Positions 1 through 48,746 of a stretch of DNA of 48,746 nt are shown here, piece after piece. Each line of letters begins with the position of its first letter. Positions within the stretch are counted from its first letter, which is position 1. The notes under the pieces are model-generated. The model saw nothing but the letters and a program-made list of their open reading frames with translations, was not told the DNA's origin and did no database searches. The stretch covers positions 1-48,746 of IMG/VR virus record IMGVR_UViG_3300036826_000051; one strand, written 5' to 3'. Source of the DNA: a virus. Made by a program: the position numbers and the translations under genes.

Positions 1-144
1 GATCGCCTTCTGGTTCTTCTGCTTGCCCGCCAGAATCCCCTGAAGCGCGCCCATTCCCTTCAGGACGCCGTGCGACTCCTCCTCGTCGGTGCTCTCGGTC
101 ATCGCCATCATCAGGTGCTTGATCGCGGCCCGGATGTGGTCGGT
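1..144. repeat. Left copy of terminal direct repeat
   Basis: Matches 48603-48746 over 144 bp with two differences, at 127 (g, against c at 48729) and 132 (g, against t at 48734). The first 126 bp are identical. This indicates a circular or terminally redundant molecule opened inside a gene. Both differences are synonymous in the minus-strand gene (Ala GCC/GCG and Arg CGG/AGG). Confidence 0.95.
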
Positions 145-381
145 GGTGGACATGCCGTTGAGCAGGTCGGTGCCGCCCTGATCGCCGCCGTCTCCTGGGG
201 CAGGGCCAGCAAGAGCAGCAGGATCGCCGCCGCCGCCGAGATCAGGCGCGCCGCCACCGGCTCCGAGCGCCTGCATCAGCGCCATCATCGAGGCTGGATC
301 CCCAGAGGCAGGAGGGCCAGCCGCCCCAGGGGGAGCGCCGCCGAGTCCTGCGGCGTCGGGGGGTAGTGCGTAGCTGGACAT
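1..381 (-). CDS. Gly/Ala/Pro-rich protein between terminase and portal (5' part; continues at the far end)
   Basis: ATG at 381. The frame runs off the window start and resumes at 48602, ending in TGA at 48585-48587, so the whole protein is 132 residues. The first 70 residues are Gly/Ala/Pro-rich low complexity. The second half is a likely helical Met/Lys/Glu-rich segment (around LLNGMSTTDHIRAAIKHLM) ending SAAGG. It lies 12 bp after terminase and overlaps the portal start by 8 bp, so it is translated with packaging and head genes. Function is unknown; a head accessory role is inferred from position only. Confidence 0.8.
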   Translation of the reverse strand, partial: MSSYALPPDAAGLGGAPPGAAGPPASGDPASMMALMQALGAGGGAPDLGGGGDPAALAGPAPGDGGDQGGTDLLNGMSTTDHIRAAIKHLMMAMTESTDEEESHGVLKGMGALQGILAGKQKNQKAI

Positions 382-393
382 GGCTCTCCTTCC

Positions 394-1992
394 TCAACTC
401 CACTCGTAATCCGGGACGTACTGGCGCTTCTCGCGCTTCCGAGATCGTCGCATATCGAGCGGATGCTCTCCGTATCGGCGGAACATCTCGACCGCCCCGG
501 CGAGCGCCATCACCCGGTCGTCGTTGGTTCCGTCCGCCGCTCTCGGGGAGGGCATCGTGTCCGCGCGAACGAAGGTCTTGCATTCCAGGATCGCGGGCAT
601 CGGGATGTGCGGGAGGGCGTGCTCGCGGATCGAGCGCTCCAGCCCGGAGATGATGAGCGGCCTGGTCTTGGATGTGACCGGGAATCCGTAGGTGATGTTC
701 TGCTTGAAGTCGGGGCGGTCGTCCTGGACGTGGCGGTACAGCTTCGGGTACGGGCGGCGACCCTGCTTGCCGTCGCGGAGGGGGATCACGACTGCTTCAC
801 CAAAGCCGCCGCCCATCTCGACCGCGAGCCGCGCGGTGTTGTACCAGCGGCCGAGGAAGTGAAGCTGCTCGGCAGCCAGATCGGGGTCGATCTTCCCGTG
901 CAGTTCGGCGGCGATGTTCATGTTCGAGAGGTCGATCACGTAGGCGGCGGTGAAGTCGAGACCTCGCCCTGTTGCCACATCAGCGTACAGCGCGTACTCC
1001 TTCGCCTTCTCGGGCCTGTCGTACACCCCGATCCAGCCGTCCGAGCGCTGCGCTATCGTCGCCTTCGCCCCGGTCGCCAGGTCGGGGATGAAGTTCATGC
1101 GGAACTGCGGCTCGCGCAGCTTGTCCGCGTACCAGGCGAGCGCGTCCACGTCGAACCAGCAGCCCGATGTGCCCAGGAATGCCTCGGCCGCGTTCAGTGG
1201 GTACTGCTCCGACATGTCCGCCGTCGAGAGCCGCTTCCGCATCTGAGCGAACCACTTGTCGTCCCGGCCCGGATGCAGGTCGGCCCCGAGGAAGCGGGCG
1301 TCGATGCCCCTGTCCTCGGCGGACATCCACAGGGTGTAGAACTCGTTGCCGTACCCGTTGGCGGTGGAGACGACGATGATCTGCCCGCCGTCCGCGATGG
1401 TCGGGATAAACGCCTTCCATGATTCCCCCGCGTATTGGTGGCGGGCGAACTCGTCCAGGAAGGCGACCGCCGCTGTTTCTCCGTGACCTGCCTTCGGGGT
1501 CGAAGGCATGGCGATTAGTGCTGATACCTCCCCGCCTGGGAACTCCCATTCGATCCGTGTCGAGGGGCGGTACTTGATCGGCTTGATGACCCTGGCGTCG
1601 AAGCGCAGGTGCTCGGGCAGGTGCTCCCACAGATCCCAGGCGCGGTTGACCAGCTTCCCCGCCTCAATCTCGTTGATCGAGACGCAGAGCGAGCGGGTGC
1701 CGGGAAGGGTCAGGCACTTCCACAGGCAGTAGCCGATCCCCAGCCAGGACTCTCCAAGCTGGCGGGCCTTCAGGCGGACGATCACCTGGGCGTCAGCGAA
1801 CGAGTCCAGTTCGACCCGCTGCCACTCCCAGCCGTTGTCGAAGTGGAAGTAGAACTCCTCGCCCGTTTTCGGGTCGATGGCCTTCGTGTGCTTCAGCAGG
1901 TCGGCGGGGTGCTCCTGGGCGTCCTTGACCTCCTGGAGCATTGTGCGGATCCGCTCACGAACTTGATCCTGAAGGTCTACGCCGACCGCCAT
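394..1992 (-). CDS. terL: Terminase large subunit
   Basis: DNA-packaging ATPase/nuclease that drives genome into the prohead at the portal. The 532 residues show a Walker A-like KARQLGES at about 75-82 (K upstream of a degenerate P-loop, as in many terminases), Walker B AFLDEF at 177-182, and motif III STANG at 209-213. A C-terminal RNase H-fold nuclease starts with DVATGRGLD at 338-346. The ATG at 1992 is preferred because the frame upstream (to a TTG at 2064) is low-quality sequence. No Shine-Dalgarno lies directly upstream; an extended -10-like TGGGATACT lies just upstream, so leaderless translation is possible. It is the first gene of the minus-strand late block. Confidence 0.95.
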   Translation of the reverse strand: MAVGVDLQDQVRERIRTMLQEVKDAQEHPADLLKHTKAIDPKTGEEFYFHFDNGWEWQRVELDSFADAQVIVRLKARQLGESWLGIGYCLWKCLTLPGTRSLCVSINEIEAGKLVNRAWDLWEHLPEHLRFDARVIKPIKYRPSTRIEWEFPGGEVSALIAMPSTPKAGHGETAAVAFLDEFARHQYAGESWKAFIPTIADGGQIIVVSTANGYGNEFYTLWMSAEDRGIDARFLGADLHPGRDDKWFAQMRKRLSTADMSEQYPLNAAEAFLGTSGCWFDVDALAWYADKLREPQFRMNFIPDLATGAKATIAQRSDGWIGVYDRPEKAKEYALYADVATGRGLDFTAAYVIDLSNMNIAAELHGKIDPDLAAEQLHFLGRWYNTARLAVEMGGGFGEAVVIPLRDGKQGRRPYPKLYRHVQDDRPDFKQNITYGFPVTSKTRPLIISGLERSIREHALPHIPMPAILECKTFVRADTMPSPRAADGTNDDRVMALAGAVEMFRRYGEHPLDMRRSRKREKRQYVPDYEWS

Positions 1993-2108
1993 CGAATGTA
2001 GTATCCCACCTTCATCCCACACGCAGCAGCGGGCACGCCATCGGCACCCGGACTGGAGCGTCAAGATGCCTCTGAAGTACCCGCTGCCTTACCCCCGGAG
2101 GGCAGTCC

Positions 2109-2468
2109 GTGAGGTACTTCATTCTGGCAGCGATCTGCGCTGCCGCTCTGCTTCTTATCCCGACCGCAACATCAGCCGACTGGAGGCCGATCCCGAAGTG
2201 GCATCCGCCCCATCGGGCTGCCTGGCTCTGTATCTACTCCTACGAGAACGGCGGCTACGGCTGGAAGGCGAACACCGGGAACGGCTACTACGGTGGCCTT
2301 CAGATGGATCTCAGCTTCCAGCGTGCTTATGGCTGGGGGCTTCTGCGGACAAAGGGCACGGCGAACCACTGGACTGCTCACGAGCAGATGTGGGTCGCGG
2401 AGCGGGCGTGGCGCACCCGAGGGTTCTACCCATGGCCCAACACCGCGCGCTACTGCGGGCTGATCTAG
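2109..2468 (+). CDS. Secreted Rpf/transglycosylase-like lysozyme
   Basis: 119 residues. An N-terminal signal peptide or anchor (MRYFILAAICAAALLLIP) is followed by a lysozyme-like fold resembling resuscitation-promoting factor and transglycosylase-like domains: YENGGYGW (likely catalytic Glu), NTGNGYYGGLQ, then HEQMWVAERAW and a terminal Cys. It would cleave the glycan strand of peptidoglycan. GTG start with GGAGGG upstream. It is divergent from terminase and tail-to-tail with the next minus-strand gene (4-bp overlap). A lysis helper or cell-wall remodelling role is inferred. Confidence 0.8.
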   Translation: MRYFILAAICAAALLLIPTATSADWRPIPKWHPPHRAAWLCIYSYENGGYGWKANTGNGYYGGLQMDLSFQRAYGWGLLRTKGTANHWTAHEQMWVAERAWRTRGFYPWPNTARYCGLI

Positions 2469-2941
2469 GTGATCGTGGCCCTGGCTGCGCCGGTTGCGGC
2501 AGCGTCGAGCGAGGACGTGGCGGTGAAGTCGCGTACCCCGGTCGCAGCCAGGGTCGCGTCGTCCGCGTTCGGGTTCACGAAGGTCGCCGTCGCCCCGCCC
2601 AGGAAGCCTTTGGTGTAGGTGCCGTCCGTGACCGTGACCGTCTCCGGGCCTGCGCGCCTGGCCGGGTACGCCTGCACGTTCGCGTGCAGCGTGACAGCCG
2701 CGTCCATGACGTGAATGGGGATGATCCCCCGCTTCTCGATGGCTTCGAGCGCGTCCGTCCGCCCCTTCACGTTCGGGTCGAAGGCCGTGTTCGGCATGTA
2801 CCGCCCGCGCAGACGCTTCGAGACCTGGCTGATCTTCCGCAGCATCTCGGTGCGCCGGTCGGTGGCGGTGAAGGTGCCTCCACCGGGCAGCGTGTAGCTG
2901 GTCGAGGCTCCGGGCAGGCGGGTGATGAGCGAGGCTGGCAT
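2465..2941 (-). CDS. Hypothetical protein, 158 aa
   Basis: ATG at 2941 with GGAGG just upstream. The middle part (about 35-75) is charged and helical (RRTEMLRKISQVSKRLRGR). The C-terminal half is Ala/Thr-rich and looks like beta structure. No recognisable domain. It heads the 3'-most position of a run of small minus-strand genes (4357 to 2465). A virion decoration or head protein would fit the composition, but there is no direct evidence. Confidence 0.7.
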   Translation of the reverse strand: MPASLITRLPGASTSYTLPGGGTFTATDRRTEMLRKISQVSKRLRGRYMPNTAFDPNVKGRTDALEAIEKRGIIPIHVMDAAVTLHANVQAYPARRAGPETVTVTDGTYTKGFLGGATATFVNPNADDATLAATGVRDFTATSSLDAAATGAARATIT

Positions 2942-2950
2942 CTCTCCTCC

Positions 2951-3199
2951 TTACACGATAGGCAGGATCAGCGCGCTCTGCCCGTACTGCATCGCGTAGT
3001 GCATCCGACAGAGGTTCTGGGCGGACACGTCAGCACCCCCGACCGACGTGAGAGAGGCCAGCGCGCAGGGGTTGTTGCTGATCGCGTCGTTGTAGACGGG
3101 GTTGTGCGCCTTGGCCGCGACGGGCACGAAGTCCATCGGCGGGGAGGCGGGATAGGCCAGCGAGACCCGCCCGCCTCTCTGAACCGCAGCGCAGGGCAT
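2951..3199 (-). CDS. Hypothetical protein, 82 aa
   Basis: ATG at 3199 follows the TAG of the upstream gene directly, so it is translationally coupled. Four cysteines are spread over the sequence (positions 3, 46, 63 and near). The fragments SPPMDFVPVAAKAHNPVYND and SAQNLCRMHYAMQYGQ look globular. No family recognised. Confidence 0.6.
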   Translation of the reverse strand: MPCAAVQRGGRVSLAYPASPPMDFVPVAAKAHNPVYNDAISNNPCALASLTSVGGADVSAQNLCRMHYAMQYGQSALILPIV

Positions 3200-3574
3200 C
3201 TACTTCTCGGTCGCCTTGTCCGTCCCCTGGGCGACCTCGCTGCCCTCGGGCGGGTTCTCGGTCAGGTCGTCCATCCCCTGATCGTCGGGGTGCGGGAGGG
3301 CGGCGACCCGCGCCGTCTCCGCTGCCTCCGCGTCTGCGGCCGACTGCTTCTCCTGCTCCTTGGCGGCGGCTGCCTGCTCCTTCTCGGCCTCCTTCTGCTT
3401 CTTCTCCGCGTCCTTCGCCGCCTGCTCGCGCGCCTTCAGGATCTCGTCCTCGGACGGATCCTCCGCGATCTCCAGGGTGCCGTCCTCCTCGATCAGCGCG
3501 ATCAGGTCGTTGAGATCCTGGACGCCCCGCCGGGTCTTGATCGTGTCCCACTCGGACTGGTACAGCTTGGCCAT
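3200..3574 (-). CDS. Ala/Lys/Glu-rich coiled-coil protein, 124 aa
   Basis: The N-terminal 45 residues (AKLYQSEWDTIKTRRGVQDL onward) look globular. Residues about 46-90 are a strongly charged helix of repeated KEAEKEQ/AAAKEQE units expected to form a coiled coil. The tail is acidic. ATG with GGAGG upstream. A structural or scaffold-like accessory is possible. Low-complexity composition makes homology calls unreliable. Confidence 0.7.
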   Translation of the reverse strand: MAKLYQSEWDTIKTRRGVQDLNDLIALIEEDGTLEIAEDPSEDEILKAREQAAKDAEKKQKEAEKEQAAAAKEQEKQSAADAEAAETARVAALPHPDDQGMDDLTENPPEGSEVAQGTDKATEK

Positions 3575-3583
3575 CGTTCCTCC

Positions 3584-3772
3584 CTAGCTAGAAGGTGTCT
3601 CCTCGGGCACGCGCGGAGGCTCGTAGTCGGGAACCTTCACGAGCGGCTCGGAGTGCCCGAACTCCTGGACGTGGTGGAGCGAGCAGCGCACCTTCCCGTC
3701 CGGGCCGATCCAGCGCCCCTCCGACTGACATGGGCCTGCCAGGATCTTGCTTTCGGATTCGCACAGAGCCAT
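3584..3772 (-). CDS. Hypothetical protein with Cys pattern, 62 aa
   Basis: Short protein with Cys at 4, 15 and 30 followed by HH (SLHHVQEF), a pattern compatible with a small metal-binding site. Tail is Pro/Glu-rich. It sits 9 bp before the coiled-coil gene in the same minus-strand run. No function can be assigned. Confidence 0.5.
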   Translation of the reverse strand: MALCESESKILAGPCQSEGRWIGPDGKVRCSLHHVQEFGHSEPLVKVPDYEPPRVPEETPSS

Positions 3773-3805
3773 GTGGAAAAGTGTGTCGGGGGGATCGGAC
3801 GTTGC

Positions 3806-3940
3806 CTACTTCTTCCTGGCGCGCTTCTTCCGCTTCTTCTTCTCGGCCGAGTTCGTGATCCTGGCCGCTGCCTGCTTCGAGTAGCCCTCACGCCTGAGCG
3901 CCTCGTACTGCGGCCAGTTCTTCACCTGCTTCCCCGGCAT
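3806..3940 (-). CDS. Small basic protein, DUF7218-like, 44 aa
   Basis: ATG at 3940, TAG at 3806-3808. The core KNWPQYEALRREGYSKQAAA resembles a short family common in actinobacterial and phage genomes, in which a helix-turn-helix-like pair of helices is followed by a Lys/Arg-rich tail (here EKKKRKKRARKK). The strongly basic tail suggests nucleic acid binding. It starts 2 bp after the stop of the upstream gene. Confidence 0.6.
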   Translation of the reverse strand: MPGKQVKNWPQYEALRREGYSKQAAARITNSAEKKKRKKRARKK

Positions 3941-3942
3941 CG

Positions 3943-4134
3943 TCAGTTCCCGGTCTGCCGCTTGCGCCCGGTCTTGCGCTTGCGGGCGACGATCTTCTTC
4001 TGGGCGGGGTCGAGGCTCCGCTCTTTCGACATCCCCGCCTTCGACTTCGGGTTCTGAGTGGCGCGGCGCTCGTTCAGCACCTTCTCCCTCTCAGCGAGCG
4101 AGCGCGGCTTCTTGCCCACCTTCTTCTTAGCCAT
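3943..4134 (-). CDS. Highly basic small protein, 63 aa
   Basis: Lys/Arg-rich throughout (AKKKVGKKPRSLAEREK at the N-terminus, KKIVARKRKTGRKRQTGN at the C-terminus), with no hydrophobic core visible. Such proteins often bind DNA or RNA nonspecifically. It overlaps the upstream membrane-protein gene by 8 bp and is immediately followed by another basic small gene. Function unknown. Confidence 0.6.
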   Translation of the reverse strand: MAKKKVGKKPRSLAEREKVLNERRATQNPKSKAGMSKERSLDPAQKKIVARKRKTGRKRQTGN

Positions 4135-4357
4135 CCATCTCCCTCCTCAGCTTCGCGGTCGGGGAGTCGTCCTCCCAGGTATCGGGCGGCTCCTCGTCGT
4201 CCTCGCGGTACTCGCGCTCCAGGAACAGCCCTACCCGGATCTTGCGCGTGTTCCACTCCCGCCTCGACCAGAGGATCGCCAGAAAGACGAAGGTGGCGAG
4301 CAGCAGGAAGATGACCAGCACGGCAGTCCAGGTGAAGTCGGTGGAGAAAGCGACCAC
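4127..4357 (-). CDS. Single-span membrane protein, 76 aa
   Basis: One clear membrane segment (WTAVLVIFLLLATFVFLAIL) near the N-terminus, then a charged, acidic cytoplasmic tail. GTG at 4357 with GCAGG upstream is chosen because codons further upstream look non-coding. It lies between a lysozyme-like gene and the endolysin, so a holin or spanin-like lysis role is possible by position. The single span and long acidic tail do not match a specific holin class. Confidence 0.6.
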   Translation of the reverse strand: MVAFSTDFTWTAVLVIFLLLATFVFLAILWSRREWNTRKIRVGLFLEREYREDDEEPPDTWEDDSPTAKLRREMDG

Positions 4358-4399
4358 CCTGCGAGTGTGACGACCGACCCGGCTGTGAAGATCCCCGGT

Positions 4400-4489
4400 A
4401 TGGATCACACTCAGGCAACAATCCTCCTGATCGAAGTGGGGATCATCGCGCTTCTGCTCGCGCTCGGGTATCTGCCCAAGCGCCCCTGA
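4400..4489 (+). CDS. Possible membrane micropeptide, 29 aa
   Basis: ATG at 4400; a GTG at 4384 is in frame. About 18 hydrophobic residues (ILLIEVGIIALLLALGYL) end in a basic KRP tail. It is divergent from the single-span membrane gene at 4127-4357. No convincing Shine-Dalgarno, so this is a candidate only. If expressed it could act with the neighbouring membrane protein in lysis timing. Confidence 0.3.
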   Translation: MDHTQATILLIEVGIIALLLALGYLPKRP

Positions 4490-4672
4490 ACAGGTAGGCA
4501 CGCACCCGGAATCGAGTCGGCCCCCGGTGCCCCTGGGGAGAACAGCCGGTCGATGTCGAGGGGTTTCACCCTGTTCAGGAGACGCAGCTACGGGGTACTG
4601 TACGCCGACCTAGCTGGCAGCGTTCTGCCTGGCCCTCGCCGCACGTCGCCAGCACGAGGAGCGGAGGCTCCC

Positions 4673-4768
4673 ATGGACGGCACCGAGCGTGACCGGCTTC
4701 TAGTGGAGGAACACCGGAGGGGATCGAGTTGGCGAAGCAGTACCCGGACGCCGACCTCGACGCCCTGA
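4673..4768 (+). CDS. Possible short ORF, 31 aa (maybe 5' part of the next ORF)
   Basis: ATG at 4673 with GGAGCGGAGG upstream gives MDGTERDRLLVEEHRRG and then Ser/Thr/Arg-rich residues that look non-coding. A -1 shift near 4718-4722 would join it to the next frame and give a continuous helical protein of about 68 residues. Either the ORFs are separate, or a frameshift (real or a sequence error) links them. Confidence 0.3.
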   Translation: MDGTERDRLLVEEHRRGSSWRSSTRTPTSTP

Positions 4769-4881
4769 GCGAGGAGGAGGAGATGTACCGCGATCTGTTC
4801 GACCGGATCGTCGGACGCGCGAAGCGGCGCGACCAGCTACGCCGGTTCCTTCACCCGGACAAAGACCGTCCCCTGGCCTGA
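4729..4881 (+). CDS. Small helical protein, 50 aa
   Basis: TTG start at 4729 with GGAGGGG upstream; TGA at 4879-4881. Residues AKQYPDADLDALSEEEEMY then DRIVGRAKRRDQLRR look like two amphipathic helices. Its 3' end overlaps the tail end of the convergent endolysin by 45 bp. Function unknown. See the preceding ORF for a possible joined product. Confidence 0.5.
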   Translation: MAKQYPDADLDALSEEEEMYRDLFDRIVGRAKRRDQLRRFLHPDKDRPLA

Positions 4882-5733
4882 GCGAGAGCGGTTGCGGCGC
4901 ATGACCTCGCCGCCATTCGAGTTGTTGTTCAGAGACGTGTTGCCTTCGATGGCATCGAAGTTCGTGTGCCCCGAAGTCCAACGCTCGAAGATGCCGATGT
5001 GGTCGTAGATCGTGTCCCACGACCAGTCGTAGACCACGAGGTCTCCGGGGATCGGGTCGTCGGTGGTGGCCAGCCCGTTGCGGCGATTCCTCGCATCATC
5101 GACCACATATGGGCAGTACGCATACCTCGACCCCTTGACGAAGGAGGGCGAATCGGTGCCGACATCCCCCGCACCGTACTCGTAGCACCAGGTGACGAAC
5201 ATCGCGCACCAGGGCTGGTAGTTCTGCCCGTACCAGGAGCCGTACTTGACGTTGTTCGACTCGGGCGGCGACTCCTTCACGCCTAGCTGGGACTTCGCGC
5301 GGGCGAGCGCCGCTGCCCTGACCGTCCCTCCTTGCTCGGGCGGCGGCTCGTGCCCGTGGAAGCGGTCGAAGGCGTCGTTGATCTGCCTGACCGCCGTGGC
5401 GTCCATCGCCGGTTCCCCGGCGTGGGGAAGTCCGTCAGGGATGCGGATGGAGCGAAGCAGATTGAACGTCTTTTCGCCAACCCACCCAGTCGCATCGAGA
5501 TGCGCCTGGCGCTGAACACCCGCGATCCCTGACTCACCTACATTCCCCCCGGCCTTCCCGTGGGAAAACCCGTTCGAGAAGGTGTCATCGAACTCGCCCC
5601 ACTCCCATCTTCCTGCGCGGGAGACGGTGCGCTTGTAGGCGAGCACGTCCGGGCCATCGACCGAGGGGTTCTTTCCGTGCTCGGAGGCGTCCGGGGGATA
5701 GACCGCTCGGGGGAAGCCCTTGACCTCGACCAT
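4837..5733 (-). CDS. Endolysin: peptidoglycan-binding and CHAP domains
   Basis: Cell-wall hydrolase for host lysis, 298 residues. Residues about 50-95 resemble a peptidoglycan-binding-type repeat (GIAGVQRQAHLDATGWVG). The CHAP amidase/endopeptidase covers about 140-298 with catalytic Cys176 (QPWCAMFVTWC) and His245 (YDHIGIFE), plus GDLVVYDW and AIEGNTS typical of the fold. ATG at 5733 is chosen for AGGAGG four bases upstream; longer frames upstream look non-coding. No signal peptide is visible, so release probably needs a holin. Confidence 0.9.
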   Translation of the reverse strand: MVEVKGFPRAVYPPDASEHGKNPSVDGPDVLAYKRTVSRAGRWEWGEFDDTFSNGFSHGKAGGNVGESGIAGVQRQAHLDATGWVGEKTFNLLRSIRIPDGLPHAGEPAMDATAVRQINDAFDRFHGHEPPPEQGGTVRAAALARAKSQLGVKESPPESNNVKYGSWYGQNYQPWCAMFVTWCYEYGAGDVGTDSPSFVKGSRYAYCPYVVDDARNRRNGLATTDDPIPGDLVVYDWSWDTIYDHIGIFERWTSGHTNFDAIEGNTSLNNNSNGGEVMRRNRSRSGQGTVFVRVKEPA

Positions 5734-5799
5734 CGGGCCTCCTGGGTAGCCCTGCTCGTACCAGGCACTCACGACCGAATCGTATGAAAGGATGCGGAC

Positions 5800-6597
5800 G
5801 TGGCAACGGAGCAGAGCCTCGGGCAGGAGGCGGTCGATCTCGCTCAGCAGACCTCGTACACCTGGGAGCAGTACCTCTCCCGGATCCGCAGCGACCCCGG
5901 CTACGCCTACAAGAACACGTCCTGGTTCAAGGCGGGCGGGAAGCTGGAGGAGGCGAAGCATCTCAGCCCCCCTCCGCAGCCGCAGCCGCCCAGTGGCGAC
6001 CTCTCCTCCGTGCGAGCGCGTATCTTCTTGGCGCAGTCGCCCTTGGACTGCTTGGCCGCGCCCTCCTGGATGGTTCCCGTCTGCACCGCTGACGCGGCGT
6101 ATGCGACCTGGTACACGCACGAGGTCATCGAGGAGTTGCGCCGTCACTTCGGCGCGGTCGAGTCCTGGTGCGACTGCCGCAACCCGACCCACTACGGAGC
6201 GGCGGTGGCGATGGCCGACCAGTTCGGCCTGGACGGAGCCTGGGGCCAGTGTGAGACGACCCAGGAGTTGAAGAACGGCTACGACGCGGGCGCTCGGCGC
6301 TTCATCGGCAACTGCGACCCGAACGTGATGGACGACACCTGGCTGAACAAGGTCAAGTCAGGCGAGATCCTGATGACCGTCGAGTTGTACCGCAACAAGA
6401 TGCCCTGGATGCTCCCGGACTGGCGGAACGCGAACGCCGGGATCGGGGGCAACTGCATCGCGTGTTACGCCTCCTCGACCGAGGGCGCGATCTACACGCC
6501 CGTCCAGGCGTACAAGGATCAGGGCTTGTACGTTCCTCAGCACGATTCGGTCTACGGCGTGGGACTGGCTCACGCGGACTGGCTCGCGCTCGCATAG
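5800..6597 (+). CDS. Hypothetical protein, possible alpha/beta barrel, 265 aa
   Basis: GTG start with AAAGGA upstream. Residues 1-55 form a helical domain followed by a Pro/Gln linker (PPPQPQPPSGD, about 57-67). The C-terminal 190 residues contain strands and helices such as ESWCDCRNPTHYGAAVAMAD, GAWGQCE and RRFIGNCDPN that resemble a TIM-barrel or glycoside-hydrolase-like layout, but I cannot place the family. Divergent from the endolysin and followed 11 bp later by a Pro-rich protein. Possibly a wall-acting or virion protein. Confidence 0.65.
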   Translation: MATEQSLGQEAVDLAQQTSYTWEQYLSRIRSDPGYAYKNTSWFKAGGKLEEAKHLSPPPQPQPPSGDLSSVRARIFLAQSPLDCLAAPSWMVPVCTADAAYATWYTHEVIEELRRHFGAVESWCDCRNPTHYGAAVAMADQFGLDGAWGQCETTQELKNGYDAGARRFIGNCDPNVMDDTWLNKVKSGEILMTVELYRNKMPWMLPDWRNANAGIGGNCIACYASSTEGAIYTPVQAYKDQGLYVPQHDSVYGVGLAHADWLALA

Positions 6598-6608
6598 AAG
6601 GGAGTGGC

Positions 6609-7049
6609 ATGGCCGTAGAACAGCAGGCGTCTGCCGACCGTCAGATCGTCGCGCTCTCCTGGGACACGGAGAGGGTCACGGGTGAGGTCGTCCAGCTTCG
6701 CTGCGTCAATCCCGAGAACGGGGACGTGTCCGTGTCGGGCCTCTCGAAGAACGACGGCGAGGGCTACGTCACCTACCCGCTCGGCTACTCGGGCAGCACC
6801 TTCGTCACCGTGCAGGACAACGACGGCAACGAGGACAGCGGGATGATCTCGGTCGGGGACGCGGAGCCGCCCGAAGTGGACATCCCCGAGTTCCCGCAGC
6901 CGCCCATCGAGATCCCCGATCTCCCGGACGGCATCTGGGGGCCGACCGACCCGCGCCCGACGCCGCCCATCGTGATCGCGCCGGGTCTGGGCGACGACTT
7001 CTGGACGGGCAACCTGCCGCCCTCCGCTCAGCCGGTCAACGGCGAGTAG
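6609..7049 (+). CDS. Ig-like/beta-domain protein with Pro-rich tail, 146 aa
   Basis: The first 80 residues look like a compact beta-sandwich (IVALSWDTERVTGEVVQLRC ... GYSGSTFVTVQDNDGNEDSG), reminiscent of Ig-like accessory domains on virion proteins. The rest is Pro/Asp/Ile-rich (PEVDIPEFPQPPIEIPDLPD). ATG at 6609 with GGGAG upstream. It forms a two-gene unit with 5800-6597. Function unknown. Confidence 0.6.
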   Translation: MAVEQQASADRQIVALSWDTERVTGEVVQLRCVNPENGDVSVSGLSKNDGEGYVTYPLGYSGSTFVTVQDNDGNEDSGMISVGDAEPPEVDIPEFPQPPIEIPDLPDGIWGPTDPRPTPPIVIAPGLGDDFWTGNLPPSAQPVNGE

Positions 7050-7053
7050 CGCG

Positions 7054-7521
7054 TCACTTCGCAGGGGCCAGTTCCAGCACCGAGGCGATCAGCCCCGGTG
7101 CGAACTGGCCCTCTGCGTACAGCTTCGACGCTTGCAGGCCGACGACCTGCTTGTCGTCTCGGAAGCAGATCCCGGTCATCGCGTCGAGGATCGCGCGGCA
7201 CAGCTTGTCCAGGTCGGGGTGGACGGCGGGAGCCTGTGGCGCTGAGGGTCTCAGCTTCTCGGCGTTGCGCCCGGTGCCGAAGTGCGACTGCGGGCGGGGA
7301 AGGAAGAACATCAGCCGCAGGTCAACCGGCTCGGTGAACGCCTCCTGGCCTACCATCGCTTCCTTGGCAGCCCCGGCCACGTCTTGACGCCAGGTGCGTA
7401 ACCGTGCATCGGCCATCTCGATCACGTTGCCTCGGATGACCTTCTTCGACCCCTGTGGAACCGGCAGCCCGTAGACCGTGAACTGCGTCCCACGCGCGTC
7501 GATCCCGACGGTCGCACTCAC
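7054..7521 (-). CDS. rusA: RusA-family Holliday junction resolvase
   Basis: Endonuclease that resolves four-way junctions during phage recombination and packaging. 155 residues: N-terminal FTVYGLPVPQGSKKV, central LMFFLPRPQSHFG, then the acidic catalytic region HPDLDKLCRAILDAMTG and FRDDKQVVGLQASK, matching the RusA family layout and length. GTG start at 7521 overlaps the preceding stop as GTGA. It is the last gene of a tightly coupled minus-strand run (9568 to 7054). Confidence 0.88.
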   Translation of the reverse strand: MSATVGIDARGTQFTVYGLPVPQGSKKVIRGNVIEMADARLRTWRQDVAGAAKEAMVGQEAFTEPVDLRLMFFLPRPQSHFGTGRNAEKLRPSAPQAPAVHPDLDKLCRAILDAMTGICFRDDKQVVGLQASKLYAEGQFAPGLIASVLELAPAK

Positions 7522-7609
7522 CGAGGATCTTCCCGAAGAACAGCCCCGTCGCCAGCGCGATCAGCGTCCACGCGATCAGGCCCACCGGGATGAGAGTCCA
7601 GAGTGGCAT
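7322..7609 (-). CDS. Overlapping membrane protein ORF, 95 aa
   Basis: ATG at 7609 with GAGGGGG upstream. The first 30 residues (LWTLIPVGLIAWTLIALATG onward) are a clear membrane span with G/C-ending codons typical of this genome. After about 7519 the frame enters the RusA coding region and codon quality drops. The real protein may be only the first 30 or so residues, with termination by a frameshift or a sequence error, or it may genuinely overlap RusA. Confidence 0.45.
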   Translation of the reverse strand: MPLWTLIPVGLIAWTLIALATGLFFGKILGECDRRDRRAWDAVHGLRAAGSTGVEEGHPRQRDRDGRCTVTHLASRRGRGCQGSDGRPGGVHRAG

Positions 7610-7880
7610 CGACCCCCTCACACAGGATGCACGTTCCCCCGGATGCCTGATGGTGCGCGTCCAGCTTCGCGTTCAGCGCCTTGATCGTCCTGGCGACCGT
7701 CGCGGCGGGTCGGGCGTTTCCCCAGCCGCGACGGTCTTGCTCTCCCACCAGGTCGTAGAAGAAGGCTCCGACGATCTCCGTGACCTCGGCCAGGTCTTGA
7801 TCGGAGATGTCCTGGAGGGTCGTCCCCAGGTCTGCGAGTTCGTGGCGGATCGCGCGGGACATGTCCCGCATCGCGCTCAC
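7518..7880 (-). CDS. Hypothetical protein, 120 aa
   Basis: GTG at 7880 overlaps the upstream TGA (GTGA). Residues 1-80 (MRDMSRAIRHELADLGTTLQ ... VARTIKALNAKLDAHH) look helical and genuine, followed by GGTCILCEG with a CxxC. The last 30 residues fall where the other frame encodes a membrane span and here use A/T-ending codons unlike the genome, so the true C-terminus may be near CILCEG. The end still overlaps the RusA start as GTGA. No family recognised. Confidence 0.6.
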   Translation of the reverse strand: MSAMRDMSRAIRHELADLGTTLQDISDQDLAEVTEIVGAFFYDLVGEQDRRGWGNARPAATVARTIKALNAKLDAHHQASGGTCILCEGVDATLDSHPGGPDRVDADRAGDGAVLREDPR

Positions 7881-7960
7881 AGCGCGTCCCCCGGCCAGAA
7901 GATGCAGACCAGGGCTACAACCACGACGACGAGCAGGATCCCGAAGAACCAGAGGGTCAC
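7877..7960 (-). CDS. Membrane micropeptide, 27 aa
   Basis: GTG at 7960, TGA at 7877-7879, linked on both sides by GTGA overlaps. Almost the whole peptide is one hydrophobic segment (TLWFFGILLVVVVVALVCIF) followed by WPGDAL. The double coupling makes real translation likely. A small phage membrane effector or holin-like peptide is possible; no homology can be claimed. Confidence 0.6.
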   Translation of the reverse strand: MTLWFFGILLVVVVVALVCIFWPGDAL

Positions 7961-8304
7961 GGCATCTCCTCCCCGAACGGCTCCCGCATCGTCTGGAGCG
8001 CCTCCGCGACCTGCTGCCTTCCTTCCTCGGTGTCGATGTCGGCCCGGACAACGATGTCCACGACCCGGAGCAGCTTGCCGGGAGGCTCGGTCTCGGGAGA
8101 GATGACGGCGACGATGGGCTTGTCCAGCATGATCGCCAGCCCCAGTTCGACCGCGAACTTGATGTCCGCCTCCCCCTTCGGGACAAGCTGAAGCACGAAC
8201 GAGGACTGGTCGATCTTCTCCAGCGCGTCACGACGGACAGACTGGACGAACTCCTCCCAGACCTCGCGGTCGTCGTCGGAGAGTTCCGCCTCCCAGTCGC
8301 TCAC
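7957..8304 (-). CDS. Hypothetical protein with deoxyribosyltransferase-like core, 115 aa
   Basis: The segment ADIKFAVELGLAIMLDKPIV resembles the central strand-helix of nucleoside 2-deoxyribosyltransferase-like and related Rossmannoid proteins that are frequent in actinophages. The N-terminus is acidic and helical. GTG start overlaps the upstream stop. The short length lacks the full enzyme fold, so a non-enzymatic or partial domain is possible. Confidence 0.6.
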   Translation of the reverse strand: MSDWEAELSDDDREVWEEFVQSVRRDALEKIDQSSFVLQLVPKGEADIKFAVELGLAIMLDKPIVAVISPETEPPGKLLRVVDIVVRADIDTEEGRQQVAEALQTMREPFGEEMP

Positions 8305-8789
8305 AGCATCCCCAGTTCCTCGGCGGTGTTGAGCAGGATCTCGTGCAGGTCGTCGGAGATCCCGAACCGCTCCTTGTTGTGCTCCAGCCCCGCCGCGAAG
8401 GTCTTGACCTTGGCCGGGTCGTCGGTGCGCTGCTTGACCCGCTCGGAGGCAGCGCGCCAGTCGCAGAGCATCTCGATCAGCGCCATCAGGCTCATCCCCC
8501 TGACCCCCTCCTCGAAGTGCTCGGGGTGGTGGTCGTTGTGGGCGAAGTGGTGCTGGAGCGCGGGGCCGAGTTCGCGCAGCGAGGCCCGGTACTCGTCGGA
8601 GCCGTACTCCAGGTTCGCCAGCTTCGGGGTGGCGATGTCGAACGCCTCCAGTTCGGGAGGCTCCAGCTTGGAGCGGTCATGGTCTCGCCCCCGCCGAACG
8701 AGGTCGTCCACGGCCTCGTTGAGGAAGTCTCGCACCCGGTCGATGTGCTCCCGAGTCTCGGGCCGGGAGTCGTAGCGAGTCTCGGTCAC
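8301..8789 (-). CDS. DUF5662-like protein, 162 aa
   Basis: Resembles the DUF5662 family of phage and bacterial proteins: HIDRVRDFLNEAV, DRSKLEPPELEAF, then HHFAHNDHHPEH and MALIEMLCDWRAA. The His/Asp/Glu-rich pattern (HxxHNxHHPEH) looks like a metal-binding site of HD-like helical proteins. Biochemical role unknown. GTG at 8789 overlaps the previous stop (GTGA); residues encoded further upstream look non-coding. Confidence 0.75.
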   Translation of the reverse strand: MTETRYDSRPETREHIDRVRDFLNEAVDDLVRRGRDHDRSKLEPPELEAFDIATPKLANLEYGSDEYRASLRELGPALQHHFAHNDHHPEHFEEGVRGMSLMALIEMLCDWRAASERVKQRTDDPAKVKTFAAGLEHNKERFGISDDLHEILLNTAEELGML

Positions 8790-9031
8790 TCGCTGGCCAC
8801 CAGCGTCGAGGGGTCGTGGTTGTGGTCGCCCTCGGCGTCGGCCATGTCCCAGGCGTCGGCGTCCTCCCCGTTCGAGGCGCAGTACGGGCACTCCCCGTTC
8901 TTGCAGCAGGGCAAGACCTGGGGGACGGTGATCGGCCTGTCCGATGTGACCAGCACATGCCCGCAGGCGCAGCGCTCCGCGTAGCGAACCCCGAGTTCCC
9001 TGGCCAGATCCATGTCCTCTTGCTCGGTCAT
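8786..9031 (-). CDS. Small zinc-binding protein, 81 aa
   Basis: Cysteine pairs CACG at about 21-24 and CCKNGECPYC at 42-51 suggest a zinc ribbon. The acidic, His-containing tail follows (EDADAWDMADAEGDHNHD). ATG overlaps the upstream stop by 4 bp. One of many CxxC mini-proteins in this genome; partner unknown. Confidence 0.65.
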   Translation of the reverse strand: MTEQEDMDLARELGVRYAERCACGHVLVTSDRPITVPQVLPCCKNGECPYCASNGEDADAWDMADAEGDHNHDPSTLVASE

Positions 9032-9435
9032 TTCTTCCTCCCCTTCTTCTCGTCGTCCTTCAGGAAGGTCTGGACTTGCTCACGGTGCAGGTCGAGATTC
9101 CAGGCCGCATCCCACGGCCACACGATGACAGACCCCGCCCAGGGAACCATCCCGACCGCACCGGAAGGGCTGGTGACGTAGAAGCGGGTCTCCCCCCAGC
9201 GGGCGTGCTGAGGCTCGTCGGGCCACAGGTGACGGGGGAGGATCTGGAAGCCTCGGTATCTGCCTCCCGGCTCGAAGTCGCCCATGTCCTCGTCGGCGGG
9301 GTCGAGAAGCTGCGAGGCCATCATCAGCGGAGGCTCTGCGCGAGTGGTGGACGCAGCCTCAGCCCCGCCCGCATCCTCGGCGTCGAGAGGCTCTGGCGGG
9401 GTCTCCTCGATCAGGTCATCGAACTCGCTCGACAC
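9028..9435 (-). CDS. Hypothetical protein, 135 aa
   Basis: GTG at 9435 with AGGAG four bases upstream; the frame extends further up but the extension overlaps another gene and looks non-coding. The N-terminal 50 residues are acidic and disordered. The C-terminal part has beta-like sequence (RFYVTSPSGAVGMVPWAG, SVIVWPWDAAWN) and a Lys-rich tail. No family recognised. Confidence 0.6.
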   Translation of the reverse strand: MSSEFDDLIEETPPEPLDAEDAGGAEAASTTRAEPPLMMASQLLDPADEDMGDFEPGGRYRGFQILPRHLWPDEPQHARWGETRFYVTSPSGAVGMVPWAGSVIVWPWDAAWNLDLHREQVQTFLKDDEKKGRKK

Positions 9436-9568
9436 GCTGCTCCTCTCGACGCTCCAGGGCGCGACGGACAAGACCCCTGACCCACTCCGAGGGATCCTTC
9501 CCCTCCTCGCGCAGAGACTTGGCCGCACCCGCAGGGACATAGACCGCGACCTTCAAGTGGTTGACCAT
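9416..9568 (-). CDS. Small basic protein, possible ribbon-helix-helix, 50 aa
   Basis: ATG at 9568, TGA at 9416-9418, overlapping the next gene by 20 bp. A short strand (HLKVAVYVP) followed by two helices (KSLREEGKDPSEWVRGLVRR) fits a ribbon-helix-helix DNA-binding protein and might be the local regulator. TAGACT at 9575-9580 lies 6 bp before the ATG and could be a -10 for a leaderless message. First gene of the minus run to RusA. Confidence 0.5.
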   Translation of the reverse strand: MVNHLKVAVYVPAGAAKSLREEGKDPSEWVRGLVRRALERREEQRVERVR

Positions 9569-9801
9569 GCACCCAGTCTACTAGTACACGGGGAATGCGG
9601 CGGGGAGAGGCAGACGCCGCACCCCCTCCACCACGTTATCCACAGGTGGGGACAAAGGCTCCGGGAGGCTCAAAACCGCAACGCTACGCCGCTGCGCGCG
9701 CGGGAAGCGCGGCTGGGTGGGAAGCCACAGTCCCAGTGGGAGGCTCAACCGCACGCCCGCCCGCGCGGGGGATGCCCCTCCCAGCCGAAGGCTGGGCCTG
9801 G
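9569..9801. other. Intergenic region with DnaA-box-like site and inverted repeats
   Basis: 233 bp without a supported gene, between two minus-strand genes. It holds TTATCCACA (9636-9644), a match to the bacterial DnaA box consensus, on the plus strand, and the first hairpin of the dense hairpin zone (9780-9796). Only one DnaA box is visible, so an origin role is speculative. Confidence 0.4.
9636..9644 (+). promoter_or_regulatory. DnaA-box-like sequence
   Basis: TTATCCACA matches the DnaA box consensus TTATNCACA. Single copy in a 233-bp gap. A chance 9-mer is possible. Confidence 0.35.
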
Positions 9802-10440
9802 CTAGTCCTGGGGATGGCTCAATGGCTCTACTGAGCCATTTGAGCCATGGTCGAGGCTGATCCCCTGAGCATCAGCGAAGCTGATGAGTTGAGAGAGCGT
9901 GGCTGTGGAGGGGTCGAATGACCCCTCGATGGTGAGGGTGCTCTGATCCTTCGGATCAGTGGTCTCGATGATCTCCAAGGCCAGCTTCGCTGCGACCTCG
10001 GGGCGGACTTCGGGGTCGAGTGCAGCGCTCACCGCGCGACCGGCCAGCCGCACAGCGTTCTGGCTTGCCAGAACCTTCAGTGCTGACCTGGGACTACCAG
10101 GTCGAGTGATTCCAAGTGCAAGGCGTAGTTCAGCCTTGGCCCGCCGCGATTCGGCAGAGGCCGCATGGCCCTTGGCCATGAACTTCCTCGGATCGCTCGC
10201 CACCCCCAGCCCAGAATGGGCTGAGCAGTAGTCGGTGGCCCGAGTCTTGGCAGCCCTACAGGGCTGGCCTTTGCTGGTGACGGCCCAGCAGCCTCCCGGC
10301 CCTGGCGTCGTCCCCCGTGTGCCGTGAAACGGCGGCGCTGGGACGGCGAGAAGGGCCGAGTCGGTCTCCCCCAGCACGTCCTCTGTCTCAGCTTCGCTGA
10401 GACCGCGCGCCGCGCTCTCCGTGTGGGTACCCACCTGCAC
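9802..10440 (-). CDS. Zinc-finger protein, possible terminase small subunit, 212 aa
   Basis: Residues about 50-76 show CWAVTSKGQPCRAAKTRATD followed by YCSAH, a C-x8-C-x10-C-x2-H zinc motif seen at the start of several actinophage small terminases and related proteins. Then an Ala/Arg-rich helical stretch (RRAKAELRLALG), and a segment around ALDPEVRPEVAAKLALEIIE that resembles the helical tail of small terminases. It lies far from terL, so the call is tentative. Its gene is full of hairpins, including a 15-bp near-perfect one at its 3' end. GTG start at 10440; divergent from the plus block. Confidence 0.5.
   Translation of the reverse strand: MQVGTHTESAARGLSEAETEDVLGETDSALLAVPAPPFHGTRGTTPGPGGCWAVTSKGQPCRAAKTRATDYCSAHSGLGVASDPRKFMAKGHAASAESRRAKAELRLALGITRPGSPRSALKVLASQNAVRLAGRAVSAALDPEVRPEVAAKLALEIIETTDPKDQSTLTIEGSFDPSTATLSQLISFADAQGISLDHGSNGSVEPLSHPQD
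9814..9848. repeat. Long inverted repeat in gene 3' end
   Basis: ATGGCTCAATGGCTC (9814-9828) faces GAGCCATTTGAGCCAT (9833-9848) with one extra T and a TACT loop. It lies inside the last codons of the minus-strand zinc-finger gene. Confidence 0.8.
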
Positions 10441-10860
10441 ACTCTACCGCCTTCGGCGGACGGATCCCAGCCCTAAAGGGCTGCCGAATCCTTACGAAAT
10501 CCATACCCTTACAGGGTAAGCAGCAGGGCAGCTTGACGGCTGACAGCAGGGCGGTTACTTTGTAATGGCCTCGGCGGTCGGCGGCAGTCGGCAGCGGTTC
10601 CGAGGTACCCGGAGGGTAAGGGCCAGCAGCGAACTCAAGCTGGCGTAGCCAGTCCGGTCGTGGATCCCGCTCTGCGAGTGAGGGCCGAAGGCCCGAAGGA
10701 ATGAGCCGGTCTCCAGCCGAGGTAAGCGGCCTCGGACTGTCCGTAGGACAGCGTAATAGCCCATCGAACGGCGCTTACAGCGCCACCTAAGCACATGAGA
10801 CCTCTTTTCCAGCCCCCTACGGGGGGCTGGGATGGATGCCTCGACCGAAAGGAGCCTCAC
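10441..10860. other. Divergent intergenic region / long 5' leader with hairpins
   Basis: 420 bp without a supported gene between divergent transcription units. It contains the promoter at 10533-10561 and at least seven short hairpins, e.g. CCGCC-TTC-GGCGG (10447-10459) and CCAGCCCCC-TACG-GGGGGCTGG (10809-10830). If the promoter is real, the first plus-strand gene has a leader of about 290 nt folded into serial hairpins. Confidence 0.6.
10533..10561 (+). promoter_or_regulatory. Sigma-70-type promoter for the plus-strand block
   Basis: TTGACG (10533-10538), a 17-bp spacer, then TACTTT (10556-10561). It is the best -35/-10 pair seen in the intergenic regions and faces the long plus-strand gene block. 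Start point expected near 10568. Confidence 0.55.
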
Positions 10861-11070
10861 ATGAAGGCACGCAAGCCCGACCACGCGGAGGTCTACAAGC
10901 ACCGCAAAGCGGTGCGGCCGATCTTCAGCGGCAGGTCGAACCCGATCCACGGCATCTCCGATGCCGTGCTGCTGAGCAACACCGTCTCAGCGAAGGCCGC
11001 TCGGCAAGCCGAGCGGGAGTGGAAGCGAACGCTGTCCAGAGGACAGCGCAGAAAGTTGAGGTCGGCATGA
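10861..11070 (+). CDS. Basic small protein, 69 aa
   Basis: ATG at 10861 with AAAGGAG upstream; an in-frame ATG at 10795 lacks a Shine-Dalgarno. Lys/Arg-rich and helical (KPDHAEVYKHRKAVRPIFSG ... REWKRTLSRGQRRKLRSA), so nucleic-acid binding is plausible. Ends in ATGA overlap with the next gene. First gene after the main plus-strand promoter. Its sequence contains five or more perfect hairpins. No family recognised. Confidence 0.7.
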   Translation: MKARKPDHAEVYKHRKAVRPIFSGRSNPIHGISDAVLLSNTVSAKAARQAEREWKRTLSRGQRRKLRSA

Positions 11071-11285
11071 TCTTCGATCAGCAGGACTACCTGGACATGG
11101 CTCTTGCGAGCCATCGGATCGGCTCCCTGGCCTTCAGCCAGGGCAAGCTGAACAACGTGGCAATCAGGATTGCCACCCTGGACGACCCGTACTACTCCCG
11201 GCTGTCCGGGAGGACGTACATGGCAGCGGCGCGGCTGGCTTCGCCATCCCGCATCGCTGAGTTGGTCGCCATCCACGGCGACTGA
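11067..11285 (+). CDS. Hypothetical protein, 72 aa
   Basis: ATG at 11067 overlaps the preceding TGA. Likely all-helical (QQDYLDMALASHRIGSLAFS, TYMAAARLASPSRIAELVAI). Several hairpins lie in the coding sequence, e.g. GGCAATC-AG-GATTGCC. Function unknown. Confidence 0.65.
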   Translation: MIFDQQDYLDMALASHRIGSLAFSQGKLNNVAIRIATLDDPYYSRLSGRTYMAAARLASPSRIAELVAIHGD

Positions 11286-11328
11286 CGGCTTGCATCGAGC
11301 GGCCCTTCGGGGCCGCTGCTTGGAAGTC

Positions 11329-11343
11329 CCCGACAGAGAGGAG
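11329..11343 (+). promoter_or_regulatory. Start-associated sequence copy 1
   Basis: CCCGACAGAGAGGAG, 4 bp before the ATG at 11348. A GCGGCCC/GGGGCCGC hairpin (about 11299-11316) lies upstream. The GAGAGGAG part serves as ribosome-binding site. Confidence 0.9.
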
Positions 11344-11347
11344 CACC

Positions 11348-11506
11348 ATGATCCTGTCCGTAGGACAGGCCGTTCGCTACCGAGGTAGCGAGTACCGGAT
11401 CCGGGCCATCTGTGATGGCCTGGTCGTCATCGGCCGAGAGGCCGATCCCGTGGAGGTCACGCTGACTCCCCTGGCAGCCTTCAGGCTGCTGGACACCGGA
11501 CTCTGA
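11348..11506 (+). CDS. Small protein, 52 aa
   Basis: ATG directly after the start-associated element; TGA at 11504-11506. The sequence ILSVGQAVRYRGSEYRIRAI, then DGLVVIGREADPVEVTLTPL, reads like a small SH3/Tudor-like beta barrel. Four perfect hairpins sit in its 159 bp. Too short for a family call. Confidence 0.65.
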   Translation: MILSVGQAVRYRGSEYRIRAICDGLVVIGREADPVEVTLTPLAAFRLLDTGL

Positions 11507-11507
11507 T

Positions 11508-11522
11508 CCCGACAGAGAGGAG
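11508..11522 (+). promoter_or_regulatory. Start-associated sequence copy 2
   Basis: CCCGACAGAGAGGAG, 5 bp before the ATG at 11528 and 1 bp after the previous stop. Confidence 0.9.
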
Positions 11523-11527
11523 GGTGC

Positions 11528-11629
11528 ATGTCCATTCTGGACATGATCGCTGCCAGCAAGCAGCGGCGTTACGGCTCCATCGGAGCCGTAGGCCATGCGC
11601 TGCTGAAGGCAGCGAGCAAGGCTGCGTAG
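11528..11629 (+). CDS. Micropeptide, 33 aa
   Basis: ATG after a start-associated element; TAG at 11627-11629. Likely a short amphipathic basic helix pair (SILDMIAASKQRRYG ... GHALLKAASKAA). Having its own element supports real translation despite the length. Function unknown. Confidence 0.55.
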   Translation: MSILDMIAASKQRRYGSIGAVGHALLKAASKAA

Positions 11630-11703
11630 CCCTGCACGGGCCGTCCCCGAAGGGACGGCCTGATGGAGTGCTGTGCATTCCCACCGCTGCAAGGCAGCGG
11701 TGT

Positions 11704-11718
11704 CCCGACAGAGAGGAA
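11704..11718 (+). promoter_or_regulatory. Start-associated sequence copy 3
   Basis: CCCGACAGAGAGGAA, preceded directly by the perfect hairpin CACCGCTGC-AAG-GCAGCGGTG (11682-11702). Start codon at 11723. Confidence 0.9.
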
Positions 11719-11722
11719 TCTC

Positions 11723-13051
11723 ATGCCTGATTCACTCGGCACGGTTGCTGAGGCAACCGTCGATCCAGGGGACGTTTGCGATCACTGTGGCAGCGTTGTC
11801 GGTAACGACAACCTGTACCACAACGACGAGCGTGGCTCAGTCTGTTCAGACTGCGACTTCCACACTTGCGATTGGTGCGGTGCGGAGCACCGCGACAGTG
11901 ACGATGCGTACTCCTGCTGCCGCCATGAGTGCCCGGACTGTGGATCCGTCCACAGGTACGAGGAGGATGCCGCAGCTTGCTGCGCTCCGCAGTACGAGTG
12001 TCCCGTCTGTGGTGCTATGCACCACGACGAGGACGATGCGGTCTACTGCTGCCGTTCCGTAGGAACGTCGTATCCCCGGCTCGCTGATCTCCCTCGGCCC
12101 TACCAGGTCTCCGTACCGGAGATCGAGGGTCGGCCCGGAAGGGTCTGCTCTATCGAGCAGGAGATCAACGACGGCGGGAGCGAGGCCACGCAGATGCTCT
12201 ACGACTTCGGCTTTGCCGATGCCAGAGAGCAGGCCAGCTACTCCTCCCAGGGTAGACCCGGAAGGGTCTCGGTCAAGTCCGATGCCTCCCTTTCGGGAGA
12301 GGACAGCGCCGAGATCGTCTACAGCCGTTTTCGGCTGTGGGAGCCTGCCTCGACTGCCGACCTGTCGGCAGCGTTCGGCAGGATGCGGCAGTTGGCCCGA
12401 GAAGCGAACGTAGTTCGGGTCAACAAGTCGGCCGGTACTCACATCCACATCTCGGCTACCGCCGAGAACGGACTGAGGCTCGGCCCCGTCCAGATGGCAG
12501 CGCTGCACGAGATCTTCGCCTACTGCGAAGATTTCCTGTACTCGCTCGCCGCTGCGGGCTGGGACGCTCACCGGGCTACGCCCGGTGGCGGCGGCTACTG
12601 CAAGCCGATCCCGAAGCTGTCCGAAGGACAGAAGGCCACTGGCTTCAGGGTGCAAGCCCTGATGCGGGGAGACCGATACTTCGGTCTCAACTTCCAGCGG
12701 CTCCTCGACGCTGCGGGGAACTGCTCCTGCGGAGCAGCCCGCTTCGGAGAGTGGCAGGAGTGCGAGTGCGGCTCATTCGACAGCGCTACCGTCGAATGGC
12801 GGCTGTTCAACGCCTCCACGAAGCCCGAGACGCTGCACGCATGGCTGATCCTCAGCCATGCGCTGACGGCGATGGCCTTCAGCCACACGGTCGGCAGCCT
12901 CCCGGCGAACGGCTACGGCACTCAGGACACTGAGGGCCGTAAGGCAGTCCAGACCTGGATCGAGCAGAACGCTCCGCTGACGGATGACGAAGTTCAAGTC
13001 ATCCGCTCGGCAGCGGCGAAGGCACCGGGTCTCGGCAAGCCGAGACGGTAG
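11723..13051 (+). CDS. Amidoligase with N-terminal zinc-ribbon repeats
   Basis: 442 residues. Residues 49-66, 70-87 and 93-110 are three tandem zinc-ribbon-like units of the form CxxCG..H....DA..CC, after another Cys-rich unit at 19-44. The rest matches the amidoligase_2 (glutamine-synthetase-like COOH-NH2 ligase) family: E145/E147 in CSIEQEIN, KSDASLSGEDSAEIVYS, GTHIHIS, and the basic/aromatic segment TVEWRLFNASTKPETLHAW. The family is known or predicted to form amide or peptide bonds using ATP. It is followed by a class II glutamine amidotransferase, the usual partner, which would supply ammonia. Substrate unknown. Synonymous sites are shaped into many hairpins. Confidence 0.85.
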   Translation: MPDSLGTVAEATVDPGDVCDHCGSVVGNDNLYHNDERGSVCSDCDFHTCDWCGAEHRDSDDAYSCCRHECPDCGSVHRYEEDAAACCAPQYECPVCGAMHHDEDDAVYCCRSVGTSYPRLADLPRPYQVSVPEIEGRPGRVCSIEQEINDGGSEATQMLYDFGFADAREQASYSSQGRPGRVSVKSDASLSGEDSAEIVYSRFRLWEPASTADLSAAFGRMRQLAREANVVRVNKSAGTHIHISATAENGLRLGPVQMAALHEIFAYCEDFLYSLAAAGWDAHRATPGGGGYCKPIPKLSEGQKATGFRVQALMRGDRYFGLNFQRLLDAAGNCSCGAARFGEWQECECGSFDSATVEWRLFNASTKPETLHAWLILSHALTAMAFSHTVGSLPANGYGTQDTEGRKAVQTWIEQNAPLTDDEVQVIRSAAAKAPGLGKPRR

Positions 13052-13098
13052 CTGCGGTGTCCAGCCCTGACGGGCTGGCACCCGGAGCCACCGGCTCC

Positions 13099-13121
13099 CC
13101 GATCCATGTTCCATGGATCGG
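13099..13121. repeat. Hairpin before the amidotransferase element
   Basis: CCGATCCATG-TTC-CATGGATCGG, perfect 10-bp arms, ending one base before start-associated copy 4. Confidence 0.85.
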
Positions 13122-13136
13122 CCCGACAGAGAGGAG
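13122..13136 (+). promoter_or_regulatory. Start-associated sequence copy 4
   Basis: CCCGACAGAGAGGAG, 6 bp before the ATG at 13143. Confidence 0.9.
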
Positions 13137-13142
13137 TACCAC

Positions 13143-14225
13143 ATGTGCGGAATCGCTGGCATCTACCTGCGAGACCCGGAGTTCCGGGTCGATGCGCTGG
13201 ACTCGATGCTGGACACGATGCTGGATGAGATCCAGCATCGCGGCGGCGATGCGACCGGCTTCGTTGCCTTGGGCAACGAGGGCGTTCTGGAGTGGCACCG
13301 TGCGGCCTGCGATGTCTCCGACTTCGTGAAGTATCGGCGGCCCGTCCCGAAGGGGACGAGGACGATCCTGGCCCACACTCGGTATGCAACGCAGGGTCTC
13401 CCTGCGTTCATCGAGAACAACCACCCGATCAAGCGTGGCCCGTTCTACGTCATCCACAACGGCCACGTCTCCAACGATCAGCAGCTTTTCAAGCTGGCTG
13501 ATCGCAAGCCCTTCGGCCAGGTCGATTCCGAAGCGATCCCGGCCCGTCTAGCTTCCCTCGGGAAGCTGACGGACGCCGAGGTCGTGATGGAGGAGATCGA
13601 GGGGGCAGCGGCGATAGCCGCTGTGGACGAGTCCAACCCCCGCGAACTCGTGCTCGCCAAGGGTCACTCCAGCCCCTTGTTCGTCCTGGTGACGAACAAG
13701 ATCGTGGTCTGGGGATCGACCCGAGACACGGTGGAAGTGGCCTACAAGAAGCATGTAGGCCGTCTGCCGAAGAAGCGGAAGATCGAGTCCCTGGAATCAG
13801 GGACGATGCTCCACTTCAGCGCCGAGGGCAAGCAGACTCGAACGAAGTTCGAGTGCTACGTCCCGGCGTACAAGACCTACACGCCTTCGGCGTGGAAGGA
13901 GACGACCGGCTTCACCTACTCGACGGAGGGCGCTGCTTGCAGCGTCCCCTCCGTGCCTCCGACCCGGCACCTGCCGACCATCGGCGGCTATCCCGAATGG
14001 GATAGCGAGGAGGAGGAGGGCACGTCGGCCAAGGCCGACGACGCTCTCCGCTGCGACATCTGCGACAGGGAGACCTCCCTGTCGGTCGCCTCCTACGAGA
14101 TGGACGAGGACGGATCCACTTGGATCCTCTGTCCTCGGTGCATGGAGGACATCTCCGAGGACTACACGGAGGAGTTCGAGCGGGTGAACGCGGCGATCCT
14201 CGCTGACAGCGAGGACGACCAGTGA
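13143..14225 (+). CDS. Class II glutamine amidotransferase
   Basis: 360 residues, Ntn-hydrolase fold. MCGIAGIY gives the catalytic Cys2 after Met removal; also HRGGDATGF, HTRYAT (substrate Arg), NNHPI and HNGHVSND, as in the GlmS/PurF glutaminase domain. It releases ammonia from glutamine. No sugar-isomerase or phosphoribosyltransferase domain follows. Instead there is an acidic linker and a C-terminal zinc ribbon (CDIC ... CPRC, about 300-340). It should pass ammonia or an amino donor to the amidoligase encoded just upstream. The next small membrane gene overlaps its stop. Confidence 0.9.
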   Translation: MCGIAGIYLRDPEFRVDALDSMLDTMLDEIQHRGGDATGFVALGNEGVLEWHRAACDVSDFVKYRRPVPKGTRTILAHTRYATQGLPAFIENNHPIKRGPFYVIHNGHVSNDQQLFKLADRKPFGQVDSEAIPARLASLGKLTDAEVVMEEIEGAAAIAAVDESNPRELVLAKGHSSPLFVLVTNKIVVWGSTRDTVEVAYKKHVGRLPKKRKIESLESGTMLHFSAEGKQTRTKFECYVPAYKTYTPSAWKETTGFTYSTEGAACSVPSVPPTRHLPTIGGYPEWDSEEEEGTSAKADDALRCDICDRETSLSVASYEMDEDGSTWILCPRCMEDISEDYTEEFERVNAAILADSEDDQ

Positions 14226-14353
14226 CCTGCTGGGGAATCGTCGCTCTCTGCCTCACCCTGTCCCCGCTGGCCGTAGCGATCATCGGATCGCTACGCCAGT
14301 GGCTCAGGGGAGGCCCGCGAGCCTGGGCAGGAAGCCGAGGCTGGCGCAGGTAG
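14222..14353 (+). CDS. Small membrane protein, 43 aa
   Basis: GTG at 14222 overlaps the amidotransferase stop (GTGA); TAG at 14351-14353. One hydrophobic span (CWGIVALCLTLSPLAVAIIG) then an Arg/Trp/Gly-rich tail. A 10-bp-arm hairpin (14272-14295) encodes the end of the span. Coupling to the amidotransferase hints that the amidoligase product may act at the membrane, but this is inference. Confidence 0.6.
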   Translation: MTCWGIVALCLTLSPLAVAIIGSLRQWLRGGPRAWAGSRGWRR

Positions 14354-14363
14354 ACCCTGCACA

Positions 14364-14385
14364 GAGCACCCCGAGAGGGGTGCTC
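14364..14385. repeat. Hairpin before start-associated copy 5
   Basis: GAGCACCCC-GAGA-GGGGTGCTC, perfect 9-bp arms, 11 bp before the element. Confidence 0.85.
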
Positions 14386-14396
14386 GATGGAGGGCC

Positions 14397-14411
14397 ACCG
14401 ACAGAGAGGAG
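14397..14411 (+). promoter_or_regulatory. Start-associated sequence copy 5
   Basis: ACCGACAGAGAGGAG, 5 bp before the ATG at 14417. Confidence 0.9.
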
Positions 14412-14416
14412 CAAGC

Positions 14417-14632
14417 ATGGCTCACTACCCCGACCACTACTCAGTCTCCATCGGAGACGGAGTGGTCGATCCCGAGGGCTTCGTCGGCATCGTCACCCGA
14501 GTTCAGGGTGACGGACAGGCCGTGTTCGTGAAGCTGGCCACGGGCGGCGCGTTCAAGTACCCGTACCACGTCCTCGACAAGATCGAGGACGACGGCTACC
14601 CCGGTCTCGACCGGATAGCCGACGAAGGCTGA
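14417..14632 (+). CDS. Small protein, 71 aa, SH3-like
   Basis: Sequence HYSVSIGDGVVDPEGFVGIV, then TRVQGDGQAVFVKLATGGAF and KYPYHVLDKIED reads as a small beta barrel (SH3-like). ATG follows a start-associated element. No Cys. Function unknown; it is downstream of the amidoligase module in the same direction. Confidence 0.65.
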   Translation: MAHYPDHYSVSIGDGVVDPEGFVGIVTRVQGDGQAVFVKLATGGAFKYPYHVLDKIEDDGYPGLDRIADEG

Positions 14633-14633
14633 A

Positions 14634-14673
14634 CAGGGTCACATCCCTTCGGTCTGTGAAGGGTGTGACCCTG
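14634..14673. repeat. Extended hairpin element A
   Basis: CAGGGTCACATCCCTTC, loop GGTCTGT, then GAAGGGTGTGACCCTG; one bulged base. Lies 3 bp before start-associated copy 6. Related in loop and inner stem to the elements at 15515 and 17762. Confidence 0.85.
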
Positions 14674-14676
14674 AAT

Positions 14677-14691
14677 CCCGACAGAGAGGAG
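14677..14691 (+). promoter_or_regulatory. Start-associated sequence copy 6
   Basis: CCCGACAGAGAGGAG, 4 bp before the ATG at 14696. Confidence 0.9.
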
Positions 14692-14695
14692 CATC

Positions 14696-14917
14696 ATGGA
14701 CGACTACTACGACCACGAGGAGTGGTCGGAGCGGGTCGAGATGTTCGCTGATCCCGGAGGGCGCTCTGCTCTCCGAGCAGCGTCGAGGAGCAATCCTCGG
14801 AACCTGCCCTGCCCGACCTGTGGTGAGGCGAACCGCCTCACCCCTGCGGACAGGGCGCGCGGCTACCAGTGTGACCGCTGCGCGGACATGGACGAGGGGC
14901 TGATCTTCCCGTGCTAG
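14696..14917 (+). CDS. Zinc-ribbon protein, 73 aa
   Basis: Acidic N-terminus (DDYYDHEEWSERVEMF), then a single zinc ribbon CPTCGEANRLTPADRARGYQ ending CDRC. Likely a small nucleic-acid or protein-binding adaptor. Its stop overlaps the GTG of the next gene. Confidence 0.7.
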   Translation: MDDYYDHEEWSERVEMFADPGGRSALRAASRSNPRNLPCPTCGEANRLTPADRARGYQCDRCADMDEGLIFPC

Positions 14918-15141
14918 GGAAGATCGACGCCTCGCCGCTTCGCACCGCTGACGGGGCCATCATCGTTGATGGCCCCCAGCGGAAGCTGGACGAGGCCAGG
15001 AAGGTCTACCGCCAGCGGTACGACCGGGGCTACGTCCTGTCGATGACAGGACGCGACACCGAGGCCCAGCGGATCCTGGACTCCGCGAACGCGGCTCTGC
15101 TGAAGGCAGAGCAGGAATACGCGACCGCCCGAGGTCGCTGA
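14911..15141 (+). CDS. Helical small protein, 76 aa
   Basis: GTG start within the end of the zinc-ribbon gene. The C-terminal 50 residues (PQRKLDEARKVYRQRYDRGY ... ILDSANAALLKAEQEYATAR) form long charged helices, probably a helical hairpin or dimer. Ends at the ATG of the next gene (1-bp overlap). Function unknown. Confidence 0.65.
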   Translation: MLGKIDASPLRTADGAIIVDGPQRKLDEARKVYRQRYDRGYVLSMTGRDTEAQRILDSANAALLKAEQEYATARGR

Positions 15142-15515
15142 TGCAGGTCTGGGGAGTCAGCGAAGCTGACATCCGCTCTGCCGTCTCCGAAGCGGGGCTA
15201 GTCGTCTGGAACGACTACGGCTATCCCCGCTGGAGCGGCATCGGCAAGAAGGGACGGTCTCTGACCGTCCGCCTCGGGGTGGATCAGACCAAGCCCCGCG
15301 ACTCGGAAGGGCTGCTGCCCTTCCAGAAGCGAGGCTGGAGAGGACGCCGACTCCCGTATGTGACCTGGGAAGGTCACAGGGAGTTCATGCGGATTCTGTT
15401 CCGCGACCACCCCGAGGCACGAGTGAAGTCGGCCTTGGCCGACTACAAGGGCCGAAAGGCGTTCTGGGCCGAGCACCCTTCTACGAAGGGTCTCTGGTCA
15501 GGGCCAGGCTACTAG
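15141..15515 (+). CDS. Hypothetical basic protein, 124 aa
   Basis: Starts with a helical segment (SEADIRSAVSEAGLVVWNDY) and is Trp/Arg/Gly-rich later (KRGWRGRRLPYVTWEGHREF). ATG at 15141 overlaps the previous TGA. Hairpins such as GTGACCT-GGGA-AGGTCAC occur in the coding sequence. No family recognised. Confidence 0.65.
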   Translation: MQVWGVSEADIRSAVSEAGLVVWNDYGYPRWSGIGKKGRSLTVRLGVDQTKPRDSEGLLPFQKRGWRGRRLPYVTWEGHREFMRILFRDHPEARVKSALADYKGRKAFWAEHPSTKGLWSGPGY

Positions 15516-15564
15516 GGGACGGATTTCACCCTCTCGTTCTGTGAGAGGGATGAAATCCATCCCC
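15515..15564. repeat. Extended hairpin element B
   Basis: Left arm 15515-15535, loop GTTCTGT (15536-15542), right arm 15543-15564. Twenty of about 22 positions pair. Starts at the last base of the upstream stop codon, 3 bp before start-associated copy 7. Confidence 0.85.
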
Positions 15565-15567
15565 GCA

Positions 15568-15582
15568 ACCGACAGAGAGGAG
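15568..15582 (+). promoter_or_regulatory. Start-associated sequence copy 7
   Basis: ACCGACAGAGAGGAG, 5 bp before the ATG at 15588. Confidence 0.9.
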
Positions 15583-15587
15583 TCACG

Positions 15588-15779
15588 ATGCCCACACCGA
15601 TCCTCGCCGTCTTGACGGCGGACAAGATCACTCCCGGCACCGTCCGCTTCACCGAAGCGGACGCACCGGAGGGGCAGCGCCCGCTCTCGATCTACCTCCC
15701 GAACGAGGTAGTCGAGTCGGTCGTCGGGCCGGGTGCCGAGATCGGCACCACGGTCAAGCTGACCGTCGAGCGTGCGTAG
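15588..15779 (+). CDS. Small protein, 63 aa
   Basis: Beta-rich sequence TPILAVLTADKITPGTVRFT, then LSIYLPNEVVESVVGPGAEI and TTVKLTVERA. It could be a single-strand-binding-like or OB-type mini domain, but no diagnostic motif is present. Last gene inside the hairpin-dense zone. Confidence 0.65.
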   Translation: MPTPILAVLTADKITPGTVRFTEADAPEGQRPLSIYLPNEVVESVVGPGAEIGTTVKLTVERA

Positions 15780-15785
15780 CAGCTA

Positions 15786-15803
15786 GGGCCGCTCACGCGG
15801 CCC
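15786..15803. repeat. Last hairpin of the dense zone
   Basis: GGGCCGC-TCAC-GCGGCCC between genes, 27 bp before start-associated copy 8. Confidence 0.8.
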
Positions 15804-15830
15804 CTGCTGGTGCAGCACTCGCTCACCACC

Positions 15831-15845
15831 ACCGACAGAGAGGAG
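15831..15845 (+). promoter_or_regulatory. Start-associated sequence copy 8
   Basis: ACCGACAGAGAGGAG, 7 bp before the ATG at 15853. Confidence 0.9.
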
Positions 15846-15852
15846 TCAGGCT

Positions 15853-16275
15853 ATGCCTGGCAAGTACAAGGCAACCGTGGGGATCACCCTCTCCACGACC
15901 GTCGAACCGGACGGCTACCTCACCGGGGTCGAGGACGAAGTTCTCGACTACGACTTCAGCGGCTCCTGGGGATACGGCGAGGACGTCCGCGTCGATGGCG
16001 CGGAGGTCTACTTCGTGATCGAGGCCGACTCGGAGGACGAGGCCCGAGGCCGCGTCCAGGAGATCATGGATGGTGCCTCCTGGGGAGGCGACTCGCTGGA
16101 GTGGGAGATCGAGGACTGGGAGATCGAGTCCGTCGAGGAGACCGTCCCACCGATGGACGCGGAGCGTGCCAAGGCGCTGATCTCGGCGTTCCTGGACTAC
16201 GAAGTCCAGAGCGGACGGATCGACGCCGAGACCCGCGAAGCGTTCGAGTTCGTGCTCGAACTGCTCACCCCGTAG
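15853..16275 (+). CDS. Acidic hypothetical protein, 140 aa
   Basis: The first half has a beta-alpha pattern with DSEDEARGRVQEIMDG, typical of small sensor-like or immunity-type alpha/beta folds with a periodic 'SEDEA' helix. It is then strongly acidic (LEWEIEDWEIESVEET), with a helical C-terminus. Lacks the dense hairpins of the genes before it. Acidic small phage proteins sometimes mimic DNA; this is speculation. Confidence 0.7.
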   Translation: MPGKYKATVGITLSTTVEPDGYLTGVEDEVLDYDFSGSWGYGEDVRVDGAEVYFVIEADSEDEARGRVQEIMDGASWGGDSLEWEIEDWEIESVEETVPPMDAERAKALISAFLDYEVQSGRIDAETREAFEFVLELLTP

Positions 16276-16286
16276 GGCAGCGTGGC

Positions 16287-16306
16287 GAGGGGGCTTCGGC
16301 CCCCTC
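16287..16306 (+). terminator. Terminator-like hairpin
   Basis: GAGGGGGC-TTCG-GCCCCCTC 11 bp after the stop of the acidic protein. Very stable UUCG-loop stem, but no U-tract follows, as often in high-GC genomes. Confidence 0.55.
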
Positions 16307-16311
16307 CGCTG

Positions 16312-16378
16312 CGTGAGCAGCAGGGATCGGGAGAGGCTGCGCGCCAGGGAGAGGCCGCGCGCTTTCCTGCTGCTCACG
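16312..16378. promoter_or_regulatory. Operator-like repeat cluster
   Basis: Inverted repeat CGTGAGCAGCAGG (16312-16324) and CCTGCTGCTCACG (16366-16378) enclosing two direct repeats with an 18-bp period, GGGAGAGGCTGCGCGC (16329-16344) and GGGAGAGGCCGCGCGC (16347-16362). It lies just upstream of the promoter for a DNA-binding protein, so it may be that protein's operator. Confidence 0.5.
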
Positions 16379-16412
16379 GAGCGTCACCACGCTCGCTCAC
16401 CAGCCGCACACC

Positions 16413-16421
16413 TGCTATACT
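16413..16421 (+). promoter_or_regulatory. Extended -10 promoter
   Basis: TGCTATACT has the TGN extension and a good -10 (TATACT, 16416-16421). No clear -35. Start point near 16428, about 24 nt before the TTG start of the HTH gene. Confidence 0.5.
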
Positions 16422-16451
16422 GGTGAGCACACACGGCAGAAAGGAGGTGAG

Positions 16452-16688
16452 TTGACCACCACCACCACCACCACCACCACCACCACCACCGATGCGAAGT
16501 TCGCAAAGGAGGTCAACGAGCGGCTGATCGACACGCACGAGTTGATGACCCTGCTCGGGCTGCGGAACAGGCAGACCGTCTGGGATCGCGTCCGCAGGGG
16601 CGAACTCCCCGAGCCGATCTTCGTTCGTGACAAGGCGATCTCGCTCTGGGATCGCAAGGCACTACCCGACAGAGAGGAGAGCAAGTGA
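16452..16688 (+). CDS. AlpA/MerR-like HTH protein with poly-Thr start
   Basis: 78 residues. TTG start preceded by AAAGGAGGTGA, a near-perfect Shine-Dalgarno. Residues 2-13 are twelve threonines from (ACC)12. Residues about 25-70 match a HTH_17/AlpA or excisionase-like winged helix (LIDTHELMTLLGLRNRQTVW, then DRVRRGELPEPIFVRDKAIS, LWDR). Ends in PDREESK, because the next start-associated element lies in its coding end. Probable transcription regulator or DNA-architectural protein. Confidence 0.75.
   Translation: MTTTTTTTTTTTTDAKFAKEVNERLIDTHELMTLLGLRNRQTVWDRVRRGELPEPIFVRDKAISLWDRKALPDREESK
16455..16490 (+). repeat. (ACC)12 microsatellite
   Basis: Twelve perfect ACC units directly after the start codon of the HTH gene, coding for polythreonine. 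In-frame slippage could vary the length. Confidence 0.95.
16665..16679 (+). promoter_or_regulatory. Start-associated sequence copy 9
   Basis: CCCGACAGAGAGGAG inside the 3' end of the HTH gene (coding PDREE), 5 bp before the GTG at 16685. Confidence 0.9.
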
Positions 16689-17755
16689 GGCACGACAGCC
16701 TCGACACGCTCATCGAGCGTGTACTGAAGCAGCACGACTCGAAGGAGGACATCCTCGCGGACACGCGGCGGATGTCCGTCGTCGTGGAAGCGGAGGAGGA
16801 GGGCCATCCGGTCACTCTCTCCGTGGACGACGAGGGTGGCGACACCCTCCACTTCGCCCCGTCCGATCACATGCTCGGGCAGATGGCGACCGACCTCGGC
16901 ATCCCGAAGCGCTACTGGGACAGGATGAGGGCCACCGCCCCCGACCTGTTCCAGAAGAACGCGCATCACTGGATGTACGAGGAGCCGAAGCGCAGGATGC
17001 TTCGGGCCTACAAGGTGGACGACGTGGTGCGGAACGGACGGGCCTGGCTCAGCGACCGCTACCGGCGTCTCGACAACATCGAGATCGCCAAGCGGCTGCT
17101 CCCGGAGTTCGACCGGCTCGACACCGAGGTCGCGTTCCACAACGCCTCGATCACGGACGAGCGCTTCTACCTCCGCGCCGTGTTCCCCCGGATGGAGAAG
17201 GAAGTCCGGGTCGGAGACACGGTTCAGTGGGGAGTCCAAATCCGCAACTCGGAAGTGGGAGCCGCCACGTTCGCCATCGAGTCCTTCGTCCTGCGCCTGG
17301 TCTGCATGAACGGCATGGTCGTGGCCAAGGTGCTGAACGCTCGGCACCTGGGCAAGCGCCTGGACGACATCCTCTCGGATGAAGCGGTCAAGGCCGACGA
17401 CCACGCCTTCTGGCTGGCCGCTCGGGACACGCTCCGAGCCAGCCTCGATGAGGCCGAGTTCGAGCGCACGGTCGAGACGCTGCGTGAGACCACGAGCGGG
17501 CTGAAGGTGCAGAACGCACCGCAGGCCACGAAGCGCCTCGCCAAGACGCTCTCCCTCTCCGACGAGGAGCAGGAGAGCGTGCTCACGAACCTGGTGCGTG
17601 AGGGCGACCTCTCGCGCTGGGGGATGCTGAACGCCGTCACCGCCACCGCCACCACGGTCACGAACTTCGACCGTGGCGTCGAGTTGGAGGAGGCGGGCTG
17701 GAGCATCGCCAACCTGTCCCGAAGGGACTGGGAACGGATCGCGGTCGCCGCTTAG
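16685..17755 (+). CDS. DUF932 phage/plasmid-like protein
   Basis: 356 residues of the DUF932 family (also known as phage/plasmid-like protein): SDHMLGQMATDLGIPKRYWD, RAYKVDDVVRNGRAWLSDRY, FYLRAVFP, then VQIRNSEVGAATFAIESFVL and RLVCMNGMVV, followed by a helical C-terminal third. Family members occur near plasmid and phage replication or recombination genes; exact biochemistry is not established. GTG start overlaps the HTH stop (GTGA), so it is co-translated with the regulator. Confidence 0.88.
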   Translation: MRHDSLDTLIERVLKQHDSKEDILADTRRMSVVVEAEEEGHPVTLSVDDEGGDTLHFAPSDHMLGQMATDLGIPKRYWDRMRATAPDLFQKNAHHWMYEEPKRRMLRAYKVDDVVRNGRAWLSDRYRRLDNIEIAKRLLPEFDRLDTEVAFHNASITDERFYLRAVFPRMEKEVRVGDTVQWGVQIRNSEVGAATFAIESFVLRLVCMNGMVVAKVLNARHLGKRLDDILSDEAVKADDHAFWLAARDTLRASLDEAEFERTVETLRETTSGLKVQNAPQATKRLAKTLSLSDEEQESVLTNLVREGDLSRWGMLNAVTATATTVTNFDRGVELEEAGWSIANLSRRDWERIAVAA

Positions 17756-17761
17756 ACCGTG

Positions 17762-17800
17762 CGTGGGTGAACCCTTCGGGTTGTGAAGGGTTCACCCACG
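17762..17800. repeat. Extended hairpin element C
   Basis: CGTGGGTGAACCCTTC, loop GGGTTGT, then GAAGGGTTCACCCACG: a perfect 16-bp stem, 3 bp before start-associated copy 10. Could double as a terminator for the DUF932 message. Confidence 0.9.
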
Positions 17801-17803
17801 AAC

Positions 17804-17818
17804 CCCGACAGAGAGGAG
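17804..17818 (+). promoter_or_regulatory. Start-associated sequence copy 10
   Basis: CCCGACAGAGAGGAG, 4 bp before the ATG at 17823. Confidence 0.9.
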
Positions 17819-17822
17819 CACG

Positions 17823-18047
17823 ATGTACGCAGTAGTCGTCAACGAGGGGCCACTGTCCGCCGAGGACAACGCCACCTACTTCTCGAAGGAGAAGCCGGGA
17901 TTCGTGCTGGTCGAGTACCAGACCAGCGATGAGGAGTCCGTCAAGTTCGGGCGCTTCATCACCTTCGTCCCGACGAACGGCCGCTCGAAGGGGAAGCTGA
18001 TGAGCGTCCCCGCAGAGCGGGTCGTCTCGATCTCAGAGGACGCATGA
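17823..18047 (+). CDS. Small protein, 74 aa
   Basis: Mostly beta sequence: MYAVVVNEGPLSAEDNATYF, EKPGFVLVEYQTSDEESVKF and GKLMSVPAERVVSI. Resembles small single-domain beta-barrel proteins of phages but no family named. Stop overlaps the next ATG (ATGA). Confidence 0.65.
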   Translation: MYAVVVNEGPLSAEDNATYFSKEKPGFVLVEYQTSDEESVKFGRFITFVPTNGRSKGKLMSVPAERVVSISEDA

Positions 18048-18349
18048 GCACCGTGTTCGACTACGTGGTGGAGATGCAGCGATGCGTGGACGAGATCCGC
18101 GCCTTCGCTGCTACCACCACCGCCGACATGCCAGAGGATCTGGCCTACGCGGTCATCCTGGCCGTGCCCTTCGCACGCTGGGGGAGGATCGGGCTGGGCG
18201 ACGACAGGCTCGACCTGAAGATGCGGCTCGACCTGATCGCAGCCCACGAGTACGCAGGTGCTCACGGCTACGACTGGGAGTACGTGGACGACTGGGCCGA
18301 GAAGATCGCCTTCGACGCCCTGGAGGAGATCCATTCCTCCCGGCCCTAG
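18044..18349 (+). CDS. Helical protein, 101 aa
   Basis: All-helical pattern (VFDYVVEMQRCVDEIRAFAA, DLAYAVILAVPFARWG, RLDLIAAHEYAGAHGYDWE). ATG at 18044 overlaps the previous stop. Function unknown; it is followed by a hairpin and a start-associated element without its own gene. Confidence 0.65.
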   Translation: MSTVFDYVVEMQRCVDEIRAFAATTTADMPEDLAYAVILAVPFARWGRIGLGDDRLDLKMRLDLIAAHEYAGAHGYDWEYVDDWAEKIAFDALEEIHSSRP

Positions 18350-18358
18350 ATGTGCAGC

Positions 18359-18378
18359 GGGCCGGGTTTCCCCGGCCC
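18359..18378. repeat. Hairpin before orphan element
   Basis: GGGCCGGG-TTTC-CCCGGCCC, perfect 8-bp arms, just after the stop at 18349 and 6 bp before start-associated copy 11. Possible terminator. Confidence 0.75.
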
Positions 18379-18384
18379 ATCTGC

Positions 18385-18399
18385 CCCGACAGAGAGGCA
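18385..18399 (+). promoter_or_regulatory. Start-associated sequence copy 11 (orphan)
   Basis: CCCGACAGAGAGGCA without any start codon at the usual spacing. A second hairpin (CGCGCAGC-AA-GCTGCGCG, 18402-18419) and a normal element (18445) follow. Looks like the remains of a deleted gene cassette. Confidence 0.8.
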
Positions 18400-18444
18400 G
18401 TCGCGCAGCAAGCTGCGCGCCACTTCTCTGTACGCACCACCATA

Positions 18445-18458
18445 CCCGACAGAGAGGA
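18445..18458 (+). promoter_or_regulatory. Start-associated sequence copy 12
   Basis: CCCGACAGAGAGGA, 5 bp before the ATG at 18464. Confidence 0.9.
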
Positions 18459-18463
18459 CGCAC

Positions 18464-18772
18464 ATGCACGCAGAGATCAGGGGGAGGAACCGTCGCTGGA
18501 CGGTCTGGACTCCAGACCCCGGCCAGATGGCGCACACCGTCCCTCTGTACGACGTGGACGGGAACTTCAAGGAGATGCTGGTGGTGGGATCACCACCGGA
18601 CGCCAAGGGCGTCCGCTACCTGGAAGCCTACGGCGGGCCGTTCGCCTCGCAGGAGGAGGCCATCGAGTACGCTCGCTACCTCGGCTACTCGGACATCCGC
18701 GTCGTCAAGACCAAGACCAAGCAGGAGGCTCTGGCGGTAGCCAGAGCGGTACGAACCCGACAGAGAGGATGA
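18464..18772 (+). CDS. Hypothetical protein, 102 aa
   Basis: ATG at 18464 after a start-associated element. Beta-hairpin N-terminus (HAEIRGRNRRWTVWTPDPGQ), then LYDVDGNFKEMLVV and a helical segment FASQEEAIEYARYLGYSDIR. Basic C-terminus. Two hairpins are in the coding sequence (near 18598 and at 18728-18747). No family recognised. Confidence 0.65.
   Translation: MHAEIRGRNRRWTVWTPDPGQMAHTVPLYDVDGNFKEMLVVGSPPDAKGVRYLEAYGGPFASQEEAIEYARYLGYSDIRVVKTKTKQEALAVARAVRTRQRG
18756..18769 (+). promoter_or_regulatory. Start-associated sequence copy 13
   Basis: CCCGACAGAGAGGA overlapping the 3' end of the preceding gene, 5 bp before the ATG at 18775; hairpin GCTCTGGC-GGTA-GCCAGAGC (18728-18747) lies upstream. 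Confidence 0.9.
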
Positions 18773-18774
18773 GC

Positions 18775-18939
18775 ATGGCTCACGGCAAGCACCGCAAGCG
18801 CAAGCGGGGCGTCCACAAGGGACGGCACTCGCCCGAGACGAAGCGCTGGGAGCGGGAGCACCTGATCCCGCGCAAGCCAGCGTGGATGGACGTGCAGACC
18901 TACACGCAACTCGCAGAGAGGAGGAACGATGCCGCGTAA
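18775..18939 (+). CDS. Small Lys/Arg-rich protein, 54 aa
   Basis: AHGKHRKRKRGVHKGRHSPE then TKRWEREHLIPRKPAWMDVQ. The extremely basic N-terminus suggests nucleic-acid binding. ATG at 18775 is preferred to the in-frame ATG at 18769, which sits too close to the ribosome-binding site. Overlaps the next gene by 11 bp. Confidence 0.65.
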   Translation: MAHGKHRKRKRGVHKGRHSPETKRWEREHLIPRKPAWMDVQTYTQLAERRNDAA

Positions 18940-19312
18940 CCGGCTGACACCTGAGAGCAAGATCGCCGCCGATGACTTCTGGGAGGACATGCTGCGCCCG
19001 GACGCCCCGGACGAGATGGCCTTCCAGATCGACCGGGACAAGCCGAACGATCCTCCGGGGATGACCTTCTCGCAGGAGGCGATCAACGACCTCGCGGAGC
19101 AGTTCCGCATGTTCCTGATGGCCCGCACCTACGGGGAGTTGAAGCGCACGGGCCTCGGCCCGCGCCACCTTCGCGCCTCGGTCAAGCTGGACTGGAATCC
19201 CAGTGACCCCCAGCACGACCCCGAGGTCGGCCCCTACTACTCCATCGACGGCGACAACGGCACGACCGTCATCGACGGCGAGCGCCGCGAGCACGCCTGG
19301 AGGACGGGCTAG
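18929..19312 (+). CDS. Hypothetical protein, 127 aa
   Basis: ATG at 18929 with GCAGAGAGGAGG upstream, a degenerate start-associated element. Helical N-terminal half (AINDLAEQFRMFLMARTYGE), then a beta segment (LRASVKLDWNPSDPQ). The C-terminal beta part (GPYYSIDGDNGTTVID) looks like an Asp-rich loop. No family recognised. Followed by a 1-bp overlap. Confidence 0.65.
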   Translation: MPRNRLTPESKIAADDFWEDMLRPDAPDEMAFQIDRDKPNDPPGMTFSQEAINDLAEQFRMFLMARTYGELKRTGLGPRHLRASVKLDWNPSDPQHDPEVGPYYSIDGDNGTTVIDGERREHAWRTG

Positions 19313-20304
19313 TGCTGGCCGCTGAGTGGGCACTCGAACTGCGGACGGAGTTGTTCCAGTGGTGGATGTCCCCCACTGGTCGGCGCTTCGGCGCAGGCTG
19401 GTCGGCGGGACGCCGCTCGGACGCAGGGATCGAGGACAACATCGCGCACATCGAGGCGTCGAAGATGTCTCTGGCGGTGCCGTTCTACGTCACCGGGGAG
19501 ATGACCGACCTGCTGATCCACGCGGCCAAGTCCTTCCCGGAGACGGAGTTCCAGGCCATCGACCTGCCCTGCCCGCAGGGGTTCGTGCTGCTGGCGAAGT
19601 CGGTGCCGACCATCGACCTGCACCACAAGCCGCTGCCCTGGCGGGCGTTCTCGTGGATGCCGTACTCGCACTCGCGGGACGCAGAGCGAGAACGCTGGGC
19701 GGGGAGCGAGGATCCCGAGTCCTGGCGGGGGATCCACCTGTCTCTGTACGCACACCGAGACGACGACCCGCAGCGTGACGACGCCGTGCTCGAAGGACTA
19801 CCGGACAAGCATGGCACGCTCTCGCTCGTCCACGAGACGCCCTGGCGCTTCGGCACGTCGCACCGCACCAAGGACGACTTCCGGGGCGGGATGGAGGACA
19901 ACAAGGACATCGCCCTCTCGGACGAGGCGTTCGAGTCGGGGATCCAGATGCTCCAGACCATCCACGCCTTCTTCCTGCTCGTCGGGCAGAAGATCGGGAC
20001 GCCCGAGCCGATGCAGGCGACACGCGGAGTCCGCAAGCGGGCGAGCCGTGCGATGCCGGTGAAGGAGATCCCGGACGTGCGGATCGTCACCCTTCGTCGC
20101 TACCGCGACGACGGCGACCACGAGGTCGATCCCGAGATGCGGGGACGGGAGTACAGCCACCGCTTCATCGTCAACGCCTTCTGGCGCAGACAGTGGTATC
20201 CGTCCGAGCAGCGGCACAAGCCGAAGTGGATCGCCCCCTACGTGAAGGGGCCGAAGGACAAGCCGCTGGTCATCAAGGACACCGCCTACCTGTGGAGGCG
20301 CTGA
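19312..20304 (+). CDS. Conserved actinophage-type protein, 330 aa
   Basis: GTG at 19312 sharing one base with the previous stop. The C-terminal region (VRIVTLRRYRDDG, EYSHRFIVNAFWRRQWYPSE, then KPKWIAPYVKGPKDKPL) is a pattern found in many actinobacteriophage proteins of unknown function, often with a basic, Trp-rich tail. The N-terminal 200 residues are alpha/beta. Probably a DNA-associated early protein, but no enzyme motif is evident. ATG of the next gene overlaps its stop. Confidence 0.7.
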   Translation: MLAAEWALELRTELFQWWMSPTGRRFGAGWSAGRRSDAGIEDNIAHIEASKMSLAVPFYVTGEMTDLLIHAAKSFPETEFQAIDLPCPQGFVLLAKSVPTIDLHHKPLPWRAFSWMPYSHSRDAERERWAGSEDPESWRGIHLSLYAHRDDDPQRDDAVLEGLPDKHGTLSLVHETPWRFGTSHRTKDDFRGGMEDNKDIALSDEAFESGIQMLQTIHAFFLLVGQKIGTPEPMQATRGVRKRASRAMPVKEIPDVRIVTLRRYRDDGDHEVDPEMRGREYSHRFIVNAFWRRQWYPSEQRHKPKWIAPYVKGPKDKPLVIKDTAYLWRR

Positions 20305-20546
20305 TGGAGGGCGAGAAGATCGAGGGGCCGATGAGGACACCGGACGGGGAGATCAGATGGATGGTCTCCCTGTTCGAGTCCCTCTACCCGGACAAGGTGT
20401 GGGTGATCCCCCGCTCGGGCGCGACCTTCCAGCGGCGGGGCGACCAACTCGTCCACGTCGGCGGCGACAGCTACGAAGCCCTGCTCGACGCGATCATGAC
20501 GAAGCAGCACTTCGCTCAGATCGGGGTGGAGGTCGTCCGTGCCTAG
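20304..20546 (+). CDS. Hypothetical protein, 80 aa
   Basis: ATG sharing one base with the upstream TGA. Beta-rich core (IRWMVSLFESLYPDKVWVIP, QLVHVGGDSYEALLDAIMTK) with a helical C-terminus. Overlaps the next gene by 8 bp. Function unknown. Confidence 0.6.
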   Translation: MEGEKIEGPMRTPDGEIRWMVSLFESLYPDKVWVIPRSGATFQRRGDQLVHVGGDSYEALLDAIMTKQHFAQIGVEVVRA

Positions 20547-20850
20547 CTACGTGATCTTCCTCGCGGGCGGGGTCGAGGGGATGAAGGACTACCCCGAGTT
20601 GACCGAGCACATCGGCCGCTACGTCGTCCACTACGACCCCTGGCAAGCCCCGAAGGGGGGACAGTGGCTCTGGACGACAGCCGACCGGGACAAGGCGTTC
20701 CACTTCAGGACGATGCAGGAGGCGCAGCAGTTCTGGTCAACGTCCATCGGCACGCGGATCGACGGCAAGCCCGACCGCCCACTGACCGCCTACCACGTCC
20801 AGATCCTCCGCGACGACCAGGATCCGATCCCAGGGGAGCACTCACTGTGA
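20539..20850 (+). CDS. Hypothetical protein, 103 aa
   Basis: GTG start within the preceding gene's end. Beta/alpha pattern: PSYVIFLAGGVEGMKDY, RYVVHYDPWQAPKGGQWLWT, then TMQEAQQFWSTSIGTR and TAYHVQILRDDQDP. No recognised family. Confidence 0.6.
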   Translation: MPSYVIFLAGGVEGMKDYPELTEHIGRYVVHYDPWQAPKGGQWLWTTADRDKAFHFRTMQEAQQFWSTSIGTRIDGKPDRPLTAYHVQILRDDQDPIPGEHSL

Positions 20851-20934
20851 GAGGGTCACTCCCTGGAGTGGATCCTCTCACCCGAGGACTGGCTGGTCGC
20901 GCAGGCGGCTGGCACCCAGCGGCGTGCGCTGGCG

Positions 20935-21342
20935 GTGAGAGACGGGCGACCGGCCTTCTACGGCTACCGCCAGCGCGACCCGCTCTGGGAGGACATCAAG
21001 AGTTGCGGCACCGAGTTGGCGGTCTCTCGCTTCCTCGGCCTTCCCTGGGTCGCCTGCGCGATCAGGCCCGAGAAGGTGGACGTGGGGGAGAACGTCCAGG
21101 TCAGGAGCACACGGGACGGGTTCGATCTCGTGCTCCACGACTCGGACAAGCAGCACCACCTGTACGTGCTCGTCTACGGGACAGGCCCGAAGTTCTGGTT
21201 CGCTGGCTGGGGGATGGTCTGGGAGTTGAAGGAGCAGGCCCGTCGAGACGGCGACCCCTACCACACCGGACGGCCCGCCTTCTGGGTGCCGCCCGAGAAG
21301 CTGCGGAAGGACTGGAAGCTGCTGAGAGACGTGGCCTGGTAA
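20935..21342 (+). CDS. Conserved phage-type protein, 135 aa or longer (start uncertain)
   Basis: The GTG at 20935 is the first standard start. The same frame is open back to 20851, and the extra residues (EWILSPEDWLVAQAAGTQRR) match how such proteins usually begin, before ALAVRDGRPAFYG and CGTELAVSRFLGLPWV. A CTG at 20863, 7 bp after GAGAGGG, is a likely real start and would give 159 residues. The remainder is a small alpha/beta domain (YVLVYGTGPKFWFAGWGMVW). Function unknown. A strong terminator follows directly. Confidence 0.7.
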   Translation: MRDGRPAFYGYRQRDPLWEDIKSCGTELAVSRFLGLPWVACAIRPEKVDVGENVQVRSTRDGFDLVLHDSDKQHHLYVLVYGTGPKFWFAGWGMVWELKEQARRDGDPYHTGRPAFWVPPEKLRKDWKLLRDVAW

Positions 21343-21373
21343 GCGAAAAGGCCGCAAAGAGCGGCCTTCTCGC
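21343..21373 (+). terminator. Intrinsic terminator-like hairpin
   Basis: GCGAAAAGGCCGC, loop AAAGA, GCGGCCTTCTCGC: 12 of 13 pairs, right after the stop at 21342. Likely ends the first early transcript. Confidence 0.75.
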
Positions 21374-21698
21374 TGGTTCCGCCCCCTTGATCGTCCAGAG
21401 CCAAGGGAGTAGGTTCTTTCACGCTGATGAAGAACCAAGGAGACGAAGCCTAGCGCGTAACGCCCGCGACAACCACCATGAGAGCCGAGTCGAGGCTCGA
21501 CTGGCCGGGGGCCGCGTCAAAGGGGATCCTGGCAAGCGTGGAGGCGAAGCCAGATGTGGCGAGAGCGGTGGGAGAGACCGCCGACTACCTGGTGGAACCG
21601 GAGGGGGCCAGTCGAGTAAGCGCCTGGGAACCGCCTCTAGACCTTGGACATGGTGGAGATCTGAACCACCTGGCATCCCCACAAGGGAGGAGCGAGAT
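21374..21698. other. Non-coding gap with inverted repeats
   Basis: 325 bp between terminator and next gene. It holds GGTTCTT and AAGAACC arms (about 21412-21438) and AGTCGAG-G-CTCGACT (about 21487-21501). A 77-residue ORF from 21478 has no ribosome-binding site. A weak TTGATC-N17-TAGGTT pair (about 21387-21415) could restart transcription. No tRNA fold was found. Confidence 0.5.
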
Positions 21699-22196
21699 AT
21701 GGCTGATCTGATCTTCGAGGCGGTCTGCACGGTCAGCGGGATCGACTGGCAGGAGGGCATGACCTCCGACCAGCGGGGCCGGGTGAACGCTGCCGTCAAG
21801 CAGCTACGCGACCTGTACGGCGAAGCGGAAGCGGCCGTCCCCATGATGATCCACGAGCGGGCTGCTGCCTGGGCGCTCGTCTACCCGGAGATCCCGATGA
21901 CGCCGCAGGTGCTCACCGGGAACTGGAGCACGATCCTGAACGCCGCCGAGCACAAGCAGGCACAGGTGAAGGAGGATGAGCGGGCGAAGCGCAGGGAGAC
22001 GAACGCTCACGCGAAGTCCGGGTGCGAGACCTGCGGCGACGATCACGTCGTCACGGTCGGCCAGGACGCGGACGGCTACGACCTGACCGCCCCGTGTCCA
22101 GACTGCAACCTGCACGCCAACGCAAGCTACTGGGTGGAGAGGAGACGAATCGAAGTGATGGACGCTGCCAAGACCAGGGAGATGCTGGGCCGATGA
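21699..22196 (+). CDS. Zinc-ribbon protein, 165 aa
   Basis: ATG at 21699 with GGGAGGAG upstream. The N-terminal 90 residues are helical (FEAVCTVSGIDWQEGMTSDQ ... WALVYPEIPMTPQVLTGNWS). A zinc ribbon CETCGDDHVVTVGQD ... CPDC covers about 106-130, and the tail is helical. Layout (helical domain plus zinc ribbon) resembles small phage replication or helicase-loading accessory proteins, but I do not recognise a specific family. First gene after the terminator. Confidence 0.7.
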   Translation: MADLIFEAVCTVSGIDWQEGMTSDQRGRVNAAVKQLRDLYGEAEAAVPMMIHERAAAWALVYPEIPMTPQVLTGNWSTILNAAEHKQAQVKEDERAKRRETNAHAKSGCETCGDDHVVTVGQDADGYDLTAPCPDCNLHANASYWVERRRIEVMDAAKTREMLGR

Positions 22197-22402
22197 ACCT
22201 CTGGCTGATCGCACGCTCGGACGGCGCAGAGGCCCAGGTCGTCCGTTCTGCATCGAGGGAGACGCTCGGGGTCTCCCTCTCCCAGTTCGGCCAGGGAGTC
22301 TGGTGCATCTGGAGGCTGGGCAACTTCCCCGAGCAGTACGAGGTCAAGGAGATGGCCGTGCGCGCGCTCGGCAGGACGCACATCCAGGAGCGCGTGACAT
22401 GA
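22193..22402 (+). CDS. Hypothetical protein, 69 aa
   Basis: ATG overlaps the previous TGA (ATGA). Beta-rich N-terminus (NLWLIARSDGAEAQVVRSAS), GVWCIWRLGNFPEQYEVKEM. Ends in overlap with the next ATG. Function unknown. Confidence 0.6.
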   Translation: MNLWLIARSDGAEAQVVRSASRETLGVSLSQFGQGVWCIWRLGNFPEQYEVKEMAVRALGRTHIQERVT

Positions 22403-22635
22403 GCATGTACGGCTCCTGCTCGCTCTGCGGCGAGGAGATCCTGGAAGCGGACGCGCGGGATGTCCACGACCAGATCATCTCCTGGCACACCCGTCGTCCC
22501 CGAAGGGGAGGAGGCCACCACGACAAGGGCAAGCTGTGGCGCACGACCGGGGCGGTAGCCCACGGTCGCTGCGTCGAGTCCGCGAAGGCGAAGGCGAAGG
22601 CAGGCACGTCGATCCACCAGGGCGGGCTGTTCTAG
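22399..22635 (+). CDS. Small Cys/His metal-binding protein, 78 aa
   Basis: CSLCGEEILEADARDVHDQI gives a CxxC, and HHDKGKLW with HGRC completes a possible Cys3His zinc site in a treble-clef-like order. Lys/Ala-rich helical tail (ESAKAKAKAGTS). ATGA coupling with the previous gene and one-base overlap with the next. Confidence 0.6.
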   Translation: MSMYGSCSLCGEEILEADARDVHDQIISWHTRRPRRGGGHHDKGKLWRTTGAVAHGRCVESAKAKAKAGTSIHQGGLF

Positions 22636-22805
22636 TGCGGCCCGTCTGCGAGATCTGCGGCAGGACGATGAGCCGAGCCGGTTGGGACGGACACATCGCC
22701 CGGTTCAGGTGTACGAATACGTCGTGCCCCGATTTCGGGAAGCGCACCTACACGGTTCACGAGCAAGCGGTAGAATCCTCGGAACCCGACAGAGAGGAGG
22801 ACTAG
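22635..22805 (+). CDS. Small zinc-finger protein, 56 aa
   Basis: GTG at 22635. CEICGRTMSRAGWDGHIARF and CTNTSC supply four Cys for one zinc. Ends in EPDREED because the following start-associated element lies within its coding end. TAG one base before the TTG of the SSB-like gene. Probable nucleic-acid-binding accessory. Confidence 0.6.
   Translation: MRPVCEICGRTMSRAGWDGHIARFRCTNTSCPDFGKRTYTVHEQAVESSEPDREED
22785..22799 (+). promoter_or_regulatory. Start-associated sequence copy 14
   Basis: CCCGACAGAGAGGAG within the 3' end of the zinc-finger gene, 7 bp before the TTG at 22807. TAGAAT at 22771-22776 may be a -10 just upstream. Confidence 0.9.
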
Positions 22806-22806
22806 G

Positions 22807-23499
22807 TTGAGCACCGTCGAGGCTCCTCGTGAGCAGGAGCAGATCATCGGCACCGTCACTGGCGTCGTCCAGAAGGGTGCAGACAAGTGGCAGGCGGTCG
22901 TCGCACCTGACGGATCGCAGTACACGAAGAACCTGTGGACGAAGGACATCGCCTCCGTCCAGTACCTCACGTCCATGATCGGCCAGCGTCTCGCGTTCCT
23001 CTGCAACGTGAGCCACTGGACGAACAATCAGGGGCAGCCGGTACGCTCGCTCTGGATTGACCAGGTGGGGCCACCCGGCGTCGGCTCGCCTGCGATGGCA
23101 GGCCCGCAGCCGCAGCCGCAACAGCAGGGTGGCTGGAACCAGCCAGCGCAGCCGCAGCAGAACGCGGTCGTTCAGCCTGTGGTTACGCCGATGGTGGCAC
23201 CGGCTCCGCAGCAGGCTCCGCAGGAGGATCAGCGGGAGAAGAAGATCCATCGGCAGACGGCCTCCAAGGTCGCTGCCATCCTCCTGAGCAACCTGCCCCA
23301 GGAGGAGCGGAACATCTCGACGCTGCTCGTCATCTCGGAGCGGCTTGTCTCGTACTACGACTCTGGCCTGCCGCAGGCAGAGACGCTGGACGAGTTGATG
23401 ACCAGGGCGATGCCGCAGGGCATGGAATCGCCCGCCGCTCAGGGCACCGGCTACCAGAACACGCCGCCGCCTGCGGGCGACGACGATATTCCATTCTGA
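22807..23499 (+). CDS. Single-stranded DNA-binding-like protein
   Basis: 230 residues. Residues 1-90 read as an OB-fold (IIGTVTGVVQKGADKWQAVV, YTKNLWTKDI, GQRLAFLCNVSHWTNNQGQP). A Gln/Pro-rich flexible linker follows (about 95-140). A helical segment (about 145-205) precedes the acidic tip GDDDIPF, the classic SSB C-terminal hook for partner proteins. TTG start after a start-associated element. It would coat single-stranded DNA and recruit replication and recombination enzymes, probably with the nuclease encoded 1 kb downstream. Confidence 0.75.
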   Translation: MSTVEAPREQEQIIGTVTGVVQKGADKWQAVVAPDGSQYTKNLWTKDIASVQYLTSMIGQRLAFLCNVSHWTNNQGQPVRSLWIDQVGPPGVGSPAMAGPQPQPQQQGGWNQPAQPQQNAVVQPVVTPMVAPAPQQAPQEDQREKKIHRQTASKVAAILLSNLPQEERNISTLLVISERLVSYYDSGLPQAETLDELMTRAMPQGMESPAAQGTGYQNTPPPAGDDDIPF

Positions 23500-23503
23500 C
23501 AAC

Positions 23504-23779
23504 ATGCCCTTCGCTGATCCGACAGCCAAGACACGCTGGAGCCGAGATTACTACCGGCGTGAGCGCGAGCGCGTGCTTGGCATCAAGCGCCGCTGGGTTG
23601 ATCGCAACCCGGAGAAGCGCAGGGCGCAGGTCGCAGTCGGTAATGCGATCAGGGACGGACGACTTGTGCGGGAACCCTGCGAAGTCTGCGGGGATAGGGC
23701 GCAGGCCCACCATGACGACTACTCGAAGCCGCTCGAAGTGCGCTGGCTATGCCCGCCGCATCATCGAGCGGCCCACTAG
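23504..23779 (+). CDS. HNH-like zinc protein, 91 aa
   Basis: Basic helical N-terminus (TRWSRDYYRRERERVLGIKR), then CEVCGDRAQAHHDDYSKPLE ... WLCPPHHRAAH, a Cys/His arrangement of the HNH/treble-clef type common in phages. The HHDDY core matches small nuclease-like or DNA-binding proteins; catalytic activity is uncertain. Starts 4 bp after the SSB-like stop. Confidence 0.75.
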   Translation: MPFADPTAKTRWSRDYYRRERERVLGIKRRWVDRNPEKRRAQVAVGNAIRDGRLVREPCEVCGDRAQAHHDDYSKPLEVRWLCPPHHRAAH

Positions 23780-23792
23780 GGAGAGGGAGAGG

Positions 23793-24206
23793 ATGAGGTT
23801 GAGACGCAGGAAGAACGTCGAAGCACCGGAGGAGACCATCACCGAGGTCGTCGTCACCGAGACCGATCAGGTGGTGCTCTCCATGTCCGGGTCAGCCGAG
23901 AGGCTTTGTGCCCTCGACGCCGAGATGGTCGCCGCCTTCCTGGAGTGGAGGGCGGCGCAGGGCCGCTGCCTGGAGCAGGGGCTTCTGGTCGAGGTCAAGA
24001 TGAACGAGCCGATGCGGGTCGCCTACCAGACCTGGCTCGCTGAGCAGTACGCATCGTCCTCCTCTGACGACACGCCAGAGGAGGAGGCGGTGACGCAGAT
24101 CATCACGGCCTCGCCGCCCGAGCGTCACGGCGCAGGCGAGCACATCCACCAGGCGCACGGCTGGCCGCTGCGGGCGATGGTGCCTGCGAGAGTGGAGGCA
24201 TGGTGA
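23793..24206 (+). CDS. Hypothetical protein, 137 aa
   Basis: ATG at 23793 with GAGAGGGAGAGG upstream. Beta-type start (EETITEVVVTETDQVVLSMS), helical middle (DAEMVAAFLEWRAAQGRCLE), acidic disordered region (SSSSDDTPEEEAVTQI) and a His-rich end. No domain recognised. Overlaps the next ATG by 7 bp. Confidence 0.6.
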   Translation: MRLRRRKNVEAPEETITEVVVTETDQVVLSMSGSAERLCALDAEMVAAFLEWRAAQGRCLEQGLLVEVKMNEPMRVAYQTWLAEQYASSSSDDTPEEEAVTQIITASPPERHGAGEHIHQAHGWPLRAMVPARVEAW

Positions 24207-24436
24207 GCGTCGAGACCCTGCTCCGGGAGAAGCTGCACCGCGTCCTGCTGATGGACGCGGACGAGGTTCCGACCGAGCACTTCTACTGGATCTACAACCG
24301 CTGGACGCTGTGCGGGCGAGACAAGACCCACGCGCAGCGGCTCTGGTTCACGCAGGGCAACCCGGTCTGTCTCCACTGTGAGGCTGTCGTCGGCCGGGTC
24401 GCACTCGAAGCGGCCAGGAAGCTGAAGGTCGCATGA
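24200..24436 (+). CDS. Small zinc-type protein, 78 aa
   Basis: YWIYNRWTLCGRDKTHAQRL then CLHCEAVVG: Cys, His and a CxxC form a likely zinc site in a short alpha/beta protein. ATG overlaps the upstream stop region; its stop overlaps the next ATG. Position suggests a partner of the downstream nuclease, without direct proof. Confidence 0.65.
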   Translation: MVSVETLLREKLHRVLLMDADEVPTEHFYWIYNRWTLCGRDKTHAQRLWFTQGNPVCLHCEAVVGRVALEAARKLKVA

Positions 24437-25296
24437 GCACGTCCCTGCACGAGTTCCTGACCACCCCGGCCGGGGAGAAGCCCTGGCCCGAGCAGGTCAG
24501 GCACCTGTCCGCGTCGAGCATCGGGATGCTGTTCCGCTGCCCCCGGCAGTTCGAGCGGCGCTACCTGCACGGGGAGAAGGAGCGGCCCGGTGAAGCCATC
24601 GTGGTCGGCTCCTTCTTCCACGAGACCCTGGATCACAACTACAAGCAGAAGATCTCCAGCGGGGTCGATCTGCCCCTGTCCGATCTCGTCCAGTTCCACG
24701 GCGACGTAGCCGTCCCGAAGGTGCTGGAGGACGAGGGCGGGGTGGACAACATCCGCTGGGACACGAACCTGGACACGGCCCGCTCGGACTCCGAGCGCAT
24801 CACCAGCGCCTACGCGCACACGGTGATGCCTCGGATCCAGCCGGTCGGCACCGAGTTCAAGTTCGACATCGACGTGGACGACGTGCCCGTGCCGATCATC
24901 GGCTACGTGGACGTGTGGGACGCCGACCGCACCCTCGATACCAAGACGGGCAAGCAGGCAGTCCAGAAGATCAAGCCGTCCTGGAGGCTCCAGGGCAGCC
25001 TGTACGCCTGGGCCACGGGGCGTCCCACCGAGTACCACTCGATCTCACGCGCCAAGACACCGAGGATCGTGACCGCCCTGGAGTCGGCGGACATGGTAGT
25101 GCCGCCCCCGAACGAGCAACAGGGCGCGCACATGCGTCACCTGTTCCGCCTGGCGGCGGCGCAGATCAGCTTCTACTACTCGCAGTACGGAGATGAGGGA
25201 TGGCCCGCATCGGGGGCCGTCCCCGACTTCACCCGCAACATGCTGCCCTGCGACTACTGCGGCTGGAGGAAGGGCTGCCCCGCATGGGCCGATTGA
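24433..25296 (+). CDS. Cas4/RecB-like PD-(D/E)XK nuclease
   Basis: 287 residues. Starts LSASSIGMLFRCPRQFERRY (Cys36), then His63 in FFHETLDH, catalytic GYVDVWD (Asp160) and DTKTGK (Asp169, Lys171), QGSLYAWA (Gln187), and a C-terminal CDYCGWRKGC (Cys273, Cys276, Cys282). The four Cys can hold an iron-sulphur cluster as in Cas4 and AddB. Phage members act as recombination exonucleases processing DNA ends, fitting with the SSB-like protein and RusA here. Closest alternative is a generic RecB-like domain of unknown role. Confidence 0.9.
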   Translation: MSTSLHEFLTTPAGEKPWPEQVRHLSASSIGMLFRCPRQFERRYLHGEKERPGEAIVVGSFFHETLDHNYKQKISSGVDLPLSDLVQFHGDVAVPKVLEDEGGVDNIRWDTNLDTARSDSERITSAYAHTVMPRIQPVGTEFKFDIDVDDVPVPIIGYVDVWDADRTLDTKTGKQAVQKIKPSWRLQGSLYAWATGRPTEYHSISRAKTPRIVTALESADMVVPPPNEQQGAHMRHLFRLAAAQISFYYSQYGDEGWPASGAVPDFTRNMLPCDYCGWRKGCPAWAD

Positions 25297-25311
25297 CCCG
25301 ACAGAGAGGAA
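25297..25311 (+). promoter_or_regulatory. Start-associated sequence copy 15
   Basis: CCCGACAGAGAGGAA directly after the nuclease stop, 4 bp before the ATG at 25316. Confidence 0.9.
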
Positions 25312-25315
25312 GGAC

Positions 25316-25783
25316 ATGAGTGGATTGAACGGCGACCTCCATCAACTGATCGAGGACGCGAAGCGGATGCACTTCCTGGCGGTCGAGCGGATGGAGAGCG
25401 CTCGGGCCGTGTACGAGAACTCGAAGGAGGAAGTGCAGAAGATCGAGCGGATCCTGAAGGCGGCTGGGGTCGAGGAGGAGAAGCCCGCCCCGAAGCCGAA
25501 GAAGGAGAAGCCCGTGCGCGTGAACGAGGAGACGCGGGCGAAGGTGCTGGCCGCGATCAAGGAGATCGGCTACGAGGACATGGCGATCCCTGGCGTGCGC
25601 GCGTCCTTCACCGCCTCCATGCTCGCGGAGCGAACACCCGACCTACACCAGTCCTCGGTGCGGACGGCGATCAACAACCTCCGAGACGAGGGGATCATCC
25701 GCGCGGTCGGCCTGGTGCCGAACAGTCCGCGCAAGGCACCGATGGCCTACACGCTGGGAGCGGGGAATGAAGCGAGCGAGTAG
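25316..25783 (+). CDS. Coiled-coil plus winged-helix protein, 155 aa
   Basis: Residues about 5-55 form a long helix (LIEDAKRMHFLAVERMESAR ... EEVQKIERILKAAG), then a Lys/Pro/Glu linker, then a winged-helix-like domain (ETRAKVLAAIKEIGYEDMAI ... SSVRTAINNLRDEGIIRAVG). Likely DNA-binding dimer, regulator or replication initiator-type accessory. Overlaps the next gene by 17 bp. Confidence 0.7.
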   Translation: MSGLNGDLHQLIEDAKRMHFLAVERMESARAVYENSKEEVQKIERILKAAGVEEEKPAPKPKKEKPVRVNEETRAKVLAAIKEIGYEDMAIPGVRASFTASMLAERTPDLHQSSVRTAINNLRDEGIIRAVGLVPNSPRKAPMAYTLGAGNEASE

Positions 25784-26210
25784 CGACCTCCAGATCAGCG
25801 CCTTCTCCGACCGCGAGATCATGGCGGCGATGAGCGACCTGAACGGGACGGGGGATGTCCTCGCCTCCGACCTCGGGCTGCGCCTGTTCGGGCTGACCGA
25901 CCGAGACGACGAGGACGTGCGGAGGCACGCCACCCGCTGCGTCTCCTCCAGGCTGACCTGGATGCGGCGCTACGGCCTGGTCGAGAAGGGCGACGAGAAG
26001 GGAGCCTGGCTTCTCTCCGAGACGGGGAAGGAGTTGTTCGCGTCCCGCCTCGGTCGCTCCTTCTCGACGGCGATCACGCACACGCCGAAGGAGTCCGTCC
26101 TCGACCTCGCTCACCAGGTCGGGATGCGGATGGTCAAGGAGAACACCGTGGGGGCGCGTGCGATGCGCCGGGAGTTGCAGCACCAGATCATGCGGAGGAA
26201 GTGGCGGTGA
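25767..26210 (+). CDS. Winged-helix-like protein, 147 aa
   Basis: Helices SDREIMAAMSDLNGTGDVLA, then ATRCVSSRLTWMRRYGLVEK and WLLSETGKELF follow the helix-turn-helix-wing order. The C-terminal half is a basic helix (ARAMRRELQHQIMRRKWR). ATG inside the preceding gene, which has a similar fold, suggesting an old duplication or a regulator pair. Binding site unknown. Confidence 0.65.
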   Translation: MKRASSDLQISAFSDREIMAAMSDLNGTGDVLASDLGLRLFGLTDRDDEDVRRHATRCVSSRLTWMRRYGLVEKGDEKGAWLLSETGKELFASRLGRSFSTAITHTPKESVLDLAHQVGMRMVKENTVGARAMRRELQHQIMRRKWR

Positions 26211-26560
26211 CGGGCTGCATCGAGCGCGACTTGCATCAGGGCAATCGCTACGCCCGGATCGGCCAGCGCAAGGCTCACCGCGTTGCCTGGGAGGAGCGGC
26301 ATGGGCCGATCCCGGATGGGCTGGAACTTCACCACGTCTGCGAGAACCCGGCGTGTGTCAACGTCGATCACCTTCGACTCGTCGCGCGCTCCGAGCACCA
26401 GCGGATCCATAGGAACACGGACACCTGCAAGAACGGACTCCACGCCATGACCGAGGAGAACATCCTCTGGTCGTCCCGAGGAGAGCGGCTATGCCGTGCC
26501 TGCAATAACGCACGCTGGCACCGCTGGAAGGAGGGGACGACATTACGCTCGCTCCGTTAG
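26207..26560 (+). CDS. HNH endonuclease
   Basis: Homing-type HNH: GNRYARIGQRKAHRVAWEER, LELHHVCENPACVNVDHLRL (His-His and the Cys/Asn signature), ARSEHQRIHRNTDTCKNGLH, and a second zinc site ERLCRACNNARWHRW. GTG at 26207 overlaps the previous TGA and is well spaced from GGAGGAA; the GTG at 26201 is too close. Such enzymes are often selfish free-standing genes in phages. Confidence 0.85.
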   Translation: MTGCIERDLHQGNRYARIGQRKAHRVAWEERHGPIPDGLELHHVCENPACVNVDHLRLVARSEHQRIHRNTDTCKNGLHAMTEENILWSSRGERLCRACNNARWHRWKEGTTLRSLR

Positions 26561-26601
26561 TCGCGCCCGAGATTCGGGGACTGGACGGCAAGCCGGGGGA
26601 C

Positions 26602-27270
26602 GTGACGGGAGAGTGCGTCTCCCCCGGCTGCCATTCGCAGGCCCAGCATCGCCACCACCTGTGGCCACGCTCGTACCTGCGCGGTCAGCCCTACGAGTGG
26701 GTGACGGTGTTCGGGCGGACGATGCAGAACTCGGTGGGCCTCTGCGTTGCCTGTCACTCTGCGGTCACAGGTGACGTAGGGGGCCACCGAGCGCACATCC
26801 GCTACAACCCCGACATCTCGATCTTCGAGTGGTGGGCGAAGAAGCTGCGACTGACCGAGGATCCCGAGACGAGAGTGGTTGGCGCAGAGGAGACCGACTG
26901 GTTCTACGTCGGCCCGATCAAGAAGCAGCGCTTCATCGACGCCCAGCCAGAAGCGCGACGGATAAGGGCACAGGAGGGGCTTTGCCCAGAGTGCGGACGG
27001 CCCCTCGCTGACCACACCCAGAAGCACCCTCCTGGCCCGAAGCGGAAAGTTACAACCTGGTCGGTCGTCGTACCAGATGACGGCGAGGTTGGCTCCGACG
27101 TGATGGACGATCACGTCGAGGAGTTCGCCCTGCTGCTCGGCTTCGGGGACGCGGCCACCAGGCTGAAGCGCTACCACGTCCTCGCCCTGGTCTTGGCCTG
27201 GGCAGCGATGAACAAGGAGCAGTTCCTCCGCGACCTGGAGGAAGCGGAGTTCTTCGCCTCTACAGGTTGA
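26602..27270 (+). CDS. HNH-like/zinc protein, 222 aa
   Basis: CVSPGCHSQAQHRHHLWPRS, then VGLCVACHSAVTG and GHRAHI form a Cys/His treble clef similar to HNH nucleases. A second pair CPECGRPLADHTQKH lies at about 130-145, and the last 50 residues are helical. The GTG at 26602 is the first standard start. An ATT at 26542, 7 bp after AAGGAGG, continues the same frame (TLAPLVAPEIRGLDGKPGDV) and may be the true start. Converges with the late block (11-bp overlap). Confidence 0.7.
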   Translation: MTGECVSPGCHSQAQHRHHLWPRSYLRGQPYEWVTVFGRTMQNSVGLCVACHSAVTGDVGGHRAHIRYNPDISIFEWWAKKLRLTEDPETRVVGAEETDWFYVGPIKKQRFIDAQPEARRIRAQEGLCPECGRPLADHTQKHPPGPKRKVTTWSVVVPDDGEVGSDVMDDHVEEFALLLGFGDAATRLKRYHVLALVLAWAAMNKEQFLRDLEEAEFFASTG

Positions 27271-28300
27271 CGCGGCGGACGTCGGTGATGCCCGCGAAGG
27301 TGTTGAGGTTCTGGTACTGGACGACCGAGCCGGTGTGCGGAGAGACCAGGCACTTGCCGTTCCCGGCGTAGATCGAGACGTGCTTGCCCCCGTTCGAGAT
27401 CACCAAGTCTCCAGGCTTCAGCGCGTCACCCTTCACCGACTTCCCCATCTGGGCGATGTTCCACGTCGTTAGACGTGGCCCGGAGTAGCCCCGCTGCCGT
27501 GCGGCCCAGTCGATCAGGCCCGAGCAGTCGAACCCGCCTTCGGCCCTCGACTCCGCTCCCCAGACGTAGGGCTGGCCTAGCTGCTTCGCCGCCGTCTGAA
27601 CGAGTCCTGCTCCTGCCCCGGTGCGGGCAGCCCCGGTAGGGGCTGCGACCGTCTTGCCCTTGCCGGGAACCTGCTTGACGATCTGCTTGACGACGCCGGG
27701 GAGGGTGCGAGAGAAGCTGCGCTCGGTCTGGGACTGCCCGATCAGGCTCGCCACGTCCACGTCCTGACCCGTGGCGAGACCCTGGAAGATCCCCTGGGCC
27801 AGCTTGCCGGGGTCGAACACCGTGTCCGTCCAGCGCTCCACCTTCGGCTTCGTCCGGGTCGTCTGCACGACCGAGCGGGGGCGACCGGGCACGACCACGT
27901 TCGCCACCGCTGCGCCAGGGGAGGCAGGACGAACGGGGGCGGCGACGTACTTCGGGTTGAGCGTGCCGTACACCGACTGCACGCCCCGCTCCCAGGCCGG
28001 GTCGGTTGCCCAGCGTGAAGCCTTCCCCGCCATGATGTCCGCGATCCCGTGGACGCCCCAGTTCGCCAGCGTCGAGGCTCCGTAGCGGTACTGGTTCTCG
28101 ATCCCCCGGTACTTGTTCAGGATCCCCGAGTCGGTGACGCCGTAGCCGAGCACGAAGCCACCCTGGGAGGGACGCCCAGCGCCCGCTCCTCCCCACTGGG
28201 TCTCGTGCCCGCCGATGGCGAGCAGCAGGCGGGGGTCTACCCCGTACTGCTTGCCGTACTTCTGGGCGAGCGAGACCTGGAGCGGGGGCGGGTTAGCCAC
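27260..28300 (-). CDS. Virion lysozyme-NlpC/P60 peptidoglycan hydrolase
   Basis: 346 residues with two wall-acting domains. Residues about 8-120 are a lysozyme/SLT-like fold (YGVDPRLLLAIGGHETQWG, catalytic Glu33). A linker (about 125-230) follows. An NlpC/P60 cysteine peptidase covers 231-346, with Cys259 in GFDCSGLIDWAA, His307 in GGKHVSIYAG and a further His322. It is the last late gene, directly after the giant internal protein (GTG start overlapping its stop), fitting a virion-borne enzyme that opens the wall for DNA entry rather than the lysis enzyme. Confidence 0.88.
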   Translation of the reverse strand: MANPPPLQVSLAQKYGKQYGVDPRLLLAIGGHETQWGGAGAGRPSQGGFVLGYGVTDSGILNKYRGIENQYRYGASTLANWGVHGIADIMAGKASRWATDPAWERGVQSVYGTLNPKYVAAPVRPASPGAAVANVVVPGRPRSVVQTTRTKPKVERWTDTVFDPGKLAQGIFQGLATGQDVDVASLIGQSQTERSFSRTLPGVVKQIVKQVPGKGKTVAAPTGAARTGAGAGLVQTAAKQLGQPYVWGAESRAEGGFDCSGLIDWAARQRGYSGPRLTTWNIAQMGKSVKGDALKPGDLVISNGGKHVSIYAGNGKCLVSPHTGSVVQYQNLNTFAGITDVRRVNL

Positions 28301-31300
28301 CGCCCTGAACCTCGCTGCCGTAGTCCTCGTTCACCCTGAAGGGGACGACGCGGGTGGAGCGCATCAGCGTGTGCCAGAAGTCGCGGTCGGTGTACAGGCG
28401 CGAGGGCTGGCGACGGAGGAGAGCCTGCGCCATCCAGGGCGGCAGGGACAGTTCGGAGTGGAAGATCGAGGCGGCGTTCGCAGGGCGACCGTACTGGTTG
28501 CGCCCTTGCGCTGCTTCGACCGCAAGCTGGGTGAGCGGGTTCTGCATCCCGAACAGCGTGTTGATCCCCGTCACCGGGTTCTGCCCCAGATTGGTCGCCG
28601 TGCCGAGGATGTCCGCGAGCGGCTGGGTCGGGGCCATCGAGCCGATGGGCATGTAGCCGCCGAACATGCGCGCGTAGGTGTCTGCCCAGTCGGGCAGTCC
28701 CTCGGGCCGGGGGCCGAGGATCTCCTCGGCCGCGTTCTGGCCGATCCGCCCCGACTGCATCAGCGCCGCCGTCGTCAGCGGGCGCTCGCCGCCGAAGATG
28801 AACGGGTACTTGACCGAGGCCCGGATGAAGGGGTAGAGGAACACGAACCGGGTCAGCCAGGACTTCTCGAACGAGGACATCGAATCGAAGTCGAGCATCA
28901 ACTGTTCGGCCTCGTCCCGGATCGCGTGCAGCTTCTTCTCCGCTGCCTCCCGCGCCGCCTTGTCCCCTCGCTGCACGGCGTCGTTCAGCAGCTTGTCGAT
29001 CTCGGCGTCGGTCGAGATCCCGCGCTTGCGAGCAGCCTGCTTCCAGGCCATCGTGCGGAAGGTGTCGTCCACGATGGCCCCGGCGTGCTGGCCGACTGTG
29101 TGCCACATCCGGGAGACGCCCTTGCCTGCGACCTCCGCGCGGCTCTCCCCTCGCCTCGGCTTGACCACGTTCCTGATCGAGGAGCCGACCCTGCTCCCCG
29201 GCTCATCGAAGAACAGGTCGTGCTGGGAGAGCGGCCCGGACGTGCGGCCCCTGCCCATCTCGTGCGCGATCCGCTGCCAGCGGTGGTCGGCGTCTCCCGA
29301 TCCGAGCGCCTGCTTCATCCCGTTCTGGAAAGCCCAGCGGAAGTTCCGCCAGGCCCGAGGATCGGAGATCGAGAGCATGAAGGCGTTGCCGAGCATGTTC
29401 GCCGTGTAGAAGCCGGGGTTTCCGTACAGAAGCAGACCCCGCTGGGTGTCGAGGGCGGCGTCCACGAGCGCGAGCGCGCCCGCTCCCCGGTTGCGGGTCG
29501 CAGCCCCCGGCGTCTTGCCGGTCAACTGCACCATCAGGTCGTCCACGAACTTCTTGTCGATCTTGTACAACTGCCGCGCCCTGCCCGAGCCGAGTCGCCT
29601 CGACTCCTGATCGCGCCAGAGCGCGATCTTCTGCTGGTCGTCGGTCAGGTAGTCGTCGGCGTGCTGCTTGATCGTCTGCCTGAGCGTCTCGGGATCGTTC
29701 GCGGCTTCGAGCGCGTCGTAGAGCGGCTGGTCGGTGCCCGTCCCCGCCTTCTTGATGACGTACTGGCTGGCCACGTCGGGCACGTCGCCGGGGAACATCG
29801 GCTCGGCGTGCTCCAGCAGGAAGTCGCGGATGTTGTTCGAGCGCTGGAGCATGACCAGGCGGTTCATGTGGTCGATCAGCAGGCGCGGGTCGAAGTTGAT
29901 GAGGCCCGAGCGGAGCAGGCGCAGGTCGTTGCGCTTGTACAGTGGCTCGCGTGCGGGCACGTAGTCCCCGATGTCCCGGTTCGCACGAGGGATTCCCCGC
30001 GACGTGTTCGTCCCGGTCATGTCCGAGGCGCGGGAGCGGTGCGGCATGTAGAAGTCGGGGATCGCATCCGGGGCGGTGCGGTGCTCCGCGAACAGGGAGG
30101 CGAAGGCGTCCTGCACGTCCTGGGGGATCGGCTTGCCCTCCTCCTTCAGCTTCCCGAACAGGTCGCGCATCCACTGGCCGATCCGCTCGAAGGCGGCGGC
30201 GACGAGCCGGTTCGGGGAGGCACCTGAGCGGAGCCAGCGCTCGAAGTCGCGTGCAGCATTCTCGTGCGCGGCCGAGTCCCACTCGTCCATCGCCTTGCCC
30301 GCCCCGTAGTAGTGCTCCAGCACGGCCCGATGCTCGCCCTCGATGTCGGGCATCGAGATGTGGAACAACTCGTGCATCATCGTGGACAGGTCGGCCTGCT
30401 CGAACAGGTGGACGACGCTCTTGCTGTCCCCGAGGAACTCGGCCGCGCCCTTCGGCAGCTTCAGCCAGTCCGGTTGACGCTGGTACAGACGCCTCGGCTT
30501 CAGCGCCCCCGCCTTCGCCTCCTTGCTGGTGAAGTCGAACACCGTCCCGGCCATCTCCCCCTCCCGGCCGAGCACGTCAGTCTGGGTGGCGTAGTGGCCC
30601 CGGTAGGCGTTCTCGACCATCTTCCCCTCGACCCCGATCATCTGCTTGATCTGCTCGGGGATCCGCGTCTCGTACTCGTGCGAGTAGAAGGAGTCCTTGT
30701 CGAACAGGTCGCTGGAGAGACGGCGAGCCTCGGCCCCGGTCTCTCGCATGGCGATGTCCTCCCAGTCGGGGCGGTACAGCCCGCCGCCGTGCAGGTTGCG
30801 AATGTGCTGGACGTGGCGGTCGGTGACGATGATCTGGTCGATGTTGTCCTCGGCGGCGTGGCGCAGGACGCGGTTGATCGCCAGGTCGCGGGCCTGGATG
30901 TGCGACTGAGCGGCGGGCGGCGTCCCCTCGGGGTTGTCGTCCAGCACCCCCATCTCGTCCGAGAGCAGCGCGTACTCGTGCTCCAGCCGACGCAGTTCGG
31001 CGTCCGCTGCCGAGATCTCCTCCCCGTCCAGGCTGTGTTCTTCAAGCTGGTTCAGCCGGGTGCGGGCGTCCTCGACCTCCTGCTGTTTGTCCCGCCAGCG
31101 CCGGTAGACATCGGACATCGCATCCGCGAACTCGTCCTCCGAGTCGGGACGGCCCCGCCACTCGCGGCCCGCCTTCTTCGCCTTGCGGTAGTCCGAGGCC
31201 CAGTCGGTCTGAACCTCCTCGATCAGCAGCTTGCGAACGCCGTCCTCCTCGAATACGTGGAAGCGGACGTGGCCGATGATGTTCGAGGCGTCCGCGCCGA

Positions 31301-33629
31301 GCACGTCCTCCCAGTGGGTCGCGCCCGACCCCCGATAGGTGATGTCCCTGGTCTCGCCGGGGATGCGGAACACGATCTCGTGGTACTCGCCCAGTTCCGG
31401 GGTGCGAGAGACGAGAGACAGATCCTCCTCGGAGGCCGACCCCGCCCAGTTCGTCGGGTACCCAGCCTCGTCCGCAGCGTGCGTGTTCACGAAGTGGTGC
31501 TCCTCGACGTTGTAGGCGTTCAGCGGGTTGGCCAGATGCTCCTGAAGCTGGGCCTGGGAGATCATCTCGTTCTTGCCGTGCCGCTTGAAGAACAGGTCGA
31601 GGCCCGAGTTGTAGAACTCCTCCTGGCTGATCCGCTCGCGTAGCTGCTTCTCCACCTGCCCGGACTGGCGCAGCGGCTTGTCCCCCCAGCCCTCGGTGAT
31701 CTCCTTCTGGGCCTGGGAGTAGTAGGCGCTGTGCTCGGCCGGGTCGAGCACGTCGCCCTCGATCAGGTCTGTCGTCCCGAACTCGGGGAAGTCCTGGTAG
31801 AGCGTGTTCGGGTCGCGCGAGGCGATGTTCTTCAGCATCGTGTCGCTCGACGCGCCCACCTTGTCCCGCCACCACGCCTCCACGCCCTTCGGGTAGCGCG
31901 CGGCCACGGCGTCGTAGGCGGTGACGCCAGCAGCGACCTGCTCGTCCGGGATCCCTCGCTTCTTGGCGAGAGAGATGAAGGCTTCCCGCTCGGGGGCGAT
32001 GGTGCCTGGGCGGTTCACGTCCACGTAGCGGCGGACAAGACCCTGGCGCTGGTCGAGCACGTCGTGGGTGCCCTGGATCGCATCCTCCAGGGAGGTCTTG
32101 ATCCGGGCGTGGTCGTCGCGCGCCCGCTCCAGCAGCTTCGGGTCGGTCAGCTTCCCGTCCGCCTCCAGCTTCTCGAACTGGCGCACCCTGTCCGCCGCCC
32201 GCTTCAGGTCGTTCGAGTAGGCGGTGAACCCGGCCTCGTCCAGGTGGATGTGCCGGTTCAGGTTGGAGATGTGCGTGGCCGCTTCGTAGGCGCGGTGGTA
32301 GTGCTTGTTCGGCTTCGCCTTCATCGCCTGCTCGACCTCGTTCAGACGGGCCTGCTTGAAGGCGTCGGTCTGCGCGTCCCGGACTGTCCTCGGCTCGGCC
32401 TTGTACTCGTCCGAGAGGATCGAGTGCAGCTTCCCGATCTCCTCGCTGACGCGGGCATCGTGGGCGGCGTGCTCGGCCACGTCCGCAGTCCTGGCCGCTT
32501 CGCCCATCAGGTGCGCGGGTCGGTTCACAAGCTGCCCCTCCAGGCTGAGGCGAGTAGCGAGTGCTGGGGACAGCTTCCCGAAGGACTCGACTCCCGGTAC
32601 CGAGCCGAATACCCGCTCCAGATCCCGAGCCGTTCGGATCGCGTTCCCCCGTGTCACCCGTGCGCGAGCACCGACCACCTTCAGGTTCGGGAACGCCTCC
32701 GAGAGCGCATCCCCGATGTGCTGCGCCCCCCGTCTGAGCGGTGCGCGGGAGAGCGGCTGCTCGATAGCCGCCTCCCCTCCTGTCGGCAGCTTGTACTTGA
32801 TCTTCCGGGTCTCGGGGATCCCCTTCGAGATCGCTCCCGGCTCGTGGTACTCGGCCTTGATCGCCTTCGCCTTCTCGATGGCGCTCAGTTCGGAGAACGC
32901 CCGCCCCCCGAACGCCTCCAGTTCCCCCGCCCTGGTCAGGGCGGCGAACGCCCGCGCGCCAGCGGCCATCGGCACGGCTGCGCCCACGATGGTCATGGCG
33001 TCCGCGAAGTTGTAGGTCGGGTTCTGGGCGGCGTAGACCTTCCAGTCCTCGCCGTAGCGCTTCTTGTAGTCCTTGATCGTCGCCTTCAGCAGCGCCTTGC
33101 CGCTCTTGGCCTCCTCGTGCTTCAGGCGGGTGAGGAAGCTGCCTGTCGCCTCGACGCCAGAGGGAAGCGCCGGGGCGAGGCCCGTCCGCCTGCCCCGAGC
33201 GGTGCCGCCCATCATCGGCGGCAGCGTCCCTCGGATCGCGTTCTCCAGCGGGGTGATGGCGAGTGCCTGTACGCCTTCGGCAGCGGCGACCGGGTATGAC
33301 TTCAGATCCTTGTAGGTCGCCTTCGGGTGAGCGGCCATCTGGTAGGGCGAGGAGAGAAGCGCCTGCCCGACGTGGCCGACCTTGCGGGGGGTGCCCTTGC
33401 CGTGGCCGAGCAGGTAGAAGGGCAGGTAGGTCGCCGCCAGCGGCCCCATCAGCGGCAGTTCCGCGACCCCCGGATGGGTGATGTCGTGGACGAGGCCGCC
33501 GAAAAACGAGCGGTGCGGCTTCGCCATCTCGACGGCGCGCGGCGAGCCTGCGCGCGGCGTGCGCCGGGATGCCGGGGACGCGGCAGTCCGCGTGCGGGTG
33601 CTCGCTCCGCTGCGCGGCGTGCGCGCCAT
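28293..33629 (-). CDS. Giant polyvalent ejection protein, 1778 aa
   Basis: Resembles the large internal/polyvalent proteins of podovirus-like phages that are ejected with the DNA. Basic N-terminus (about 1-35), hydrophobic patch (AELPLMGPLAATYLPFYLLG), long helical regions, a domain around 780-980 typical of such proteins (VRKLLIEEVQTDWASDYRKA, HIQARDLAINRVLRHAAEDN, DQIIVTDRHVQHIR), then a zinc-peptidase-like HELFH at 1086-1090 followed by GQWMRDLFGKL. The C-terminal third is membrane-tolerant helical sequence (LTRFVFLYPFIRASVKYPFI). ATG at 33629 follows the upstream TAG directly; Met35 (MAKPHRSFF) is an alternative. Confidence 0.85.
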   Translation of the reverse strand: MARTPRSGASTRTRTAASPASRRTPRAGSPRAVEMAKPHRSFFGGLVHDITHPGVAELPLMGPLAATYLPFYLLGHGKGTPRKVGHVGQALLSSPYQMAAHPKATYKDLKSYPVAAAEGVQALAITPLENAIRGTLPPMMGGTARGRRTGLAPALPSGVEATGSFLTRLKHEEAKSGKALLKATIKDYKKRYGEDWKVYAAQNPTYNFADAMTIVGAAVPMAAGARAFAALTRAGELEAFGGRAFSELSAIEKAKAIKAEYHEPGAISKGIPETRKIKYKLPTGGEAAIEQPLSRAPLRRGAQHIGDALSEAFPNLKVVGARARVTRGNAIRTARDLERVFGSVPGVESFGKLSPALATRLSLEGQLVNRPAHLMGEAARTADVAEHAAHDARVSEEIGKLHSILSDEYKAEPRTVRDAQTDAFKQARLNEVEQAMKAKPNKHYHRAYEAATHISNLNRHIHLDEAGFTAYSNDLKRAADRVRQFEKLEADGKLTDPKLLERARDDHARIKTSLEDAIQGTHDVLDQRQGLVRRYVDVNRPGTIAPEREAFISLAKKRGIPDEQVAAGVTAYDAVAARYPKGVEAWWRDKVGASSDTMLKNIASRDPNTLYQDFPEFGTTDLIEGDVLDPAEHSAYYSQAQKEITEGWGDKPLRQSGQVEKQLRERISQEEFYNSGLDLFFKRHGKNEMISQAQLQEHLANPLNAYNVEEHHFVNTHAADEAGYPTNWAGSASEEDLSLVSRTPELGEYHEIVFRIPGETRDITYRGSGATHWEDVLGADASNIIGHVRFHVFEEDGVRKLLIEEVQTDWASDYRKAKKAGREWRGRPDSEDEFADAMSDVYRRWRDKQQEVEDARTRLNQLEEHSLDGEEISAADAELRRLEHEYALLSDEMGVLDDNPEGTPPAAQSHIQARDLAINRVLRHAAEDNIDQIIVTDRHVQHIRNLHGGGLYRPDWEDIAMRETGAEARRLSSDLFDKDSFYSHEYETRIPEQIKQMIGVEGKMVENAYRGHYATQTDVLGREGEMAGTVFDFTSKEAKAGALKPRRLYQRQPDWLKLPKGAAEFLGDSKSVVHLFEQADLSTMMHELFHISMPDIEGEHRAVLEHYYGAGKAMDEWDSAAHENAARDFERWLRSGASPNRLVAAAFERIGQWMRDLFGKLKEEGKPIPQDVQDAFASLFAEHRTAPDAIPDFYMPHRSRASDMTGTNTSRGIPRANRDIGDYVPAREPLYKRNDLRLLRSGLINFDPRLLIDHMNRLVMLQRSNNIRDFLLEHAEPMFPGDVPDVASQYVIKKAGTGTDQPLYDALEAANDPETLRQTIKQHADDYLTDDQQKIALWRDQESRRLGSGRARQLYKIDKKFVDDLMVQLTGKTPGAATRNRGAGALALVDAALDTQRGLLLYGNPGFYTANMLGNAFMLSISDPRAWRNFRWAFQNGMKQALGSGDADHRWQRIAHEMGRGRTSGPLSQHDLFFDEPGSRVGSSIRNVVKPRRGESRAEVAGKGVSRMWHTVGQHAGAIVDDTFRTMAWKQAARKRGISTDAEIDKLLNDAVQRGDKAAREAAEKKLHAIRDEAEQLMLDFDSMSSFEKSWLTRFVFLYPFIRASVKYPFIFGGERPLTTAALMQSGRIGQNAAEEILGPRPEGLPDWADTYARMFGGYMPIGSMAPTQPLADILGTATNLGQNPVTGINTLFGMQNPLTQLAVEAAQGRNQYGRPANAASIFHSELSLPPWMAQALLRRQPSRLYTDRDFWHTLMRSTRVVPFRVNEDYGSEVQGGG

Positions 33630-35456
33630 CTACAGCCCTACGGCGTGGAGGATCTGCTGGATCAGCCGGTCGAAGTCGCCGTACTGCTCGTTGCGAAGCT
33701 GGGTGTTCAGGGTGTTCAGCAACCCCTTGTAGTGCTGCGGCCCCTTCACCTTCCCGTACTGCTTGTTGTACGCAGCCTGGATGACCTGCTTCTCGTACTG
33801 CGAGAAGAAGGGACGGCCCTGGTCTCCCCGGTCGTAGAGCGCGTCGAGCGCCTGCCGTGCCTCGGCCTCCGGGATCTTGTTGCGGAGCAGAGCGCGGAGC
33901 GCTGCCGTGTACTGCATCCGCCCGGTGCCGTAGGTGGAGGCGTCGTCCGGGTTGAACTTGCCCGTCTTGGTGATGGGCACCCGCTTGCCGCCCTGGTTGC
34001 CGTAGCCGTAGAACATGTCGGAGGCAAGCTGGTTCGCCTTCTCCGCGAGCCGCTGCTGCTGGCCGGGAGTGAGTTGCTTCGAGGCCGAGGAGAGCATCGA
34101 GGAGGGGATCTTCTTCCCGGCCGCGTCGAGGATCGGCTTGCCGTCTCTGCCGATCACGAAGCCCTTGGCCCTCGACCCGTTCACGTCCACCTGCCCTGCG
34201 GCGATGGCGTCCTTCAGCGCCGCCCGCAACTCCTTCTGCTGGGCGATGGTCAGGTTTCCCTGGGAGATGGCGATGCGGGCGGCGTTCGCAGCGGCGGCGT
34301 TGTCGATCCGCTGCTGTCCCTGGTCGAGGCGGATGGCGGTCGCCTTCGCGTTCACCTTCGCGGTCGCCGCCTTGCGGTTCTCCGCTGTCACCGCCAGCCC
34401 GTACTTGCGATCCTTGTCGCGCATGGCGGCAACGTCCCGCGCGTACTGCGCGGCCAGCTTCGCGCTCGCCTGGGCGTTCGCCTGCTTCTGGGCGATCAAG
34501 CCCTGGACGAGGGTGAGTGACTTCACTCTGGCGTCGGCGGCGTCCTGCTTGTACTGGTGGTAGAGGTCGATCCGCCCCGAGGCGAGCGCGTTGATCGCGT
34601 CGGACTCCTTCCCCCGGAGATCCTGGAGGGTGGAGTGCAGTTCGGCCTCGGCCTCCTGGGTCGCGCGCAACGCCTGGGAGCCGATCATCCCGGCCAGGCC
34701 GAAGTTCGCCGCCTCGCCCTGGGTGCCGAACATCTGCGCGGCCAGCGTCCCGCCCCGGTAGTCCTCGACTCCGCGCTGGGTCTCGCCGCCGACGCCGAAC
34801 GTTCCGCCCTCAGCGACGGGGGCGTTCCCGAGCGAGGCGAGACCCGCGTTCGCGGCCTTCACGTCGCCCGCCGTGGCACCGGCCGCGTTCTTGGAGAGGC
34901 CGTGAGAGAGACCCTTCATCTCCGAGGCGGCGGCGTTGAACTCGCCGCCGACCGAGGCGAACAGATCCTTGTTCATCGCGGCGGCTGCCTGGCCTGCGAG
35001 CGACTGGGCCTGCATCGTCGCCAGCGCGTCGGCGCGCTGCCTGGCGTACATGTCCTCGATCATCTTCTGCTGCGCGGAGATCTGCGCGTTGATCTCGCGG
35101 TTGATCCGCGCCTCCTGCTGGGCAGGGGTCTCGATGGTGCCGTAGATCTGCTTGATGATCGAGTCGATGGTCGGCATCCCTCCTGCCGCCGTCCCCGTCT
35201 TGGCTGCTGCTGCCGCCGCTCCCGGCGCTGCGTAGTAGCCCTTCCCCTTGGTGAAGCCGAGATGCGTCCCGGTCGGCAGCTTCCAGCCGCCCTTCGCCGG
35301 GACGAAGGTGTGGTAGTCGATCCCGCCCCCAGCAGCAGGCCCGAGCGGAACGTAGGGGCGCGAGCCGACAGCCAGCGCGCCAGCGGGAGGGCGGTAGGTC
35401 GAGGGCAGCCCCGCGAACGACGGGATTACGGTGCCCGTCTGCCAGTCGTAAGGCAT
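33630..35456 (-). CDS. Large internal virion protein, 608 aa
   Basis: N-terminal 80 residues are Pro/Gly-rich, the next 400 are Ala/Gln/Lys-rich helices (e.g. RINREINAQISAQQKMIEDM, LIAQKQANAQASAKLAAQYA), and the C-terminus has a compact segment (QGRPFFSQYEKQVIQAAYNK). This composition and its place before the giant protein fit a T7 gp15-like internal core protein in role, not by clear homology. It shares one base with the upstream gene's stop. Confidence 0.75.
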   Translation of the reverse strand: MPYDWQTGTVIPSFAGLPSTYRPPAGALAVGSRPYVPLGPAAGGGIDYHTFVPAKGGWKLPTGTHLGFTKGKGYYAAPGAAAAAAKTGTAAGGMPTIDSIIKQIYGTIETPAQQEARINREINAQISAQQKMIEDMYARQRADALATMQAQSLAGQAAAAMNKDLFASVGGEFNAAASEMKGLSHGLSKNAAGATAGDVKAANAGLASLGNAPVAEGGTFGVGGETQRGVEDYRGGTLAAQMFGTQGEAANFGLAGMIGSQALRATQEAEAELHSTLQDLRGKESDAINALASGRIDLYHQYKQDAADARVKSLTLVQGLIAQKQANAQASAKLAAQYARDVAAMRDKDRKYGLAVTAENRKAATAKVNAKATAIRLDQGQQRIDNAAAANAARIAISQGNLTIAQQKELRAALKDAIAAGQVDVNGSRAKGFVIGRDGKPILDAAGKKIPSSMLSSASKQLTPGQQQRLAEKANQLASDMFYGYGNQGGKRVPITKTGKFNPDDASTYGTGRMQYTAALRALLRNKIPEAEARQALDALYDRGDQGRPFFSQYEKQVIQAAYNKQYGKVKGPQHYKGLLNTLNTQLRNEQYGDFDRLIQQILHAVGL

Positions 35457-36427
35457 CAGACGCGAGGGTTCAGCCAGCTAAGGTCGCCGGGAACGCCCAT
35501 GCCGGGGCCGACCCACCACGGCTGGTTCTGGCCCTGGTCTCCGGGGATCCCGGAGGGGACGATCCAGCCGTTGCCCTGACCCGGCATCGCCCAGACGCCG
35601 CCCGTGTAGCTACCCCAGAAGTCGTCCCAGTTCGGGGACGTTCCCGGCTGCGCGGGCGTGGGCGGGTACATCTGCGCGAGGCGGGCGGCGGCGGCGGCGC
35701 GGGCCTGCGCGACCCCGGCGGCAAGCTGCGCCTTCAGCGAGGTCAGGTTCGAGAGTCCCTGCTGGCCCCCGGAGAGGAAGTTCCGTAGCCCCTCGTAGCG
35801 GGCCTGCTCTGCCTGGTTGATCGTGTCGGTCGCGGTCGCCGTGGTCGTGCCCCCGAGCGAGAGACCGCTGGAAGCGAGAAGGGCGTCGTTGGCCGCGTTC
35901 GCCTTCGCCTCCTGCTGCTTGATCGTCGCGTAGGCGCTGTACTTGTTGTCGATGGCCTTCTGGATCGTGTCCTTGTCGATGTACTTCGAGAAGTCCCCGA
36001 GGCCGTTCTCCTTGGTCAGGTCTCCCGAGTAGCCCAGGTCGATGAAGTTCTGGCGAAGCTGCTGCTGGAAGGCGGCGCGCGCCGCTGCCATCTGCGAGGC
36101 CATCGCGGACTCGGCAGCCTCGACCTCCCAGGAGCCGCCGATCATCGAGCCGTAGTCGGGGATGTAGGCGGGCGTGGCCGCTGTCCCCTGCGGAAGCTGG
36201 ATCGTCGGGATCACCCCGCCTGTCGCTCCCTGCTGATCCTTCGGGGTGGAGTAGCCGCCGCCAGCGGGATGCTGGAAGTCCCCGCCGTACCAGGAGCCGG
36301 GGCCACCAGGGGTCTGCGCCCCCGCCATTCGCGGCCTCGGCCCGAAGTAACTCATGTACCCCTGTCCGCCCCTGGCGAAGGGGTTGGCCGTGGGCTGGTA
36401 CTTGCCCACGGTGAGAGGGATCGCCAT
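35456..36427 (-). CDS. Internal or tail-tip virion protein, 323 aa
   Basis: Gly/Pro-rich ends flank a helical middle (EVEAAESAMASQMAAARAAF, QQQLRQNFIDLGYSG, DKDTIQKAIDNKYSAYATIK). The C-terminus is Trp/Pro/Gly-rich (NQPWWVGPGMGVPGDLSWLN). Similar overall style to the next, larger protein, suggesting related roles in the ejection apparatus. No defined domain. Confidence 0.7.
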   Translation of the reverse strand: MAIPLTVGKYQPTANPFARGGQGYMSYFGPRPRMAGAQTPGGPGSWYGGDFQHPAGGGYSTPKDQQGATGGVIPTIQLPQGTAATPAYIPDYGSMIGGSWEVEAAESAMASQMAAARAAFQQQLRQNFIDLGYSGDLTKENGLGDFSKYIDKDTIQKAIDNKYSAYATIKQQEAKANAANDALLASSGLSLGGTTTATATDTINQAEQARYEGLRNFLSGGQQGLSNLTSLKAQLAAGVAQARAAAAARLAQMYPPTPAQPGTSPNWDDFWGSYTGGVWAMPGQGNGWIVPSGIPGDQGQNQPWWVGPGMGVPGDLSWLNPRV

Positions 36428-36457
36428 GCGAGAAGTGTAGATCGGTCAGAGGACGGC

Positions 36458-37207
36458 TTAGGTGGCCGAACTGCGCCCGGTGGTGATGACGTACTGGATC
36501 CCGGCGAACGAGGGCTTGTCCTGGTCGTAGCCACCGGACGTGCTCCCGCCGACCGAGTGGTTGTGGTTCGGGGCGCTGGAGACGCTGCCCGAGACCGAGT
36601 GGCCATGCGCTCCCGCGTAGCCGGTGCTCACGTTCCTCGGATCGACCGTGTTGAACGGAGACCCCTGGGTGCCGCCGATCTCGTAGCCCTCGATCCAGGC
36701 CGCGACCTCGGAGTGGGCGTGGTTGTCCACGTTCGACACGCTCCCCGACCAGGAGTGGCTGTGGCCCCCGGCCTGAGACGTGTTCCCGGAGAAGTCGTGG
36801 TGGTGGTTCGGCCCGCCCCGGTTGCCGAGGCTCTTGCCGTCCGTCGCTCCGAGCGAGACGACCGAGCCGACCCCGTACAGCGCCCGGTCGCGGAGGTCAG
36901 GCACCTTGAAGGTCTGCCCGTCCGATGATCCCCAGACGACGCCGATGGCGTCGAACAACTCCTTGTAGTCGGCGCGCGAGATCGACGCCCCGTTGCAGGG
37001 CAGGCAGTCCTTCCCGTAGGTGTTCCCGGCGTAGGGGAGGATGATCCCGGCCGGGAGCAGAGAGGGGTTGGTCGAGCCGCCGCCTGCTCCCCCGCCGATG
37101 ATCTGCGACTGGCTGACCTTGAAGTCCGAGTTGTCGAGGAAGTCCTCCAGCCAGCGACGAAACTCGATGGGGAAGTAGGTCGGGTCGCCCAGCAGCTTGA
37201 CGACCAT
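36458..37207 (-). CDS. Tail collar-domain fibre protein, 249 aa or longer
   Basis: Phage tail collar domain at about 50-105 (LLPAGIILPYAGNTYGKDCL, CNGASISRADYKELFDAIGV, TFKVPDLRDRALYGVG), then His/Ser/Gly-rich tracts (GPNHHHDFSG, GGHSHSWSGS, APNHNHSVGG) typical of fibre tips with metal-binding HxH loops. The ATG at 37207 is conservative. The frame is open to 37300, where a CTG overlaps the upstream TGA as CTGA, and the added 31 residues (TPGEASQVALTEDEQKMVVK) look genuine. Likely host-recognition component. Confidence 0.85.
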   Translation of the reverse strand: MVVKLLGDPTYFPIEFRRWLEDFLDNSDFKVSQSQIIGGGAGGGSTNPSLLPAGIILPYAGNTYGKDCLPCNGASISRADYKELFDAIGVVWGSSDGQTFKVPDLRDRALYGVGSVVSLGATDGKSLGNRGGPNHHHDFSGNTSQAGGHSHSWSGSVSNVDNHAHSEVAAWIEGYEIGGTQGSPFNTVDPRNVSTGYAGAHGHSVSGSVSSAPNHNHSVGGSTSGGYDQDKPSFAGIQYVITTGRSSAT

Positions 37208-37296
37208 CTTCTGCTCATCCTCGGTGAGGGCGACCTGGCTGGCCTCACCGGGAGTGACCCTGAAGGCGATTCCGCCTGCGTCCTGGCCGTTCGCGC

Positions 37297-38895
37297 TCAG
37301 GAGACCCTGCCTCTATCGACAGGCCCGTTCTCGATAGCGATGTCGTAGAGGCGAGACATGTGCGAGGGGAGCACCTGCTCGACATGCACCTGGATCCCGT
37401 AGCCCGGTCTACCGACCGGGAGCCGCTTGCGGTCGTACAGGTTCGAGAACGGCAGCCCACCGATGTCCACGAACGAGTCGAGCACGACCGGCGTTAGCCG
37501 GTAGCCGACCTGAAGCACGTTCCCGGCGAAGGGCGGCTGCTTCTGGGTGGCGTGCGAGACGTAGACGAAGCGCATCCGCTTCTGCCCCTCCGGGCCGAGC
37601 GAGACCCAGGGCAGCGTGATCCTCGGCAGCACCGGGCGCTGGTTGCCATCGACGGCATCGGGGAAGGTGCCTCCCGGAACGTCGGGGTCTACGTCGGTCA
37701 GGCCCGAGTAGATCGGAGAGACGCGAGCGAGCCGGTAGGCGTAGGCCGCGTTCGGCTGGTTCATGTAGTCGGTGCCGAACCACAGTTGCTCCGCGCCCGT
37801 CGAGGAGGGGATCAGGCACGTCCCCGCCATGTTCGAGAGCGTGTACCAGGTGCGGTTGGCGAGGTCGCAGACGAAGGTGTAGGGGCGATCCGAGCGGGGA
37901 GTCGTGCCGTCCCACTGGGTCAGGATCGAGCAGAACAGGTAGTTCAGGTAGATGCCGCAGGAGACCTGCGTGCCCGAGCGCTTCAGCCCGTACAGGTAGC
38001 GCCACACCTGGCCGATCCCGCCCTGGTCGGTGAGCGAGCGGATGGTCGAGCCGTCCGTGAGCATCACCCCGTGCGAGCAGGCCCAGATCAGGTTCTCCTG
38101 CCAGGGCACGACCGAGGCGGGATCGACGCAGCCGAACTGGTCGGAGAGCACGTCCTTGGTCGTGTCCATCCCGTCGCGCTGGGTCAGCACCCCGTCCGGG
38201 GGGATCGTCCCGCCCTTGATCCGGGAGGTCATCCCGTCGTGAAAGACCATGCAGACGTTCGCCATCGGCCCGAGCGCGGTGACGGCGCGATCCATCCCCA
38301 GGGAGGCTCCCGTCACCCAGTCGGAGAGCGGCCCGTTCGGGGCCGAGGAGCCGAAGGGCGGTGCCCAGCGCACGTACTCGGGGTTGGCCGGGTCGCCTGC
38401 GGCGATCAGCCTCCCCTTCCAGACGGCGAGCAGCCTCGCCTTCGGCGTGTTCGCCCCGGCCAGCGCGCCGATGGCGACGGTGGTGCCGTCGTAGGTGACG
38501 TACTTCGGGTTGGAGAGACCCTGTGCGTCCGCGAAGTACACCTTGTCGAAGAAGAAGCGGCCGTTGTGCAGGGTGGAGGCGAACAGCGCCCCGACCGCCG
38601 TGGCTGGCACCGAGCCGGTCATCGACGTGATCCTCGGCTGGTCGTACAGCGTCGGGCCTGCGTGGACGAGCAGCTTCTCGCCCTGCTTGTACACGGCGTC
38701 GATCCCGCCCCAGATCGTCCCCGCCAGCGAGGTCGCGGTCAGGAACGTCCACGGCCCTCGCCCCTCCAGTTCGGCCCCGCGCTGGCTGGGGATGTAGTCC
38801 ACCAGATCCCAGACGTAGCCCTTCGGCATCGCGTCCACCGAGAAGTCACGGGCCATCCCCTTGACCCGGCCAAGGATGCTGGTCGGCTTCGCCAC
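37297..38895 (-). CDS. Tail tubular protein B-like (gp12-like), 532 aa
   Basis: Repeated short beta units with Trp/Tyr and Asp turns (GTIWGGIDAVYKQGEKLLVH, TLHNGRFFFDKVYFADAQG, RLLAVWKGRLIAAGDPANPE, QENLIWACSHGVMLTDGS, PYTFVCDLANRTWYTLSN) suggest a beta-propeller-like tail nozzle/stabilisation protein like T7 gp12 or related podovirus proteins. Position after a gp11-like protein supports this. ATG lies one base before the upstream stop region. Confidence 0.75.
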   Translation of the reverse strand: MAKPTSILGRVKGMARDFSVDAMPKGYVWDLVDYIPSQRGAELEGRGPWTFLTATSLAGTIWGGIDAVYKQGEKLLVHAGPTLYDQPRITSMTGSVPATAVGALFASTLHNGRFFFDKVYFADAQGLSNPKYVTYDGTTVAIGALAGANTPKARLLAVWKGRLIAAGDPANPEYVRWAPPFGSSAPNGPLSDWVTGASLGMDRAVTALGPMANVCMVFHDGMTSRIKGGTIPPDGVLTQRDGMDTTKDVLSDQFGCVDPASVVPWQENLIWACSHGVMLTDGSTIRSLTDQGGIGQVWRYLYGLKRSGTQVSCGIYLNYLFCSILTQWDGTTPRSDRPYTFVCDLANRTWYTLSNMAGTCLIPSSTGAEQLWFGTDYMNQPNAAYAYRLARVSPIYSGLTDVDPDVPGGTFPDAVDGNQRPVLPRITLPWVSLGPEGQKRMRFVYVSHATQKQPPFAGNVLQVGYRLTPVVLDSFVDIGGLPFSNLYDRKRLPVGRPGYGIQVHVEQVLPSHMSRLYDIAIENGPVDRGRVS

Positions 38896-39579
38896 CTAGC
38901 CCCCGATGTAGGAGCCGCTCTCGGAGAGCGCGCCGAGGTTGTTCGTCAGGTCTCGGCGCGGGTATCCGTGCGGGGTGACACGCTTGGAGAGGATCCGCTT
39001 GATCCGAGCGATGTCCCCCTCGGTGCCGTCCTTGCCCTCGTAGGCGAACCGCCACTTCTCGCCCATCTGCGACTGCTCATGCTGGGTGTACTCGCCCGCC
39101 TTCCAGCAGGCGTAGTTGACGACGGCGGGGTGGAACTCTGCGGGCAGCCCGCCGAAGCTGGGATTCGAGGGGTCGTCCGCGTTTATCGTCATCTGGTTCG
39201 GACGGAAGATCCCGTATGCCCGCACCTGAATCCCCGTGCTGGGGACAGGCGAGATCCAGAGCAGCGGCTCCTCGTAGGCGAAGCCGTAGGAGCCAGCAAG
39301 CTGCGCGAGGCTCGCATCCTCGCGGGTCAGGCGCGGCAGGAAGCCGTAGGCCGGGTGCTCGATGTCGAGCAGGGCGAGGATGTCCGTGGACATGTCGTGG
39401 ATCGGCGTGTTCTCGGTCAGGGTCAGGGTGATGACCCTGGTGAAGGGGCGGGTGCGGACGATCACGTCCAGCAGCCCCTCGTTCAGGTACGCCCTGATGA
39501 ACTGGGTCTCGTCGTGAGAGACGATCTCCTGCATCCCCATCGTGTACTTCACCCGGTCGATCATCTGGCCGAAGTTCAC
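38896..39579 (-). CDS. Tail tubular protein A-like (gp11-like) adaptor, 227 aa
   Basis: Helical start (NFGQMIDRVKYTMGM ... TQFIRAYLNEGLLDVIVRTR), a beta domain in the middle (PVPSTGIQVRAYGIFRPNQM) and the typical helix AEFHPAVVNYACWKAGEYTQ seen in podovirus head-tail adaptors and tail tubular A proteins. It would ring the portal exit. The upstream fibre gene's stop overlaps its ATG. Confidence 0.75.
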   Translation of the reverse strand: MNFGQMIDRVKYTMGMQEIVSHDETQFIRAYLNEGLLDVIVRTRPFTRVITLTLTENTPIHDMSTDILALLDIEHPAYGFLPRLTREDASLAQLAGSYGFAYEEPLLWISPVPSTGIQVRAYGIFRPNQMTINADDPSNPSFGGLPAEFHPAVVNYACWKAGEYTQHEQSQMGEKWRFAYEGKDGTEGDIARIKRILSKRVTPHGYPRRDLTNNLGALSESGSYIGG

Positions 39580-40466
39580 GAGGCCACCTTCAGCGCGTTG
39601 ATGAAGGTCGAGAAGCCCGCGCCCTGGGGCTGGGCGACGTTGTTGGCGAGGAACTTGCCGTTGGCGCGGGAGTTGTAACAGGCGAGCCGCACGCTCGTCG
39701 TCGCGGCGAAGGTGGCGACCGCGCTCGCCGTCCAGAATCCGTAGACGCTGGCCGTGAGCGATCCCTGGTCATTCGCGGCGAGGACGTTGGTGCCGTCCCA
39801 GAGTCGCAGAGTGACGGTGCCCGCGCCGCCCGCCCCCTGCTGAAAGAGAACCTGGGCGAGGATCAGCCAGGTACCTGCGCCGAGCGAGATCGAGTGGCCG
39901 TCCGTCCAGGTGTTCGTGCTGGCGATAGTGAAGTCGGTCATCAGCCGCGCCACCTGCGTCTCCATCGAACTCGCCCCCGTAGACCAGGGCGCGGGAGTCT
40001 CCCCGGTCGAGGGGCGCAGGGCCATGTAGGAGATGCCGTTGTAGGTGACGACATCGCCCTCCTTGTAGGCGGTTGCCGCTGCGTAAGCGCCCGCCCAGCG
40101 CAGGTCGATGGAGACGGGAAGCTGCGCTGCGGGCACCTTGCCGCCCGAGTCGAGCGAGGCGTAGCCGTTGACCGCGCCCTTGGCGGATGTGTCCTGCTTG
40201 CCGTTCAGGGTGGTCTGGAGGTTGGCGACATCGGAGATGGCGATGTCCGACCAGACCATCGCCCCGCCCACGCCCTTGATCCACTTGCCGTTCTGCACGG
40301 CAGGCGTGACCGGCCTGCCCTCCAGAGTGGTGACGCGGGTGTCGAGCGCGTTGACGCCATCGGTCGCCCGATCCACCCCGCCCTCGATGTGATCCATCCG
40401 GGCCTCATCGACGGGCGTGACCGTGTCCACCCAGTCGATAGGCACGTAGTCGGGGATCAGCGGCAT
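39576..40466 (-). CDS. Tail fibre with sugar-binding module, 296 aa
   Basis: N-terminal coiled segment (MDHIEGGVDRATDGVNALDT), fibre-type repeat (LNGKQDTSAKGAVNGYASLD, SGGKVPAAQLP), a CBM5/12-like strip at about 120-155 (WAGAYAAATAYKEGDVVTYN, YMALRPSTGETPAPW), and a beta-rich C-terminal head. ATG at 40466 shares a base with the upstream TGA; longer upstream frame is non-coding. Likely adhesin. Confidence 0.8.
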   Translation of the reverse strand: MPLIPDYVPIDWVDTVTPVDEARMDHIEGGVDRATDGVNALDTRVTTLEGRPVTPAVQNGKWIKGVGGAMVWSDIAISDVANLQTTLNGKQDTSAKGAVNGYASLDSGGKVPAAQLPVSIDLRWAGAYAAATAYKEGDVVTYNGISYMALRPSTGETPAPWSTGASSMETQVARLMTDFTIASTNTWTDGHSISLGAGTWLILAQVLFQQGAGGAGTVTLRLWDGTNVLAANDQGSLTASVYGFWTASAVATFAATTSVRLACYNSRANGKFLANNVAQPQGAGFSTFINALKVAS

Positions 40467-41806
40467 CAGCGCTCGACCTCCATCCAGGCCGGGTCTGCGC
40501 CCGGATCGAAGGGCGTCGGCGGAACCCCGGAGGAGTCCGCGTAGACCTGCTGGCCGTCTGTTCCGTCGAAGTGCATCAGGAGCGCCGTGTACTGATCCCG
40601 AGTGTACGGCGCGGACGGGACGGTGAAGTTCGATGTCCAGCGGGCGATCCCCTTCGAGACCCGGAACTCGTCCACGTAGCCCTGGAAGTCGTTGCCCGAG
40701 GCACGGGCGTCCCCGAACAGCCTGACGGGTTGGCTGCTGTTCCAGAGGGTGATCGCGCCGATGTTCTGGGACGCACCGATCTGCGTGCCGTCCACGAAGA
40801 ACATCAGCAGGTTGCCCGAGCGGACAAGGGCGAAGTGGTACCACTGGTTCAGGACGACGGTGAACGCCTGGTCGAACTGCACCCAGGTCGCACCGTCCGT
40901 GGAGAGGTAGACGGTGAAGCCGGGGGTGGCCGCGCCCATCACGTCCATCGTCCACTCGAAGGATTTGTCCGTCTGGTCGGTCGGGTTCTGCTGGGTGAAC
41001 AGCGCCTTGCGGATGACCGTGAAGTAGAAGCGCCCCTCGACGGTGAAGTCACCTGCGCCGAAGGCGAAGTCGGCGTGGTCGGGAGTGGAGAGTGCGCGTC
41101 CGGTGCCACCCGAGCAGTTGAGCGAGGAGCCGCCGAACACGGACTGGGCGGTGGAGAGGGTCGGCGGGGTGACGGTGCTCGTGACGGCCTTGTTCGCCTT
41201 CCCTCCCGAGTCGGGGACGGTCTCCACCTGTGTCCAGGCGGGGGAAGCGATCTCCGCGTCGTCCACGTAGAAGGTGCCGCTGACCGCGCCGTTCGTCTTG
41301 ATGTACAGCCGGGTGAAGGTGGAGCCGGTCGGCATCAGCGCATCGGCCATCACGAACTGCCACGCCCCCGTGCCCACGAAGTCCGTGCGCGCGGTCGTCT
41401 CGCCCCCAGGAGAGATGTGCAGGGAGAGCGCCAGTCCTGCGGGAGCCTTGACCCAGACGCCCCCGTGCCACCACTGATCCTCGGCAGCGGCGACCTGGTA
41501 GTAGGCACCCGCCGCGTCGGTCGGGGAGGCGACGACGACCTGGAGAGACGCGGCCCCGGAGTGCTTCTCGGCGGTGGTGCGGGAGATGGTCGCACCCCCT
41601 GTCGTCGTCCAGCCGCTCGTGTCCGCCTCGAAGCCGGGGTTGACGATGGAGTTCGCCGGGTAGGGCGAGCGCTGCTCCAGTTGCAGCCAGGCGTCGTTGC
41701 CGGGGTAGATCGTGCTCGGCTGAGGAGCGGCGAGGCCAGCAGCCTCGGGGACGACCAGCCCGCTTTCTTGCTCCACCCAGTAGCGAGGGTCGAGAACAGT
41801 GGTCAC
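40466..41806 (-). CDS. Adhesin with CBM-like and LamG-like lectin domains, 446 aa
   Basis: Residues about 50-200 resemble a CBM4/9-like jelly roll (IVNPGFEADTSGWTTTGGAT, HSGAASLQVVV, SGTFYVDDAEIASPAW). Residues about 225-420 match a concanavalin-A/LamG-type lectin (FGAGDFTVEGRFYFTV, NQWYHFALVRSGNLLMFFVD, GYVDEFRVSKGIARW). Both bind sugars, so this is a strong receptor-binding candidate. GTG overlaps the upstream TGA. Confidence 0.85.
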   Translation of the reverse strand: MTTVLDPRYWVEQESGLVVPEAAGLAAPQPSTIYPGNDAWLQLEQRSPYPANSIVNPGFEADTSGWTTTGGATISRTTAEKHSGAASLQVVVASPTDAAGAYYQVAAAEDQWWHGGVWVKAPAGLALSLHISPGGETTARTDFVGTGAWQFVMADALMPTGSTFTRLYIKTNGAVSGTFYVDDAEIASPAWTQVETVPDSGGKANKAVTSTVTPPTLSTAQSVFGGSSLNCSGGTGRALSTPDHADFAFGAGDFTVEGRFYFTVIRKALFTQQNPTDQTDKSFEWTMDVMGAATPGFTVYLSTDGATWVQFDQAFTVVLNQWYHFALVRSGNLLMFFVDGTQIGASQNIGAITLWNSSQPVRLFGDARASGNDFQGYVDEFRVSKGIARWTSNFTVPSAPYTRDQYTALLMHFDGTDGQQVYADSSGVPPTPFDPGADPAWMEVER

Positions 41807-42378
41807 ACGTACTCCACGGTGGTCGGCACCAGCAGGTCGCGGTCGGGATCGACCACGGTGGGGACGAGCGTGCCGTCGTCCTGGATAGCGGTGGGGACGA
41901 GCAGCCTGGACACGGGGACGGTCGGTACCAGGCCCGCCTTGCCCGCCTTGTGGATCGCCCCGCCCCGGAGGATCAACTGCGCCTTGCCGAACTTCGGAGA
42001 CTGGCTGCGGTTGATCGTGAAGGGCTTGCCCGCCAGGAGCATCTGGGGCTTGCCGGTGATTTGACGCCCAGGCGTGACCGTGCGGAAGGTCTTGCCGTTC
42101 AGGTACAGCCCGGAGAGCGCGCCGGGTGAGGGGCGAACGGCGCTGGAGATGGAGAGGTCGAGGGCGTGGCCGAAGGGGACGCCCAGAACCATCTGCGCCT
42201 TGCCGGGATTGACCTGCTTCAGGTCGCCCGCGACGATGATGTTGAACGGCTTGCCGCGCAGGATTAGCTGCGGTTTCGACGGCTGGAATACGGGCGGGCC
42301 GACCTTGTGGCCGTCGCCCACCTTGAAGGTGCCGACGACCGCCCCGACGACGGCTGACTTCGGCTCTACTGCGGCCAT
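41803..42378 (-). CDS. Repeat-built virion protein, 191 aa
   Basis: Internal repeats: KPQLILRGKPFNI, GKAQMVLGVPFG, GKPQMLLAGKPFTI and GKAQLILRGGAI, spaced about 37-43 residues apart; then four LVPT units near the C-terminus (GLVPTVPVSRLLVPTAIQ, TLVPTVV, LLVPTTV). The first set predicts a repeated beta-strand hairpin. It lies between connector and adhesin genes. Attachment or tail-surface role inferred. Confidence 0.7.
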   Translation of the reverse strand: MAAVEPKSAVVGAVVGTFKVGDGHKVGPPVFQPSKPQLILRGKPFNIIVAGDLKQVNPGKAQMVLGVPFGHALDLSISSAVRPSPGALSGLYLNGKTFRTVTPGRQITGKPQMLLAGKPFTINRSQSPKFGKAQLILRGGAIHKAGKAGLVPTVPVSRLLVPTAIQDDGTLVPTVVDPDRDLLVPTTVEYV

Positions 42379-42382
42379 CGCC

Positions 42383-42820
42383 CTATACGGGCGGGCCTGT
42401 CTTGATGCTCAGGAGGCCAGCCGTCCAGTCGATCTGGAACACGCCGTTGGCTACGTCGATGGGGCCACCGAAGTCGAGCAGCGCCCACAGCCACTTGTCC
42501 GTGGTCGTCATCTCGTAGACGATCCCGTACCGGCTGGTGAAGGTCGCTCCCGGCCCCCAGGAGAGGTCGTCCCCGAGCAGGTTGTACTCGTCTGCCGAGG
42601 CGTCGTAGGAGACGGAGCGGTTGGCGATCTGCTTGCCTGCGGCCGTGTAGCCGCCGCCCGATGCCAGTTCGCCTGTGGTCACGTCCGAGTAGCGAAGCTG
42701 CGTGTCGATGTTCGGCACGAACGCGGGCGTCATCAGGATCACGCCCATCTGGGTCGGCACCCACATCCGGGCGATCAGCCCGGTCGCAGCCTGCCCGTAC
42801 CACTGGGAGGTCGCGGCCAT
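42383..42820 (-). CDS. Structural protein, 145 aa
   Basis: Starts SQWYGQAATGLIARMWVPTQ; the middle has DTQLRYSDVTTGELASGGGY and the end WLWALLDFGGPIDVANGVFQ. Mixed alpha/beta with many aromatic residues, similar in style to small virion proteins of actinophages. No family recognised. Confidence 0.65.
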   Translation of the reverse strand: MAATSQWYGQAATGLIARMWVPTQMGVILMTPAFVPNIDTQLRYSDVTTGELASGGGYTAAGKQIANRSVSYDASADEYNLLGDDLSWGPGATFTSRYGIVYEMTTTDKWLWALLDFGGPIDVANGVFQIDWTAGLLSIKTGPPV

Positions 42821-42829
42821 GAGGAAAGG

Positions 42830-43192
42830 CTAGAGGTCTCGTCGGACGTGGATCTGGGGCTTCGGAACAAAGAACTCCCGCTCCAGCCGCCCCATCTCCT
42901 TGTCGATGAATCCCTCCGCTCTCATCTGTTCGACCTCCCCCACGAAGTCCTGCTCCAGTTGCCTGCGCTGAAGCGCCTTGACCGGGAAGCAGCAGATCGG
43001 ACATTCCACGGGGAAAGACCCGAGACCGTGTGGCCCGAACTCCTCCAGGCAGGAGGCGCAGCGGTAGCCCTGCCACATCTGCTCCATCCACTCCTTCGGG
43101 ATGGTCAGCCGCGACTCGCGCATCTCCCGGCCGTCCGGGAGCACGCGCTTCCTGTGGGTCGGCTCGATCTCGATGTTCTCCCAGTCGCTCAC
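42830..43192 (-). CDS. Zinc-ribbon protein, 120 aa
   Basis: Cys pairs CASC (about 45-48) and CPICC (about 64-68) form a zinc ribbon between a charged N-terminus and a helical basic C-terminus (KALQRRQLEQDFVGEVEQMR). Placed among structural genes and overlapping the upstream stop by 4 bp. Could be an assembly factor. Confidence 0.65.
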   Translation of the reverse strand: MSDWENIEIEPTHRKRVLPDGREMRESRLTIPKEWMEQMWQGYRCASCLEEFGPHGLGSFPVECPICCFPVKALQRRQLEQDFVGEVEQMRAEGFIDKEMGRLEREFFVPKPQIHVRRDL

Positions 43193-43758
43193 GCGCTGAT
43201 GACGTTCTCCTTCTGGAGTTCGATGGTCGTCTCCAGCGCCTCGATGATGTTCGCGCGCCGGGGGCCGAAGCTGCGCTCGTAGTGGAGCACGAGCGGCAGG
43301 TCGTGGCCGTCCTCGATCAGCTTGACGACCAGCATCTCCACGTCCGGGCCGTCCCAGGTGTCGTAGGCGGGGAAGGGGGCGGCGATGGGCTTGTCGGAGA
43401 CGAGGATCAACTCCTGGGTGGAGACCTGCGCCGCCTCGGTCAGCCGGGACTCGACCAGGGCGAGCATCTCCTCGTCCCAGTGGTTCTCCTGCGCCGCCTC
43501 CTGGCTGTCGAACACCGAGAGGCGCTGCATCGGATCGGTCGGCGTGGCCTCGTCCTCCCCCTGAGTGTTGCCTCGGAAGTCGAAGTGCTTGATCGCCTGG
43601 GCGACCTCGTTCTCGTAGATCATCCCGCCCGAGTGGACGGGCACGAACTCGGCGTAGATCGGCTCGACCAGAACTTCGACCGTGCCGTCGCCCTGCCCGC
43701 GCTGGCGCTGCGGGCGCACCTGGAACTTGTACAGCGGGTACTGGCTGATGAAGCGCAT
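43189..43758 (-). CDS. Hypothetical head or connector protein, 189 aa
   Basis: N-terminal beta segment (FISQYPLYKFQVRPQRQRGQ, VEVLVEPIYAEFVPVHSGGM), a central helical region (HWDEEMLALVESRLTEAAQV) and a C-terminal alpha/beta part. ATG follows CACAGGAGG. Right after the capsid gene, so a head-completion or decoration role is possible. Family not recognised. Confidence 0.65.
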   Translation of the reverse strand: MRFISQYPLYKFQVRPQRQRGQGDGTVEVLVEPIYAEFVPVHSGGMIYENEVAQAIKHFDFRGNTQGEDEATPTDPMQRLSVFDSQEAAQENHWDEEMLALVESRLTEAAQVSTQELILVSDKPIAAPFPAYDTWDGPDVEMLVVKLIEDGHDLPLVLHYERSFGPRRANIIEALETTIELQKENVISA

Positions 43759-43772
43759 CTCGCCTCCTGTGT

Positions 43773-43812
43773 ATCGGTGGGGGAGCCTCCTGCGGGGTAC
43801 TCCCCCACCGAT
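43773..43812. terminator. Hairpin after the capsid gene
   Basis: ATCGGTGGGGGAG (43773-43785) and CTCCCCCACCGAT (43800-43812), perfect 13-bp arms, 14-nt loop. Lies between the capsid stop and the next start, followed by CCGATACACAGGAGG, a variant start-associated sequence on the minus strand. Confidence 0.75.
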
Positions 43813-43822
43813 TCTGTCAGGG

Positions 43823-44989
43823 CTAGGCGATGCCCGTCAGGAGTCCGTGCGTGCGCTCCTGCGCGACCGTCCAGGACATCTCCGCGAGGTACTCGGCTGC
43901 CACCCTGTCCTCACCCGGCCCCTGCCGGTTGGTGAGCAGCTTCGTGTCGCGGTCGCGGAGCGGCCTGCGCTCCACGTTCGACATGTCCACGACGAACAGG
44001 TTGCCGTTGTAGCCGTTGGCCCCGGAGGGGTAGTTGGCCCACTCCTTCTTGACCACGACCGGCAACTGGTAGCCGAACACGCCCGAGATGAAGCCGTCCA
44101 CCTTGACGCCGTGGACGTTCTCGTTCGTCGGCTTCCAGAACGCGCCCTGCCCTGCCCGGTTGAACCGGGAGATGTAGTACGCCCCGACCGTCCCGGTGAA
44201 GATCACCTTGTCGGACGATCCCTTGGCGAGGACAGTCGCCAGGAACAGGTCGAGGAAGTCGGACGTGAGTTCGCCGCCGACGTTCTGCTTGTTCGTGGCG
44301 ATGAACTCGATCAGCCCGCCTGCGAAGCCGGTCGGCTCCGAGCCTGCCGACCCCGCGACGTAGTTGCGGGCACCGAAGAACCCGTTGTGCTCGATCTGCC
44401 GCTTGAACTCCACGGCCTTCCGTGCCGCCTCCTTCGCAGGCTCGCCGCCGCCGTACAACTCGATGGCGGTGGCGGTGCCCGTGAACGACCACGGCTCACG
44501 GAAGATCTCCGTGTAGTTGTAGCCGAGCACACGCGCGCTGTACTTCGGCTGGCCGATGTTCGCGCCCTGCGGGTACGCGGTACCCACGAACAGCAGCTTG
44601 TCGCCCGAGTTGCCCGCCGCGTTCGTCCCCATCGGGACGACGGTGAGCGACCCTGCCGCGTTCGCAGAGACCTTCATCGGCTGACCTGTCCGCATGTTGC
44701 GGTACACGTCGTTGGGCTGGACGGAGAGGCCGTCCTGTGCCGAGACCACCACGGTCGTCGCCCCTGACGTGTAGCCAGCGGTCGTCGTGATGACATCGTT
44801 GACGTACTGCTCCTCCAGCCAGTTGACCTTCTCGCGGGTGGCCGCGCGAGCGCCCATCCGGGAGGTCATGGTCGTGAACTGGGTCTGGTCGGGATCCAGC
44901 AGGCGGATCTTCGAGTCCATGTCCACGACCTTCTCGTCCGCGACGATCTCGTCGGTGTTGACCATCGCGGCGACTGCTACTTCGGCCAT
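43823..44989 (-). CDS. Major capsid protein (DUF5309/SU10-like)
   Basis: 388 residues, HK97-type capsid fold of the DUF5309 (SU10 major head protein) family: SKIRLLDPDQTQFTTMTSRM, REKVNWLEEQYVN, RVLGYNYTEIFREPWSFTGT, FKRQIEHNGFFGARNYVAGS, DKVIFTGTVGAYYISRFNRA, EYLAEMSWTVAQERTHGLLT. Preceded on the minus strand by a long hairpin and ACCGACACAGAGGAG, a near-copy of the start-associated sequence, probably to tune its high expression. Confidence 0.92.
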   Translation of the reverse strand: MAEVAVAAMVNTDEIVADEKVVDMDSKIRLLDPDQTQFTTMTSRMGARAATREKVNWLEEQYVNDVITTTAGYTSGATTVVVSAQDGLSVQPNDVYRNMRTGQPMKVSANAAGSLTVVPMGTNAAGNSGDKLLFVGTAYPQGANIGQPKYSARVLGYNYTEIFREPWSFTGTATAIELYGGGEPAKEAARKAVEFKRQIEHNGFFGARNYVAGSAGSEPTGFAGGLIEFIATNKQNVGGELTSDFLDLFLATVLAKGSSDKVIFTGTVGAYYISRFNRAGQGAFWKPTNENVHGVKVDGFISGVFGYQLPVVVKKEWANYPSGANGYNGNLFVVDMSNVERRPLRDRDTKLLTNRQGPGEDRVAAEYLAEMSWTVAQERTHGLLTGIA

Positions 44990-45015
44990 CTCTGACTCCT
45001 CTGTGTCGGTAAGGG
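44990..45015 (-). promoter_or_regulatory. Start-associated-like element before the capsid gene
   Basis: On the minus strand, ACCGACACAGAGGAG lies 6 bp before the ATG at 44989, one base off the plus-strand consensus. Confidence 0.7.
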
Positions 45016-45104
45016 GGTCTACCGGCTCATCGGGAGTACCGTCTTGCGGTTCCTCGTGGCCTATGTCCGCTTCGTCCCACTGTGGTCGCCGTAGCGGTAC
45101 CGGG

Positions 45105-45138
45105 GAGTAGAAGCTAGGCGCAGCCTAGCCTTCTACTC
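45105..45138. repeat. Hairpin upstream of the capsid leader
   Basis: GAGTAGAAGCTAGGC, loop, GCCTAGCCTTCTACTC with one bulge. Starts in the stop region of the preceding small gene (stop at 45133). May terminate the scaffold message or protect the capsid message. Confidence 0.75.
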
Positions 45139-45360
45139 TCCGCGCTGCAAGCGAAGGCGCAGTTCGGTCAGTGGGTCGGCCACCGCCTCGCCGTACTTCG
45201 CCGCGTACCGTGCGAGCGCTGCCTCGGCCTGATCGACAGCCGAGAGCAGGACTGCCAGGGCGACCTCAGCGTCCTCGATCTCGTCCTGGTTTCCGAAGAA
45301 CCCGCGTCGAATCCGTGCCGCTAGGTCTCCTCGCTCGGCCACTGTCCGCGCCGACGCCAC
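45133..45360 (-). CDS. Small helical protein, 75 aa
   Basis: GTG at 45360 inside the 3' end of the scaffold-like gene (40-bp overlap). All helical: ASARTVAERGDLAARIRRGF, EVALAVLLSAVDQAEAALAR, PLTELRLRLQRGE. Probably a head-assembly helper. Followed by the hairpin preceding the capsid gene. Confidence 0.6.
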   Translation of the reverse strand: MASARTVAERGDLAARIRRGFFGNQDEIEDAEVALAVLLSAVDQAEAALARYAAKYGEAVADPLTELRLRLQRGE

Positions 45361-46373
45361 TCCTCCTCCATCGCGTCGAAGAACGGACTCTGCTTCGTCG
45401 GGGCGACATGCGGTGCCCCCGTGACGACCCCTGCGGCCTCACGGCGCAACTCCCCTTCTCGGCGGATCTGCTCCTCGCGCTCGGTCTCCGCGACCCTGCG
45501 CGTAGTGGTCTGCCCGGTGCGAACGAGGTCGTAGATGGCCTGGAGCGCGAGGTCGCGCTGCATCGGGTCGCCGCCGAGGATCGCCAGGGCGTAGGGGTGG
45601 TACTCGCCCAGTTCCTCGACCTTCTCCCACATCGCGGGGCCGTAGCGCTGCACGTCGATCCCGAGCCGCTGGAAGGACTGGCCCATCTCGGCGTTGAAGT
45701 CGCCACCGCCAGCACCGCCGTTCTGGTGGGCGTGGGACTCGGCGGCGAGGCGCTGCTGCTCGTCGCGGAGCGCCATCTGCACCTGCGTCCCTATGTGCGC
45801 GGCCATACCGGGGTTGTCCATAGCGACCCGCTCGATCACGGCGTTGTAGAGGGAGACGTTCCCGGAGCGCGCCGCCTGGTACGCATAGGCGGCGGGGTTG
45901 ACCATCGCCTGCTCGACCCACTCCTCCTCGGCGGCAGACATCGGCATCCCGGCGTGGGCGTTCGCCTGCGCCTGGGACGCGACCGACTCGGCGTAGGCGA
46001 TGGCATCGCGCGCCCGCTCCTCGGCCTCCTTCTTGTCTTGGGCAAGCTGGGTGATGAACCGCTCCTGGTCGTAGGCCGCTTTCGCCCAGCGCGTAGGCTC
46101 GGCCCCATACTTCTTCGTCGCCCAGGCAACGTGCGGTTCCTGCTCCTCGGTCTCCTCCTGCTCGCCCTCCTCGCCCGGAGGCTGTTCCTGCTCCTGGGGT
46201 GAGACTGGCGGGGTCTCCGCGTCGTCGTCGGGCGGGGGGACGAAGCCAGGCGGCTCGTCGTGGACGACCTCCTCCCGCTCTGCCGAGGGTGCTTCTGGCT
46301 CGTCGCTGAAGCTGAGTGCCCCAGTCCCGGCCAGGAAGTCCTCCAACTCGCGTTCGCCGTCAACTCCCGCCAT
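45321..46373 (-). CDS. Scaffolding-like protein, 350 aa
   Basis: Highly acidic and Pro/Gln/Glu-rich N-terminal 90 residues (PPDDDAETPPVSPQEQEQ), then helical Ala/Glu-rich stretches (DKKEAEERARDAIAYAESVA) and a C-terminal basic helix region. Position between portal and capsid is the usual place for the scaffold. No protease motif was seen, so it is not a fused protease-scaffold. Confidence 0.75.
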   Translation of the reverse strand: MAGVDGERELEDFLAGTGALSFSDEPEAPSAEREEVVHDEPPGFVPPPDDDAETPPVSPQEQEQPPGEEGEQEETEEQEPHVAWATKKYGAEPTRWAKAAYDQERFITQLAQDKKEAEERARDAIAYAESVASQAQANAHAGMPMSAAEEEWVEQAMVNPAAYAYQAARSGNVSLYNAVIERVAMDNPGMAAHIGTQVQMALRDEQQRLAAESHAHQNGGAGGGDFNAEMGQSFQRLGIDVQRYGPAMWEKVEELGEYHPYALAILGGDPMQRDLALQAIYDLVRTGQTTTRRVAETEREEQIRREGELRREAAGVVTGAPHVAPTKQSPFFDAMEEEWRRRGQWPSEET

Positions 46374-46668
46374 CTATCTCATCCTCCTCGAATCCTTGCT
46401 CCTCCAGAAAGCGCTGGAGGGTGGCTTCGGCGTTCCTCGGTACGCCCTTGATCCAGTGGAGCGCTGCGATTGTCCCACGAATCGTGTCCAGCTTGCTCTG
46501 GTCTGCGCCGTCAGGGGCGAGCGCTACGTTCATCGCCGTGCGCCTCAGCCTCTCGATCTTGCGGTCGATCTCCTCCTCCATGAAGTGCCAGCCGGGGGCA
46601 CGCAGCAGCGAGGAGAGGAGATCGGCGCGGCGGTTCAGTTCCGCCTGGATCTGGGTGTTAGCCGCCAA
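46360..46668 (-). CDS. Hypothetical head protein, 102 aa
   Basis: TTG at 46668 overlapping the portal's 3' end by 11 bp. Helical sequence (AELNRRADLLSSLLRAPGWH, EEEIDRKIERLRRTAMNVAL) with an acidic tail. Placed between portal and scaffold; some phages carry a small assembly factor here. No family recognised. Confidence 0.65.
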   Translation of the reverse strand: MAANTQIQAELNRRADLLSSLLRAPGWHFMEEEIDRKIERLRRTAMNVALAPDGADQSKLDTIRGTIAALHWIKGVPRNAEATLQRFLEEQGFEEDEIDGGS

Positions 46669-48592
46669 GCTGCTGCGCGGCCTGCACCTGCGACTGGGCG
46701 AACTGGTCAGGCGAGAGGTTCAGCCCGTTGTTGCCGCCCATCGCGGTCGCTGCGTCCACGTTCGTCTGCCCCTGGGAGCCAGCGCCGGGAGGCTGGAGCG
46801 GGACGACGTTCCCCTGCCCCTGCGGGCTGCCGCCGTTCATCTGCGGCGGGGCCATCATCCCCTGCTGCGGCTGCTTGGCCGGGTCGAGGAAGAAGCGGGC
46901 GGTGTCGGTCACGCCCTGCGACTCCAGCACGCGCTTGACGACCTCCTGCATGTTCACCCCGGCGACCATGGCGACCGGGGCGACCATGTTCACGAACGCC
47001 ATCGCCTCCTGGATCCGCTCCTGCTTGATGACCGACTCGTCGGACACGTCGATGTTGACGTTGAACTCGCCCTGGAGGTCGAGTGGGTGCATGACCGCCA
47101 TCGCGTGCGAGCCGTCGTAGCCCATCTGCGGGATCACCCGCTCCTGGCGGATCATCTGGCCCATCATCCCCAGGAACAGACCGCCGACCTTCGCCCACGC
47201 CCACGAGTAGTGCTGCTTGCGGGCCTGGATCAACTTCTGGGCAATCGACGTGATGATCGACATGCCCGTCGCCGTTTTCTGGTCGATGCTCCCCGAGTTG
47301 ACGCCGCCTGCCATGGGTAGCCCGCCGAGCATGTTCTGGAGGTCGCCCTTCAGCAGCGCTTCCGCCTCCAGGGTGATCTGCGCCGCCGTCCCGTCGATCT
47401 GTAGCTGGCCGACCTGACCCGGATCCTCCACGATCCACTGTGCTCCCGGATACCACTCGAAGGCGTCGGGGTCGTCCACGTCCGAGCGGATCGTGGTGAT
47501 GACGTTGGTGAGCAGACGGAGGGCGTCGATGCGCTGGTTCTGGAGTGTCCAGAGGTACTCCTGGATCTGAGCCAGGCTCTCGATCACGCTCATCCCGACG
47601 AACTGGAAGGCGTCAGGCATCGAGGAGGTCATCACGAAGGGCTTGGCCTTGATCCTGAGCGGATCGAACTTCGATGCCAGCACAACGGATCGGCCCCCTA
47701 CCGTCACGACGTGCCCGTTCTCCCAGTATTCGAGGACTTCGATCAGATCCTTGTTCCGCTGCTGGTTCCAGAGCATCTGTTCGCGCTCGGTGAAGTCCAT
47801 CTCGGCCTGGTTGTTCCGGGCTTCCTTCAGCAGATCGACGTTGCTGTACAGGCCCGCCTGCTCCTTCGCCTTCAGCGACTCCCAGGTCTCCCAGCTTCGG
47901 TCGATCACCCAGGCGGCGGATGGGATGTCCTTCGCGCCCTCGGGCCAGAAGAAGTCGCGCATGTCCCGGACGATCATCGAGGGGCCGTCCCGGATCACGT
48001 CAGTCCGGTCTACCTCCTCGGTGCCGAGGTAGCGGTCGATGATCTGGCCCCAGTCGTCCGTGACCTCGAACGTCATCGGCACGAGCCGTGTCGTGTCACG
48101 GGTCTCATATGCCCAGACGACCTTGGCGAGGGAGGCTCCGACGATCAGGTCTTGCTGCATGAACGGTCGCTGCTTCATCCCGAAGTCGTCCTCATCCATC
48201 GCCCACTGGAGAGCGGCTGAGGCGATCTTCGACTTCTTCAGCCGGTCGTTCACGGCGTCGATGGCCTCACCGGGGAGCGGCTTCGGCGTGACCTCCCAGG
48301 TCGGCTTCGGATCCTGCATCGTCGCCAGCATCCCCTCGGCGGTCTGGAGCAGGTACGGCGTCGTCAGCTTCGAGCGCCAGGCCGGGGGCTTCGGCCCCTC
48401 CTTGCGCTGCTCCGCGATCCCCCGGTAGGCGCGGTAGCGCTTCTCCACCTTGTCCACCCAGGACTGGTGGAACTTCTCGGCCGACTCGACCGCCCGGAGA
48501 ACCTTGCTCAGTTCGTCGGCAGCAGGGAAGTCAGGACTGCCAAGCGGCTCGGTCGTCCTCTCCTTGCTGGTCGATCCGCGAGGGTCAGCCAC
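46658..48592 (-). CDS. Portal protein
   Basis: 644 residues with portal-type features: helical N-terminal region (FHQSWVDKVEKRYRAYRGIA), KLTTPYLLQTAEGMLATMQD, the beta wing (KVVWAYETRDTTRLVPMTFE, GHVVTVGGRSVVLASKFDPL), a long clip/stem region (DAFQFVGMSVIESLAQIQEY, LWTLQNQRIDALRLLTNVIT), and a Gln/Gly-rich flexible tail (about 560-644). GTG start at 48592 overlaps the stop of the junction-spanning gene. Forms the vertex ring where terminase docks. Confidence 0.9.
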   Translation of the reverse strand: MADPRGSTSKERTTEPLGSPDFPAADELSKVLRAVESAEKFHQSWVDKVEKRYRAYRGIAEQRKEGPKPPAWRSKLTTPYLLQTAEGMLATMQDPKPTWEVTPKPLPGEAIDAVNDRLKKSKIASAALQWAMDEDDFGMKQRPFMQQDLIVGASLAKVVWAYETRDTTRLVPMTFEVTDDWGQIIDRYLGTEEVDRTDVIRDGPSMIVRDMRDFFWPEGAKDIPSAAWVIDRSWETWESLKAKEQAGLYSNVDLLKEARNNQAEMDFTEREQMLWNQQRNKDLIEVLEYWENGHVVTVGGRSVVLASKFDPLRIKAKPFVMTSSMPDAFQFVGMSVIESLAQIQEYLWTLQNQRIDALRLLTNVITTIRSDVDDPDAFEWYPGAQWIVEDPGQVGQLQIDGTAAQITLEAEALLKGDLQNMLGGLPMAGGVNSGSIDQKTATGMSIITSIAQKLIQARKQHYSWAWAKVGGLFLGMMGQMIRQERVIPQMGYDGSHAMAVMHPLDLQGEFNVNIDVSDESVIKQERIQEAMAFVNMVAPVAMVAGVNMQEVVKRVLESQGVTDTARFFLDPAKQPQQGMMAPPQMNGGSPQGQGNVVPLQPPGAGSQGQTNVDAATAMGGNNGLNLSPDQFAQSQVQAAQQLGG

Positions 48593-48746
48593 CCGCTGCG
48601 GAGATCGCCTTCTGGTTCTTCTGCTTGCCCGCCAGAATCCCCTGAAGCGCGCCCATTCCCTTCAGGACGCCGTGCGACTCCTCCTCGTCGGTGCTCTCGG
48701 TCATCGCCATCATCAGGTGCTTGATCGCCGCCCTGATGTGGTCGGT
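48585..48746 (-). CDS. 3' part of the junction-spanning Gly/Ala-rich protein
   Basis: Same gene as 1-381: the frame enters from the right end of the window and stops at TGA 48585-48587. 144 bp of it repeat the start of the window with two synonymous differences. Confidence 0.8.
   Translation of the reverse strand, partial: TDHIRAAIKHLMMAMTESTDEEESHGVLKGMGALQGILAGKQKNQKAISAAGG
48603..48746. repeat. Right copy of terminal direct repeat
   Basis: Repeats 1-144; differences at 48729 (c for g) and 48734 (t for g). Codes for the same residues as the left copy. Confidence 0.95.

Follow-up and report, generated by a model that had tools for sequence, protein, structure and literature searches.

Small perfect hairpins crowd the early zone of a phage genome and some of its relatives and may form a selected DNA-level array

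Results

Genes and features of the early zone

The window analyzed here is the whole stretch of 48,746 nt (IMG/VR record IMGVR_UViG_3300036826_000051), which belongs to a phage family known from metagenomes. Its main features are listed in Table 1. The minus-strand gene, at the zone's left edge, faces the leftward late genes and carries hairpins throughout; we take its product to be possibly small-terminase-like. The sequence-only reading had noted hairpins in a gene of this orientation, and the gene proved to be real, with relatives in 12 of the 16 genomes compared with the window; the predicted fold of its product was a poor model (pTM 0.35) and was set aside. The start-associated motif at 11705 suggests that the amidoligase begins at the ATG at 11723, and the one at 13123 places the start of the glutamine amidotransferase (GATase). 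A start codon lies at most 12 nt after 14 of the 15 start-associated sequences, and of the 13 copies between 11330 and 18770 all but one are clear of hairpins, the exception sharing a single base with one; this motif is a feature separate from the hairpins. The late protein encoded at 28293–33527 (1744 aa) had no match in Pfam, NCBIfam or PDB sequences, and a virion RNA polymerase was not recognised.

Table 1. Coordinates of the features discussed in the text
Feature	Position	Strand	Remarks
RusA-like gene	7054–7521
Hairpin zone	9780–16500	n/a	Core 9780–15803, thinning to ~19 kb; a perfect hairpin per ~53 nt
Minus-strand gene, zinc-finger-like pattern	9802–10440	−	Conserved; invariant C51, C61, C72, H75
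Divergent junction	10441–10860	.	Leftward late / rightward early genes; hairpin-rich
Start-associated sequence CCGACAGAGAGGAG, first copy	11330–11343	+	Up to 2 mismatches, 15 copies
Other start-associated copies	11509, 11705, 13123, 14398, 14678, 15569, 15832, 16666, 17805, 18386, 18446, 18757, 22786, 25298	+
Amidoligase gene	11723–13051	+	ORF opens at 11663; start-associated motif at 11705
Example hairpin	12108–12122	+	TCTCCG-TAC-CGGAGA in the window
GATase	13143–14225	+	N-terminus Met-Cys-Gly-Ile-Ala-Gly; ORF 13113–14225
Example hairpin	13606–13623	+	CAGCGGC-GATA-GCCGCTG in the window
Five small early genes	14417–14632, 14696–14917, 14911–15141, 15141–15515, 15588–15779	+	Each 18–26 hairpins/kb
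78-aa gene	16452–16688	+	Weak HTH_17 match, E 0.089
DUF932 protein	16685–17755	+	PF06067, 29.7 bits (Pfam gathering cutoff 23)

Hairpin density

Between 9780 and 15803 we counted 116 perfect hairpins (arms of 6 bp or more, loops of 2–7 nt), with a mean spacing of 53 nt between centres. The 114 that do not overlap cover 2,108 of the 6,024 bases, and 92 of them each lie entirely within a listed gene. The density first reported from the letters, more than 80 perfect inverted repeats at about one per 60 bp, is thus confirmed, and the accompanying estimate of 5–10 by chance was about right (~11.5 for arms of 6 or more in first-order Markov shuffles). With arms of at least 7 bp, 87 were observed, versus 3.5 expected from the same kind of shuffle. 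There are 15–25 hairpins per kb at 10–16 kb and 0–9 in the rest of the window. The right edge is gradual, with counts declining to ~19 kb, and the neighbouring genes, previously put at one or two hairpins per kb, are richer than that: 11.8 per kb in 15853–16275 (5 vs. 1.7 expected) and 3.7 per kb in 16685–17755 (4 vs. 2.2).

The suggestion that codon choice completes the hairpins agrees with the 71 found in 12 genes of the window, against 12.0 in codon-preserving shuffles; the amidoligase ORF (11663–13051) has 23 versus 3.9, and the GATase ORF (13113–14225) 20 versus 3.8. The minus-strand gene and junction together (9780–10860) hold 18 hairpins, a density similar to that of the plus-strand genes, and the junction by itself (10440–10860) has 6, compared with 0.66 in shuffles.

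No Rfam family matched positions 8000–20000 at the gathering score. Intrinsic terminators and sigma-70 promoters (1 and 0 detected, not above shuffles) were discarded, as was a dispersed repeat family, the hairpin copies not sharing sequence. The zone has 19 direct-repeat families: the two largest correspond to the start motif, D3 comprises four similar hairpins, and each of the remaining families, 16 in all, has two or three copies.

Anatomy and spacing

Stems and loops are diverse in sequence, the arms are mostly of 6–11 bp, and the pairing is almost strictly Watson-Crick. Enrichment sets in near 6 bp: it is absent for arms of 4, reaches at most 1.6-fold for arms of 5 and is strong for arms of 6 or more. 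Loops of 2–5 nt are strongly enriched and those of 6–7 nt weakly. Among 867 hairpins with loops of 2–5 nt, the loop is of 3 nt in 448 and the closing base is 5'-C in 569, so that loops are mostly C-G closed. The ends of loops of 3 nt or more (n = 712) are often T..C (188) or G..A (156), which are mutual reverse complements. GNA and TNC together account for 309 of 519 triloops, and their ratio (113:128 in plus-strand genes, 136:173 overall) indicates that these loops occur on either strand. The hairpin flanks carry no strong sequence motif. Gaps of 15–40 nt are over-represented (374 vs. 240 expected) and gaps below 10 nt under-represented (56 vs. 152). Helical phasing at 10, 10.5 or 11 nt was rejected for the window and its relatives G1 and G2 (mean vector at most 0.13); in G3 the mean vector was 0.18 at 10.5 nt, where ~0.1 is noise.

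Distribution among related phages

From 27 records, 16 relatives were chosen by length for comparison with the window; the remainder were ten shorter records and G004, which is a distant DUF932 record. A dense zone lies at the same place in eight of the 16, and the seven evaluable others show a weak excess at most. The zone position was estimated in G10 and G21; G19 was unplaceable but has at most 3 hairpins with arms of at least 7 bp in any 3 kb; G16 was covered to 40,000 of 41,238 bases; and the contig of G9 is without the early region and was excluded from co-occurrence counts. The nine zone genomes together hold 619 perfect hairpins with arms of at least 7 bp, versus 22.7 expected, and peak at 35–48 per 3 kb. 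Codon shuffles in these nine and in G10 show that neither protein constraint nor composition accounts for the hairpins. Outside the family, where rarity was judged from the loci examined, the maximum is 1–10 such hairpins per 3 kb in nine stretches from eight named phages, which argues against a general phage feature; T7 has 2 versus 10.1 expected. An assembly artefact is unlikely, since the eight zone-bearing relatives span seven metagenome numbers. A host search with the major head protein found no relative among bacterial and archaeal genomes.

Homologues of the amidoligase and GATase were undetected in the zone-bearing G5, G6, G7 and G11, so that the hairpins are not a property of these genes. 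Moreover, G10 has both genes without a clear excess (amidoligase, 1 hairpin vs. 0.89; GATase, 6 vs. 3.0, with a maximum of 7 in 200 shuffles). The dense zone therefore tracks genome position and not genes. G10 lies inside the clade by the tree and is without the dense zone, the DUF932 gene and the zinc-finger-like gene together. The 78-aa gene occurs in eight of the nine zone genomes and in none of the eight others (one of which, G9, is without the region), and the DUF932 gene in all nine and in one of seven evaluable others. At other DUF932 loci (L006–L027) there are at most 9 hairpins with arms of at least 7 bp per 3 kb. The association of DUF932 with the zone rests on few independent events.

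Evolution of the hairpins

Comparisons between zones used their BLAST-aligned parts. The hairpin at 12108–12122 reads TCTCGG-TTC-CCGAGA in G1 and TCGCTG-TTC-CAGCGA in G2, double changes that keep every pair, and is not kept in G3. That at 13606–13623 has the same arms with loop TATC in G1, and in G2 two pairs have changed with compensation. Hairpin centres coincide in relatives at 4–13 positions per gene pair, versus 0.3–0.7 by chance, and 20 retained hairpin pairs show two or more compensated changes; such pairwise counts reuse sites across genome pairs and are not independent. In the closest trio, 45 of 293 four-fold sites in arms have changed, versus 109.9 expected from base-matched linker rates, that is, 2.4 times less (Fisher p 4.6e-12, which is optimistic because sites recur between the trio's three pairs). 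Over all sites, the window and G1 differ little between arms (0.201) and linkers (0.205), and in the deeper comparison with G2 the arms are not slower at four-fold sites (0.474 vs. 0.433).

The expectation that relatives would keep the arms paired held in part: many hairpins persist through compensatory changes, but many others are replaced whole. In the two large genes, only 2–25% of changed pairs over all hairpins still pair, against 15–38% in a control with the partner moved by 30 nt. The two figures are not strictly comparable, since a one-sided change in a stem necessarily disrupts the pair, but the control shows that much of the change in hairpins is replacement. Most hairpins are not common to all relatives, and therefore no single site is needed. 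Loop inversion was considered as an explanation and gave a weak signal only (7 of 85 changed loops vs. 3.0 expected, with a single site contributing four of the seven); of the 752 aligned hairpins, this comparison excluded 107 because of indels. That evolution keeps many hairpins paired while their letters change points to a previously undescribed role of folded DNA.

A candidate single-stranded DNA-binding protein

The predicted model of the DUF932 protein has an N-terminal OB-like domain, and its best structural alignments fall within residues 8–227, mostly 11–126. The eight best (Z 6.3–7.5) were with RPA, Teb1/telomerase, Cdc13 and one chain of a repair complex; Z values under 8 can reflect a common structural arrangement. 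A Foldseek search with this model gave no PDB hit with E ≤ 0.001, the lowest value being 0.0074. DUF932 is a candidate ssDNA-binding protein.

Discussion

We favour, at roughly even odds (about 0.5), an array of small DNA hairpins that is written through coding and non-coding DNA, is kept by selection and would fold when the early zone is single-stranded or negatively supercoiled, perhaps together with an ssDNA-binding protein. The selected form would be DNA and not mRNA. By analogy with the maps of Pf-WMP3, LIT1 and LUZ7, the zone probably lies at or near a genome end, and genome entry, the start of replication and exonuclease-driven recombination are candidate moments for folding. In the weakest step of this proposal, the linkers might be covered by an ssDNA-binding protein, either host SSB or phage DUF932, and the result would be a regular hairpin-plus-protein scaffold that protects the zone or keeps it accessible. 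More tentatively, the coding DNA could itself be this regular scaffold, with linkers of the size suited to an ssDNA-binding protein and DUF932 as its dedicated packager. A structure at the DNA level, with or without a hairpin-binding protein, had been among the roles first put forward, and it remains the best reading; the remark that no such phage feature had been described also agrees with the open-access literature searched.

If true, selection acting within coding sequence on the folding of DNA rather than of RNA would be surprising at such a scale. The nine genomes offer a natural system for the role of small DNA hairpins in dsDNA phages and a starting point for working out what DUF932, a family of mobile-element proteins, does. 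They also test how perfect palindromes arise and persist, a question for which the palindrome papers cited below mostly invoke template switching. Should the array control genome entry or early replication, it would add a new testable layer to phage biology.

Among the alternatives, the one that survives best, though we consider it unlikely, is a mutational drive in which template switching or fold-back repair makes and corrects inverted repeats, the hairpins being functionless. The scarcity of imperfect hairpins and the multiply compensated pairs fit the prediction for template switching (PMC8794818), and the same pattern fits the argument made for Nematomorpha (PMC6649704); the turnover of whole hairpins between relatives is also in line with it, and correction within one replication could lower the rates in arms. 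However, among gained hairpins with three or more derived changes and at most three ambiguous sites, the changes are confined to a single arm in 1 of 16 (2.1 expected randomly), hairpins with one mismatch are not depleted (65 vs. 36.8 expected in the nine zones), loop inversion is weak, and neither the four-fold conservation in the closest trio nor the non-random spacing is predicted by a neutral process. The gains in both arms, the undepleted one-mismatch hairpins, the four-fold conservation and the spacing disfavour the one-step perfecting of quasi-palindromes proposed earlier.

Somewhat less probable is that dense folding into hairpins protects early transcripts from nucleases, antisense RNA or Rho. 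Hairpin coverage dips around 97 start codons (0.22 at −20 to −11 and 0.19–0.23 at 0 to +19, vs. 0.33–0.40 at −60 to −21), and the start motifs stay free. On the plus strand the stem flanks have more G-U than A-C (179 vs. 134) and the predicted RNA stability is slightly higher (−0.18 kcal/mol, p 0.005), which leaves room for a small mRNA component. Strand bias is seen in some four-base loops (GAAA 5 vs. TTTC 1, TATC 6 vs. GATA 1), and transitions, which have a G-U route, make up 45% of compensated changes, compared with 35% of linker substitutions. Against this, 53 of the 96 compensated pair changes in retained hairpins are transversions, which have no G-U route; in four genomes, in-stem G-U accounts for 8 (3.2 expected) of 36 one-mismatch cases beside 314 perfect hairpins with arms of at least 7 bp; and loops of 2–3 nt make up 603 of the 867. 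The minus-strand gene and junction are as dense as the rest, and this gene shows no reversal of stability or loop bias (T..T vs. A..A loops on the plus strand, 10 vs. 0 in it and 79 vs. 39 in plus-strand genes), although an mRNA function predicts one. Nuclease-resistant folding of mRNA, another of the roles first suggested, is disfavoured by the few in-stem G-U pairs, the near symmetry of the strands and the absence of this reversal in loop bias.

A further possibility, which we rate slightly lower again, is that the hairpins act as duplex-level sites, cruciforms that absorb supercoils or bind a phage protein such as a RusA-like resolvase in packaging or recombination. Pairing and loop types on either strand would suit this, the window does encode a RusA-like protein, and N4 hairpins are described as extruding at sub-physiological superhelical density with Mg2+ (PMC4496689); yet a RusA-like homologue was undetected in the zone-bearing G5, G6 and G7, and the hairpin flanks are without a strong motif. 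That self-folding of spacers or guides derived from the zone would shield the first-entering DNA from CRISPR or Argonaute is very improbable: it would need hairpins that pair on both strands, and the zone probably enters early, but a whole hairpin is contained in only 23–28% of 34-nt windows of the nine zones.

The favoured array of DNA hairpins resembles several known systems in part. Nematomorpha mitochondrial genes contain perfect palindromes, with almost no imperfect ones, that are gained and lost between relatives (PMC6649704). Those palindromes reach 284 bp and are scattered, whereas the phage zone packs ~100 hairpins, with arms mostly of 6–11 bp, loops of 2–5 nt and non-random spacing, into one place, with four-fold constraint in close relatives and changes in both arms at gain. 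Template-switch hairpins in RNA genes likewise have perfect stems and multi-base compensatory changes (PMC8794818), but in the zone both arms of gained hairpins change, an unchanged template arm was seen in the 1 of 16 mentioned above, and imperfect repeats have not been removed. In Cluster K mycobacteriophages, many start codons carry a short motif, accompanied upstream by inverted repeats in about half of the cases; these repeats belong to a single imperfect 17-bp family linked to starts (PMC3203893). The zone hairpins, in contrast, have little sequence in common and extend across entire genes. The virion RNA polymerase promoters of N4 are also short DNA hairpins at early genes, with 3-nt loops and a G..A loop pair that forms a sheared G:A pair (PMC4496689), but they number three and share a conserved sequence, a GC-rich heptamer, against ~100 hairpins with diverse stems here. 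A subset only of the zone hairpins has an N4-type triloop, and a few could double as promoters of this type. The first 15 kb of N4 contain 25 hairpins with arms of at least 7 bp, versus 4.8 expected, with at most 10 per 3 kb.

Extent of the hairpin zone and its excess over chance

In this viral genome (48,746 bases, G+C 66%), the terminase, portal, head and tail genes lie on the minus strand and the early block on the plus strand. The early block encodes recognisable amidoligase, glutamine amidotransferase (GATase), DUF932 and PD-(D/E)XK exonuclease families, with weak matches only to HNH and an O-like replication initiator; no DNA polymerase, primase or helicase was recognised among the scanned ORFs, a subset of those in the window. 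The core of the zone holds 116 perfect hairpins (arms of at least 6 bp, loops of 2-7 nt), of which 114 do not overlap; they cover 35% of the bases, and 92 of the 114 lie wholly within a gene. The zone starts near a conserved zinc-finger-like gene, spans the divergent junction and thins beyond 16 kb until about 19 kb. Among the late proteins, one of 1744 aa partially matched PHROG 9880 only, and had no sequence match in Pfam, NCBIfam or PDB.

Coordinates of the hairpin zone and other features of the window
Feature	Positions	Strand	Remarks
Core of the hairpin zone	9780-15803		
Zinc-finger-like gene	9802-10440	minus	
Start-associated sequence CCGACAGAGAGGAG ahead of early genes	11330-25311	plus	15 sites
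Adjacent amidoligase and GATase genes	11663-14225		
Gene for 78-aa protein	16452-16688		
Gene for 1744-aa late protein	28293-33527	minus	

Against Markov shuffles, 87 hairpins with arms of at least 7 bp were observed where 3.5 were expected, and the zone-bearing relatives G1, G2 and G3 gave 85, 71 and 71 (3.3, 2.8 and 3.4 expected). The sequence-only reading, that this density exceeds what the encoded proteins and codon usage impose, was borne out: in the called plus-strand genes of nine zones, 52-76 hairpins were observed versus means of 9.8-17.7 in codon-preserving shuffles (60 per genome), none of which exceeded 23. Enrichment sets in sharply at 6 bp, being absent for arms of 4 and 1.1- to 1.6-fold for arms of 5; loop enrichment is strong at 2-5 nt, peaks at 3 and is weak at 6-7.

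DNA or RNA as the folded form

We give roughly an even chance to the reading that the zone is a selected array of DNA hairpins, folding in single-stranded or supercoiled DNA. G-U pairs are avoided within stems: four genomes hold 314 perfect hairpins with arms of at least 7 bp, and of their one-mismatch hairpins 8 contain G-U (3.2 expected) and 3 contain A-C (4.0 expected). This scarcity speaks against a function in the transcript, as does loop composition. Such a function predicts that loop bias reverses in the minus-strand gene, but the plus-strand excess of T..T over A..A loops (79 vs 39 in plus genes) keeps its direction there (10 vs 0). The loops are small and closed by C-G in 569 of 867 hairpins; GNA and TNC loops, which are reverse complements, are common, with counts of 113 and 128 for plus genes, 19 and 30 for the minus gene, and 4 and 15 for the junction. 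Some results lean to the plus strand, as RNA or single-stranded DNA: the excess of G-U over A-C at stem flanks (179 vs 134), predicted stability in plus genes (RNA −0.18 kcal/mol, p 0.005; DNA −0.03, p 0.006; neither bias significant in the minus gene), some strand-biased four-base loops, and reduced hairpin coverage at gene starts. We take these results to indicate that the hairpins are compatible with translation and, perhaps, that one strand is the strand that folds.

Under the DNA-hairpin reading, the stems would form once the DNA is single-stranded or supercoiled. Among 798 gaps of up to 300 nt in nine zones, 374 measure 15-40 nt, against 240 expected; those shorter than 10 nt number 56, against 152 expected. 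Helical phasing was not clearly evident. Linkers of 15-40 nt are about the size covered by ssDNA-binding proteins. The predicted DUF932 structure (mean pLDDT 88.7) aligns, mostly over residues 11-126, with OB folds of RPA, Teb1, Cdc13 and LEF-3 at Z 5.4-7.5, values below 8 that may reflect only a common arrangement; Foldseek found no PDB match at E<=0.001. Linker size and this model together suggest a scaffold in which an ssDNA-binding protein would occupy the linkers. The zone may also sit at a genome end, by analogy with the maps of Pf-WMP3, LIT1 and LUZ7, whose records begin beside early genes; the G1 and G2 contigs end near the divergent junction, but no clustering at that point is seen for the ends of other contigs. 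In phage N4, short hairpins of this kind extrude in supercoiled DNA and work together with the host's gyrase and SSB (PMC4496689).

Distribution among relatives

Five scans of viral contigs provided 16 long records (34-49 kb) for comparison. The dense zone occupies the same place in 9 of the 17 genomes, whose best 3 kb contains 35-48 hairpins with arms of at least 7 bp versus 3-10 in the other eight, one of which (G9) lacks the matching region in its contig. Six of these eight show a weak excess in the matching stretch (10-16 vs 2.0-5.3 expected; 2.9-5.3 in the more distant G15, G16, G18, G20 and G21, the sixth being G10), so a milder form may predate the clade. DUF932 is present in all nine zone genomes and in one of seven evaluable others (G21, with weak excess); the 78-aa gene is found in eight of nine and in none of the other eight, G9 included.

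In a phylogeny built from head, portal and terminase proteins, G10 and G9 nest within the zone-bearing clade as sister to G5-G7 (support 0.998; 0.777 for joining this side to the window's group), so the dense zone probably disappeared in their lineage or had multiple origins. In G10, neither DUF932 nor the zinc-finger-like gene has a detected homologue. It retains amidoligase and GATase, with 1 and 6 hairpins (0.89 and 3.0 expected). The zone thus goes with place.

Evolution of the hairpins

The two large genes contain 43 hairpins; when the window is compared with G1, 17 stay intact, a single pair is broken in 6, at least two are broken in 13 (4-7 in 12 of them) and 7 fall at gaps, a pattern suggesting that hairpins tend to be retained or replaced whole. 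For each gene and genome pair, 4-13 hairpins share a centre (0.3-0.7 expected). The proposal that compensation keeps arms paired stood for retained hairpins: across 12 directed comparisons, 177 pairs remain matched after a change in each partner, one-sided change broke 117 pairs and two-sided change broke 17. It did not extend to all hairpins, where 2-25% of changed pairs still pair versus 15-38% in a shifted-partner control, which is not like for like because a one-sided change in a stem necessarily breaks pairing. Transversions, which have no route via G-U, make up 53 of 96 compensated changes (26 being G-C/C-G flips); transitions account for 45%, versus 35% in linkers.

In the G5-G7 trio, 45 of 293 four-fold sites in arms changed, versus 109.9 predicted from base-matched linker rates. 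All-site rates for the window and G1 differ little (arms 0.201, linkers 0.205), and the deeper pair with G2 shows no slowing of arms at four-fold sites, as expected if hairpins turn over. Sixty-eight hairpins were gained in one trio member; of the 16 clean enough to read, one involved a single arm. Retention, compensation, four-fold constraint and both-arm gains, taken together, agree better with selection acting through point mutations in the two arms than with template switching in a single step, though a correction process may instead be at work.

Known systems and minor observations

The claim that no such phage feature has been described agrees with searches of open-access literature on phage hairpins in coding DNA, which listed none. 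The nearest published case found, the coding palindromes of Nematomorpha mitochondria, shares perfection and turnover but has a different size, spacing and constraint. The promoters of N4 resemble the zone hairpins in loop chemistry, but are few and sequence-specific. In N4 itself (positions 1-15000, early region), 25 perfect hairpins with arms of at least 7 bp were counted (4.8 expected), many within genes; this region may represent a related, weaker version of what is seen in the zone. Such hairpins are depleted in T7 (2 vs 10.1 expected). Perfect inverted repeats were surveyed across 118,019 genomes in 2026, with arms of 10 or more (PMC13155455); that cutoff would miss most zone hairpins, as arms reach 10 or 11 in 8 of the window's 114.

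Amidoligase and amidotransferase genes also lie side by side in Arthrobacter phages, and UFV-P2 has the two separated by an HNH gene; neither case shows dense hairpins. On a contig of another GATase-bearing phage, nine small hairpins cluster tightly (L045:6366-6755).

The start-associated sequence CCGACAGAGAGGAG has 16 matches with at most two mismatches on both strands (1.5 expected), and 13, 13 and 8 in the relatives G1, G3 and G8; upstream regions of G5 and G7 often carry ACACGGAGG in its place. Its positions provided corrected gene starts for GATase and amidoligase.

Follow-up and report, generated by a model that had tools for sequence, protein, structure and literature searches.

The locus studied here belongs to one virus record of IMG/VR, 48,746 bases long with 66.4% G+C, which is called the window below. 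Within it, a gene for a putative amidoligase is directly followed by one for a class II glutamine amidotransferase (GAT), which raises the question of what two such enzymes make together and which acceptor they act on. Amidoligase cassettes are widespread in phages, with a product that has so far only been predicted (a wall modification against superinfection), and the two-gene version described here, which has intact active sites and bears an evident signature of pairing, reduces the chemistry to its simplest testable form. If the wall is the target, a common set of non-structural genes is explained; if it is not, the substrate question is posed in a minimal system. We favour the reading, with a probability of roughly 0.45, that the pair is a glutamine-dependent amide-forming complex of an uncultured phage whose leading candidate acceptor is wall peptide. 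The coordinates of all features are listed in Table 1.

Table 1. Features of the amidoligase-GAT locus (positions in the window).
Feature	Position	Strand	Basis or remark
Start-associated 13-mer CCGACAGAGAGGA, ribosome-binding site of the amidoligase gene	11705..11717	+	5 nt from ATG; preceded by a hairpin
Putative GS-fold COOH-NH2 ligase (amidoligase, PF12224 superfamily), 442 aa	11723..13051	+	Pfam, invariant residues, AlphaFold model
N-terminal zinc-finger array of the amidoligase (predicted), residues 19-110	11777..12052	+	Three C-x2-C-x12-CC repeats and a preceding CxxC pair; acidic
Internal zinc knuckle of the amidoligase (predicted), C334-x-C336-G-A...C347-x-C349	12722..12769	+	In the catalytic domain, directly before the last catalytic strand
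Start-associated 13-mer CCGACAGAGAGGA before the GAT gene	13123..13135	+	Exact copy; preceded by a hairpin
Class II (Ntn) GAT, Cys2 nucleophile, 360 aa, no synthase domain	13143..14225	+	PF13522, invariant residues, model
C-terminal zinc ribbon of the GAT (predicted), C304, C307, C330, C333	14052..14141	+	Cysteine pattern; goes together with the knuckle of the amidoligase
43-aa ORF with one hydrophobic stretch	14222..14353	+	GTG overlaps the GAT stop; doubtful gene

Identification of the two enzymes

The product of the first gene is most likely a GS-fold ATP-dependent carboxylate-amine ligase, as judged from its residues and predicted structure. In a Pfam search, it matched PF12224 (Amidoligase_2) with an E-value of 8e-5 and 23.1 bits at a curated cut-off of 22, a match to be read as marginal, since the 72% identical amidoligase of the related contig L003 scored slightly under this cut-off (21.5 bits). 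Alignment with 22-23 homologues, with identities down to 15%, identified ten invariant residues (E145, E147, D187, E197, G238, H240, H242, T356, E358 and R360), all of which except G238 and T356 make up the catalytic set of the GS fold (ExE, D/E pair, HxH and ExR) and which we take to fit the ExE, HxH and final ExR strands of glutamine synthetase. The AlphaFold model (mean pLDDT 84.7) was matched by Foldseek, with a probability of 1.0 and low TM-scores, to YbdK as the best solved structure (E 1.6e-5) and to glutamine synthetases (E 2.9e-4); the depupylase Dop was among the weak fold matches. The likeness to these ligases (1r8g, 8fbp and 4hpp) resides in the three named strands, whereas sequence identity is 9-13% and the phage protein has the zinc array and the knuckle in addition. 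A sequence search of the PDB returned nothing of use.

The second gene encodes a protein starting with MCGIAG that matched PF13522 (GATase_6) with an E-value of 2e-16. Six of its residues (C2, R80, H94, N106, G107 and D128) are invariant among 21-22 homologues and, with the exception of H94, comprise the N-terminal cysteine following the methionine and the glutamine-site residues; alignment with GlmS showed conservation of the residues equivalent to its C1, R73, N98, G99 and D123. The model (pLDDT 84.2) matched the E. coli GlmS glutaminase domain (1xff; E 1e-14, TMt 0.74), with which it shares the class II GAT fold. GlmS carries a fused isomerase domain, whereas the window GAT continues beyond residue ~240 with a linker modelled as disordered, the predicted zinc ribbon and a long helix, and the model shows no synthase domain. 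Standing alone in this way, the GAT probably needs a partner. The five longer GATs of related viruses (L012 and L015-L018) showed no convincing Pfam domain beyond the GAT domain. A second GAT candidate in the window (20547-22193; GAT profile E 0.0025) was dropped, having no Pfam support.

Pfam searches detected no second enzymatic domain in either protein, and both active sites were retained in the models and alignments. The two proteins are very likely an amidoligase-GAT pair with intact active sites, in agreement with an earlier note on this sequence that had described an amidoligase followed by a class II GAT, both free of sugar or purine domains.

Gene starts and the 43-aa ORF

Both genes begin 5-7 nt past an exact copy of the 13-mer CCGACAGAGAGGA, which supports both starts. 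The 13-mer occurs in 14 exact copies between positions 11330 and 25310 (0 expected in shuffles), all on the + strand and nearly always 2-8 nt ahead of a start codon; the L003 record contains four. Strong hairpins lie directly 5' of many copies in the 11.3-18.8 kb region, and the mean hairpin z over all sites is -3.3, compared with -1.3 in the control. It resembles an element tied to gene starts and accompanied by hairpins that would serve in processing or termination.

A small membrane protein overlapping the GAT stop had been proposed as the third member of the module. The 43-aa ORF exists and contains a hydrophobic stretch (best 19-residue Kyte-Doolittle mean 2.34), but it had no homologue in L003, L032, L033/L045, L008 or L010 (the L008 contig ends inside the GAT gene), and was therefore rejected as part of the conserved module. 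Its sole support as a gene is a copy of the 13-mer with two mismatches, located 6 nt upstream.

Conservation and co-inheritance of the pair

The window belongs to a clade of 12 viruses, together with L003, whose contig is collinear with the window (72% identity for the amidoligase, 77% for the GAT), and L032, L033, L008, L010, L011, L012 and L015-L018, which were added by profile searches. In all 12, the amidoligase gene directly precedes the GAT gene on the same strand, an arrangement far beyond chance, and in L012, L015, L017 and L018 the GAT gene starts immediately at, or overlaps, the stop of the ligase gene. More widely, 82 related viral GAT loci had sufficient sequence upstream for the comparison, and at 74 of them an amidoligase gene lies on the same strand within the preceding 6 kb; at another 13 loci the upstream stretch was too short to judge. 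Four of the eight exceptions (L019, L022, L023 and L024) carry a ligase of another GS-like family, PF14395, on the same contig. The mirror-tree distance correlation was r = 0.93 over 30 viruses and 0.91 within the clade, a value not reached in any of 2000 permutations, although shared phage ancestry alone can give rise to such a correlation. The co-occurrence implied by the module of the earlier note is therefore conserved for its two enzymes.

The clade forms one side of a branch in both protein trees (support 99/97 and 90/97). A ligase tree built after deletion of the internal knuckle again recovered it as a single group (99/97), which ruled out the concern that a clade marked by the knuckle was circular. 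A nucleotide search of phages with the window module gave no match, and neither did tblastn searches of the phage collection with the amidoligases of the window and L016; those of L011 and L015 gave weak matches only, to the amidoligases of other phages. No isolate belonging to the clade was found in the collection searched, and the novelty of the system lies in this co-inherited, zinc-marked two-gene form from a clade without an isolate there. In a genome-collection scan, bacterial MAGs gave three remote matches, of 22-25% identity, and none of the PADLOC defence models matched the pair.

The canonical amidoligase-GAT pair occurs in dozens of viral contigs of the sister group (L055-L123) alongside genes for a WhiB regulator, a lytic transglycosylase and a dNMP kinase, a gene content suggestive of actinobacterial hosts.

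Zinc-type cysteine modules

The zinc ribbons that the earlier note had assigned to both proteins are present as cysteine patterns (fingers and a knuckle in the ligase, a ribbon in the GAT), from which zinc binding is predicted. The three fingers of the ligase (residues 49-66, 70-87 and 93-110) were modelled as beta-beta-alpha units with moderate confidence. The knuckle, which the earlier note did not single out, was invariant (CxCGA...CxC) in all ten clade members first aligned and also found in L032 and L033, but it was absent from the non-clade amidoligases compared; it is a hallmark of the 12-virus clade. It is accompanied by the GAT ribbon in 11 of the 12 viruses, the exception being L008, whose contig ends within the GAT gene, and a ribbon-like pattern was seen in 3 of 63 GATs whose ligase has no knuckle, although these counts are not independent events and the association can again stem from shared phage ancestry alone.

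Relationship to the cassette of cultured phages

Phages including phiEco32, LUZ24, RIO-1 and PSA-HP1 carry a so-called peptidoglycan modification cassette, which encodes a gamma-glutamyl cyclotransferase (GGCT) and an ATP-grasp enzyme besides the GAT and either one or two GS-fold ligases (PMC5498523, PMC3890496); the earlier note did not link the pair to it. This cassette was hypothesised to generate unusual peptidoglycan linkages and thereby prevent superinfection (PMC5498523, PMC11945000, PMC10580990). The hypothesis is itself a prediction, and no assayed product of any cassette enzyme was found in the literature searched. The published proposal of peptidoglycan modification qualifies the earlier statement that no substrate is known.

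As in cassettes of the LUZ24/RIO-1 type, the genes for a GS-fold ligase and a class II GAT sit side by side among the non-structural genes of the window, whereas it lacks the GGCT, the COOH-NH2 ligase type 2 and the ATP-grasp enzyme and has zinc-type modules in both proteins. Neither GGCT (PF06094) nor the second ligase COOH-NH2_lig (PF14395) gave a match in the window or the L003 record, both of which may be incomplete. For the ATP-grasp enzyme, a cassette-specific profile made from the loci was used, since PF08443, which also finds none in the window, misses most of the enzymes that this profile finds. The cassette-specific profile gave no match among the window ORFs, but recognised the enzyme in five of the other clade members and at four GAT loci besides. 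An ATP-grasp gene directly follows the GAT gene in the five clade members (L012 and L015-L018), whereas the closest relatives of the window showed no such gene in the vicinity of the pair, so that the two-gene form is probably a reduction, and the window pair a reduced form of the known amidoligase/GAT/GGCT/ATP-grasp cassette. With the GGCT, the second ligase and the ATP-grasp enzyme missing, its product may differ from that of the cassette. Two or three tandem amidoligase genes precede the GAT gene, and an ATP-grasp gene follows it, in L018 (3749-7997), L012 (3580-7998) and L015 (5263-7998).

By GAT identity (37.7% over 136 aa), the nearest named isolate found was the Arthrobacter phage Wheelbite. 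In its gp92-gp94 (GGCT, amidoligase and GAT), the amidoligase also immediately precedes the GAT, but the ligase is a canonical PF12224 member without knuckle or fingers, the GAT has no zinc ribbon, and a GGCT is present.

Proposed function and alternatives

In the proposed complex, the N-terminal cysteine of the GAT would release ammonia from glutamine, and the amidoligase would phosphorylate a carboxylate with ATP and then transfer the ammonia (or a small amine) to it. The zinc modules on both partners (knuckle and fingers of the ligase, ribbon of the GAT) would most likely join the subunits and/or shape the acceptor site. The acceptor may be a carboxylate of a host cell-wall peptide or its precursor, altered early in infection to the benefit of the phage, for example by a block to superinfection. 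We lean slightly towards a GAT that donates ammonia to the ligase, and the assignment of wall peptide as the acceptor is tentative. MurT-GatD and LtsA/AsnB are wall-amidating enzymes. Like the proposed pair, they place glutamine-derived ammonia on a wall-peptide carboxylate, whereas their ligase folds are unrelated and GatD is a class I GAT (for MurT-GatD, see PMC3267633).

A more specific version is that of a phage-only, two-subunit, zinc-held amidating complex that depends on glutamine, in which knuckle and ribbon would have arisen jointly, dock the subunits and provide a new macromolecular acceptor; this we regard as conceivable but doubtful. We are aware of no GS-fold ligase for which joint action with a separate class II GAT has been demonstrated by biochemistry.

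The main rival, which we consider unlikely, is a pair that makes and then hydrolyses a product, comparable to EgtA and EgtC in ergothioneine synthesis. The amidoligase would join a gamma-glutamyl group or another amino acid to an amine, and the GAT, as a gamma-glutamyl amide hydrolase, would remove or recycle it. A stand-alone class II GAT acting as a hydrolase would require no ammonia acceptor, and the cassette GAT has been listed as a degrading rather than an ammonia-donating enzyme (PMC5498523). The ranking of YbdK as the best solved match, the weak matches of the L011 amidoligase to glutamate-cysteine ligases and the addition of a GGCT in related cassettes point in the same direction. The window GAT also matched the NCBIfam EgtC model (TIGR03442; E 1e-5), but with 24.6 bits at a cut-off of 218.65, and the GlmS and PurF models outscored EgtC. 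Moreover, tight coupling and the presence of zinc modules on both proteins speak more for a complex than for enzymes that act one after the other, and no GGCT was found in the window.

Quite unlikely is a role in protein tagging, in which the zinc fingers would bind a host or virion protein and the pair would amidate one of its side chains or attach a small amine there. Across the clade, the charge of the finger array ranges from -34 to +15 while the cysteine patterns are kept, as in a protein-binding or structural part; phage R2K ATP-grasp ligases are predicted to modify host proteins (PMC4431377), and Dop is among the weak fold matches. However, the clade showed no conserved linked gene for such a target, and YbdK and the glutamine synthetases, which rank best among the fold matches, act on small molecules.

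Synthesis of a small metabolite apart from wall or protein, such as an amidated peptide or amine acting on host metabolism, appears improbable. Known GS-fold ligases mostly produce small amides. According to a citation in PMC10580990, the pair of mycobacteriophage Marvin was suggested to make secondary metabolites. Set against this, no further biosynthetic gene was recognised in the neighbourhood, and the reduction to two genes leaves scant room for a pathway.

Hypermodification of phage DNA is very improbable. In its favour, zinc fingers can bind nucleic acid and the array weakly resembles the DNA-binding fingers of CTCF and Aart (E above 0.03). Against it, the array is acidic in the window (net -19, pI 4.4) and its nearest relatives (pI 4.1-5.3 overall), no DNA-modification gene was seen beside the pair, and a thymidylate synthase/hydroxymethylase homologue was absent from all 12 records (the window and 11 relatives). 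Among the targets offered by the earlier note, DNA thus recedes and a host protein persists as a rival, while wall peptide leads by way of the published cassette hypothesis.

Genomic setting

The structural genes (terminase, portal, capsid and tail) are encoded on the - strand. The pair lies close to the start of the rightward (+ strand) non-structural block, together with genes for a DUF932 protein and a PDDEXK nuclease, a position which suggests that it acts early or mid infection.

The DUF932 protein (16685-17755; phrog_1362) recurs close to the pair, with strong conservation, in L003, L032 and L033, and a small zinc-ribbon protein (14696-14917; weakly YacG/TiaS-like) is conserved after the GAT in L032 and L033. 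The portal protein (46658-48592, - strand) has its nearest counterparts, at 20-25% identity, in podoviruses that infect filamentous cyanobacteria and in a small number of other phages, and the window phage is on this basis probably of the short-tailed type, without a close isolate. A protein with a C-terminal CHAP domain (4837-6192, - strand) is a probable lysin or tail-associated wall hydrolase. The ORF at 16452-16688 opens with about 12 threonine codons (ACC repeat, 16452-16500), of which L003 has a short run only, and this trinucleotide repeat could vary in length.
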